28,112 nt of DNA, from IMG/VR virus record IMGVR_UViG_3300031669_000186, positions 1-28,112 of that record; one strand, 5' to 3'. The position numbers and the translations under genes are program-made. The number at the start of each line of letters is the position of its first letter. Within the stretch, counting starts at the first letter, position 1. Shown piece after piece: positions 1 to 28,112 of this stretch. The notes beneath the pieces are model-generated. The model was not told the origin of the DNA, ran no database searches, and was given only the letters and a program-made list of their open reading frames with translations. The stretch is from a virus.

Positions 1-29
1 GGCACGGGCTGCAGGGGTACGGTTTGCAT
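1..29 (-). CDS. baseplate plug-like protein, N-terminal 9 codons only
   Basis: The ATG at 29-27 overlaps the TGA of the preceding hub gene (TGATG), and the frame is open to the window edge. It reads MQTVPLQPV. This start closely resembles the N-terminus of small phage baseplate plug proteins, which commonly follow the Dit-like gene in myoviruses. The identification rests on nine residues plus gene order, so it is an inference. The rest of the gene lies outside the window. Confidence 0.5.
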
Positions 30-784
30 CAGTTCACCAGCCCTTGGAGATAGTTGCCGGCCTTTTCAGCGAGGCCCGGCAATTTGTTGGCAATGCTCTT
101 GAGAGTGGAAGGCTTGGGCGTTTGGGCTTGCACCTTGCCATTATCCGCTTGCCGCGTGGCGCCGGCTTCCTTCGGCTTGTCGACTTGCCCTTTGTTGGAC
201 GTGGTGTAAAGCGCCGATACTTGGCGGATTTCCTTAAGGGTGATTTCCACAATCAGCAGGGTCGCGCCCTTGGAATTGTGGCGGGCGTAGTTGTACCGTT
301 CGACCGTGTAGTTGATATAGGTCACTTCCGGAGTTACCACGCTGTAAAGGTCCGTCGACTTGCACGCCTTGTCGATGGCTTCCAAGAAGGTGCGGCGGTT
401 CTTTTCGCTGCCCTGCATGCAAAGGACTACTTGCGGCGCCGCCGGGGTTTCGACCTTGTTGTAGGCGGCAAAGCTGCCCCGCTCAAGCGGGAAGTCGCTT
501 ACGCGGGTTTCCTTGGAGTAATCCACGGAGCCGGTGGACAACGTGGAGCCCAGGCCGGCGGCTTCCAGTGCGTTGCCAATCAGGCCGGTGAACTTGGACG
601 GGTCGCCAAGCGGCTTGCCCTTGCTGTCCCAAATACCCCAACGGGTTTGCACTTGGAAAATGCGCCATAGCATCCCTTGCAGCAAACCAAGGCCCACCCG
701 GACGATTGGGGGGAACTTGGCCGACCGCGGCAATGCCGGGACGCCTGGCAGCTTGGGGACGCTGGGGAATGGGATAAGCGGCAT
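29..784 (-). CDS. Dit-like baseplate hub / distal tail protein
   Basis: This is a 251-residue structural protein that probably forms the hub joining the tail tube to the baseplate. The central part (about residues 90-195) has the pattern I associate with the Dit-like phage tail N-terminal domain: VSDFPLERGSFAAYNKVE, then RRTFLEAID, then DLYSVVTPEVTYIN, ending in a strand leading to LKEIRQV. The first 50 residues are hydrophobic and proline-rich, and the C-terminal 50 are low-complexity. The ATG lies one base after the tape-measure stop (TGA-C-ATG), so translation is probably coupled. Its place directly after the tape measure and before a plug-like start supports a baseplate role. The domain name is from family memory; tail position is the stronger evidence. 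Confidence 0.7.
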   Translation of the reverse strand: MPLIPFPSVPKLPGVPALPRSAKFPPIVRVGLGLLQGMLWRIFQVQTRWGIWDSKGKPLGDPSKFTGLIGNALEAAGLGSTLSTGSVDYSKETRVSDFPLERGSFAAYNKVETPAAPQVVLCMQGSEKNRRTFLEAIDKACKSTDLYSVVTPEVTYINYTVERYNYARHNSKGATLLIVEITLKEIRQVSALYTTSNKGQVDKPKEAGATRQADNGKVQAQTPKPSTLKSIANKLPGLAEKAGNYLQGLVN

Positions 785-785
785 G

Positions 786-2669
786 TCAGGTCAACCCGTA
801 ATTGGCTTGCGAGGTAAAGAGGTAATCCAGCGACTTGCCCATGTCCTTGGCAATACCGTTGGCATCCGTGGCCGCCGTGTAGACCTTGACTTCACCAATG
901 TGGGTTTCCACGCTCCGGCTACCGGCCGCGGGGGCACCCACAAGGTTGCCTTGTGCAACTTGACCAGCGCCAGCACCGACGGCCGCCTGCGAAGCGCCAC
1001 CTATGCCTGAAGTGACTTTATTGATGTAGTTGAGAGTTTCGGTCGGGGCGGCACCCATGCCCTTACGGTTAAGATTACCCTGCCCCCAATTGTAAGCTGC
1101 TGCCGCCTTGCTCACGTCCCCGCCGTTCGCCTTTATCAAATCACGATACATTCGCGCAGCCGCGTCGGATGATTCGTTAAAGTCGTTTGGATTTTTAAGT
1201 CCATATTGAGCCGCAGTTGCCGGCATAAATTGGAAATGACCCTGTGCGCCGGCAGGGCTTGTCATGTTACGACCTCGCCCGGATTCAGTTTTCCACACGT
1301 TGTCGAGAATACCCGCCGGCAATCCGTACTTTTGCTCTAACCCCGTAAGGCGTGCCTGTTCTTCTGGCGACCCGCCTGCCGAACGTTTGCCGCTAGATGC
1401 CGCTGGCGCTGCCGTGGTCGCTGGCGCTGCCGTGGTCGCTGGCGCTGCCGTGGTCGCTGGCGCTGCCGTGGTCGCTGGCGCGGGCGCTTCGGCCGGTTTT
1501 TCTCGCCCTTCCCAAAACGCCTTGCCAGCAATCTTCGCGCCCGCGAAATCCCCCGAGAAGAACTTGACCAGGGCGTCGGCCCCCGCAATGGCGACGTACA
1601 TTATGTCGACCATCATTTCTTTCAAGCGCTTGATGCCGGAGGTCGCGGCCTTAAATCCGGGCTCCCATTTGCTCCAATCAATGAAGCTGTCGCCCCCGCG
1701 CTTCCATGTCTGGTAATCCTGCCACAGTGCCGCAACGGCAGCGGCCAGGGCCAGCACGGCGACGACCGTCAGGTTAATGGGAATCGTGGCCGCGGCGATG
1801 CCTGCCAGGCCGACGGCGATGATGGTAAGGAAGGTTTGGACGAACTCCTTGTTTTCCCGGATCCATGCGCCAAAGTCCGCGAAGATGGCGAACATTTTTT
1901 CCAGCGCGGGCGTCGCGGCCGACAGCAATTCGCGGCCGAAGGCTTCAAAACTCTGCTTGCTGGCGACCATGGCGTTACGCAAGCGGCTGGCTTCTTCGGC
2001 CTGCTGTTTGGTAACGGCCCCATACTCCTTTTGCCGGGCAATCATCAATTCAACTTCGGAACGCCCCTTAAGCAAAAGTTGCATTGTCCCTTGGTCTATG
2101 CCCATCATCCGCCCCATGTTGTTGGCGGTGGTGCGGTCCATTTTGCTGAAACGGTCGGACAGATCTAGCAATAGCTCATTGACCGGCCGGGCCTTGCCTT
2201 GGGTATCGGCCAGGCTCACGCCAAGCGCGGAGAAATAGGGGATAAGGCCGCTTTGCCCGGTAAGCTGCAATTCCGTTTGCGACTTACTGAGCATGTCCAT
2301 GGTGCCTTGCAGCCCTTCCGCAGAGCCGCCGGCCAGTTCGGCAGCGTTGCCCCATGCGGAAATGCTGTTTGCACTTTGATCGAGGTTTTGCGCGAAGCGG
2401 TCAAGGGCGGCATTCGCTTCAATCTGGTTTTCAATGAACCGCTTTACGGCCATTGTCCCGCCAATGAGGGCAAGGAATTTGGCGGCGCTCTTGGCTACAT
2501 TCTCAAAGCCTTCCGCCCCGTCCTTACCGCTCTTCTTGAGTTTGGCGCCGGTCTTGTCCGCTTCGCCGCCGGTATCCTTGAGGCCCTTGTCGACCTTGGA
2601 CTTCTTGGCGTCGAATTCCGAAGAATCTAAGCCAAGTTTCACAAGTAAGCTGTCGATGATGGTAGCCAT
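786..2669 (-). CDS. tail tape measure protein with C-terminal lytic transglycosylase domain
   Basis: This 627-residue protein sets tail length and carries a cell-wall-cutting domain for DNA entry. The N-terminus has Lys/Asp-rich helices (about residues 15-55). A long hydrophobic stretch at about 278-316 (VVAVLALAAAVAALW) is the usual tape-measure membrane segment. An Ala/Pro/Thr linker (about 397-425) follows. The C-terminal 130 residues are an SLT-type lytic transglycosylase: a short helix with the catalytic Glu (E462 in KTESGRG), then GAQGHFQFMPATA and AAAYNWGQG. Tape measures with embedded peptidoglycan hydrolases are known in phages of Gram-negative hosts. The ATG at 2669 is preceded by AGGA at a suitable distance. 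At 627 residues it is short for a tape measure, predicting a tail of roughly 90-100 nm on the common 1.5 Å per residue rule. Confidence 0.9.
   Translation of the reverse strand: MATIIDSLLVKLGLDSSEFDAKKSKVDKGLKDTGGEADKTGAKLKKSGKDGAEGFENVAKSAAKFLALIGGTMAVKRFIENQIEANAALDRFAQNLDQSANSISAWGNAAELAGGSAEGLQGTMDMLSKSQTELQLTGQSGLIPYFSALGVSLADTQGKARPVNELLLDLSDRFSKMDRTTANNMGRMMGIDQGTMQLLLKGRSEVELMIARQKEYGAVTKQQAEEASRLRNAMVASKQSFEAFGRELLSAATPALEKMFAIFADFGAWIRENKEFVQTFLTIIAVGLAGIAAATIPINLTVVAVLALAAAVAALWQDYQTWKRGGDSFIDWSKWEPGFKAATSGIKRLKEMMVDIMYVAIAGADALVKFFSGDFAGAKIAGKAFWEGREKPAEAPAPATTAAPATTAAPATTAAPATTAAPAASSGKRSAGGSPEEQARLTGLEQKYGLPAGILDNVWKTESGRGRNMTSPAGAQGHFQFMPATAAQYGLKNPNDFNESSDAAARMYRDLIKANGGDVSKAAAAYNWGQGNLNRKGMGAAPTETLNYINKVTSGIGGASQAAVGAGAGQVAQGNLVGAPAAGSRSVETHIGEVKVYTAATDANGIAKDMGKSLDYLFTSQANYGLT
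1402..1481 (-). repeat. 18-bp tandem repeat encoding PATTAA linker
   Basis: Four exact copies of an 18-bp unit (on the plus strand GCTGGCGCTGCCGTGGTC) plus a partial fifth encode a PATTAA repeat in the tape measure. It forms a flexible linker between the membrane segment and the lytic transglycosylase domain. The exact DNA identity suggests recent slippage expansion. Confidence 0.9.
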
Positions 2670-2674
2670 GTGGA

Positions 2675-3285
2675 CTATTCCTGGTTTGCCAATGCGTTAT
2701 TGTAATCGTCTATCGTTATGACCTCTAGCATATCGTAGACGTCCCGGACCCCGTAGACCGTATCCAATTCGTGAAGTGTGGCAATTCGCTTGGATAGCAA
2801 GGTCGCAATCGGGGCCGAAATGTTCAGGTATTCCGCGAACCCTTTTTGCTGGCCGTCGCCGCCCGGGCGCCGCCGGAGATTGAGTGGACGACGGCCTTCA
2901 AAAAACCCGTGTGCAGCTTCCACACTTCGGCGCGGAGTTTTACCCGGGTCGTGATTTCCTCAATGTCTTCTTCAATCAGATTGCGGACAAGGTGCGTTTT
3001 GCTGGGGTCCGGCATGATTTGTACGCACGACCACATTTCAGCAAGCAGCGGTTCCGCGACTTCCCACTTGAGCCCAGCCAGCGCCTTAATGCCAATTTCA
3101 GCCATTGCCGCCATGCCCATGCGCTCAAAGCCTTCCGGGACTTCAACGCCGCCGGCCATAAGCGCCAGAAGCGCCCGCATTGCCCAGGATTCCGCCCGGC
3201 TGGCGGGCATTTCGGTAAGGACGAAAACCTTACCATTGTCCCGACCTTCGTCGGTAATGGTGAAATTTGCTACGTTGCGAGCCAT
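2675..3285 (-). CDS. tail assembly chaperone, -1 frameshift (gpGT-like) product
   Basis: A -1 slip at AAAGGGT (2845-2839) fuses the first 149 residues of the short chaperone to a 54-residue extension that ends at the stop at 2675, giving about 203 residues. The extension reads GFAEYLNISAPI, then KRIATLHELDTVYGVRDVYD. It has no plausible start of its own: the first in-frame start lies inside the upstream frame and has no ribosome site. In other phages the fusion product is made at a few per cent of the short form and links the tape measure to tail assembly. The extension ends 5 bases before the tape-measure ATG. The shift is inferred from the canonical heptamer and gene layout; its efficiency cannot be read from sequence. 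Confidence 0.75.
2824..3285 (-). CDS. tail assembly chaperone, short (gpG-like) product
   Basis: This 153-residue protein is the unshifted product of the tail-assembly chaperone gene lying just upstream of the tape measure, as in the lambda G/GT arrangement. The ATG at 3285 (MARNVANFTITD) is chosen over an upstream in-frame codon at 3333 because GGAGAGGA lies just before it. The upstream codon falls inside a hairpin that looks like a terminator. The protein is helical and Met/Ala/Glu-rich in the middle and ends in a basic tail (TASKKGSRNT). Chaperones of this kind coat the tape measure and recruit tube subunits. No sequence-level family match is claimed; the call rests on position, size and the frameshift site. 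Confidence 0.75.
   Translation of the reverse strand: MARNVANFTITDEGRDNGKVFVLTEMPASRAESWAMRALLALMAGGVEVPEGFERMGMAAMAEIGIKALAGLKWEVAEPLLAEMWSCVQIMPDPSKTHLVRNLIEEDIEEITTRVKLRAEVWKLHTGFLKAVVHSISGGARAATASKKGSRNT
2839..2845 (-). other. programmed -1 frameshift slippery heptamer A_AAG_GGT
   Basis: Read on the minus strand the heptamer is AAAGGGT with zero-frame codons AAG GGT. It is a perfect X_XXY_YYZ site, re-pairing as AAA GGG after a -1 slip. It sits 15 bases before the zero-frame stop at 2824, at the only place where the -1 frame leads into the conserved-looking extension. Confidence 0.75.
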
Positions 3286-3314
3286 GGTGATTCCTCTCCG
3301 AATCGTTACCTCTC

Positions 3315-3387
3315 CGAAAAATAAAGGGCCCAATATCGCACGCGCAGGGAGAGGGCTACGCTACGGCATACGCCGCCGATATTGGGC
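3315..3387 (-). terminator. hairpin with T-tract downstream of tail tube gene
   Basis: Perfect 11-bp arms GCCCAATATCG (3328-3338) and CGATATTGGGC (3377-3387) enclose a 38-base loop. On the minus strand the hairpin is followed by CCTTTATTTTT, as in an intrinsic terminator. It lies between the tube gene and the chaperone gene, so it would reduce transcription of chaperone and tape measure relative to tube and sheath. The long loop is unusual, although it contains a further small GGC/GCC stem. Confidence 0.6.
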
Positions 3388-3394
3388 GAACTGG

Positions 3395-3829
3395 TTACAG
3401 CAGGGAGCGGTTCACGCTTTCCCAGGTAATGACGTAATCAACCGGCTGCAAGACCTTTTGCGCGTCCGGAATCTGCTTGGCGTTCGTGAGAATGCCCCGT
3501 GTAAGCGTGAAGGATTCGCCGGTCGAAGGCAACGCGATTGAACCCGACATGTAAAACACTTCCCGCGCCGTCTTCATGGCCTGAATCATGGCGGTAAAAA
3601 TGTCCTTGCTCGGGCTGTCGGCTTGCAGCGTAATCGTTTGCTTGACCGGGTTGGGCACAAAGCCCGCGGTCATGCGACCATCAACGCCCATTTGGACTTC
3701 GGCCAGGTCAATGGCCTCCGTGGTGAACGCCTTGTCGCTTGCGTAGCCTTGAAGCTGCACAGGGGCCGGGAACAAGCCCGCGACCACAAGGGTAAAAACG
3801 CTGTTCGCGCTGGTGATAGTGGTGTCCAT
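3395..3829 (-). CDS. tail tube protein
   Basis: This 144-residue protein is predicted to stack as the inner tail tube. It begins MDTTITSANSVFTL and contains LQGYASDKAF, MGVDGRMTAGFVP and ITLQADSPS, followed by a helix (AMIQAMKTARE) and C-terminal strands ending YVITWESV. This is the pattern of the small tube proteins found beside DUF3383 sheaths, often mislabelled tail fibre in databases. AAGGGG precedes the ATG at 3829, only 9 bases after the sheath stop, so the two are co-expressed. The hairpin beyond its stop probably boosts tube over later genes. The order sheath-tube-chaperone-tape measure is the standard myovirus order and supports the call. Confidence 0.8.
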   Translation of the reverse strand: MDTTITSANSVFTLVVAGLFPAPVQLQGYASDKAFTTEAIDLAEVQMGVDGRMTAGFVPNPVKQTITLQADSPSKDIFTAMIQAMKTAREVFYMSGSIALPSTGESFTLTRGILTNAKQIPDAQKVLQPVDYVITWESVNRSLL

Positions 3830-3838
3830 GATGGCCCC

Positions 3839-5317
3839 TTACATGATGTCGATAGAAGCGACGGTGATTTTTTGGACCGCGCCGCCGTCGGTGTACCAAA
3901 AATTGATTACCGGCGTGCCGCGATTCCCGCGCACTTGGGCGCCCGGGTCAAGGATTTGCAAGAAGTAGCCTTGCTGCTCAATGATCGTGGACACGTCCAT
4001 GCCGGCGGCTTGGTTGACGACGGCCTTCTGTTGCGCCGACATGGTAATGCCGGTGCGGATACTGCCGAAGTTAAGCGCCTGGCTGATTGGGTCAATCATG
4101 GCCGCACGAATCAGCGAATAGCCCGACTCGTTATACGGAATCGACTTAACCGTGGTCAGCAGGGACAGCAAGGCCAATTGAAATTGCGCGTTCAAATAGA
4201 CTTGATCCACGAAGGTGTCGACCCAACTCCATTTGCCGGACATTTGCCCATTATAGAGGAAGTCGAATTGATCATTTGCCGTCGCGTAGGCGCCATAGAA
4301 GCTATAGCCGTTTTCCAGAAGATTGGCGGCAATCTGCTGGTCGGTCACGGTTGGCACAAAGCCGCTTTGGGACTTGAAGGCCGAAGTAATACGGCCATTC
4401 AGGCGGCTAAAGTCAATCGACGCCACGGTGCCCAGCGTGAATGCGGCAAGCTCCTTGGTGTTGTAGACCGGCACGACGCCGTCGTACTGCAAGGACTTGG
4501 CGATAGCGCCGAAGCAGGTAGTCGAACCGTTGACGATGGCTTGCGCGTCCGTGTCCCAGCAAACGTACATGAACCGCTGATTTTGCGCGTTCGTCCAAAC
4601 CGCGAAGGCTTCCTTGTCTTCAATGACAGGCTCCCACATGGTCATGAAGTCGACCCAATTCTGAGTCGCGGCCTTGACGGCATCCATTGCCGTGGCCGGC
4701 GTGTCGGCGTCAGCACCTTGGGACAACAGGGCGCCGGTTGCGCTGGTCAGCAGCAGGCCGGCGGACAGCGTGCCGGTCGCAACGCTCATGGTCGAGGCGG
4801 CGCCGGTCGTCGGGGACGTGAAAAGGAAAGTGCTGTTCACGGGGTTCCAAGTCACAGCAACGTCGCCGGAAACAAAGCCCGCAGCAATCACACTTGCGGC
4901 GTCGCTGAAACTGGTCGCCGTTGCCAGGTTGATAGAACTGGAAGTTTTCGCCACGCCGTCAATGGTAACGGTCAGCACGCCGGAAAGGGCTTGCAGGTCC
5001 GTAAGGCTCATGGCGGACAGGTTGCCCGATTGCAGCCAAGCGGCGCGGGCCGTATTGACGTAGGGCGAGAAATACAGGGTTCCCGGCTTGATCGTGGAAT
5101 TATCGAAGCCCAAGAAGTACACTTGAGCAATCGCGTATTCCGCGGAAGCAGCGCCGAAGAAAGCCTTGACCGCGTCGGGACTCGCGAAGGAGCGGACAGC
5201 GGCGGTCGGCAAAAGGGTATTCGTGGAAAGAATGACGCCGTTAAGGGCCAGCGGATTACCGCCGGAACCGACGACGCCGGGGTTGACTACGACGATATCA
5301 CTTGCGGGAATTGTCAT
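3839..5317 (-). CDS. tail sheath protein, DUF3383 family
   Basis: This 492-residue contractile sheath protein opens with MTIPASDIVVVNPGVVGSGG and NTLLPTAAVRSFASPDAVKAFFG, the start pattern of DUF3383 phage sheaths. The N-terminal part carries a domain about residues 90-220 with LTDLQALSGVLTVTIDGV and FTSPTTGAASTMSV. The C-terminal third (GSIRTGITMSAQQKAVVNQAAG, then ILDPGAQVRGNRGTPVINFWYTDGG) fits the sheath C-terminal arm. GAGG precedes the ATG at 5317. Its presence makes this a contractile-tailed phage. A long open frame on the opposite strand (3623-5407) is only a GC-driven shadow. Confidence 0.9.
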   Translation of the reverse strand: MTIPASDIVVVNPGVVGSGGNPLALNGVILSTNTLLPTAAVRSFASPDAVKAFFGAASAEYAIAQVYFLGFDNSTIKPGTLYFSPYVNTARAAWLQSGNLSAMSLTDLQALSGVLTVTIDGVAKTSSSINLATATSFSDAASVIAAGFVSGDVAVTWNPVNSTFLFTSPTTGAASTMSVATGTLSAGLLLTSATGALLSQGADADTPATAMDAVKAATQNWVDFMTMWEPVIEDKEAFAVWTNAQNQRFMYVCWDTDAQAIVNGSTTCFGAIAKSLQYDGVVPVYNTKELAAFTLGTVASIDFSRLNGRITSAFKSQSGFVPTVTDQQIAANLLENGYSFYGAYATANDQFDFLYNGQMSGKWSWVDTFVDQVYLNAQFQLALLSLLTTVKSIPYNESGYSLIRAAMIDPISQALNFGSIRTGITMSAQQKAVVNQAAGMDVSTIIEQQGYFLQILDPGAQVRGNRGTPVINFWYTDGGAVQKITVASIDIM

Positions 5318-5342
5318 TTGCTCACCTCGTTAAATAAGTTGA

Positions 5343-5867
5343 TTACACGTCCACAGGCATTGGCGGGTTTGCTGTTGCCACTTCTGCAAATTCCTGAGGA
5401 ACGGTAACGGTTGGATTGTATTGCATTGAGGCCGTCAACGTCCAGCGGCTTTCATACTGTTGTTCCCCCGTGGTTAAAGGCGTTTGCATGCCGTCGGACG
5501 TGTAAAGCGGCTTTATGCCTGCGGGGAAATGGGCAAAGCCCCAATGCGAACGGAAGGCGGTTTTGGCCGTCTTGCAGAATTCGCCGGCTTGGGCTCCGTA
5601 AAAGTCAATTTGAACGTCGATGCGCGAAGGGCCGTAAATCGTGGCCGTTCCGTCCGCTGGCGCCGGGTCAACCGGCGGCTGGTATTCCGTGTGGGGCACG
5701 GAAAGGTCGACTTGCAAAATTTCAGTGAGGACCGCGCAAGGGTTGGACGGCAACGCGACGCGGTTCACTTGACCACGGACGATTTGTGCCCCAGGCATGA
5801 AGGGCGCGAGGAACGCGGCCAGGGCGTCAATGACTTGGTCGACGGTTATGCTAGCTGTATACATCAT
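5343..5867 (-). CDS. tail terminator / neck protein
   Basis: This 174-residue protein is probably the tail terminator that caps the tube and sheath at the neck. The start is set at 5867, where ATGATG overlaps the TGA of the previous gene. Upstream in-frame codons would extend it by 54 residues of Arg-rich, non-family-like sequence inside the neighbouring gene. It begins MMYTASITVDQVIDALAAFLAPF, with VNRVALPSNPCAVLTEIL and a strand RIDVQIDFYG, then helix and strand (ESRWTLTASMQYNP). This layout resembles the gp12-like neck terminator family that precedes DUF3383 sheaths. The function is inferred from position and general pattern. Confidence 0.6.
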   Translation of the reverse strand: MMYTASITVDQVIDALAAFLAPFMPGAQIVRGQVNRVALPSNPCAVLTEILQVDLSVPHTEYQPPVDPAPADGTATIYGPSRIDVQIDFYGAQAGEFCKTAKTAFRSHWGFAHFPAGIKPLYTSDGMQTPLTTGEQQYESRWTLTASMQYNPTVTVPQEFAEVATANPPMPVDV

Positions 5868-6253
5868 GCGCCCTGTTTCACAATGGCTGCCTTCGTCCAG
5901 TCGGGCCAGCTTTCCAGCACCTTGACAACAAGCCAGGTGCCGCGCAAAGCTACGGGCGCGGGGGCGGCAATCGTTACCAAATCGCCGCCGGTTTGATTCG
6001 GGCGCACCACGCCGGCCAGGGTGCCGCACAAGTAGATTGCCCGGATGGTGCCTTGAATGTTGAGGCCGTCAAGCTGTTTGATATCGTCCGCGTCGAGGGC
6101 TTGAATTTGCGCCGGGCCGCTTACGGGGGCGGCGTAGCTGGGAACCTGCTTTGCCCCGGCGCCCGTGGTGAAACCCGTCGACCGCAAAACGGTAACGGTT
6201 TGATTCGGGTTGACGGTGGTGGTCACACCATTGGCGAGGCCGCGCAAGTCCAT
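5864..6253 (-). CDS. putative head-tail connector / neck protein
   Basis: This protein has 129 residues from the ATG at 6253. That ATG has GGAGG ten bases upstream and follows the preceding TGA by two bases; a TTG two codons earlier is less likely. The sequence has a glycine-rich N-terminus (MDLRGLANGVT), a strand-rich middle and the segment LDGLNIQGTIRAIYL. It ends VLESWPDWTKAAIVKQ. I recall similar unnamed proteins in Bcep-type myoviruses at the same place between the gp10-like protein and the tail terminator. Its size and position suggest a neck or head-closure component, but no domain is recognised with certainty. Confidence 0.55.
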   Translation of the reverse strand: MDLRGLANGVTTTVNPNQTVTVLRSTGFTTGAGAKQVPSYAAPVSGPAQIQALDADDIKQLDGLNIQGTIRAIYLCGTLAGVVRPNQTGGDLVTIAAPAPVALRGTWLVVKVLESWPDWTKAAIVKQGA

Positions 6254-6255
6254 GG

Positions 6256-6822
6256 TCAACTGCCCTCCGAAACTTTAGTGAACGCGCCACCATTGACGCT
6301 ATAGGCCGGCGCCCGCATCATCGTTCCGGTCCAGTTCAACGGTTTGGCTTGCGTGCCCGATGCGCCCTGTTCCCCCTTGGCGACTTTCGCCGCAGCTTCG
6401 CCGACCATTTTGCCCGTAATCAATTCGGGCTTGTTGCCGACCATCGACCGCAGCATCAAGGTTATCGGGGATAGCGCAGGGCTATTGACGTCGACAATTG
6501 ATTGACGCAAAGCGCCCGCAATATCTTCACCTAACCGCGCCAGCACTTTCGGGCCGTCGTAGTCAAACCGTTTCGCCCACGCTGCCATTTTCGGCGCCCA
6601 TGTGGCGGACTCTTTGGCAATCATCGGGCGAAAGAACGGGCGCGGGGGGATAGTTGGAGTTCCAAATTCATTCCAGAATGCCACTGCCGCAACCGGTGTG
6701 CCGTCAGAATACAAATCGCCAGCGGGAAAGCCGACCGCCACTTCGCCGCCGCCCATCTTGCGGGCGATTTCTTCCAGGGCTTTGGATACCCCGTCGGCGC
6801 CGTGCAGGACGTGGTCTACCAT
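6256..6822 (-). CDS. HK97 gp10-like tail completion protein
   Basis: This protein has 188 residues from the ATG at 6822, which overlaps the stop of the preceding gene (ATGGTAG). Earlier in-frame starts to 6909 would lie wholly inside that gene. It contains the segment VAVGFPAGDLYSDG followed by VAAVAFWNEFGTPTIPPRPFFRP. This is characteristic of the gp10-like/tail-completion group, where a glycine-rich strand leads to a 'NEFGT..IPPRPF' motif. The C-terminal third is Lys/Ala-rich with PLNWTGTMMRAPAYSV. It likely acts at the portal-tail junction. The motif is seen directly; the exact role is inferred. Confidence 0.65.
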   Translation of the reverse strand: MVDHVLHGADGVSKALEEIARKMGGGEVAVGFPAGDLYSDGTPVAAVAFWNEFGTPTIPPRPFFRPMIAKESATWAPKMAAWAKRFDYDGPKVLARLGEDIAGALRQSIVDVNSPALSPITLMLRSMVGNKPELITGKMVGEAAAKVAKGEQGASGTQAKPLNWTGTMMRAPAYSVNGGAFTKVSEGS

Positions 6823-7214
6823 GTCGTTGGCTGTGCCAGGTAACGGAAGCCGCGCAAGCTGCTTGTCGCCTGCCAGAAGGCGGCGCCATACTGCGATTGC
6901 TGGAACCATTGCGCGGAGCCCGGGGGCGGCCCTTCAAACGCGGCCGATACGCTACCTTCCCCAGCTTGCGAAAGGCGCCCAATGGGCCGCGGCATGCCGT
7001 CCGCGCTCAAGATGCCGCCAATATAGGCGATATGCGCGGTCAACATGTTCAAAAGCAGCGCCCGCCGTGTGACATTCTGCACGGGCGAATTATTCGCGTT
7101 GGATAGGTAAAGGCCCGCTTCCGTAAAGCAGGCCCCCAAGGTCAGGTCGGCAACCGCCGCAAACTCCGGATAGCGGGCCTTGAATGCTGCGGGGTCGAAG
7201 ATTACGGCGGGCAT
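6816..7214 (-). CDS. DUF4054-like head-tail adaptor
   Basis: This 132-residue protein starts MPAVIFDPAAFKARYPEFAAV, the usual opening of DUF4054 connector proteins. It continues with a helix (TLGACFTEAGLYLSN) and the helical segment RRALLLNMLTAHIAYI, which matches the family pattern of an 'LLTAH' helix. The C-terminus has GSAQWFQQSQYGAAFWQAT, also typical. These proteins form the adaptor ring under the portal. Five bases separate it from the 115-residue gene upstream, within the structural operon. Confidence 0.75.
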   Translation of the reverse strand: MPAVIFDPAAFKARYPEFAAVADLTLGACFTEAGLYLSNANNSPVQNVTRRALLLNMLTAHIAYIGGILSADGMPRPIGRLSQAGEGSVSAAFEGPPPGSAQWFQQSQYGAAFWQATSSLRGFRYLAQPTTW

Positions 7215-7219
7215 GCCTT

Positions 7220-7567
7220 TTACTCCTTGTCGGCGGATTTCACGCCAGCGGCGCGGTCGTCCTTGCCGTCGGTACGCATGGGCTCAAAGCCGGTTTTGCG
7301 GTCCTTGAATTCGGCAGCGATGGCGGCGGCTTCCGTGGCGTTCTTGGCGACGAAGATGGCGCCGGACTTGACGGCCGGGAATTCCTTATTCACGGCGGCC
7401 CATTGCTCAAAAAAGTCCCCGTCAACTTCGGTCGTGCCGTACTCGGCGCCGATAATCAAGGCTTTGTTTTTGCCCTTGAGTTCGACCGTTTTGCTCGGGT
7501 CCATAGGGTGTTCGATGGTGATACCGTGGGGCAGTTTGCAACCCACTACGACGATTTTTGCGGACAT
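7220..7567 (-). CDS. conserved-looking small virion-region protein, function unknown
   Basis: This 115-residue protein begins MSAKIVVVGCKLPHGITIEH and contains LKGKNKALIIGAEYGTTEVD and FFEQWAAVNKEFPAV, ending in a charged Lys/Asp tail. The leader, including the AGGAGCG ribosome site, is identical over 36 bp to that of the neighbouring 80-residue gene. It is preceded by a weaker hairpin. Similar unnamed genes lie after the capsid in related myoviruses. A minor head component is plausible but not shown. Confidence 0.65.
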   Translation of the reverse strand: MSAKIVVVGCKLPHGITIEHPMDPSKTVELKGKNKALIIGAEYGTTEVDGDFFEQWAAVNKEFPAVKSGAIFVAKNATEAAAIAAEFKDRKTGFEPMRTDGKDDRAAGVKSADKE

Positions 7568-7600
7568 TTTGTTCGCTCCTAGTTTGGTGGAAAACCCGGG
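7565..7600 (-). repeat. 36-bp direct repeat, leader copy 1 (copy 2 at 7865-7900)
   Basis: The 36 bases covering the start codon, the AGGAGCG ribosome site and the CCCGGG arm of the upstream hairpin are identical at 7565-7600 and 7865-7900. The duplicated block is a complete 3' terminator arm plus translation leader, and it has been used to drive two unrelated small genes. Confidence 0.95.
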
Positions 7601-7615
7601 GCGGTAGGCTCCGGG
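7591..7615 (-). terminator. degenerate hairpin before the 115-residue gene
   Basis: On the minus strand CCCGG-A-GC, a 5-base loop and GC-C-CCGGG form a stem of 5+2 bp with an A-C mismatch, followed by TTTT. It is in the same position and context as the stronger hairpin at 7891-7916 and looks like its diverged duplicate. It would attenuate entry into the connector genes. Confidence 0.5.
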
Positions 7616-7624
7616 GGATATTGC

Positions 7625-7867
7625 TTACTTGCCTTCGGGGCGCTTGTCCAAGCCTTGCGCCGCCAGCACTTCCGCGACGTCATCGACGTGCAGGCAATCG
7701 CACATGCAAGCGTAATCGTTCGGCGCCTGAATCACGGCAATATTGCCGTTGCAAAAATCGTTGCCCGGCGTTGCGCTGTGCAACACGCCGAAGGATACAA
7801 CTTTGCCGCCTTCCAGCTTCACAATCTTGTCGCCGTTCTTGGCTTCCCTACCGTTCCTGTAGTGCAT
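7625..7867 (-). CDS. small unknown protein after major capsid
   Basis: This 80-residue protein starts MHYRNGREAKNGDKIVKLEGG, resembling small phage proteins with an 'RNG.. AKNGDKV' beta-rich start. It has four cysteines (C39, C54, C56 and a histidine-adjacent C58: YACMCDCLHVDD) in a tight cluster. It is expressed from the second copy of the 36-bp leader immediately beyond the capsid terminator. The cysteine cluster could bind a metal or be structural. No function is assigned. Confidence 0.6.
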   Translation of the reverse strand: MHYRNGREAKNGDKIVKLEGGKVVSFGVLHSATPGNDFCNGNIAVIQAPNDYACMCDCLHVDDVAEVLAAQGLDKRPEGK

Positions 7868-7900
7868 TTTGTTCGCTCCTAGTTTGGTGGAAAACCCGGG
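7865..7900 (-). repeat. 36-bp direct repeat, leader copy 2
   Basis: Exact second copy of the leader at 7565-7600. It includes the ATG, ribosome site and the T-tract plus 3' arm of the capsid-distal hairpin. Confidence 0.95.
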
Positions 7901-7916
7901 AGCCGAAGCCCCCGGG
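7891..7916 (-). terminator. intrinsic terminator after major capsid gene
   Basis: On the minus strand CCCGGGGGC-TTCG-GCTCCCGGG-TTTT forms a 9-bp stem (one G-T pair) with a stable UUCG tetraloop and a short U run. It lies 8 bases beyond the capsid stop and would make a capsid-terminated transcript abundant, with read-through feeding the connector and tail genes. Confidence 0.85.
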
Positions 7917-7923
7917 GTGTTCG

Positions 7924-8955
7924 TTACACGCCCAACATTTGGGCAATGAAGGCGGGGCGGAAAATCACGGTGCCCCAGGTGCCTTGCGACTTCTTCTGCT
8001 TGAAGCTGGAAGATTGCACGACAATGGGATGCGCCCGGAGCTTTTCCGTAAAGGCGGTGTCGGCCGTGCGCTGGCCTTCCACTTCGTCCACCAGCAGTTG
8101 GACCAGTTCCCCGGACGCGGTGGTGTACTCCGGCGCGGTCTTCACTGTCAGGCCGGGGAAATTCTTTTTCAGAATGTCCGCGACGTTGACGTTGTACTGC
8201 GTCGTTTTGGTAAGCGCCACTTCCGAAACCGGGGACATTGCCAAGGTCATCTTGGTATCAAGTTGAACCAGGCCGCCGGCTTGCGTTTGAAGCTGCTTGT
8301 ACAGCTTTTGCACGTCGTCCAGCACTTCCAGCGCCGTTGCACCAGCCCAGCCCGTACCGCCCGCGACCTTGGTGGTCGGGACGATGGCGGCGGACAGGTT
8401 CGGGTCGTTCAACAGGCCATAGTTTTGCAGGCCGGCAACGCCGAAGAAGTACGTTTTGTTTTGGAACTTGTTGAGCGTCAAGACGCTGGCAATGTTCATG
8501 CGGTTGGCCCAGTCGATGCGGGCCAGGCCGGCGCGTTCCAGTTCGCGTTCACCCCATTGCGTCATTACTTGGTAATGATAGCTTTGGCGTTGCGGGAAGT
8601 TGGAGTTGACGCCGGCATTGCCGTTTTCGGAGTAGTCCCCGTATGACGAAGTTTCGCCCGTAGATTCCACGACCGGGAACATCGCTGTTTCGGTGGTCCA
8701 ATCGCCCTTTTTGACTTCGCCGTCGACGACCTCGGCCGCCTTCATCGGGGAAACCAGAATTTCAATCAGTTTCGGGTCGACAAAGGTGGAGAGGAACGCC
8801 GGAATGCCGGCATTGCTGGTGGTGATAAGGGTGGGTTGGGCGTCCATGGCAACATTCGTGTTGTGCGCCACATTTGCCGCTTGGAAGTCAAGCGAGGGTT
8901 GACCCATGAAATGGACCCCCGCACGTTCCATGAGTGCTTGAAGAATCGGATTCAT
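7924..8955 (-). CDS. major capsid protein, DUF2184 family
   Basis: This 343-residue HK97-fold capsid protein begins MNPILQALMERAGVHFMG. It shows DAQPTLITTSNAGIPAFLST (the arm region), then EVVDGEVKKGDWTTETAMFP. The segment YHYQVMTQWGERELERAGLA is typical of the family's spine helix. The C-terminus (VVQSSSFKQKKSQGTWGTVIF) matches the usual last strands. These features are what I know of DUF2184 capsids in Bcep-type myoviruses. GGGGG precedes the ATG at 8955, and the gene starts right after the cement gene. A UUCG terminator directly beyond its stop fits the high demand for capsid. Confidence 0.9.
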   Translation of the reverse strand: MNPILQALMERAGVHFMGQPSLDFQAANVAHNTNVAMDAQPTLITTSNAGIPAFLSTFVDPKLIEILVSPMKAAEVVDGEVKKGDWTTETAMFPVVESTGETSSYGDYSENGNAGVNSNFPQRQSYHYQVMTQWGERELERAGLARIDWANRMNIASVLTLNKFQNKTYFFGVAGLQNYGLLNDPNLSAAIVPTTKVAGGTGWAGATALEVLDDVQKLYKQLQTQAGGLVQLDTKMTLAMSPVSEVALTKTTQYNVNVADILKKNFPGLTVKTAPEYTTASGELVQLLVDEVEGQRTADTAFTEKLRAHPIVVQSSSFKQKKSQGTWGTVIFRPAFIAQMLGV

Positions 8956-8957
8956 GA

Positions 8958-10082
8958 TTACCCCCAGGTGGAAATTTTGACAAGTTCGCCAACAGCAGCG
9001 GCCGATTGTGCCTTAAAGGCAGTCAGCACGCCACCGACAGCGGTAACGGTGGTGGAAGCGGCGTAAGCCGTTGCCCGCGTATCCAGCGTGTAGATACCAA
9101 CGCCGCCGGCGGTGCCGCTCACTTGCGAGGCAACCACGGCGCCCGAAGGAATGCCGGAGCCGCTTACCGCGTCGCCAACTTCCAGCACGCCGGAGCCGAC
9201 CGCGGTAACGTCCAAGACAATGCCGAAGGTGGTAACGCCGGTCGCGCTGGCCGTGTAGGCGGAACCAGCAGCGGACAGCGTATAGACGCCAGCGCCGCCG
9301 GGGGTGCCGCTCACTTGGGCCACAACGGTCGCCGCAACCGGGAAGCCGGCGCCGCCGCTCACGGTGTCGCCAACGGAGATTAGGCCGGTGGTCGACGTGG
9401 TCTCCATGGTCACGCCGAAGGCCGTAACGGTATCGCCCGCCGAAGTGGTTGCAGCACTGGTGGTATAGGTGCCAGCGCCGCCCGTGGTGCCGCTCGCTTG
9501 GGCAACAATCGTGGTGCCAGCGGTAACGCCAGTGCCGGCAATCGCGTCGCCCACGGTGATAAGGCCAGTTACGGCCGTAACGACCAAGGCGGTGCCCGTG
9601 CCGGTAGCCGTAAAGGTTGCGCCAAGTGCGGCGGTGTTGGTCGAGCCCATCAGGCCAGTGACCGAAGCGCCGGCCGGAGCCGCTACCGCACAAACGTCGC
9701 CGTTTGAGTAGTCCGCATAGATGGCGGCGCCGATGATTGCGGCGTTATCGCCGGCCAGCTTCGCCCAAAAATCGCCCTCATTGTGCAGGACAACCGAGAA
9801 GCCTTGGGGAATGTTCATGCCGGATTCAGCAAGGTACTGTTGAATCAGTGCTTGCTGTTCGCGGTGAACAAAGCCTTGCGGGGCCTTGGTTGCGGTGCCA
9901 AAACTTTGGACGGTAACGCCGTCAGTGTCGACCCAGGCGAACTTGCCAACGGTGACGCCAAGCGTCCCCGCAACAAGACCGCCAGGACCGGCAAGGACAG
10001 TTGCCCGCGGATTGGATGATGCAAAGTCGCCTGCTACCGCCGGGGCGGGGGTCAGGTTGACCTGTTTTTGAAAGCCAGTCAT
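8958..10082 (-). CDS. capsid cement/decoration protein with three internal repeats
   Basis: This 374-residue protein has two parts. The first 160 residues (MTGFQKQVNLTPAPAVAGDF, FAWVDTDGVTVQSFG, PQGFVHREQQALIQQYL) and the last 20 (FKAQSAAAVGELVKISTW) together look like the gp24-type cement proteins that lie next to the capsid gene. Between them are three 60-63-residue repeats (164-223, 224-286, 287-349), each with 'GD.. .G.G....... VAQ.SGT.GG.G.YT.S'. Repeats of this kind occur in many phage surface proteins and may form beta-folded decorations. AGGAGGT just upstream of the ATG at 10082 is an excellent ribosome site. The split-by-repeats layout is seen directly; the cement role is inferred from family and context. 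Confidence 0.75.
   Translation of the reverse strand: MTGFQKQVNLTPAPAVAGDFASSNPRATVLAGPGGLVAGTLGVTVGKFAWVDTDGVTVQSFGTATKAPQGFVHREQQALIQQYLAESGMNIPQGFSVVLHNEGDFWAKLAGDNAAIIGAAIYADYSNGDVCAVAAPAGASVTGLMGSTNTAALGATFTATGTGTALVVTAVTGLITVGDAIAGTGVTAGTTIVAQASGTTGGAGTYTTSAATTSAGDTVTAFGVTMETTSTTGLISVGDTVSGGAGFPVAATVVAQVSGTPGGAGVYTLSAAGSAYTASATGVTTFGIVLDVTAVGSGVLEVGDAVSGSGIPSGAVVASQVSGTAGGVGIYTLDTRATAYAASTTVTAVGGVLTAFKAQSAAAVGELVKISTWG
9036..9593 (-). repeat. three diverged ~190-bp repeats within the cement gene
   Basis: The repeats encode residues 164-349 in three units that share ISVGDTVSG, VAQVSGT and GGAGVYTLS. They are diverged at the DNA level, so the duplication is not recent. Confidence 0.8.
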
Positions 10083-10097
10083 GGTAATGACCTCCTA

Positions 10098-10790
10098 TTA
10101 AGCGTTGCGGAAACGGGCGGCGCCCGGAAACTGCTTATCCAGGCCGCCGGCATCTTGAGCAATGCGCGGCGCCGGAGTGGCAGACTTGGAAGCGACCTTG
10201 AACAGCGCACGAAGCGCCGCGGCGCCTTCAACGCCAGCGCGGTCGACCTTCATGTGGTCCAGGGCGAAGCCGTACACTTCGGCCGCGGAATCCATGCCCA
10301 TGACGTCGCCCACAGTGGCGCGAACATCGCGGCGGGATTCTTCGGCTTCGCGTAATTCCTTACGCAAACCGTCCATGGCGGCGTTGACTTCTTCCTTCTT
10401 CATGCCGGGTTCACCCTTGTCGTCCGGGTCGGCATCAGCGGCGGCCGGCGGTGCCATGAGGGCGCAAGCGGCATCCATTGTGGCGTCGTCAACCTTGCCG
10501 GCCAGCAGCTTGCGGAGCTTGTCGGCGGGCGATTCGTCAGCGGCGGCGGCCGGGGTTTCGACCGGCTTCGGGTCTTGTTCGACGTCCAGGATGGCGTCGA
10601 GAACGGCGTCGAGTTGGTTGGAGTCGATGGACGCGTCGAGGGCCAGCAACTTGCCCTTAACTTCGTCCTTCTTGAAATTTTTGCGGGTTGCCGGGCCTAC
10701 CAGTGCAGGCAAAGCGGAATCCGCTGCCAGTACCGGAGAGGCCGCGCACAATGCCGCAAAAAGGGCCTTGCCCAGTTTGGTCATCTTCAT
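10098..10790 (-). CDS. possible nested scaffold protein (in-frame internal start)
   Basis: ATG at 10790 (residue 195 of the protease/scaffold, MKMTKLGKALF) has AAGGA (10799-10803) eight bases upstream. Initiation there would give a 230-residue scaffold lacking the protease domain, as in lambda C/Nu3. The boundary falls exactly between protease and coiled-coil parts. Expression is inferred, not shown. The first 20 residues look like a Sec signal (see rejected items). Confidence 0.45.
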   Translation of the reverse strand: MKMTKLGKALFAALCAASPVLAADSALPALVGPATRKNFKKDEVKGKLLALDASIDSNQLDAVLDAILDVEQDPKPVETPAAAADESPADKLRKLLAGKVDDATMDAACALMAPPAAADADPDDKGEPGMKKEEVNAAMDGLRKELREAEESRRDVRATVGDVMGMDSAAEVYGFALDHMKVDRAGVEGAAALRALFKVASKSATPAPRIAQDAGGLDKQFPGAARFRNA

Positions 10791-11372
10791 GGCGGGATTC
10801 CTTGGAGTGAAAGGGTTGCGGTCGGCCACAACTACGTCGGACCCGGCGCGGCCGACCTCTACTAACGCCAGGTGATTGCCCTGTATTTCGGTCATTTTCC
10901 CGTCGTAGGGCTGGCCTTCAAACTCGCCGAACTCCATGACGGGAACGTAACGGTACGCACAGGATAATTCTCGTACTTTATCGGTTTCAATCCCGGCGAT
11001 TGCCGCGGCGTCCCAAATGCAAAGGTCGGCGTCGAGGTAAGGCGGGGTAAAAGCAATTTCGGAACCAACGGACCCGACGACCAACTTCTTTTGCTCTTCG
11101 TCGTCGGCCATGGTCTTGACCGTAACCGGCACATGCTTGGAGAGAATGGGCAGGCGGGCGAACGTTGGCGCCCCGCGTTCCAGTTCCACAGGGTCACGAA
11201 GCAGCCGATAGACTTTGTCGGGCACCAGGCCCAACGCCTCATAGCCCGGAATTTCCTTGCCGTAGTACGGCGAAATTTGAGCTTTTGATATGTGGGAGCG
11301 GTCGACGTGCAGGCGTCCGTCGGCATCAATCCGGCGGGCGGTGCGGTCAAAGGCTAGGCGTAAGATAGGCAT
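10098..11372 (-). CDS. prohead protease/scaffold, DUF2213 family
   Basis: This 424-residue protein joins an N-terminal DUF2213 domain (about 1-185) to a scaffold-like C-terminus. The domain shows LPILSKHVPVTV, VVGSVGSEI, the segment DADLCIWDAAAIAGIE, then VRELSCAYRYVP and IQGNHLALVEVGRAG. His and Ser in 'LSKHVPV' and 'RELSCAY' are at the places expected for a prohead protease. The second half is acidic and Ala-rich with a coiled-coil-like stretch (AAMDGLRKELREAEESRRDVR) typical of scaffold. It starts at an ATG and lies between head morphogenesis and cement genes. An internal start at 10790 may produce scaffold alone. Confidence 0.85.
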   Translation of the reverse strand: MPILRLAFDRTARRIDADGRLHVDRSHISKAQISPYYGKEIPGYEALGLVPDKVYRLLRDPVELERGAPTFARLPILSKHVPVTVKTMADDEEQKKLVVGSVGSEIAFTPPYLDADLCIWDAAAIAGIETDKVRELSCAYRYVPVMEFGEFEGQPYDGKMTEIQGNHLALVEVGRAGSDVVVADRNPFTPRNPAMKMTKLGKALFAALCAASPVLAADSALPALVGPATRKNFKKDEVKGKLLALDASIDSNQLDAVLDAILDVEQDPKPVETPAAAADESPADKLRKLLAGKVDDATMDAACALMAPPAAADADPDDKGEPGMKKEEVNAAMDGLRKELREAEESRRDVRATVGDVMGMDSAAEVYGFALDHMKVDRAGVEGAAALRALFKVASKSATPAPRIAQDAGGLDKQFPGAARFRNA

Positions 11373-11416
11373 GTTTCGGATTATGACGCTATTTCATTCA
11401 TGGACGCAAGGTTACT

Positions 11417-12214
11417 TCAAATTGGCAAAACCGGCCGGCTGGTGCAACGGCAATTTATTTCTTGCCCGGGCTGGATAAATTCCCCGGAGATTTTGCAGCC
11501 TTCCGCGATTTTATACCGTTTACCGTTCGCTGCCACATGGTCCGGTCGTGGAGTCTTTCCCGCGTGACTGTGCATCCAAATGGCTTCCGTAATTCCAAGT
11601 TCCATTTGCCTGGCCCGGTTGACGACGGCGTTCGCCTTGTTCGATTGGTCACGCGCTATCAATTCCGCCCGGTGACTGGCCGCCGGGTAAAGTTGCTTTA
11701 ATTCCTTCACCATGGATTCAAGATCGCGCCCGGCACTGTAGGAACGCATAACGGTGCCCTCTACCTGTTGCAAATACTTTTCAGGAATGGACCGGATAAG
11801 GCCGACGTTTTCCTCAAGTGACGCATTGAAGGCGTCGCGCACGGCGGGCGTCATCTTGAATTCAACCGTCCACCCGGCTTCCTTGAGCGCCTGGCGCATT
11901 GCGCTGTCGGTGGTCTTGAACATGCCTTGCAGATAGGCGTCAGCGATCTTCGGCGCGTACTCATCAAAGCGCCTGATCCAACGATCAGCAAGGTCGTCCA
12001 ATATCTTTTTGATTTTGGCGCTGGGGGCGGCGTCTTGCGCTTGTTCGACCAGCACCAGCATGCGCGGCGGGTCTTTGCGATACCCGGCGGTCAACCAGTA
12101 TTCGACCGACCCGTGCATTTCGGCTATCAGCCGTTGCAGGGCCTTCCAATACTTGGCTTCGACGCCGCGGTTCGCATGGACCGCCCGGGCGGTTTTAGGC
12201 GTCCTTGGCGACAT
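11417..12214 (-). CDS. head morphogenesis protein, SPP1 gp7 / Mu F-like
   Basis: This protein has 265 residues from the ATG at 12214 (MSPRTPKTARAV), which has GAGGA just upstream and overlaps the portal gene by 20 bases. The longer frame to 12328 is Arg-rich and lies inside the portal gene. The C-terminal 110 residues show the gp7/F-like signature: RAELIARDQSNKANAVVNRARQ, then TEAIWMHSHAGKTPRPDHVAANG and GEFIQPGQEINCRCTSRPVL. The pattern of 'H...DH' plus 'NCRC' is characteristic. These proteins enter the prohead in a few copies near the portal. The short separation of portal, gp7-like and protease genes is the usual head order. Confidence 0.88.
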   Translation of the reverse strand: MSPRTPKTARAVHANRGVEAKYWKALQRLIAEMHGSVEYWLTAGYRKDPPRMLVLVEQAQDAAPSAKIKKILDDLADRWIRRFDEYAPKIADAYLQGMFKTTDSAMRQALKEAGWTVEFKMTPAVRDAFNASLEENVGLIRSIPEKYLQQVEGTVMRSYSAGRDLESMVKELKQLYPAASHRAELIARDQSNKANAVVNRARQMELGITEAIWMHSHAGKTPRPDHVAANGKRYKIAEGCKISGEFIQPGQEINCRCTSRPVLPI

Positions 12215-13775
12215 ATTCCTCACCGACCTTTTCGGGGATACCGAGCGTCGAGTTGCCGTGGGCGGCAGCTTCCATCGCGTTATGCTGCGCCTCACTGACA
12301 CTCGTGTCCTCGGCGGCCGGCGCAACATTAGGATTCACCAGTTCGACGGTCGTGTCCAATCCCATATAGCCGCTGTTCGGGTCTTTCGCCAGGCGGTCGC
12401 GAACTTCGCTCGGGTCGATAATGCCGGCGGCCACATAAGCGCAATCCGCTTGGCTATCCGATAGGCGAATTTCCGACTCTTCGGCCGGCGTCATTTGGTA
12501 GAGCGGGATAAACGCCAGGCCAATGTCGGGGTCGATTTCCCCGAACAATGAAAGCTGCACGCACTTCAAAATTACTTCCAGCGGTTCCCGCCAATAGGCT
12601 TCCTGTTGGGCGGCGACCCAATCGTAGAAAATCCGGACTTCGCCGTCGCTGCTGGCATTCAAGCCGCTGGGGGAAATGCCCGTCAACACAATGGCCGGCA
12701 TGCGCGAAACGCTGCACATATGTTCTTGGCTTTGCGCCTGCAATTCGTGGAGCCCCGACAACGGGGTGTTGACCTGCACCAGTTCTTCGCGCTCTTTGTC
12801 CAAGAGCATGACGCCCTTGTTGCTCCGCGTGGCCGTGAAAAGGTCAGCCCGTGCGAAAAGGTTCGTGCCGTCATCATCGCCCTGCAAAACTTGGTCCATG
12901 CTTGTGGCAAGCGCGGTAATGCTGAAATTGTTGATAAGGTCCGCAACGCTTTGGCGGGTCCGTAGCCAGTTGTCGACGTAGGGCTCCGCAAGCTGGGAAA
13001 GGGACATGCCGGCGAAGTTGAAGGCTGGCTTGAGAATGTCCGGGAGCGGGCGGGTTACGACCGTCATCAGGCGGGACGCGTGGACCTGCTGGCCCAGCAT
13101 GAACCACGACGACGGTTTGTAGAAGTCAGGGGCCGCAGGGTCCAAGGCGTTATAGCCGGCCGGGGTCGTCCAAATGGCTTCCACAGGTGCAACCCGTTCC
13201 AAGCTGCCCTTGGCGATGGTGCGCGGGTCAAGAATCAGCGGGGTCGTTCGGTCGGCGCCGGCAATCTCCAAGAAGATTTGCGCCCGGCCAAAGTAGCAAT
13301 CATTTTCCGCGGCCTTCTGGATTACCCCGCGAACGTTGAGCCGCTTAAATTCGTCTTCGATAGCTTTGATTTTGTCCCCGCTATCGCTATCGTCGTCTTG
13401 CTTGCTGGTGAATTCCAACCACTCCCGCGTCAACTCCGTCGACATGGTTGCGGCGAAGGCGCGATATTCCGCCCGGGTTGCCAGTTGCGAAAGGTACGCA
13501 AAGCCAGGAAACCCGCCGCCCGCATAGGCTTCCGCAACAAAGGCGTAATTGTTGGCATCCATTGCCAGCACGGGGGCGTCGACGCCCTTGGGGACGACGC
13601 CAGGCGCCAGGGTCGGCGGCTTGATCGGGTAGGCGTAGGGCTTGACGTCGGCTGCCAGCATGCCAGCCTTGAGGGCCGCACGCCGGAGCCCGTCGCCTTT
13701 GGGCTTCTTGGGGGCGGGCGGAATTTGCGCGGTCTTGCGTGGCCGACCGACGGGGCGCTTTGCGATAGGTTCCAT
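12195..13775 (-). CDS. portal protein, DUF1073 family
   Basis: This protein has 526 residues from the ATG at 13775 (MEPIAKRPVGRPRK); a TTG six codons earlier is a less likely start and neither has a clear ribosome site. The body shows MSTELTREWLEF, then GRAQIFLEIAG, the SSWFMLGQQVHASRLMTV segment, and the helix-rich NWLRTRQSVADLINNF. The late part has PAIVLTGISPSGLNASSDGE and YYDW-like IFYDWVAAQQEAYWREPLE. This is the usual portal stem/wing pattern of DUF1073. It follows a separate, AT-rich intergenic stretch (13776-13880), so it has a promoter independent of terminase. Databases often label this family 'anti-CBASS Acb1' because of a shared domain name; the length and context fit portal. Confidence 0.88.
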   Translation of the reverse strand: MEPIAKRPVGRPRKTAQIPPAPKKPKGDGLRRAALKAGMLAADVKPYAYPIKPPTLAPGVVPKGVDAPVLAMDANNYAFVAEAYAGGGFPGFAYLSQLATRAEYRAFAATMSTELTREWLEFTSKQDDDSDSGDKIKAIEDEFKRLNVRGVIQKAAENDCYFGRAQIFLEIAGADRTTPLILDPRTIAKGSLERVAPVEAIWTTPAGYNALDPAAPDFYKPSSWFMLGQQVHASRLMTVVTRPLPDILKPAFNFAGMSLSQLAEPYVDNWLRTRQSVADLINNFSITALATSMDQVLQGDDDGTNLFARADLFTATRSNKGVMLLDKEREELVQVNTPLSGLHELQAQSQEHMCSVSRMPAIVLTGISPSGLNASSDGEVRIFYDWVAAQQEAYWREPLEVILKCVQLSLFGEIDPDIGLAFIPLYQMTPAEESEIRLSDSQADCAYVAAGIIDPSEVRDRLAKDPNSGYMGLDTTVELVNPNVAPAAEDTSVSEAQHNAMEAAAHGNSTLGIPEKVGEEYVAKDA

Positions 13776-13818
13776 GGGAATATTATGCAACAAAATAATT
13801 AAATAATAAAAATAATTG

Positions 13819-13847
13819 TTGACATAGATAAATTATTTACCTATACT
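13819..13847 (+). promoter_or_regulatory. sigma-70 promoter with palindromic operator in spacer (site 1)
   Basis: TTGACA, 17 bases, TATACT: near-consensus. The spacer and flanks (13824-13844) form an imperfect palindrome with half-sites ATAGATAAAT and ATTTACCTAT around a central T. The same element is built into the promoters at 19629-19657 and 20688-20716. It drives the 72-residue plus-strand gene. The operator is also 49-70 bp upstream of the portal ATG, so it could control that operon as well. Confidence 0.85.
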
Positions 13848-13880
13848 TCGTTCATCAACTCAACGAACCGGAGAAACAAA

Positions 13881-14099
13881 ATGACCAAGGCCCGCAAACT
13901 CTATCAAATTCGCATCCATACTTTCGGCCTCACGTTCGGAAAAACAGTCGGCCATAAGGCTCGCATTATTCCGCGCAACGCTGCTCAGCGTATTGCAAAG
14001 CGTCTACGCAAAAGCGGGCACGACGTTCAGTTGTTCCCGATGCTGGTTAATTTGACCGCAGAGCAATGCGCCTACCTCGATAATCGCTACTCAAAGTAA
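13881..14099 (+). CDS. moron-like small basic protein
   Basis: This 72-residue protein (MTKARKLYQIRIHTFGLTFG) is Lys/Arg-rich, with a helix AQRIAKRLRKSGHDVQLFP. GGAG lies 7 bases before the ATG, and a near-consensus promoter lies 34 bases upstream of it. It is the only plus-strand gene inside the virion block and ends 20 bases before the terminase stop on the opposite strand, separated by a perfect 7-bp hairpin. That layout (own promoter, own hairpin, inserted between terminase and portal) is the definition of a moron. The function is unknown; the basic character could suit DNA or protein binding. Confidence 0.8.
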   Translation: MTKARKLYQIRIHTFGLTFGKTVGHKARIIPRNAAQRIAKRLRKSGHDVQLFPMLVNLTAEQCAYLDNRYSK

Positions 14100-14103
14100 C
14101 CCC

Positions 14104-14121
14104 AGGCCCCGCAAGGGGCCT
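14104..14121. terminator. hairpin between convergent genes
   Basis: AGGCCCC-GCAA-GGGGCCT is a perfect 7-bp stem with a GNRA-like tetraloop. It lies at the convergent ends of the 72-residue gene and terminase large subunit. No T run follows on either strand, so termination would be weak or Rho-assisted. Confidence 0.55.
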
Positions 14122-15565
14122 AGCGCCCCATAGCCTTATCAAGTGCCGCTTGGCTAATCTTCAACTTGTTGAACAACGGATACAGCCGGCGCAATGCTTG
14201 GGTCAGGGCGTCGACTTGGTCATCATTGGCCGCCGCCGGGAATGCCGTCAACTCTCCGACAAGGTCTTTGACCCATGGGAAAAGGTCCGAATGCGGCAAC
14301 CACACATTGCCCGCTTCCCAATAGCTGGTAACGGCGTGCGCCCGCGCCAGCTTGGAGCCGTCCGGTTCAATGGGCAAGATGCCAGGCACCGACGCCTTTA
14401 GGGTGTCAATGACCGCCGGCCCGTTGGCCTTGTCTTCAATCAAAACTTCCTTTATTCGCGGGTGCGCTGTCCGCAACGCGACGACCTCTTTTACCGTCTT
14501 GGTGAAACTCATGCGGGCGCGGACCTGTGCCAGCAAGTAGGAATTGGCGCCAGCCTTTCCCCATACCTGGCCGACGACAAAGTCCGTGCCGTCCGTGTCC
14601 TTAAAGGTGCAATCCCAGGAAGCGATAACCTTGTCGAACTTGGCCGGCAAATCCTTGGGCAAGTAGTAGCGTATGCCGTCTTCCTTGAACACGTTGCCGC
14701 CCAAAGGCCGCGGGCATTGCTGATACATGGCCGCCCACCAGTAGTCGGAAAACAGGCCCTTGACCTCTTGCAAGAATGCCAGGCTCTTGAGTTCGGGGAC
14801 CAATGGCCCCTTGGGCAAGTTCGGGTTGTAGCCAACTTCCCCGGGCAGGTTGATTGCCGGGAAGCGCAAGACGGTAAGCCGAGGGTCGCCCTTGAAGTGG
14901 TTGCAAATGCGGGACGGCAAGTCGTCTTCCGCCCATGACGTTGCCATGATGATTTGCCCGGAGTTTTCCGATAGCCGCGTCGTGAATACTGATTGATACC
15001 AGTTCCAATGCCCTTCTTTGGTCGTGGGGCTCAAGGCTTCTTTTTCGTTCTTTACCGGGTCGTCAATGATGCCCACGTCGACCGGGCGTCCCGTGAGGCC
15101 GGATCCCACACCGACGCCGATATATCCGCCAGCGCCACCAGGCGCCGTAAATTCCCCGGTGCGGTTGACGTCATAGCGGCGCTTTTCGGCGGCCGTGGGG
15201 AACAAGCGGCGGTGTTCGTCCGACGCCAGGTTGCGCCGCACGTCTTGAGCCATGGCGCCGGCCAGGTCGTCGCCGTAGCTGGCCGCACCTACGCGCCAAT
15301 CAGGGAACCGGCCCAGGATATAGGCCGGAAGTTTGCGGCTCACAATCTCCGACTTGCCGTGCTGGGGCGGGGCCTGCAAAACCAGAATGGGTCGCTTGCC
15401 CGCTTGCATGTCATCAATGAACATGTCGAGGGCCGCGCAAACGGCGGCGCTAAAGCCGCTTGGCTTGTACTTCGGGGACGTGTAGCCGATATAGGCGGCC
15501 AGTTGCCGACGGGCTTCGCGGCGCCGCATCAGTTCGGCCGCCGCTTCACGCTTCGTCGGGAGCAT
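14120..15565 (-). CDS. terminase large subunit
   Basis: This 481-residue packaging motor and nuclease has an N-terminal ATPase with Walker A APPQHGKSE (65-73) and Walker B VGIIDDP, followed by the coupling segment IMATSWAEDDLPSRI. The C-terminal RNase H-like nuclease has its acidic residues in KVIASWDCTFKDTDGTDF, LIEDKANGPAVID and AANDDQVDALTQAL. The length is normal. It overlaps the small subunit by 20 bases and has AAGG upstream of the ATG at 15565. It pumps DNA through the portal and cuts concatemers. The packaging mode (cos or headful) cannot be read here. Confidence 0.95.
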   Translation of the reverse strand: MLPTKREAAAELMRRREARRQLAAYIGYTSPKYKPSGFSAAVCAALDMFIDDMQAGKRPILVLQAPPQHGKSEIVSRKLPAYILGRFPDWRVGAASYGDDLAGAMAQDVRRNLASDEHRRLFPTAAEKRRYDVNRTGEFTAPGGAGGYIGVGVGSGLTGRPVDVGIIDDPVKNEKEALSPTTKEGHWNWYQSVFTTRLSENSGQIIMATSWAEDDLPSRICNHFKGDPRLTVLRFPAINLPGEVGYNPNLPKGPLVPELKSLAFLQEVKGLFSDYWWAAMYQQCPRPLGGNVFKEDGIRYYLPKDLPAKFDKVIASWDCTFKDTDGTDFVVGQVWGKAGANSYLLAQVRARMSFTKTVKEVVALRTAHPRIKEVLIEDKANGPAVIDTLKASVPGILPIEPDGSKLARAHAVTSYWEAGNVWLPHSDLFPWVKDLVGELTAFPAAANDDQVDALTQALRRLYPLFNKLKISQAALDKAMGR

Positions 15566-16268
15566 TGTCAGCCTTGAGGATGGCCGCCAGTTGGTCGTCG
15601 CTCAGGTCGTCGGCGGACAGGTGAGCCAGCGCCAAGGGGCCGCCGCCGGGTCCGCTGATTTCCTTCCGGTCAATTTGCATACCCAGGTAACGCGAGAGAT
15701 TGAATAATGCAGCGTCCTTGTCCCGCATGTTGACCTTGATGCCGTTACGGGTCTGCTCTGCGCCAGCGTAAAGAGGATGCCGTTTAAGTTTGCGGGTGTC
15801 CGCGACATAGACTTGAGCAACACCGTCGCCGCCGCACTCGGGGCAATCAGGGGAGGGCTCTACTTGCGGGTCGAACCCGAAGCCGCCCATGCCGTCAGGG
15901 GCGGGCTTGCCGCCATCCACGGCCTTGTCGACCGCGACTGCATATTCAGCTTCGGCCCATTGGTATTGGTGCCCGTAGCCATAGCAATGCCTGCAGCAAG
16001 TACGGCGAACGTCGACCAGCTCATTGGGGTCGGCGAAGGCAATTTTACGCCATTCGGCTAACACCATTTCCGGCGTAATGCTAGCAGCGACGGCCACTTC
16101 CTCTTGTCTATCCCTGATCGCGGCCACAATTTCAGGCAATTTAAGTAAATTGTGAGCCGTTTGTCCCGCCCCGTTTTCCGAGTATCCAGCGCGAATGGCG
16201 GCCTGTGTTGCGTTTTCATCGACGCAATACTCGTTCACAAATCGGCGTTGTTTAGGTGTCAGGCTCAT
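15546..16268 (-). CDS. terminase small subunit with zinc-ribbon-like insert
   Basis: This 240-residue DNA-recognition subunit begins MSLTPKQRRFVNEYCVDENATQAAIRAGYSENGAGQ, the clear helix-turn-helix start of the terminase_2 family. After LAEWRKIAFADPNELVD comes an insert with CCRHCYGYGHQYQW and about 45 residues later CPECGGDGVAQVY. These two CxxC pairs look like a zinc ribbon. The C-terminus has NMRDKDAALFNLSRYLGMQ, which in this family contacts the large subunit. Its ATG overlaps the stop of the upstream zinc protein gene, so the three genes are one operon from the promoter at 16673-16700. Confidence 0.9.
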   Translation of the reverse strand: MSLTPKQRRFVNEYCVDENATQAAIRAGYSENGAGQTAHNLLKLPEIVAAIRDRQEEVAVAASITPEMVLAEWRKIAFADPNELVDVRRTCCRHCYGYGHQYQWAEAEYAVAVDKAVDGGKPAPDGMGGFGFDPQVEPSPDCPECGGDGVAQVYVADTRKLKRHPLYAGAEQTRNGIKVNMRDKDAALFNLSRYLGMQIDRKEISGPGGGPLALAHLSADDLSDDQLAAILKADNAPDEA

Positions 16269-16644
16269 GGTTTCGACAGTCTAACCCGTTCAATAAGCCA
16301 CGGCAAGAAACGCATGCGCCGGAAGAAACAAAACGCCATCCGACGTGACCATTGAAGCATGGTCGACCCGTTCGGTAAATCTTCAAGCCTAGCGCCTTGG
16401 CATCATTCCTTGATATTTCCATGTCGGGGAAACTTCGCGCCATGTTAAAGCTGGCCGACGTTCTCCGGTCGACCATGTCTTCCATAAGGACCGCGATAAC
16501 TTCGCGTGACGGCCACACCTTCCCTAGTAATTTGATATATCCGTGGGCAATTCTCGGCACTTTTCGACCGTTCGATTTCCACACAATCAGGTTATTTTTT
16601 AGCGCAAGTATTGCCTTGATGGCGTCTTTCTCATTGGCGTCCAC
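16252..16644 (-). CDS. small protein with C-terminal C-x3-H-x10-C-x2-C domain
   Basis: The GTG start at 16644 is chosen because AAAGGA lies 6-7 bases upstream and the -10 and -35 of a strong promoter occupy the longer frame. This gives 130 residues. The N-terminal part has HGYIKLLGKVWPSREVIAVL (helical). The C-terminal domain reads LGLKIYRTGRPC, then GH, then SGACVSC. Its C96, H100, C111 and C114 have exactly the same spacing as the plus-strand gene at 16971. I recall this type of putative zinc module at the N-terminus of phage endonuclease VII-like and HNH proteins. As the first gene of the terminase operon it may assist packaging, but this is inference. Confidence 0.75.
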   Translation of the reverse strand: MDANEKDAIKAILALKNNLIVWKSNGRKVPRIAHGYIKLLGKVWPSREVIAVLMEDMVDRRTSASFNMARSFPDMEISRNDAKALGLKIYRTGRPCFNGHVGWRFVSSGACVSCRGLLNGLDCRNHEPDT

Positions 16645-16672
16645 GTTCGTTCCTTTGGTATCTAACGCAATC

Positions 16673-16700
16673 ATTATAACTAGGTTCGACCTCAAGTCAA
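16673..16700 (-). promoter_or_regulatory. terminase operon promoter
   Basis: On the minus strand TTGACT (16700-16695), 16 bases, TATAAT (16678-16673). It precedes the GTG start at 16644 by about 29 bases. The tandem TACACCGT repeats directly abut its -35, suggesting activator or replication-protein binding there. Confidence 0.8.
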
Positions 16701-16701
16701 C

Positions 16702-16730
16702 ACGGTGTAACGGTGTATTTACGGGGTGTG
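16702..16730. repeat. tandem ACGGTGTA repeats, iteron-like
   Basis: ACGGTGTA occurs twice head-to-tail (16702-16717) with a degenerate third unit ACGGGGTGTG (16721-16730). Related GGGGTGT and TACACC words recur at 16803-16809 and 16880-16900. They lie in the AT-rich intergenic stretch 16701-16970 that separates divergent operons. Candidate iterons or activator sites. Confidence 0.6.
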
Positions 16731-16816
16731 TAAGCTAACTGCTTGTTTACATTACTTTATATTACTACTTACCTACTCTAACTTTAAAATATAACATCGC
16801 TGTACACCTAATGCTG

Positions 16817-16845
16817 CTTATAGATATAGATTTCTTATCTATAAT
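16817..16845 (+). promoter_or_regulatory. promoter with overlapping inverted repeat for the rightward operon
   Basis: TATAAT at 16840-16845 has a poor -35 (CTTATA, 16817-16822) 17 bases upstream. Nine-base arms TTATAGATA (16818-16826) and TATCTATAA (16836-16844) flank 9 bases and overlap both promoter elements, so a dimeric regulator bound here would block it. It lies about 125 bases before the ATG at 16971. A second possible -35, TTGACA at 16918-16923, lacks a good -10. Confidence 0.5.
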
Positions 16846-16970
16846 AGACGCTAGGTCGTAAAGGACTTGAATGCTGTTGGGGTGTCAGGTACGGGGTGAT
16901 ATTATCTTAAAAAGGCGTTGACAATTAACGTTACTTTAAGGAAACTGGCGGCTTTTGGAGGATATTTACC

Positions 16971-17414
16971 ATGGAAAGAGCCGAAGCGGTAAAACTTGGA
17001 CTTAAGAAGTACAACACGGGTCGACCTTGCAAGCACGGCCACAGCGTTGACCGTTATACCGATAGTGGCGCATGTTCCGCTTGCGTTAAGAACTTGGTCA
17101 CTGTTTCCGCTGGAAATTCGGCCGCCGTCCGGGCCAAAATTGAGCGGGCCACCAAGAAAATTTATTTGTTCTCGCAGCAATCTGGATTTGCCGCGGTAAA
17201 AACAGTGATCGACGGCCTTGTTGCTGCACGCTGCCCGGACCTTCCGGTTGACGTGGTTAATCCGTACCCGTTCGTCGGTAAGCAGGTGTCCCGACTTACC
17301 TATCAAATTTCAGTGCGCGTGCCATTAGAAGACGTCGACGCCGCTTACGCTATGGGTAAAGCCATGCTTGAGCCTGAGCCGGTTACTTTCCCCAAAATCA
17401 AAGAGGTCGGATAA
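16971..17414 (+). CDS. protein with N-terminal C-x3-H-x10-C-x2-C domain
   Basis: This 147-residue protein begins MERAEAVKLGLKKYNTGRPC and carries C20, H24, C35, C38 with the same spacing as the first gene of the divergent terminase operon. After the module comes an Ala/Lys helix (AAVRAKIERATKKIYLFSQQ), then GFAAVKTVIDGLVAARCPDL, ending with a strand-helix pair (YQISVRVPLEDVDAAYAMGKAML). GGAGG precedes the ATG. It overlaps the next gene by one base (TAATG). The C-terminal two-thirds is not recognised. A nucleic-acid-binding role is plausible from the zinc-like module. Confidence 0.75.
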   Translation: MERAEAVKLGLKKYNTGRPCKHGHSVDRYTDSGACSACVKNLVTVSAGNSAAVRAKIERATKKIYLFSQQSGFAAVKTVIDGLVAARCPDLPVDVVNPYPFVGKQVSRLTYQISVRVPLEDVDAAYAMGKAMLEPEPVTFPKIKEVG

Positions 17415-17659
17415 TGCAAAAAGTAACGGGAAGTACCTTTATCGGCGCAAGCCATTTGGCGGAAGTCTTTGCCGGCTTGTCCTTCAATCTTGAGAAAATG
17501 CGGGTCGTACTGCCCGACGGTCGCTTGCTTAATAGGGCGCGGTTCGACGTGTTGTATGGTGGCTACACCTACGTTTTAGACATTAACAACGAGCGCACTA
17601 CGCGGAGCGCCTGGCGGGCCTTTACTGCAAACGAGGCGTACCGACCGCCCATTGTCTAA
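17414..17659 (+). CDS. stand-alone copy of the primase-helicase linker domain
   Basis: This 81-residue protein aligns without gaps to residues 328-403 of the phage's own primase-helicase (22011-22238). About half of 76 positions are identical by eye. Shared motifs are VTG-TFIG, FAG, YGGYT, NE-TTR-AW-AFT and AYR. It has no catalytic motif. Its ATG overlaps the previous stop (TAATG), so it is co-translated with the zinc-module protein. A stand-alone copy of a replication-protein domain could compete for its partner or act as a mini-adaptor. The paralogy is seen in sequence; the role is inference. Confidence 0.85.
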   Translation: MQKVTGSTFIGASHLAEVFAGLSFNLEKMRVVLPDGRLLNRARFDVLYGGYTYVLDINNERTTRSAWRAFTANEAYRPPIV

Positions 17660-17663
17660 GTAG

Positions 17664-17682
17664 CCCTTGGCGGGGATCCGTG
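17664..17682. repeat. 19-bp direct repeat flanking the cassette block (copy 2 at 18791-18809)
   Basis: CCCTTGGCGGGG-A/C-TCCGTG occurs at 17664-17682 and 18791-18809 with one mismatch. Beyond the repeat, both sites share a diverged CTACTT...ACA.TGG.CGG on the minus strand. The two copies bracket the whole block with two minus-strand genes, consistent with insertion or duplication. Confidence 0.8.
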
Positions 17683-17710
17683 CAGCATCTAGGCCGCTTG
17701 TGTGGCCTTC

Positions 17711-17770
17711 ACGCCCTCAAGCCGCCTGGCGCGGCTTTATGCGACAGGCGGCTTGAGCGACGTGTTAGAG
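17711..17770 (-). other. attC-like recombination site / large hairpin
   Basis: Read on the minus strand: CTCTAAC (17770-17764), ACGTCG, CTCAAGCCGCCTG (17757-17745), a 16-base loop, CAGGCGGCTTGAG (17728-17716), GGC, GTGAAGG. The order R''-spacer-L''-hairpin-L'-spacer-R' and the words CAAGCC/GGCTT and RYYYAAC-like CTCTAAC match integron attC architecture. The R' box (GTGAAGG) departs from GTTRRRY. No T run follows on either strand, so it is not a standard intrinsic terminator, though it lies between convergent genes and could still stall polymerase. Confidence 0.45.
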
Positions 17771-17777
17771 GGCGGGA

Positions 17778-18191
17778 TTATTTTGAGGGTTTTTTGATAT
17801 GAGCAGCAGCGCGGCGGATACCAAGGGACAGATCACCATCGCCAAAAGCGCGGAGGGCGTCAGCGCTCTCCTGGTCGATGGTGATATTGGTGCGTTTGAG
17901 GCCGGTTGCGCCGTCCGCAGCCTTGACGCCTTGGCCGCGTCCGGCACCTCCACGACCGGTGCGCACCTCTTCAAGCGCCGCAACAACCTTGCGCTGCTCA
18001 AGCGACCGCAGCACGCCAGCGTTGATCTGGACATAGAGGCTGGTAGCCTCGATAAGCACCAGCGCGCCAGTGTCGCACTCGTCGCGGGTGATGGTTCCAA
18101 TAGCCCGGCTATTGGCCGGGATGGTGTTGGTGTATAGCCGCCACTTACCGCCAAGATCGACGGTAAGGCGGCCACGATTTGTGTGCGTCAT
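17778..18191 (-). CDS. unknown protein with C-terminal ribbon-helix-helix-like tail
   Basis: This 137-residue protein starts at the ATG at 18191 with AAGGAG nine bases upstream. The N-terminal half is strand-rich (GRLTVDLGGKWRLYTNTI, then TGALVLIEATSLYVQINAGVL). A Gly/Arg linker (RTGRGGAGRGQGVKAA) follows. The C-terminal 35 residues read NITIDQESADALRAFGDGDL, then SLGIRRAAAHI. This resembles the short tails found on phage and plasmid regulators, where a strand and two helices form a DNA-binding unit. It is the second gene of the block bounded by attC-like sequences. The regulator suggestion is tentative. Confidence 0.65.
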   Translation of the reverse strand: MTHTNRGRLTVDLGGKWRLYTNTIPANSRAIGTITRDECDTGALVLIEATSLYVQINAGVLRSLEQRKVVAALEEVRTGRGGAGRGQGVKAADGATGLKRTNITIDQESADALRAFGDGDLSLGIRRAAAHIKKPSK

Positions 18192-18203
18192 GGCCGCCGC
18201 TCC

Positions 18204-18473
18204 TTAGTCGATGTAGGTGTTTGCGAGGCGGGCGGCGCGGGCGGCATCCGCAAGACTTTTACGATACCCAACCACTTCCGGGCGGGCTGCGGTCAGGGCG
18301 TTCAGTTGGTCGTCGTAGACCTTGGCTTTTTTCCATGCGCTGGAGCCGGGAAACGCGCCGCCAGAATCGGACATTTCGAAAAGGCTGTTGTAGGCGTCAA
18401 GCAGTTGGTCGAGGGATGCGGTAGCAACATCAATTTCAACTTCGGTGTAGGTTTTTGTCGAGAGGTATTTCAT
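18204..18473 (-). CDS. small helical protein, function unknown
   Basis: This protein has 89 residues from the ATG at 18473 (MKYLSTKTYTEVEIDVATAS); GGAG lies 7 bases upstream, favouring it over a start four codons earlier. It contains LDQLLDAYNSLFEMSDSG and the helix SAWKKAKVYDDQLNALTAARPEV, and ends SLADAARAARLANTYID. It lies 12 bases before the 137-residue gene and shares the promoter at 18539-18566. No family is recognised. Confidence 0.65.
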   Translation of the reverse strand: MKYLSTKTYTEVEIDVATASLDQLLDAYNSLFEMSDSGGAFPGSSAWKKAKVYDDQLNALTAARPEVVGYRKSLADAARAARLANTYID

Positions 18474-18538
18474 GATTTTCTCCAACCCCTGATTACCCGA
18501 GGCGCGGTAGGTTTGCGTTTGTGCATCCCATGTATTGA

Positions 18539-18566
18539 ATTATACACACAAAACAAAATAAAGCAA
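18539..18566 (-). promoter_or_regulatory. promoter of the two-gene block
   Basis: On the minus strand TTGCTT (18566-18561), 16 bases, TATAAT (18544-18539). The surrounding DNA is AT-rich compared with its neighbours. It lies inside the attC-bounded block, 40 bases inward of the GTTAGAG boundary, so the block carries its own promoter. Confidence 0.7.
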
Positions 18567-18605
18567 GAACTTTTTACAAATATTTCCGAGGGCGCAGAAC
18601 AAGCC

Positions 18606-18640
18606 CTCTAACGCAGGTCAGGTCGAGCGCCGGGTTATGC
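18606..18640 (-). other. cassette boundary with truncated attC-like sequence
   Basis: On the minus strand GCATAAC (18640-18634), CCGGC, GCTCGACC, TGACCTGC, GTTAGAG (18612-18606). This resembles the R'' and L'' half of an attC joined directly to an R'-like GTTAGAG with no returning stem. The GTTAGAG is the exact complement of the CTCTAAC at the far end of the block (17770-17764), as expected for a cassette reading from 18612 to 17764. Confidence 0.4.
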
Positions 18641-18882
18641 GGCGCGAGACTACGGAGAAAGAAACGATAGACCAACTGACAAAGAGCGAGCGCAAGCAGA
18701 TTGCCGAAATACTCGACCGAAGGGCCAACGAGATTGCAGGATTCAGCGGCCATTATTCGCCCGCCAATGTCCTTCAAGTAGCCGCGGGATCCCTTGGCGG
18801 GGCTCCGTGTGGCCGCCAATGTCAAAGGTGCGTGTCGAAGCCGGTTTGCTCAGTGAAGAGGGCTGCCAGGCGGTCGCCGTAG
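18637..18882 (+). pseudogene. truncated phage gene fragment
   Basis: The open frame starts in the GTTATGC of the attC-like boundary. It reads LTKSERKQIAEILDRRANEIAGF, a strongly coding-like segment similar to small phage proteins I recall with 'ERRQIA..LERRANEIA'. After FSGHYSPAN the similarity ends at a copy of the ParB-like gene's 3' end. The frame then enters the pentapeptide gene antisense. No ribosome site is present. It is probably a remnant broken by recombination; it could be chance. Confidence 0.35.
18747..18780. repeat. degenerate copy of the ParB-like gene 3' end (source at 19770-19803)
   Basis: CGGCCATTATTCGCCCGCC is identical at 18747-18765 and 19785-19803, followed in both by a near-identical CTTCAAG. 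At 19785-19803 it covers the ParB-like stop codon and the start of the small membrane protein. The copy at 18747 has no gene attached. Confidence 0.8.
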
Positions 18883-19586
18883 ATCATTTCAAATTCCCCG
18901 CGTTCGGTCACAGTAGCCGGCCACGCGGCGTAATGGGCTTCCACTAGCACCAGGGCGGCCCGGTATTCGATCGCGTGGACGTTGTCGCCATGTTCCCCTT
19001 GGAGCTTGTCCCGGAACGCTTCCACGGTGCCAAAGAAGCGGCCAGCGCGAAGGAATACGCCCTTTTCCGTGAGGAACGCCGCTAGAACGTCTTGCCGCGA
19101 ACCAATTGGACCGACCGCGAAATACGGACGGTCGCCCGTCAGTTTACCCGCGTCCCCAAGGTTCGCGCTGCGAAGGTTCGCGTCCCCAAGGTTCGCGCTG
19201 CGAAGGTTCGCGTCCCCAAGGTTCGCGCTGCGAAGGTCCGCGCCGTAAAGGTTCGCGTCCCCAAGGTCCGCGCCGTAAAGGTTCGCGCTGCGAAGGTTCG
19301 CGTCCCCAAGGTTCGCGCTGCGAAGGTCCGCGCTGCGAAGGTCCGCGCAGCGAAGGTCCGCGCCGTAAAGGTCCGCGTCCCCAAGGTCCGCGCTGCGAAG
19401 GTTCGCGCTGCGAAGGTCCGCGCAGCGAAGGTTCGCGCAGCGAAGGTCCGCGCAGCGAAGGTTCGCGCAGCGAAGGTCCGCTTTCGCGTTTATCGCGGCG
19501 GCCAACGTAATTGCGACGCTGTTGTCTTCGCACTCGTGGCTAAAAAGCACTTCAAGCGAAAAACGACTTTTAATTTCAATCTTCAT
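18822..19586 (-). CDS. pentapeptide-repeat protein
   Basis: This protein has 254 residues from the ATG at 19586 (MKIEIKSRFSLEVLF). GGAGAGG lies eight bases upstream, and earlier in-frame codons would fall in the promoter. Residues 36-145 are 22 uninterrupted A(D/N)LXX pentapeptides using only RC, RS, GD and YG as variable pairs, so a right-handed quadrilateral beta-helix is expected. The C-terminal 110 residues contain GSRQDVLAAFLTEKGVFLRAG and ALVLVEAHYAAW, a domain often attached to such repeats in phages. Pentapeptide proteins can mimic DNA (Qnr-type) or act as scaffolds; which applies is unknown. It has its own operator-bearing promoter. Confidence 0.88.
   Translation of the reverse strand: MKIEIKSRFSLEVLFSHECEDNSVAITLAAAINAKADLRCANLRCADLRCANLRCADLRSANLRSADLGDADLYGADLRCADLRSADLRSANLGDANLRSANLYGADLGDANLYGADLRSANLGDANLRSANLGDANLRSANLGDAGKLTGDRPYFAVGPIGSRQDVLAAFLTEKGVFLRAGRFFGTVEAFRDKLQGEHGDNVHAIEYRAALVLVEAHYAAWPATVTERGEFEMIYGDRLAALFTEQTGFDTHL
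19152..19481 (-). repeat. 22 x 15-bp tandem array encoding pentapeptides
   Basis: Twenty-two 15-bp units (minus strand GCGAACCTTCGCAGC and three close variants) without interruption. The homogeneity at synonymous sites indicates recent expansion or gene conversion and makes the array length prone to change. Confidence 0.95.
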
Positions 19587-19628
19587 TTTATGTACCTCTC
19601 CAGGTGAATTAAGGATGCTACGGGACGA

Positions 19629-19657
19629 ACTATAGATAAATAATTTACCTATGTCGA
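19629..19657 (-). promoter_or_regulatory. promoter with palindromic operator in spacer (site 2)
   Basis: On the minus strand TCGACA (19657-19652), 17 bases, TATAGT (19634-19629). Palindrome at 19632-19652 with half-sites ATAGGTAAAT and ATTTATCTAT. It drives the pentapeptide gene; the ribosome site is about 25 bases downstream of the expected start point. Confidence 0.8.
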
Positions 19658-19665
19658 CGACTATT

Positions 19666-19791
19666 TTATTTCTCGACTTCAACCTTGATGCCCCAGCGGA
19701 AAACCGCGGCATACAGGGCGCCGGCCGCCAATAAAAGCGGCTTTGTCCACCAGCGGAATTTAACGCGCACGGTAATGGAAAGTTCGGCCAT
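19666..19791 (-). CDS. small membrane protein
   Basis: This 41-residue protein starts at an ATG overlapping the ParB-like stop (TAATG). It reads MAELSITVRVKFRWWTKPLL, then LAAGALYAAVFRWG, and ends IKVEVEK. There is one clear transmembrane segment (about 17-31) flanked by basic and aromatic residues. Small proteins with the same 'V.V..K..WW.KP' opening occur in many phages of Proteobacteria. It is translationally coupled to the ParB-like gene. The function is unknown. Confidence 0.75.
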   Translation of the reverse strand: MAELSITVRVKFRWWTKPLLLAAGALYAAVFRWGIKVEVEK

Positions 19792-20642
19792 TATTCGCCC
19801 GCCGGCATCTTCAAGCCGCCCAACAGTTCGACCAGTTCCTTGCGGAGTTTGGTGGACAAGTGGCCGAAGCCGGGGTCGTCCAACAGTTTGGTCAACGTGT
19901 TGTGCATGGGCTCCGCGGCCTTACGTAGTGCCTTTTTGAATTCGGCTTGCGGCATATGCTTGGCGGTAACGCGGCCGGTCCCCGACTTGACCATGGCGGC
20001 CAGCAACACATCGCCCGCCTTGTCCCCGTGCTTCTTGATGGCTTCAATAGCCGTCGTGGCCGATATGACCGACCCCACTACCATGCGGCGGACGGCCAGC
20101 GACGCCGATGCCAGGGACAGCAGCCCGTCGACGTACTGTGCCGTCGAGTAGCCCAGGCGGCGGGCGATCTCTTTGGAGTCCCAGCCGAAGGCGGCCAGGC
20201 GCTTGCAAACGACGGCTTGCTCATAGGTGGACAGGGGTTCGCCTTCGTTGCCCACAACGAGGTCGACGGTAAGGTCTTCCATGCTGGTGCCGCGGGGCTT
20301 GATTACCACGGGCACGGCGGGCACTTCCACGCCTTCCGAAAGGGCCAGCAATACCGCTTCATGCCGGCAGTGCCCGCCCGTGACGTAGATAACTTCCGTG
20401 CCGTCTTCCAGGGCCACGAAGCCGGTCAACGGCTTGTCCTTGTAATAGCCGTTTGCCTTGATGCTGTCAGCAATCCAGCGCACGCGGCCGGTGTACACCA
20501 CGTTCTTGATGCGGGCGTTAAAGCCGTCAAGGATGCGGAGCCGGGTCGGTTCCACTTGCCACAGGTCAGCACTCACGGCGCCGACGGCCTTCATGGCGGC
20601 CTTTGTGTTGCCGGGGGTTAATTCGCGGGTAAAGTCTTCCAT
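19791..20642 (-). CDS. ParB/Spo0J-like protein
   Basis: This 283-residue protein has a ParB-type N-terminal nuclease/CTPase-like domain (about 25-130). It shows RWIADSIKANGYYKDKPLTG (box I region) and VTGGHCRHEAVLLAL (box II, 88-102). A helix-turn-helix segment follows (SKEIARRLGYSTAQYVDGLL, about 156-175). The C-terminal helical part (HMPQAEFKKALRKAAEPMHN) is not recognised. No ParA is present, so a regulatory or DNA-organising role is more likely than partition. GGAGAGG lies close upstream of the ATG at 20642, similar to the pentapeptide leader. It is driven from the operator-bearing promoter at 20688-20716. Confidence 0.8.
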   Translation of the reverse strand: MEDFTRELTPGNTKAAMKAVGAVSADLWQVEPTRLRILDGFNARIKNVVYTGRVRWIADSIKANGYYKDKPLTGFVALEDGTEVIYVTGGHCRHEAVLLALSEGVEVPAVPVVIKPRGTSMEDLTVDLVVGNEGEPLSTYEQAVVCKRLAAFGWDSKEIARRLGYSTAQYVDGLLSLASASLAVRRMVVGSVISATTAIEAIKKHGDKAGDVLLAAMVKSGTGRVTAKHMPQAEFKKALRKAAEPMHNTLTKLLDDPGFGHLSTKLRKELVELLGGLKMPAGE

Positions 20643-20665
20643 TTGTCCACCTCTCCAAGTGATAG

Positions 20666-20908
20666 TTAAAAAGCAAATTCCGCTTGCATCTTAGGTAAAT
20701 AATTCACCTGTGTCAACGGGAAACAACGGTTATATTCTTCAAGGCAGTCGTCGCAAATCGGCTGGCCGCTCTTCGTTTCGTGGGGCTTCGACCGTATGAT
20801 TTTTGGCCGCAAGTCAAATGGGTATGGGGTTGGCGCTGTTGCATTACTCCGGCTCCTACGCGTGGACGGGTGCCAGGGGGAACGGCACGCGGCTATGATT
20901 GTTGGCAT
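20666..20908 (-). CDS. small CxxC protein overlapping the primase 3' end
   Basis: The coding-like part reads DLRPKIIRSKPHETKSGQPI, then CDDCLEEYNRCFPL and ends MQAEFAF. The cysteine pair CDDC and a third Cys suggest a small metal site. The start is uncertain: the ATG at 20908 gives 80 residues but overlaps the primase-helicase by 53 bases and has only a weak AAGG; no other good start is in frame. The promoter for the ParB-like operon is inside its last 17 codons. Unknown function. Confidence 0.5.
   Translation of the reverse strand: MPTIIAACRSPWHPSTRRSRSNATAPTPYPFDLRPKIIRSKPHETKSGQPICDDCLEEYNRCFPLTQVNYLPKMQAEFAF
20688..20716 (-). promoter_or_regulatory. promoter with palindromic operator in spacer (site 3)
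   Basis: On the minus strand TTGACA (20716-20711), 17 bases, TAAGAT (20693-20688). The spacer carries the half-sites AGGTGAAT and ATTTACCT. The promoter lies inside the 3' end of the 80-residue gene upstream and drives the ParB-like operon. Confidence 0.8.
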
Positions 20909-23219
20909 GTTCGTATGCCTTGGCGGCTTCCGCGGCGCCCTGAATGGCCCGGGCCTGGCTGTCCTTATGGACAAACAAGCGCGGTTTGCCGCCGTCCGGC
21001 AATACCAGATTGTTGACCCGACCTTCCACAAGGGCGGGATGGTAGGCATAGCCCAGGGCGTCTAACATTTCCTTGCGCTTGGAGTGCGTGACGCGGCGGG
21101 CAACCCCCAGTCGTTCCAGCAGGCGGTCGAGTTGAATAGACGATATCCAGCCGCCGCAAAAGCCGGGGAGCCCTTGCGCGATGGCTTCGTGGACTTCCTG
21201 TTCGACGCCGCCCGTGCTGGCGCTGATGGCGGCCGCGGTGCTGGTGGTGACGGGCGCCCGCTGGCAATGTGTGGCCGGGTTGTATTCGTCCGGAATTGGG
21301 AACGTGTGGAGCAAATCGGAAACGATGGCGTACCCGTCAGCACGAAGCCAGTCGTACAGCTTGGGGAAATACTCCCCATCCATGCCGTCGCGCTTCAAGT
21401 CTTCGGCCTGCTGTTGGGCACAAAACAAAATGCAAATCCGGCGGTCGTTTTGGGTCTTGCGTACAGCGTCCTTATGGTTGCTGTTCAGCATGAAATTGCC
21501 GCACACGTCCGCGGAGATTTGGTCGACGCCCTTGCCTTCAATCTCAAGGCCGTCGCCGCCGGTAATCATCGGCTTCAATTCCTCAAAGACTTCCGCCCGG
21601 CTGTCCGGCAAATAGATATCCTCAACGCCATAGAAAACCTTGCCCAGCATCCATGAATTGAATTGCGCGGCCAGCTTTGACGCCTTGGGCCAATGGACAT
21701 AACGGCGCCCCACGGCTTCCGCAACGCAACGGGTGAACAGGGTTTTGCCGTTACCTTCAACGCCCTGCAGCAGCGGCGCCCATTGGAACTTGACGCCCTT
21801 GTGTTGCACGCATGCGGCCATGTAGCACAGCAGGATAAAGCGGTCGCGGTCGTCCGGTAGCACCTTTGCCAAGTGGGCAAGGAAGGGCGTACCGTCGCCG
21901 GCCAGGCGCGGGACTTCGACCGGCCAATAGGTGTTAACGAAGGTTTGCCCGCCCCGCTGAATGATGGCGCCCGGCGGCTGGTCCGGTCGGAAGCAAGGGG
22001 AGTCGGCACGGGGGCAGCGGTACGCCTGGCTTTGCGTGAAGGCTTCCCAGGCGTCCCGGGTTGTCTTTTCGTTCGCGGTGTCCATGGTGAAGGTGTAGCC
22101 ACCATAGGCGACCTTGAATTGCTCCGGTTTGAGCATATTGCCGCCGGGTACTAGGACGCGGTGAAGGTCTTGGACATAGACGCAACCGGCGAACATATCC
22201 AATTGCATGTCGTTGCCGATAAAGGTCGCCCCCGTGACCAATGCCGGCCGTGGCGGTTCGGTGCTGGCGCTTGGTGCGGGGCCTTCTGGCGTGCCGGCCA
22301 CAGGTTCCGGGGCCTTGTCCGTCAGCACTTCAAATTGGCGCCCCACGGCGCCCAGGATAGTGCGCGGCAAATAGTCTTCGCGTTCGTACTTGTCCCGCAC
22401 CAGCGCCGACCGCTCCATAAGCCGCTTGATTCGTTCGCAATCCTTCCCGGTCCAAAAGGCCAGGTGTTGGGCTAGGGCAGCGTCGGCGCTGCTGGAATCG
22501 TAGGCTCGCACGGGGTCCGGATAGCAGCGGGTAAGGGCGTCAAGGTTTGCCGTCCACAGATCCGCAAAGCTGGCCCGGCCGCCAAACGCCGCCGCGGTTG
22601 ATTGTGACCGCAAAGCCCGGCGGATAAGTTCGTCGTCGTCGGTTGGTCCGCGCCATTCGGACGCGGGGCCTTCGGTCCAACCCTGTTCCAAGGATTGCAC
22701 GGCGTCCGGCGGAAAGTAGTTTGCAACCAGGGCCGGGAGTATCGCGGAGCAATCGGTCGCGGCGTTGCCGGCGGCGCTGGTCCCGGTCAGGGCAACGAAG
22801 CGGCCAGAGTGATAAAATTCTAAACCGTACTCAAGGTTTTTACAGCCATGCGGGGGCGGGCGTCCGGTGCCGAAGATATGCAGCCCCCGGCCGCTTTGGC
22901 TTACCTCAATGGCGGCCCCGGCGAACGCTCCGCAAAGTTGCTTTGCCATTGGGGACCAATCGGAGCCGTCGGCCAGCAAGCAGCCGTCGAGATCCAAGAA
23001 CCAGAAGGGGTCGGCTTCCGTGAAAACGAAAGCTAGCCCGAAACCTTGCCCAAAGTTGGTCGCTGCGGCGAGCGCTGTTTGCGCGTCCGTCCAAAACGCG
23101 GGGTCGTGCGCCGATACAACACGACCGGAACGGAAGTCGCAAGGCAATTTATCACACTTTCCAGGTCGGCTTTGGCTTGGAACAAGTTTGTACACAATGA
23201 ATTGCGCAAGATTTGTCAT
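20856..23219 (-). CDS. primase-helicase (prim-pol plus DUF5906/D5-type helicase)
   Basis: This protein has 787 residues from the ATG at 23219 (MTNLAQFIVYKLVPSQSRPG), the typical family start. The ATG at 23255, overlapping the HNH remnant's TGA, is an alternative. The N-terminal prim-pol-like part has the acidic pair in FLDLDG (D76, D78) and a His in SGRGLHIFGTG (H114). A middle segment (about 285-403) includes the linker domain duplicated at 17414. The C-terminal superfamily-3-type helicase has Walker A GVEGNGKT (486-493), an acidic VFYGVEDIYL Walker B and NSNHKDAVRK as the sensor asparagine. It would unwind and prime the phage genome. The last 170 residues hold a winged-helix-like segment (LLERLGVARRVTHSKRKEML). 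Confidence 0.9.
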   Translation of the reverse strand: MTNLAQFIVYKLVPSQSRPGKCDKLPCDFRSGRVVSAHDPAFWTDAQTALAAATNFGQGFGLAFVFTEADPFWFLDLDGCLLADGSDWSPMAKQLCGAFAGAAIEVSQSGRGLHIFGTGRPPPHGCKNLEYGLEFYHSGRFVALTGTSAAGNAATDCSAILPALVANYFPPDAVQSLEQGWTEGPASEWRGPTDDDELIRRALRSQSTAAAFGGRASFADLWTANLDALTRCYPDPVRAYDSSSADAALAQHLAFWTGKDCERIKRLMERSALVRDKYEREDYLPRTILGAVGRQFEVLTDKAPEPVAGTPEGPAPSASTEPPRPALVTGATFIGNDMQLDMFAGCVYVQDLHRVLVPGGNMLKPEQFKVAYGGYTFTMDTANEKTTRDAWEAFTQSQAYRCPRADSPCFRPDQPPGAIIQRGGQTFVNTYWPVEVPRLAGDGTPFLAHLAKVLPDDRDRFILLCYMAACVQHKGVKFQWAPLLQGVEGNGKTLFTRCVAEAVGRRYVHWPKASKLAAQFNSWMLGKVFYGVEDIYLPDSRAEVFEELKPMITGGDGLEIEGKGVDQISADVCGNFMLNSNHKDAVRKTQNDRRICILFCAQQQAEDLKRDGMDGEYFPKLYDWLRADGYAIVSDLLHTFPIPDEYNPATHCQRAPVTTSTAAAISASTGGVEQEVHEAIAQGLPGFCGGWISSIQLDRLLERLGVARRVTHSKRKEMLDALGYAYHPALVEGRVNNLVLPDGGKPRLFVHKDSQARAIQGAAEAAKAYEHANNHSRVPFPLAPVHA

Positions 23220-23251
23220 TGCGGCAAATGGGCCGCTAAGTGCTGTCCTAA

Positions 23252-23383
23252 TCATGGTTTTCCCGGCCAATCGTTGTTGCTTTTATTTACGTTGTCAGTC
23301 GCGCTTAATAATTGAAGGTTCCAAGGCACATGCAACCCGCACACCGTCGCACCTTTAAGCGGAACGACGTGGTCAACATGGAT
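23252..23383 (-). pseudogene. C-terminal half of an HNH endonuclease, in frame after the TetR-like stop
   Basis: Reading through the TGA at 23386-23384, the frame continues [20 protein letters not shown], then [16 protein letters not shown] to a TGA at 23252. The H-x-[17 protein letters not shown] and N-KSN pattern is the second half of a phage HNH nuclease of the T7-gp7.7 / lambda-Rap-like group. The N-terminal CxxC half is missing, and the TetR-like gene occupies its place. No start codon or ribosome site serves the fragment alone. It is a remnant unless TGA is read through. Confidence 0.75.
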
Positions 23384-23686
23384 TCAGCCCGCCAGCGTAT
23401 TCAATGCGCGGATCTTCAATTCCGGGTCGGCTTTCTGCGCGTGCAGATCGCCATGAGCCAACCCTTGAGCGATAATGGAAAGATTTTCCGTTAGTACCGC
23501 CGACCGCATTATGGTTCTGCGAAAATTTACCATTGTGCCGAAATATTTAGAAATAAGGGCTTCGGCGCAACCGATTTCTTTAGCCACAGATTCACGAGTC
23601 AGTTTTGAAAATCCTCCTGGTCGTTCAGCGACACTGATGGCGGCGGTGAGGATTTGATACTTTCGGTCGTCGGGCTTTTTTCGCAT
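23384..23686 (-). CDS. TetR-like regulator, N-terminal DNA-binding domain only
   Basis: This 100-residue protein has a TetR-type helix-turn-helix: RKYQILTAAISVAER, then LTRESVAKEIGCAEALISKY and a helix FRRTIMRSAV. It lacks the long ligand-binding domain of ordinary TetR proteins (about 190 residues). I recall such short forms in phages of Burkholderiales and Pseudomonads. The palindrome TTGACG-CTTC-CGTCAA sits in its own promoter, so autoregulation is likely. Its stop is followed in frame by half an HNH nuclease. The ATG at 23686 has no good ribosome site. Confidence 0.8.
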   Translation of the reverse strand: MRKKPDDRKYQILTAAISVAERPGGFSKLTRESVAKEIGCAEALISKYFGTMVNFRRTIMRSAVLTENLSIIAQGLAHGDLHAQKADPELKIRALNTLAG

Positions 23687-23714
23687 GACTATTTACTCGA
23701 TAAATGATGAGGAC

Positions 23715-23743
23715 ATTATGTAATCTATTGACGCTTCCGTCAA
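23715..23743 (-). promoter_or_regulatory. TetR-like promoter with palindromic operator (site A)
   Basis: On the minus strand the promoter is TTGACG (23743-23738), 17 bases, CATAAT (23720-23715). The palindrome TTGACG-CTTC-CGTCAA occupies 23728-23743 (plus strand) and includes the -35. The same palindrome recurs at 25575-25590 and, with one mismatch, at 27436-27451. Confidence 0.75.
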
Positions 23744-23750
23744 CGATAAA

Positions 23751-24236
23751 TTAGAGGGTTCCGACTCCCGCGCAAAAAGCAGCATCCCCGCCGCCCGACG
23801 TGACAAGTTGCGCCCAAGCCAATTGCGCCGGCTCCCGGTCGTTGCCGGTGTAGTGCCAGCCGACGGCCTTTACTTCCCGGCTCACGAATTGGCCGATTAC
23901 CTGGCCGACGTGCTGGGGACCAATCAGGACCGGGTGCCAGCCTATCAGGTCGGCGGACTTCATGACCTCGTTAACCTGCTTGGACTCATTCGCCAGGCCG
24001 TAGCGCACAGGGACGCCCCGGGAATCAATCAGGGCGCCGACGTTGTTGCGGAACAAGCGCACCCCCTTGCGTGCCGCTTCCAGGCGCACCACAGCGGACA
24101 CGGCCGCTTCACTGGTGCCCTTTACTTCCGGCGGTAGGTCGTGGCCGCCGTGCATACCAAAGAGGGCTTGCAACTCATTGAGGGCGGCCATAGTGACCCC
24201 GTGGCGCACGGCCCATTGGTAGACGGCGGGGCTCAT
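23751..24236 (-). CDS. VRR-NUC nuclease
   Basis: This protein has 161 residues from the ATG at 24236, which overlaps the methyltransferase stop (ATGA) and has GGAG eight bases upstream. The core reads GVRLFRNNVGALIDSRGVPV, then RYGLANES, then SADLIGWHPVLIGPQHVGQVIG and FVSREVKAVGW. The Asp in ADLIGW and the E-x-K in REVKAVG form the PD-(D/E)xK active site of the VRR-NUC family. Such nucleases are stand-alone in phages and are suspected to act on branched or replicating DNA. Its position after the methyltransferase places it in the DNA metabolism operon. Confidence 0.9.
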   Translation of the reverse strand: MSPAVYQWAVRHGVTMAALNELQALFGMHGGHDLPPEVKGTSEAAVSAVVRLEAARKGVRLFRNNVGALIDSRGVPVRYGLANESKQVNEVMKSADLIGWHPVLIGPQHVGQVIGQFVSREVKAVGWHYTGNDREPAQLAWAQLVTSGGGDAAFCAGVGTL

Positions 24237-25375
24237 GGGCGGCACTCCATGTACGACCTTATCCAGGCTTCGGCGGCTTCCGCGTTGATCGCGTTACCAT
24301 AGGCGCGCAATCGTCCCACTCGGGCGGGATCCCCATTAGCCAGCGGGAATGTGCCGCGCTCAACTGGCCGCCACTTTCCATCCCGGCAGAAGAGCCAATC
24401 AACACCTCGCCAGAAACCGTTAGTCGGGCCGGGTTCGGGTGCGCAGCTAAGTAAACCGCTTGTGCTGATACCGTCAGGCATGTCAGCGCACCCCTGTCTC
24501 CCAAGCGTTTCGATGATTTCTCCGGGTTCTCCACGATCTCGTTGCTTTTCGGGGTCAACCAGCCCGCTAAGTGTGCGTCCGGCGGCAATGCTCCCCCGCC
24601 CTGATTCGGTCCCCCGTTGCTCCCGTCCGTCGCCCGTGGCGTATTCCACCCGGCCAGTTGCCCCGTAGTCTGCAAATTCTCCCCGCCCTGCCGACCCTGT
24701 GTTCCCGCGCCCGTCCCGTTGTTGCTCGTTGGAGTCGGCCAGCCCGCCAATTCGCTGGTTTGAGGAGTCGGCCAGCCCGCCAAACTCGCCGCCCATCCCA
24801 ATTTGTTCGGGGTCGTTCTCCCATCCCCACTGCACACCAGATTCACGTCGTTTGTGCATGGCAGACTGTTCGGAGTCGGCCGCCCAGTACAGTCGGTCGC
24901 GGATGTGCGGCGCGCCGACGCCCGCAGACGGAAACGGGACCGCCCCGAAGGCGTAACCCAAGGCTTCCATGTCAGTTTGTACAAGGTCGACCCATATATC
25001 AGCGTCTTTGCTGCTAACCTGCTCACCAAAGACGACGACAGGGCTTCGCTGTCCAATGAGGTGGAGCCATGCGGGCCATAAATGCCGCTCGTCAGCAAAC
25101 CCATTTCCTTTGCCTGCCGCGCTGAAAGGTTGGCAGGGACAAGAGCCAGTCCAAACAGGGCGGCTATCGGCCCATCCTGCACGTCGCAAGGCGTAGGACC
25201 AAACGCCGACTCCGGCGAAGAAATGACATTGAGTGTATCCGGCAAGGTCGAGGGGGGCAACATCTTCAATACTCCTTTGGTCTACGTCGCCCGGCGCAAT
25301 GTGGCCGGCGGCAATTAGGTTCCGTAACCACTGTGCGGCATACGGGTCGAATTCGTTGTAATAGGCTTTGCTCAT
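24233..25375 (-). CDS. DNA cytosine-5 methyltransferase
   Basis: This 380-residue enzyme transfers methyl from S-adenosylmethionine to cytosine C5. Motif I is [12 protein letters not shown] (52-63), motif IV is [14 protein letters not shown] with catalytic Cys81, motif VI is FGEQV (116-120, where ENV is more usual), motif VIII is RDRLYW (159-164), and motif X is [14 protein letters not shown] near the C-terminus. The target-recognition region (about 170-300) is Gly/Asp/Arg-rich with a doubled GGLADS. A 334-codon ORF in another frame covers this same region. The ATG at 25375 overlaps the stop of a tiny upstream ORF and has no ribosome site of its own, so it is probably coupled. The modification may protect phage DNA from host restriction; the recognition sequence is unknown. 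Confidence 0.92.
24259..25263 (-). CDS. ORF fully embedded in the methyltransferase gene (+1 frame)
   Basis: This frame is open for 334 codons from the ATG at 25263, which has AAAGGAGT (25278-25271) seven bases upstream, much better than the methyltransferase's own start. It reads [17 protein letters not shown], then [39 protein letters not shown] and [16 protein letters not shown] repeated LAGW.TP module follows (five LAGW copies), and it ends [20 protein letters not shown], then DCAPM. I recall the same motifs in proteins predicted beside or overlapping C5 methyltransferases in many phages. The family has no known function. A GC-driven shadow would not be expected to carry a consensus ribosome site or these motifs. 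Real dual coding is inferred. Confidence 0.75.
25271..25278 (-). promoter_or_regulatory. Shine-Dalgarno for the embedded ORF
   Basis: AAAGGAGT on the minus strand, seven bases before the ATG at 25263, inside the methyltransferase coding sequence around residues 33-35. It decides the start of the embedded ORF over the TTG two codons earlier. Confidence 0.8.
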
Positions 25376-25533
25376 GGCAGCGCGTCTTTAAATAAATCGG
25401 CGTAAGTTATCAATAATTTGGCGATATCTTCGTCGTTATCGAGATTCGCCAAATCTAGCCATTTCACAAAATTGACCATTTTTGCATGTGGGACATTCGG
25501 CCACATACCTTCTGAAAAAATTAATTCATCCAA
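25372..25533 (-). CDS. 53-residue acidic small protein
   Basis: The TTG start at 25533 has AAGGGG six bases upstream. The protein reads MDELIFSEGMWPNVPHAKMV, then NFVKWLDLANLDNDEDIAKL, and ends [13 protein letters not shown]. It is acidic and helical. Its stop overlaps the methyltransferase ATG (ATGA) and its start follows the helicase stop by 10 bases, so it bridges the two in the operon. Small acidic proteins like this are common in phage operons; the function is unknown. Confidence 0.65.
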   Translation of the reverse strand: MDELIFSEGMWPNVPHAKMVNFVKWLDLANLDNDEDIAKLLITYADLFKDALP

Positions 25534-25543
25534 TTGCTACCCC

Positions 25544-27298
25544 TTATTGATTATTTGCAAAGTATGCCTCGGCGTTGACGGTTCCGTCAATACCATATTT
25601 AGCAAGCTCCGCGGCCACACGCTCCGCAAGCTCCGACGACTCCTTGGCGTTGAGCGTTTGAGCGTTGGCAACGTCGACCCCGAAGCGATAATAAAAGCGG
25701 CGGTAACTTTCGGACTCCCCACGGCCTTGGGCATTCTCAAGACCCGCCCACCAGGCAATGACGTTCCGCAATGCCTTTTGGCCTTCGCGGCGTTCCCAAT
25801 GCCGACGACGGACAGCCCCGACGACTTCCGGGCCGGCGCCGTAGGGAATGACCGGGTCGCCGTCAATGCGGGCAATCTCCCCGCGCAAGGCGGCCAGCGT
25901 TTCCGCGTCAAGCTCCAACAGGTCGCCGTCGACAAACTCCGGGGCGCTTCGGCTTGGCGGGGGCGGGTAGTGGCCGCAATACGGGCAGCATTTGTAGACG
26001 CGCTCATAGGGTTGGATGCACTCCGGGTTGACGCAAACCCGCATTGGGATGGCGTCCGACTTGCCGCTGCTCCGGCGGTCCCGGCGGTCTAGCGACCATT
26101 CCTGTTGCGCGTCCGGGAGCCCGTGCCGGAGTACGTTGTTCACGTGGTCAATAATGAATGCGACGGGCTTATCGCTGGCCGCAATCGCCGCCCGCCGCTG
26201 TTCGTCCGTTATGTGGGCATGCACGGCCGCGGCTTCCTTGGATAGCATCAAGCGCAAGGCCCGCCCAAACTGCTGGCAGAATAGCGCGAAGGACTCCGTC
26301 GGCCTGGCGAAGCTCACGACCTCAATTGCTGGCAGGTCGAAGCCTTCCCCGAACAAATCCACGTTCACGAGTTGCAGCACCTCCCTAGCCTTGAAGCGCC
26401 GGAGAATTTGAGCCCGCAAGGCGTCCGGGGTCTTGGCGCTTACCACTTCCGCGGACACGCCGGCCGCACGGAACGCCGCGGCAATCTCGGTCGCCGCTTC
26501 CACGTCGACGGCAAAGGTAACGCCCAGCTTGCCCGGCGCCAACTTGAGATAGTGCGCCACCACGTCCCCGGTAATATGGGACTTGTGGACCGCCTTGCGT
26601 AGCTGGTCCGCGTTGTAATCCCCGGTCGCCTGGCTCAGTGCCACGGCCGATAGGTCAAGGTCGGACGGCGGCGCAAAAATGCGGTAATTCGTCAAATACC
26701 CCATGTTGATAATGTCCCGCATGGAAGGCGCCAATACCATTGCGTCGACCAGCCCGTCAGCATGCCGCCCCAGCCCCTTGCCGTCCGCCCGCCGCGGCGT
26801 GGCCGTTGGAAGTAGCGACCGGGCGTTGGGGAACATGCCGGCCGCAATGCCCCACTTGTTGGCCTTTAGGACGTGGTGCGCTTCATCTTGAACGACCAAG
26901 CGGGTTTGCATGAAGAAGGGGTCGGTCGGGTCCATGCGTATGACGGTATCAACCCCGCCGACGCCGGTCTTCGCGTTCGGGTCAAAGAACGAATAGCCAA
27001 GCTCCGCAACCTGTAGGGCGCTGATTATCCGTATCAGGTTCGACCCCTTCTTAGCACCAAGGATGCGATGCCGCACGCCGTTACGGGCCAGGGCGATAGA
27101 AATTTGGCTTACCAATTCTTGCCGGTGCGCGATGGCGATAGAGGCGCCCGGTTCATCATAAAGCACCTTTGATAGAAGGACGGTTTTACCGGAGCCCGTG
27201 GCCGCCACGGGCATTACGTTCAAAGCGCCAGCGTTCCAGGCTTCGTACACGCGGCGCTCAAGCTCGGCTTGGAAGGGGCGAAGTTCAACCGGCGGCAT
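25544..27298 (-). CDS. superfamily 2 DEAD/DEAH-box helicase with zinc ribbon
   Basis: This 584-residue helicase has Walker A ATGSGKT (33-39), motif Ia IAIAHRQELV, motif II DEAH (138-141), motif III LPTATPRR, and motif VI FCQQFGRALR (about 343-352). The central spacing is that of UvsW/SSL2-type phage helicases. A CVNPEC...CCPYCGH zinc ribbon (about 419-441) and a unique 150-residue C-terminus follow. The helicase probably remodels DNA in replication or recombination. GGAGG lies close upstream of the ATG at 27298. It overlaps the methyltransferase-tail ORF by 14 bases. Confidence 0.9.
   Translation of the reverse strand: MPPVELRPFQAELERRVYEAWNAGALNVMPVAATGSGKTVLLSKVLYDEPGASIAIAHRQELVSQISIALARNGVRHRILGAKKGSNLIRIISALQVAELGYSFFDPNAKTGVGGVDTVIRMDPTDPFFMQTRLVVQDEAHHVLKANKWGIAAGMFPNARSLLPTATPRRADGKGLGRHADGLVDAMVLAPSMRDIINMGYLTNYRIFAPPSDLDLSAVALSQATGDYNADQLRKAVHKSHITGDVVAHYLKLAPGKLGVTFAVDVEAATEIAAAFRAAGVSAEVVSAKTPDALRAQILRRFKAREVLQLVNVDLFGEGFDLPAIEVVSFARPTESFALFCQQFGRALRLMLSKEAAAVHAHITDEQRRAAIAASDKPVAFIIDHVNNVLRHGLPDAQQEWSLDRRDRRSSGKSDAIPMRVCVNPECIQPYERVYKCCPYCGHYPPPPSRSAPEFVDGDLLELDAETLAALRGEIARIDGDPVIPYGAGPEVVGAVRRRHWERREGQKALRNVIAWWAGLENAQGRGESESYRRFYYRFGVDVANAQTLNAKESSELAERVAAELAKYGIDGTVNAEAYFANNQ
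25561..25590 (-). promoter_or_regulatory. candidate TetR-type operator with internal promoter (site B)
   Basis: The 16-bp palindrome TTGACGGTTCCGTCAA (25575-25590, 7-bp arms) lies in the last codons of the helicase gene. On the minus strand TTGACG (25590-25585), 18 bases, CATACT (25566-25561) could start transcription of the tiny ORF, methyltransferase and nuclease. The codons here encode GIDGTVN, so the palindrome could be accidental. Confidence 0.5.
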
Positions 27299-27419
27299 TG
27301 CGGGCGGCCTCCAATCGAGCGTTGGCGATGGCGGTATATTGCGGGTCTAATTCAAAACCAACGAACTGGAAACCCTCAAGAATCGCAAGGCCGTGGCGGC
27401 AATCCATAGTCAAAATCAT
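27285..27419 (-). pseudogene. C-terminal tail of an N4/N6 DNA methyltransferase
   Basis: This 44-codon ORF (MILTMDCRHGLAILEGFQFV, then GFELDPQYTAIANARLEAAR) matches the final segment of N4/N6-type methyltransferases, where a 'GSGTTG..... EGF.F.GFELDP.Y..IA..RL' pattern closes the SAM pocket. The GSGTTG is replaced by DCRHG and everything before it is missing. It has no ribosome site. It starts next to a divergent promoter region and overlaps the helicase start, so it is likely the remnant of a deleted methyltransferase gene. Confidence 0.65.
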
Positions 27420-27435
27420 TTTTATCTATACCCTG

Positions 27436-27479
27436 TTGACGGTAGCGTCATTATCGGCAACAATGGCAACTCTCGTCAA
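27436..27479. promoter_or_regulatory. divergent promoter region with TetR-type operator (site C)
   Basis: The palindrome-like TTGACGGTAGCGTCAT (27436-27451) contains the -35 of a rightward promoter (TTGACG, 17 bases, AACAAT at 27459-27464). On the minus strand TTGACG (27479-27474), 18 bases, GATAAT (27455-27450) could drive the helicase operon. The operator overlaps its -10 by two bases, so one protein could control both directions. Confidence 0.65.
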
Positions 27480-27500
27480 TCACTTTAGGAGAATTTTCAC

Positions 27501-28112
27501 ATGTCCATGCAAATCAGCGTCGACCCTGCAGCCCTCTCGCAAGAACAGCGCGAAGCGGTAGCCGGTTTCATTCTCGCTTACCCCGCCAAGGCTTGCGCCG
27601 GAACGTGCGGCAACCATGCCGTCGCGGAGATTCACGCTCACACGCACGCGGCGCCGGTAGCTGCTACTACTGCCCCGGTCGTCGATGAATTGGCGGTGTT
27701 GCAACACGACCACGAAAGCACCTTGCCGGAAAGCGCCTTTGGCAAACCGGACGAAGCTGCCGCGGCCTTCGGAGTGCCCCCCGCCCCTTTGCCCCTTGGG
27801 ACGACCGCTGCCCCCTCTATTGCGGTTGCCGCTCCGTCCTTGACTGCCCCCGCGGTTATGCCGGCAACTACTTTGACCGCGACGTCGACCGTCCCCGCAC
27901 CCCCTGCACCGACGCCCGCGAACGCGGCGCCGATTGCTGCACCCCCTCCCGGGAGCCCTGTCGGCGGCGTTGAGTTGGACAAACGCGGCTTACCGTGGGA
28001 TAACCGGATTCACGCCGGCACCAAGCGCAAGAACGCGGACGGTTCGTGGACGGCCAAGCGTGGCGTCGACCCGGCGCTGGTTGCCACTGTTGAAGCAGAA
28101 TTGCGCCAAGTC
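27501..28112 (+). CDS. Pro/Ala-rich protein with conserved phage C-terminal motif, truncated at window end
   Basis: This is at least 204 residues with AGGAG nine bases before the ATG. The first 55 residues contain CAGTCGNHAVAEIHAHTHA, a Cys/His cluster that could bind metal. A long Ala/Pro/Thr linker (about 60-155) follows. Then comes ELDKRGLPWDNRIHAGTKRK, NADGSWTAKRGVDPALVATV and EAELRQV. That last block is a phage motif I recall in proteins of unknown function near recombination genes. The gene begins the rightward operon and is controlled by the site C region. The stop codon lies beyond the window. Confidence 0.75.
   Translation, partial: MSMQISVDPAALSQEQREAVAGFILAYPAKACAGTCGNHAVAEIHAHTHAAPVAATTAPVVDELAVLQHDHESTLPESAFGKPDEAAAAFGVPPAPLPLGTTAAPSIAVAAPSLTAPAVMPATTLTATSTVPAPPAPTPANAAPIAAPPPGSPVGGVELDKRGLPWDNRIHAGTKRKNADGSWTAKRGVDPALVATVEAELRQV

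What the first reader, a model, noticed from the sequence alone, without database searches (positions are those of the whole stretch)
13819..20716. One palindromic operator built into the -35/-10 spacer of three separate promoters
At 13819-13847 (+), 19629-19657 (-) and 20688-20716 (-), near-consensus promoters with exactly 17-base spacers carry a shared palindrome (ATAGRTAAAT / ATTTACCTAT) between or across the boxes. The genes controlled are a moron, a pentapeptide protein and a ParB-like operon. This is the signature of a phage repressor or master switch whose gene is not in the window. Expression of these genes from a silent prophage, or early only, would depend on it.
Basis: seen in the sequence. 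Interest (0 to 1): 0.75.

Follow-up and report, generated by a model that had tools for sequence, protein, structure and literature searches.

The report
Dispersed operator regulon of uncultivated phage
An uncultivated bacterial virus carries the same mirror-image DNA switch inside several of its gene promoters, and its relatives carry it too, most likely so that one tiny virus-made regulator (probably a 55-residue protein) can turn many accessory genes down together.

Summary
Three promoters (13819 +, 19657 -, 20716 -) have 17-base spacers filled by one palindrome, TAGRTAAATWATTTAYCTA ("class A"); none is expected in shuffled sequence. In IMG/VR, 59 of 64 exact copies lie between -35 and -10 boxes. 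Relatives of at least 40 kb carry about 2-6 such promoters. It is a dispersed phage operator.

A regulator gene IS in the window: a TetR_N-like protein (23384-23686 -). It tracks a different palindrome, TTGACGN4CGTCAA ("class B"), found upstream of 26 of 28 TetR homologues of >=49% identity.

The best class A candidate is a 55-aa helix-turn-helix protein ("HTH55") encoded outside the window. A class A promoter precedes it in 27 of 31 loci (0 of 620 shuffles). In two divergent relatives (G006, G330) the palindrome and HTH55's recognition helix both changed while class B did not. Repeated spacer palindromes occur in 9 of 11 long HTH55 records and 0 of 18 long TetR phages without HTH55.

No integrase, resolvase or rve transposase was found in 10 phage records, so "silent prophage" is unsupported; early-gene shut-off fits better. 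No binding has been shown.

The parts
13819..13847 (+). class A operator-promoter 1: TTGACA, 17-base spacer TAGATAAATTATTTACC, TATACT
13881..14099 (+). 72-aa ORFan ('moron') between portal and TerL genes, opposite to the structural genes; GGAG upstream of the ATG; no Pfam or PHROG match
   Evidence: no tblastn match in the 20 relatives
19629..19657 (-). class A operator-promoter 2: TCGACA, spacer TAGGTAAATTATTTATC, TATAGT
18822..19598 (-). pentapeptide-repeat protein under class A promoter 2 (ATG at 19586)
20688..20716 (-). class A operator-promoter 3: TTGACA, spacer CAGGTGAATTATTTACC, TAAGAT (weakest copy, 7 of 9 pairs)
19791..20642 (-). ParB-like protein (PHROG 1033) under class A promoter 3; no match in relatives G001 and G011, so not the general class A reader
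23384..23686 (-). 100-aa TetR_N-like regulator (PHROG 8723), DNA-binding domain only; inferred reader of class B, not of class A
23727..23743 (-). class B palindrome TTGACGGAAGCGTCAAT = -35 and start of spacer of the TetR gene's own promoter (TTGACG-17-CATAAT)
27436..27452 (+). class B palindrome TTGACGGTAGCGTCATT at the -35 of the rightward promoter (TTGACG-17-AACAAT) between the divergent helicase gene and the 27501 gene
27501..28112 (+). first gene (open at window end) of the rightward operon that in relatives leads to the exonuclease (PHROG 69) and the Gp2.5-like ssDNA-binding protein (PHROG 7011); under class B
25575..25590 (.). class B palindrome inside the 3' end of the helicase gene (codes IDGTVN); conserved in many relatives; operator or coding constraint unresolved

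Best explanation
TAGRTAAATWATTTAYCTA is a dispersed operator of a phage-encoded repressor. A dimer bound to it would cover the spacer and the edges of both promoter boxes and so keep RNA polymerase off. The operator is built into strong sigma-70-type promoters that fire early and drive accessory genes (ORFans, pentapeptide, ParB-like) and, in relatives, the DNA-polymerase region and the operon of a 55-aa HTH protein (HTH55). HTH55 is the most likely repressor. It is made from such a promoter of its own, usually with a less perfect palindrome, so it would accumulate and shut the class A regulon, and last its own gene, off again. A second regulator, the TetR_N-like protein in this window, would in parallel control the replication/recombination promoters and its own gene through class B (TTGACGN4CGTCAA). 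Shown by sequence: the palindrome, its exact place in the promoters, its conservation, co-occurrence with HTH55, two separate operator classes, and two relatives in which operator and HTH55 differ together. Inferred: binding, repression rather than activation, timing, and the pairings HTH55-class A and TetR-class B.
For: (1) 59 of 64 exact class A copies in IMG/VR (window and near-identical contigs included) are framed by -35/-10 boxes (score <=3; the 4 with score 3 have the -35 one base further off), against 1 of 34 in GTDB genomes, a chance-like hit. (2) The 6 relatives fetched by TetR alone all carry class A within 3 mismatches. (3) 73 distinct class A contexts: the 17 spacer positions carry 1.51 bits on average (inflated, as sites were chosen by similarity); TAG(A/G)TAAAT is the commonest half-site on both sides, 54 and 50 of 73. 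(4) Of 249 promoter-like sites in 26 clade records 51 have spacer palindromes of 7-9 pairs (not every one is class A), against 1 of 379 in shuffles. (5) HTH55 is in 10 of 10 class A records of >=40 kb and is preceded on the same strand by a class A promoter in 27 of 31 loci, 0 of 620 shuffles (<=8 of 29 mismatches; some loci near-identical); 3 of the 4 misses have under 1.1 kb upstream. (6) HTH55-operon copies are less symmetric: 7.40 vs 8.03 of 9, p=0.004, n=20 and 35. (7) Two divergent relatives. G006: operator TATGTAAATAATTGACATA / TAGGTAAATAATTGCCATA, helix LTRSAIYM -> ISTSAIYM, class B unchanged. G330 (portal 23%, TetR 50%): no class A, but a tandem double HTH55 (helices LTVSAITR / VSESTINR) and three promoters TTGCAA-17-TATTCT/TAATCT whose spacers hold TAGTCGNNTWANNCGACYA; the copy nearest upstream of the HTH55 gene is again the least symmetric; class B unchanged. 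(8) Scan for any repeated spacer palindrome, no class A consensus used: 9 of 11 HTH55 records of >=38 kb, 0 of 18 TetR phages of that length without HTH55 (Fisher p=5.5e-6; ignores relatedness, length cut chosen afterwards). (9) HTH55 models as an HTH domain, pLDDT 88.
Against: No binding, transcription or expression data exist. HTH55 matches HTH families only weakly (Pfam HTH_3 E 0.0096, below cut-off; Foldseek best E 0.18), and 55 aa leave little room for a dimerisation surface. It was picked from an ORF list by eye; not every ORF was scanned for DNA-binding domains. G019/L180 has a changed recognition helix (LTAASIYM) with a standard class A site. G006's TetR helix also differs slightly (CVPALISRYF for CAEALISKYF), and its TetR gene lacks an upstream class B site. 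G325 (32 kb) has class A but no HTH55 match (possibly a fragment). L164 has no class A within 3 kb upstream. In the strict scan G321 and G326 failed: G326's copies have 18-base spacers, G321's are imperfect. A zinc-ribbon-like 99-aa protein shares the operon, also in G330. The window itself has no HTH55, so its presence in this phage is inferred from G001.
Confidence: 0.68

Rival explanations
1. The TetR_N-like protein in the window reads class A (alone, or both classes), or TetR and HTH55 cross-repress each other like a toggle.
For: In one search, 11 of 17 records have TetR; the 6 without it are 5 virus records of 25.5 kb or less and a bacterial genome. TetR-family operators are palindromes of this size (recalled).
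Against: Class B stands mostly 41-63 bp before TetR and follows it across phages. 18 long TetR phages without HTH55 have no repeated spacer palindrome. In G006 and G330 the spacer palindrome changed while class B did not. G322 (33 kb) has HTH55 and a class A site without a TetR match (possibly a fragment).
Confidence: 0.08
2. A different phage protein reads class A, for example the 99-aa zinc-ribbon-like protein encoded next to HTH55, or a gene missed by ORF calling.
For: The 99-aa protein is also found in 6 of 6 other records of at least 40 kb, lies downstream of the same class A promoter, and is next to the tandem HTH55 in G330.
Against: It matches no DNA-binding family and is less conserved (42-57%) than HTH55 (57-93%).
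Confidence: 0.12
3. A host regulator reads class A and ties these phage genes to host physiology.
For: Phage promoters are near-consensus for host RNA polymerase; phages can borrow host operators (general knowledge).
Against: Apart from one chance-like hit, class A with a TTGAC box was seen in GTDB only in an integrated phage-like element of one Azonexus assembly; 1 of 297 genomes of that family, that assembly itself, matches. The phage's host is not established.
Confidence: 0.03
4. No regulator: the palindrome is a by-product of copying one successful terminator-promoter cassette by recombination, kept because the spacer makes a strong promoter or a recombination hotspot.
For: Some copies share a hairpin-TTTTT terminator just upstream and a leader CATCAACTCAACG, so cassettes have been copied.
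Against: Flanks differ between copies while both half-sites stay, the same half-site in both orientations; G006 and G330 have different but still near-palindromic versions at the same place; promoter strength does not need a palindrome.
Confidence: 0.06

Closest known systems
SP-beta MrpR / SPBRE regulon (Bacillus prophage)
   Same: One repeated element at many phage promoters, found first in silico, bound by one phage master repressor (PMC10516654, abstract and passages seen).
   Different: MrpR is recombinase-derived and maintains lysogeny; SPBRE is a 15-bp motif. Here the element is a 19-21-bp palindrome in the -35/-10 spacer, the candidate reader is a 55-aa HTH protein, and no lysogeny genes were found.
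RK2 plasmid KorA and its operators O_A
   Same: Small HTH global repressor with seven palindromic operators of graded strength (PMC4889941, passages seen). KorA-operator complexes are among the weak Foldseek hits of HTH55. RK2's co-repressor KorB is ParB-like (recalled) and a ParB-like gene is in this regulon.
   Different: KorA is 101 aa with a separate dimerisation domain and a 12-bp operator of unrelated sequence. No homology was shown.
Mycobacteriophage stoperators
   Same: Repressor-binding sites spread across a phage genome (PMC9283540, search listing and start of abstract only).
   Different: Stoperators are asymmetric and also stop elongation; class A copies are palindromic and lie inside promoters.
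P22 Mnt operator (recalled)
   Same: Recalled as a 21-bp palindrome with ATAGGT/ACCTAT ends, like class A.
   Different: Mnt is a ribbon-helix-helix protein. The only RHH-like ORF seen by eye (17778-18191) matched only the window and G001 among 21 records.
Morons of lambdoid phages (recalled; search listing only)
   Same: Accessory gene with its own promoter and terminator inserted among structural genes.
   Different: Here many different such genes share one operator, so they form a regulon instead of each being autonomous.

Membership tests
Dispersed phage master-repressor regulon (SP-beta MrpR kind; P1 C1 recalled) | one operator sequence at several promoters of the same phage | tested here: met
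   about 2-6 class A promoters per record of at least 40 kb
Dispersed phage master-repressor regulon (SP-beta MrpR kind; P1 C1 recalled) | phage-encoded protein shown to bind it | not testable with these tools
   candidate HTH55 by co-occurrence and co-variation only
Dispersed phage master-repressor regulon (SP-beta MrpR kind; P1 C1 recalled) | keeps a prophage silent | tested here: inconclusive
   integrase, resolvase and rve families in 0 of 10 phage records, so a temperate life is not supported; records may be incomplete
KorA-like global repressor (for HTH55) | helix-turn-helix DNA-binding domain | tested here: inconclusive
   model pLDDT 88; Foldseek KorA 5clv best E 0.57; Pfam HTH_3 E 0.0096, below cut-off
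KorA-like global repressor (for HTH55) | separate C-terminal dimerisation domain, about 100 aa | tested here: not met
   55 aa in all, one extra helix 41-53
TetR family (window protein 23384-23686) | TetR_N profile above Pfam cut-off | tested here: not met
   17.8 bits against a cut-off of 24
TetR family (window protein 23384-23686) | TetR-type HTH fold | tested here: met
   model pLDDT 90; the 50 listed Foldseek hits are TetR-family by title or recall, but best E 0.015 and none at or below 0.001
TetR family (window protein 23384-23686) | C-terminal ligand-binding domain | tested here: not met
   protein is only 100 aa
Mycobacteriophage stoperator | asymmetric sites, many outside promoters | tested here: not met
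   palindromic, 59 of 64 exact viral copies framed by promoter boxes

The most novel reading that the evidence does not exclude
A portable terminator-operator-promoter cassette lets this phage clade plug ever-changing ORFan genes into one regulon run by a minimal 55-aa repressor (in one distant relative a tandem, single-chain version with its own operator). The operator has also been taken up by an integrated satellite-like element of Azonexus (integrase, AlpA-like gene, the phage's baseplate-hub homologue, a distant primase) that uses class A and class B-like sites to sense or exploit the phage.
Probability: 0.2. Interest if true: 0.72.

Novelty: new variant of a known kind. Interest (0 to 1): 0.55.

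Why it matters
It gives a testable regulatory plan for an uncultivated clade of tailed phages (contractile-tail genes such as a sheath in the window) for which I found no experimental data: two small regulators, two operator classes, and the genes each would control. It suggests how a probably lytic phage can acquire accessory genes without losing timing control, since any gene inserted behind the cassette joins the regulon. The operator patterns can assign metagenomic fragments to this clade, and the 39 ORF families found behind class A promoters are a list of candidate early host-interaction genes. Natural HTH55/operator pairs (standard, G006, G330) make a ready specificity-swap experiment.

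Tried and rejected
TetR as the class A reader was the first idea (note). It was set aside when a second palindrome was found at TetR's own promoter and tracked TetR across phages. ParB-like as a KorB-like reader: rejected, no match in G001 and G011. The RHH-like ORF 17778-18191: rejected, only in the window and G001. Host operator: rejected on GTDB scans.

De novo palindrome clusters in distant TetR phages (part's output was cut) gave no general class A analogue; Shewanella phage SFCi1 has three copies of its own motif. Class B before TetR in 13 distant named phages is clear only in JD001 (10/10) and CP-T1 (9/10). Scuro, SppYZU01 and phiPLPE scored 8/10, within chance (the start used for Scuro was wrong; a site before its annotated start was seen by eye); the other 8 scored 7/10 or less. 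A scan for more G006-type operators found only G006 and one single copy in G320. could not show absence of HTH55 (10-kb flanks rarely reach it), so whole records were searched. My working label 'SSB(2815)' was not borne out by Pfam; PHROGs names it Gp2.5-like ssDNA binding.

Paper searches: 68, 75, 101 and 113 returned no paper; 67, 97, 102 and 112 were seen as listings and abstract starts only, as was 74; 97 led to PMC4889941 and 98 to PMC10516654, of which passages were read. None of what I saw describes this operator, in the PMC library held only. RNA-family searches were not done.


Full report
WHAT WAS CHECKED. The three promoters are as described: TTGACA-17-TATACT at 13819 (+), TCGACA-17-TATAGT at 19657 (-) and TTGACA-17-TAAGAT at 20716 (-), each with the spacer filled by a palindrome on a T/A centre. 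The 19-mer with up to 3 mismatches is found at these three places only and in none of 100 shuffles. Palindromic spacers of this quality do not arise by chance: 379 promoter-like sites in 100 Markov shuffles gave one with 7 of 9 pairs and none with more, whereas the window copies have 8, 8 and 7. A fourth window site with 7 pairs (18028) is unrelated in sequence. The downstream genes are an ORFan of 72 aa, a pentapeptide-repeat protein and a ParB-like protein.

WHERE IT COMES FROM. The window is a 28,112-base IMG/VR virus record with contractile-tail phage genes (terminase, portal, major capsid protein, sheath). Its large terminase is closest to those of Proteus phage RS51pmB, Stenotrophomonas phage B2 and Xanthomonas and Burkholderia (Bcep781) phages, all below 60% identity. 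G001 (45,082 bases) is the nearest relative fetched: identical TetR, primase 99%.

THE OPERATOR IS DISPERSED AND BELONGS TO PHAGES. An exact scan for TAGRTAAATWATTTAYCTA gave 43 stretches in IMG/VR and 34 in GTDB genomes. Of 64 viral copies (window and near-identical contigs included), 59 are framed by -35 and -10 boxes (4 of these with the -35 one base further off); of 34 GTDB copies, one reaches the same threshold and looks like chance. All 8 first relatives have copies within 3 mismatches; two of them (L010, L011) were fetched by the pattern, the other six by TetR alone. In 26 records, 51 of 249 promoter-like sites have spacer palindromes of 7-9 pairs. Some records are near-duplicates (for example G002, G003 and G004; window and G001), so counts are not independent.

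WHAT IT CONTROLS. 59 distinct sites (<=6 of 29 mismatches) precede 39 ORF families, taken mechanically as the first ORF of at least 40 aa with an RBS-like motif; some may be spurious and one site had none. In the first member of 35 of the 39 families the start codon lies 25-45 bases after the -10. They include pentapeptide proteins (8 sites in one family), ParB-like proteins, ORFs before the DNA-polymerase gene (PHROG 1252), small ORFans before TerS, ORFans between TerL and portal on the opposite strand, and the HTH55 operon. At 11 of the 59 sites a GC-rich hairpin with a T-run lies directly upstream, so part of the regulon consists of terminator-operator-promoter cassettes. G001 lacks the ParB gene but has its class A promoter (24873), while the window has the gene: cassette contents turn over under a constant switch.

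A SECOND OPERATOR AND ITS REGULATOR. The window holds a TetR_N-like protein (23384-23686; Pfam 17.8 bits, below the cut-off of 24; PHROG 8723 at 2e-27) whose model (pLDDT 90) matches TetR-family structures (best E 0.015). Its own promoter carries a different palindrome, TTGACGGAAGCGTCAA, at the -35. This class B palindrome, TTGACGN4CGTCAA with a variable centre, stands upstream of TetR in 14 of 15 clade records, 3 of 3 further ones, and 26 of 28 IMG/VR homologues of at least 49% identity (11 with 10/10, 12 with 9/10, 3 with 8/10), but only 1 of 7 at 44% or below. The sets overlap. Chance in a 200-base window was 0.09-0.21 for 8/10, 0.03-0.07 for 9/10 and 0.01-0.04 for 10/10. Class B also marks the promoter of the Gp2.5-like ssDNA-binding gene (PHROG 7011) and the divergent helicase/exonuclease region. 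Exceptions: G006 and L224 lack it before TetR. Whole-record searches of 15 TetR records found HTH55 in 2 (G326, G330) and class A in 2 (G325, G326), so TetR and class B (for example G335) occur without class A or HTH55.

THE CANDIDATE CLASS A REGULATOR. Comparing G001 with six other records of at least 40 kb left, by eye, one further universal DNA-binding candidate, a 55-aa HTH protein at G001:10956-11123 (HTH55; 57-93% identity). G320, G321 and G326 also have it, making 10 of 10 class A records of at least 40 kb. It matches HTH_3 only weakly (E 0.0096; among 10 records searched for HTH_3 it is the only weak match, in 6, none above cut-off), and models as an HTH domain (pLDDT 88; weak Foldseek hits to sigma region 4, DeoR, KorA and ArdK DNA-binding domains). 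In 27 of 31 HTH55 loci a class A promoter lies upstream on the same strand, 0 of 620 shuffles; three of the four misses (L162, L165, L168) have under 1.1 kb upstream, and L164 is a true miss within 3 kb. These copies are less symmetric than the others (p=0.004).

TWO NATURAL CO-VARIATIONS. In G006 the palindrome is TATGTAAATAATTGACATA or TAGGTAAATAATTGCCATA and the HTH55 recognition helix ISTSAIYM instead of LTRSAIYM, while class B is unchanged. In G330, a distant relative (primase 59%, TetR 50%, portal 23%), there is no class A but a 98-aa tandem double HTH55 at 4263-4559 (-), and three promoters TTGCAA-17-TATTCT/TAATCT (29180 -, 33400 -, and about 6235 -) hold TAGTCGNNTWANNCGACYA in the spacer; the last copy, about 1.6 kb upstream of the tandem gene on its strand, is the least symmetric (6 against 7 of 9). 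Its class B sites are standard, with five perfect palindromes. A scan for any repeated spacer palindrome, without the class A consensus, was positive in 9 of 11 HTH55 records of at least 38 kb (misses: G321, G326) and in 0 of 18 TetR phages of that length without HTH55 (5 IMG/VR, 13 named); Fisher p=5.5e-6, ignoring relatedness and with a length cut chosen afterwards. Against it: G019/L180 has an altered helix with a standard class A copy; G325 (32 kb) has class A without an HTH55 match; G006's TetR helix differs slightly as well; and a 99-aa zinc-ribbon-like protein co-occurs equally, in G330 too.

MECHANISM. Near-consensus sigma-70-type boxes with 17-base spacing need no activator, and a protein on a palindrome that fills the spacer would block polymerase, so repression is the likeliest action (inference). 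Because HTH55 lies behind a class A promoter and integrase, resolvase and rve families match 0 of 10 phage records, I favour early expression followed by self-limited shut-off over lysogenic silencing (inference). Shown by sequence: operator, location, regulon, association, co-variation. Not shown: binding, direction of control, timing.

HOST LEAD AND SATELLITE LEAD. The only GTDB class A copy preceded by a TTGAC box is in an Azonexus assembly, inside an integrated element with a tyrosine integrase (3104-4366), an AlpA-like gene (just below the Pfam cut-off), a baseplate-hub homologue 56% identical to the phage's (6154-7050), class A at 7047 with a weak -10, a class B-like site at 7224 (9/10), and a primase homologue (38%). 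1 of 297 genomes of that family, this one, matches. This points to Azonexus-like hosts and to a possible satellite, but neither is established.

COMPARISON. It works like other dispersed-operator regulons: SP-beta MrpR/SPBRE (PMC10516654, abstract and passages) and plasmid KorA (PMC4889941, passages). It is not shown to be homologous to either. What I saw of the paper searches (mostly listings or empty) did not describe this operator. I rate it a new variant of a known kind.

Noticed in passing
L188 3104-11034 (contig CALJZP010000188.1, Azonexus assembly): Integrated satellite-like element: integrase, AlpA-like gene, phage baseplate-hub homologue, class A operator-promoter at 7047 followed by a short stretch without an evident gene and a hairpin-T terminator (by eye), class B-like site at 7224, distant primase homologue.
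   Followed up: partly
L233 4263-4559 (-), G330: 98-aa protein made of two HTH55 domains in tandem, as if a dimer in one chain; G330's spacer palindromes have a different half-site (TAGTCG..).
   Followed up: partly
window 25575-25590: Class B palindrome inside the helicase gene's 3' end (codes IDGTVN), unchanged in many relatives and followed by a possible -10; may be a further operator or only coding constraint.
   Followed up: partly
window 17414-17659: 81-aa ORF whose best match in 13 relatives (42-51%) lies inside the primase gene, apparently a partial duplicate of the primase.
   Followed up: no
L031 24417, 37636, 38252 (Shewanella phage SFCi1): Three copies of TAGTGTTACGTAACTATA, a near-palindrome that may be this phage's own repeated operator.
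   Followed up: no
L047 6141-8286 (G006): Four tandem class A-variant promoters, each followed by a different small ORF, in a stretch with portal (start 6064, -) and TerL (start 10536, -) on the other strand: a row of regulated accessory cassettes.
   Followed up: partly
window 17778-18191: 137-aa ORF with a ribbon-helix-helix-like C-terminus (by eye; no Pfam match), found only in this window and G001 among 21 records.
   Followed up: partly
L030 29581-29859 (Klebsiella phage JD001): TetR-like genes occur in 95 phage records, 65 named Klebsiella; JD001 has a class B palindrome TTGACCACCCCGTCAA just upstream.
   Followed up: partly

Follow-up and report, generated by a model that had tools for sequence, protein, structure and literature searches.

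A ligand-domain-free TetR_N phage protein as a probable autoregulated repressor of early genes

The regulator gene and the palindromes around it

The window, the whole 28,112-base stretch of viral DNA analysed here, carries on its minus strand a helicase gene (25544–27298), a small open reading frame of 53 amino acids (25372–25533), a gene for a C5 cytosine DNA methyltransferase (24233–25375), one for an endonuclease-like protein of phrog_93 (23751–24245), a gene for a 100-amino-acid TetR_N-type regulator of the phrog_8723 family (23384–23686) and, downstream of the regulator, a primase gene (20856–23270). Elsewhere in the window (~19150–19480), in-frame 15-base tandem repeats encode a pentapeptide-repeat protein (LRCANLRCADLRSANL...), which varies between the window and its near relative L008, whose DNA is ~89–98% identical over the main matching stretches.

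The regulator matched phrog_8723, a family annotated as 'unknown function', over residues 2–99 (E 2e-27), and 94 phage records, mainly Klebsiella Jedunavirus-like, contained homologues, as did IMG/VR contigs. The Pfam TetR_N profile (PF00440) scored the window protein at 17.8 bits, under the 24-bit cut-off, and matched 33 of 33 aligned family members, with a best E of 1e-10. An AlphaFold2 model was confident and all-helical (pLDDT 92), with helices at residues 5–20, 31–38, 42–49 (the recognition helix), 52–66, 69–77 and 88–99. It aligned over nearly its full length to TetR-family chains, including LuxR/HapR, EilR and AmvR structures (best Z 10.7, rmsd 4.2 over 97 residues), with weak Foldseek E-values (best 5e-3), and viral relatives of equal size superposed well on it. 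The C-terminal ligand-binding/dimerisation domain of TetR (~200 residues in total) is absent, the regulator having 100 residues and only three short helices beyond helix 4; the description of a 100-residue TetR-type protein without a separate ligand domain, first made in a sequence-only reading of this DNA, thus holds, and we therefore call the protein a TetR_N-only regulator rather than a classical TetR repressor. With the TetR family it shares the TetR_N helix-turn-helix and a palindromic operator over a promoter, whereas it is about half the usual length and its predicted regulon is that of phage early genes, genome-wide. In Acinetobacter phage Scuro (L004, 21424–21924) and Shewanella phage SppYZU01 (L016, 10797–11297) the regulator is N-terminally extended to ~166 amino acids, and the Scuro extension resembles, by eye, a second, degenerate helix-turn-helix.

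Only three places in the 28,112-base record match the palindrome TTGACG-N4-CGTCAA with at most one arm mismatch, against a mean of 0.10 expected from Markov-1 simulations of the window (maximum 2 in 300). O1 (TTGACGCTTCCGTCAA, 23728–23743) and O2 (TTGACGGTTCCGTCAA, 25575–25590) are exact and O3 (TTGACGGTAGCGTCAT, 27436–27451) has one mismatch, at its last base, so that all three palindromes proposed earlier are present, the third in imperfect form. Each of these predicted operators, listed without a strand, overlaps a sigma-70-like −35, again as proposed. O1 starts 57 bp upstream of the regulator ATG and includes the −35 of the regulator promoter (23715–23743, minus strand; TTGACG-17-CATAAT), a layout shared by relatives. 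O2 lies at the 3′ end of the helicase gene, just before the methyltransferase group as originally described, where it coincides with the −35 of a possible promoter for the post-helicase genes (25561–25590, minus strand; TTGACG-18-CATACT), the 53-amino-acid open reading frame and the methyltransferase gene being downstream. O3 lies in the divergent early region in front of the helicase gene and contacts both promoters there: it holds the −35 of the rightward early promoter (27436–27464, plus strand; TTGACG-17-AACAAT), which precedes a gene at 27501, and the edge of the −10 (GATAAT) of the leftward early promoter of the helicase operon (27450–27479, minus strand; TTGACG-18-GATAAT), whose −35 and −10 are kept within the clade. 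In L008, exonuclease, SSB and DNA polymerase genes are found downstream of the rightward early promoter.

The 44-amino-acid open reading frame MILTMDCRHGLAILEGFQFVGFELDPQYTAIANARLEAARNAAG (27285–27419, minus strand) joins the apparent two ends of a DNA methyltransferase, the apparent full-size counterpart of which is a DNA methyltransferase of 379–399 amino acids or more in L025, L033 and L011, and the divergent region of L008 holds a different remnant, of 31 amino acids. The first gene after the operator thus looks like the site of independent internal deletions in the window and in L008.

Predicted operators in related phages

The palindrome was located 53–94 bp upstream of the regulator gene in 14 of 15 window-clade relatives and in 5/5 Jedunavirus/Peatvirus-type loci, and in both groups it supplies the regulator's −35, with the −10 coming 17–18 bp after TTGACG. 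Across 13 relatives' regulator promoters, 11 of the 12 arm positions were 92–100% identical, the last arm base was 54% identical, and the four centre bases varied (38–54% identical). L013 had no site before its regulator gene and retained its other sites. The divergent region of 14 related loci follows a shared plan, in which a TTGAC −35, 17–18 bases and a GATAAT-like −10 are followed by the operator, whose other arm doubles as −35 for the promoter facing the other way (in L034 the operator carries two mismatches); where a site is imperfect, it is usually its intact TTGACG arm that forms the −35 of the promoter with the better −10. Footprinting of this kind strongly backs the autoregulator idea, and with it the proposal of an autoregulator with a multi-site operator set.

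The set is larger than the three sites first supposed: a fourth conserved place lies just beyond the window, and up to 16 sites occur in relatives. In L008 this fourth site falls where the exonuclease gene ends, upstream of a small open reading frame and the SSB gene, and relatives too have a site between the exonuclease and SSB genes. In Klebsiella phage JD001 (L005), 11 sites fall within one mismatch, compared with 0.25 expected, and 10 of them lie 40–80 bp upstream of an annotated start, in zones that make up 5.6% of the genome (P ~3e-12); Vibrio phage 138 has nine, and Scuro has six that match TTGACA-N4-TGTCAA to within one mismatch. An unbiased palindrome scan with spacers of 0–8 ranked TTGACG with a gap of 4 first in JD001, 138, PEAT2 and L055, and did not rank it first in the window and several other genomes, where tandem repeats and G+C-rich triplets dominate. 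Twelve genomes with the regulator contained 4–16 sites, and eight terminase-related phages without it contained 0, 0, 0, 0, 0, 1, 1 and 1 (Mann-Whitney P 1e-4), a comparison that is supportive rather than decisive since matching of the controls did not extend to every other gene.

The sites are found at the helicase, exonuclease/SSB and regulator genes, as well as at gene islands set into the late region, and the predicted targets would be early rather than late genes. In JD001, operators mark small plus-strand gene islands within the minus-strand late region, at gp07, gp14, gp27 and gp31. Because operators sit on those islands, their open reading frames are likely early, suggesting early expression from within the late region.

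O2 is the weakest of the three sites and a probable operator. Its codons, ATT GAC GGA ACC GTC AA-, encode Ile-Asp-Gly-Thr-Val-Asn (IDGTVN), and the site, which overlaps a conserved coding motif, is less conserved in close relatives and lost in several. There is some chance, though less than even, that coding coincidence explains O2 and that only O1 and O3 are true operators, as IDGTV is kept in the palindrome-less relatives L024, L025, L028 and L033, and relatives in which Asp takes the place of Asn drop the palindrome yet retain IDGTV. However, where Asn follows, six of seven loci hold ATT GAC GGN ACC GTC AAY, with third-base variation inside the operator confined to the spacer, and the post-helicase place carries a site in Jedunavirus JD001 and Vibrio phage 138 and other dyads in AeroV_348 and PD0307, which argues for O2 as an operator.

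In some other clades the operator is changed in sequence. The PD0307 clade has the recognition helix TPPALTYHF as against AEALISKYF, and TTGACG-N4-CGTCAA is absent from its regulator promoter; dyads of roughly GCTAACTTT-N7-AAAGTTAGC instead occupy the exonuclease/SSB, divergent and post-helicase places, the dyad before the regulator being weak (5–6 mismatches of 18). The Scuro dyad reads TTGACA-N4-TGTCA(A/T/G), and AeroV_348 carries GGGCTA-N4-TAGCCC behind both the helicase gene and the regulator, its divergent region having only an imperfect match. That the places are kept and the sequence changed agrees with the prediction that regulator and operator change together. Residue 43 is Gly, Ala or Ser in regulators with TTGAC sites and Pro or Gln in other clades, a suggestive tie to operator type, but AeroV_348 breaks the pattern (Ala with GGGCTA), and common descent is a confounder. 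A search of the regulator's own promoter gave no operator in AeroV_348 or in several marine clades (the Alteromonas, SFCi1, PY6, Vibrio 97.13 and 1.009.O relatives), and for these marine relatives no palindrome was found. The expectation that the palindrome lies beside homologous short TetR genes was thus borne out in the window clade and in Jedunavirus/Peatvirus and took a changed form in some other clades, whereas no operator turned up in several marine ones.

These patterns also bear on whether the palindrome is instead the target of a host regulator, through RutR-like binding of TTGACC...GGTCAA, with the phage gene incidental. TetR-family operators do include TTGAC half-sites, which counts in favour of such a host target. 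However, the palindrome is shared by phages of Klebsiella, Pectobacterium and Vibrio, among others, tracks the presence of the phage gene and gives way to another dyad where the recognition helix differs, making a host target most improbable.

A predicted feedback circuit for early genes

We consider it quite probable that the 100-amino-acid protein acts without a ligand to repress early genes, its own among them, in a negative-feedback loop. At the sequence level this reading draws on the sites, on where they lie in promoters, on how well they are conserved and on the fact that they accompany the regulator. From these we infer dimerisation, binding, repression and timing as follows. Upon infection, the early promoters would be free and fire via host sigma-70, and the regulator would build up from its own early promoter. 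A regulator dimer would then bind the 16-bp palindrome, with one helix-turn-helix per TTGAC(G) arm, and would exclude RNA polymerase, because the palindrome covers −35 to about −20 of the regulator's own and the rightward promoters and, in the leftward helicase promoter, the edge of the −10. Early transcription would thereby be shut off or limited, that of the regulator's own gene included, and the circuit would be one of negative feedback because the regulator lies within the early region that it would repress.

The many sites per genome at replication-gene promoters could also fit a protein that activates early or middle promoters, or one that acts on them both ways. We think this improbable, because a dimer bound from −35 to −20, with the −35 itself inside the palindrome, would block polymerase, the promoters already have good −35 and −10 elements, and a site on the activator's own gene would mean runaway activation; the position of the sites points to repression by occlusion. 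According to the sequence-only reading, a TetR-type protein of this length with no ligand domain would have to be released in some other way. This does not follow, since injected DNA arrives free of repressor and no release step is necessary: in phages that enter a repressor-free cell and seemingly do not lysogenise, such a protein can serve as a one-way timer or to limit expression by feedback, in the manner of small plasmid repressors. Many relatives, lytic for the most part and with isolates on Klebsiella and Vibrio among them, share the layout.

The fold of the regulator is that of TetR_N and lacks a defining part of classical TetR, and as a ligand-free, autoregulated early repressor the protein would belong to a kind already known. 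KorA and ArdK of conjugative plasmids are likewise helix-turn-helix repressors of ~100 amino acids without a ligand domain, acting on their own and several other promoters through sites on the −10 or −35 (PMC9723621). In the R388 negative-feedback network of small repressors, ArdK among them, a burst followed by shut-off has been measured (PMC3937220), and the logic of entry into a repressor-free cell, burst and then shut-off is one that the phage circuit would share. By contrast, KorA and ArdK belong to the KorA-type family, ArdK can bind direct repeats, and they serve plasmid maintenance rather than lytic growth. Against the beta-alpha dimerisation module of the KorA type, the regulator model has only helices past the helix-turn-helix and no strand; KorA and ArdK were not among the fold-search matches listed, which is no evidence against a shared fold.

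The tetR genes of phiPLPE, CP-T1 and 138 have been noted before, with co-option from bacteria suggested and operators not described (PMC3391216). These genes and that of JD001, annotated as 'TetR' by similarity only, encode the same protein family, phrog_8723, and in 138 and JD001, where the homologues are gp14 and gp45 respectively, the neighbourhood (helicase, primase) is as in the window. The GC-rich repeats listed in the same report (PMC3391216) were ruled out as operators, being long tandem repeats and unrelated. In the open-access literature searched, we found no description of phage TetR operators, of Jedunavirus regulators or of this operator set and regulon.

Lambdoid immunity repressors and mycobacteriophage stoperators are precedents for one phage protein acting at many sites genome-wide. 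The operator set, common to many promoters, resembles theirs, and a ParB-like gene (phrog_1033; 19791–20642, minus strand) lies in the same region, so that repression for lysogeny or immunity, in a prophage state either temperate or plasmid-like, has to be weighed. The likeness to those systems is in the many dispersed sites, whereas fold and purpose differ and the window gives no sign of lysogeny; no ParA was recognised among the window open reading frames examined. Scanning 84,980 genomes returned two relatives, both in contigs of metagenome-assembled genomes, and no clear prophage, and 72,556 plasmids held no full-length relative. Integrases are mostly missing from the relatives' annotated early regions, PY6 having a 'putative integrase', and the window is a partial genome, outside which an integrase could lie. 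Phage 138 is described as lytic (PMC3391216). There is accordingly little likelihood, in our judgement, that the protein maintains lysogeny, and a repressor of early genes in lytic growth remains the preferred reading.

We are evenly divided on a broader proposal, that a widespread TetR_N-only phage repressor family would constitute a transplantable early shut-off switch, using the same four promoter places across deep divergence with the operator rewritten along with the recognition helix, and would thus provide a natural series of re-tuned regulator–operator pairs in virulent phages. The operator variants are candidate orthogonal repressor pairs of about half the size of TetR, and small open reading frame islands in late regions become recognisable, via their operators, as likely early genes. 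The family phrog_8723 gains a specific proposed function, and the circuit can be tested in the cultured lytic phages Jedunavirus JD001 and Vibrio 138, since the gene is named, the operator readable and the target promoters predicted; this touches the question of how the early phase is ended in many virulent phages that depend on host RNA polymerase.

Follow-up and report, generated by a model that had tools for sequence, protein, structure and literature searches.

M.EcoHK31I and M.EaeI are C5-methyltransferases that consist of two polypeptides and have the target YGGCCR; M.EaeI is built on the same plan as M.EcoHK31I, the beta polypeptide of which has about 176 amino acids. Lee et al. in 1995 are said to have found that an alternative frame within the gene of the large polypeptide of M.EcoHK31I encodes the small one. 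The large polypeptide of this enzyme carries motifs I-VIII and X and the small one motif IX, and M.AquI is a C5-methyltransferase that is likewise split in two polypeptides (PMC3404938).

The window, i.e. the whole stretch of DNA that was analysed, is a virus record of 28 kb (28,112 nucleotides). It contains genes for a terminase, portal, major head protein, tail sheath, helicase, primase and a ParB-like protein, and is therefore a fragment of a contractile-tailed phage. A cytosine methyltransferase gene, here called frame A, is flanked by the helicase gene and a phrog_93 "endonuclease"; in the E. coli relatives the neighbour of the methyltransferase is annotated as VRR-NUC. A sequence-only reading of the window had pointed to a 334-codon open reading frame on the same strand, in another frame of this gene, and it is indeed present at 24259-25263 (minus). 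This frame B has 334 codons plus a stop, lies in the +1 frame and is nested entirely within the gene of A. Its start lies at A codon 38 and 5' of motif I, and the earlier statement that it spans motif IV onward has to be corrected to motif I (A residues 51-57) onward. The features of the locus are:

24233..25375, minus: frame A, catalytic (alpha-like) subunit of a C5-cytosine methyltransferase, 380 codons, 380 aa
25271..25278, minus: AAAGGAGT, Shine-Dalgarno of B, within the A codons ..AGG AGT (Arg34-Ser35)
24259..25263, minus: frame B, beta-like subunit with WPTP repeats and motif IX, 334 aa
25205..25225, minus: motif I of A (HFFAGVG, for SAM binding) at A residues 51-57, nearly without variation in A2 and A4
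25121..25138, minus: motif IV of A (PCQPFS, with the catalytic cysteine) at A residues 80-85, which vary hardly or not at all
24884..24913, minus: A motif VIII, A residues 155-164
24364..24891, minus: variable region of B; contains LAGWPTP repeats and is homologous to the part of single-chain phage methyltransferases that has LLPTP repeats (hhalign, hmmsearch)
24316..24366, minus: B motif IX, 17 residues, which hhalign places on motif IX of the single-chain methyltransferases (LAPAFSEWMMGWPAGW)
24287..24313, minus: A motif X (RLRAYGNAI); in hhalign the C-terminus of A falls on motif X only, from the point where the match of B ends

The division of the motifs between A and B is the same as in M.EcoHK31I, as far as the latter is known from its published description (I-VIII and X against IX, with the change at hhalign column 242), and B lies in +1 within A in almost all loci, as the small subunit of M.EcoHK31I reportedly does in its own gene. 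There are also differences. B is longer (334 aa) than the beta polypeptide of M.EcoHK31I, and the target-recognition domain of that enzyme has been assigned to its large subunit, whereas here the homologue of the single-chain variable region sits in B and the variable region of A is predicted to be disordered. The small subunit of M.AquI carries motifs IX and X together, whereas here X is found in A and IX in B, and B is nested wholly inside the gene of A. No restriction enzyme adjoining the phage A/B gene was identified, and the E. coli genomes searched had chromosomal (prophage-like) copies of A/B and no recognisable EcoHK31I.

Elsewhere in the window, two small genes (16252-16695, minus, and 16971-17414, plus) share the motif GRPCxxGH...SGACxxC; neither had a match in Pfam, and their products are possible zinc-binding paralogues. 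A pentapeptide-repeat protein at 18822-19712 is made from near-identical DNA repeats and long ORFs are open there in several other frames, apparently as artefacts of the repeats, which sets them apart from the overlap in the methyltransferase gene. At 786-2669 there is a tape-measure-like protein in which APATTA is repeated in tandem and the C-terminal part contains a lysozyme-like stretch (ESGRGRNMTSPAGAQGHFQFMP).

Frame B is selected as a protein

The start of B has its own signal, with AAAGGAGT exactly 7 bases 5' of its ATG, and there is no Shine-Dalgarno-like site within 20 bases 5' of the ATG of A; the sequence-only reading was right on both points. The codons of A beneath the ribosome site of B are skewed towards AGG-AGY. 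Arg34 is encoded by AGG in 26 of 75 relatives (P 2e-10), the gene-wide share of AGG being 8%. A GGAG core precedes 40 of 78 B starts compared to 23 of 648 other ATGs, and the P values, computed ignoring relatedness, are supportive rather than exact.

When the codons of A in the window are shuffled synonymously, a mean of 5.35 stops appears in frame B, which stays open in about one of 1000 shuffles; overall, such shuffles of A gave means of 1.6 to 7.8 stops in frame B. Frame B is open in all 47 non-redundant relatives, but since these were gathered through B the unbiased support rests on the loci collected with A only and on the synonymous sites. Nearly all of the 33 loci in the A-only collection carry a long +1 frame with homology to B. 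Loci in which the embedded frame of a homologue is open are numerous in viruses and bacteria alike: B is open in +1 in 80/80 viral loci retrieved with B and in 80/80 bacterial loci (mostly Proteobacteria and mostly prophage), A being intact in 79 of the latter.

The third-base entropy of A at its conserved fourfold sites is 1.74 bits 5' of the B start, falls to 0.67 and 0.53 bits in the best-conserved blocks of the overlap, where individual fourfold sites are invariant in 40 to 55 sequences, and is back at 1.4-1.9 bits over the variable tail of B. Across motif IX of B, where the strongest constraint within this protein is found, the third-codon positions of A are almost invariant; residues 1-45 of B are weakly constrained and conservation begins at about residue 46. 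Synonymous variation is thus strongly depressed across the overlap, and the earlier suggestion that A and B are constrained together is borne out, the synonymous sites of A being frozen where B is conserved and free outside. The identity of B to the window is on average 60%, compared to 33% when simulated from the A protein and codon usage, and the excess has a Z of at least 4.1 in 56/56 comparisons with the window. Frame B is selected as a protein, and is not open by chance.

Frames A and B as candidate subunits of one enzyme

Frame A carries motifs I, IV (PCQ), VI, VIII and X in the order of a C5-cytosine methyltransferase, and the motif residues are near-invariant across 53-57 relatives. 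It matches phrog_363 (E 1e-85) and PF00145 (E 9e-11, above the cut-off), the latter over residues 76-172 only. Motif IX is absent, the C-terminal half of A being placed by hhalign on motif X only, and neither motif IX nor a folded target-recognition domain was found in the A chain by hhalign and AlphaFold pLDDT. The AlphaFold model has a pLDDT of about 90 over much of residues 1-170 (the catalytic core) and 365-378 (the motif X helix), and under 50 over most of residues 182-358. This predicted disordered stretch takes the place of the DNA-binding small domain in M.HhaI, which together with M.HaeIII was the best match in Foldseek, over about 175 residues.

Frame B gave no match in Pfam, NCBIfam, PADLOC or PDB sequences. 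Its matches are mainly in PHROG families labelled "DNA methyltransferase", with phrog_1008 at E 1e-35, and B and all its 60 aligned relatives match PHROG 1008 and 31772, which carry this label although B lacks the catalytic motifs; presumably the overlapping gene passed on its name. B contains the LAGW.TP modules and the other protein motifs pointed out earlier. Single-chain phage C5-methyltransferases have a segment between motifs VIII and X, made up of the variable region and motif IX, to which the C-terminal 200 residues of B are homologous. In such enzymes, e.g. those of ShiLan (gp70) and Hamulus (gp68), a single frame runs from motifs I-VIII through LLPTP repeats and motif IX (SEWMMGWPAGW) to motif X (IIGNGVVPQQ), so that these actinophage enzymes share parts and order with the A/B pair but have them in one chain and not in two frames. 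The C-terminal half of B aligns up to column 242 with their variable region and motif IX (hhalign probability 96.3, E 1.8e-9), and that of A from column 242 on, i.e. motif X, a match that is weak alone (E 0.06). With an HMM of B, 22/22 single-chain enzymes were matched colinearly (best E 8e-9), compared to a best E of 0.35 for shuffled and reversed decoys, the homology passing partly through the repetitive WPTP region.

We consider it probable, at about 0.83, that a C5-cytosine methyltransferase of the M.EcoHK31I kind is here naturally split, with A as its alpha and B as its beta subunit. A would supply motifs I-VIII and X, and with them SAM binding and the catalytic cysteine, while B, started independently at its own ribosome site within A, would supply the variable (target-recognition) region and motif IX. 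Both proteins would be made, neither would work alone, and the two would assemble into one active enzyme that may methylate the phage genome, most simply as a guard against host restriction. The sequence-only reading had proposed a partner, an anti-restriction factor or a regulator of the methyltransferase. As B is homologous to the single-chain variable region and motif IX, the partner is favoured; the other two roles find no support, as the C-terminal two thirds of B resemble the missing part of the same enzyme.

An unlikely alternative is that B is a true protein that was overprinted and has a separate function, as a regulator of the methyltransferase or an anti-restriction or DNA-binding factor, and that the likeness to motif IX is secondary. 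By hhalign the single-chain enzymes have no match to the first 120 residues of B, which are conserved from about residue 46, and AlphaFold predicts a confident helix plus hairpin at residues 71-117, both of which would suit such a protein; the unmatched part also means that B may do more than supply motif IX. However, the most constrained part of B is motif IX, A has neither motif IX nor a folded DNA-binding domain, and a standalone B without A was not found in the searched collections. Modelled alone with AlphaFold, B gave a poor structure (pLDDT 57, pTM 0.26) that had no informative match in a fold search; it might fit a subunit that needs its partner, which is a weak hint.

A programmed frameshift that fuses A and B into one chain, instead of two subunits, is very improbable. 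The single-chain relatives do have the same segments in one frame, and the IX-X part is in +1 in 26/26 split genes of the mycobacteriophage type, but the ribosome site and start of B are its own and under selection, conservation of B sets in well ahead of the supposed junction, and with motif X back in frame A two opposite shifts would be needed. That frame B is a non-coding by-product of the composition of A can practically be dismissed, for although the A protein alone forces about 33% identity in frame B, this is refuted by the codon shuffles, the invariant synonymous sites, the start-signal bias and the excess identity of B.

Distribution and layouts among phages

The nested arrangement of A and B is widespread in phages and mostly unannotated. 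B was matched in 194 phage records, and among the matches listed most annotate one methyltransferase only at the locus. The K1ind phages annotate B as "Mte8-like", without explanation, and our literature searches gave no description of the overlap in phages. A tblastn search with the C-terminal consensus of B gave only +1-frame matches over methyltransferase genes in the loci examined, including weak ones in mycobacteriophages. Matches on plasmids of Klebsiella aerogenes and Citrobacter amalonaticus were considered as standalone genes and rejected, being degenerate or error-bearing copies with no complete pair. In Pseudomonas phage PMG1 (L084) and in L103, frame A is frameshifted near codons 21-25, and in L211 it is a shorter open frame; frame B is open in all three, and the interruption of A is either a sequencing error or a real loss.

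Phage enzymes of this group have three layouts, i.e. a single chain, two ORFs with IX and X in +1, and the nested one, and the phase was +1 in every split case examined. In the split loci of the mycobacteriophage type that could be read, IX and X are both in +1 in 26/26, which resembles M.AquI. The IX-X ORF of the actinophage and mycobacteriophage-type loci L130 and L150-L179 is always +1 of the I-VIII ORF and becomes open about 46 codons beyond PCQ; it is AquI-like and possibly frameshifted or separately started. In the distant Dcm genes of Synechococcus phage Yong-M2-251 (L132), podovirus ctgrD200 (L122) and Pseudomonas phage PS-1 (L121), the +1 frame holds EWLMGxPPxW just 5' of motif X in frame A, and that of L122 has WPTP repeats as well. 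The nested layout may from these three genes extend far beyond the family of the window.

An origin by frameshift, with each frame ancestral over a part of the gene, is an attractive possibility. Phage C5-methyltransferases could be a broad class of two-frame enzymes that arose in this way, by mutual overprinting, from a single-chain ancestor, and we give this a little less than an even chance. The frameshift would have put the variable region and motif IX in +1, where B keeps the ancestral sequence and the variable region of A is new, and over the catalytic domain B would be the new frame. If this is true, a change in the number of repeats could alter the target-recognition part in both frames at once.

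Long nested genes on the same strand are rare and usually doubted, and here is an overlap of about 1 kb that is conserved in many phages and prophages and whose function can be tested. As mostly one methyltransferase is annotated at the locus, cloned or synthesised copies recoded for A would silently lose the second subunit. A split enzyme made of A and B would also explain why motif IX is absent in many phage cytosine methyltransferases of this group.
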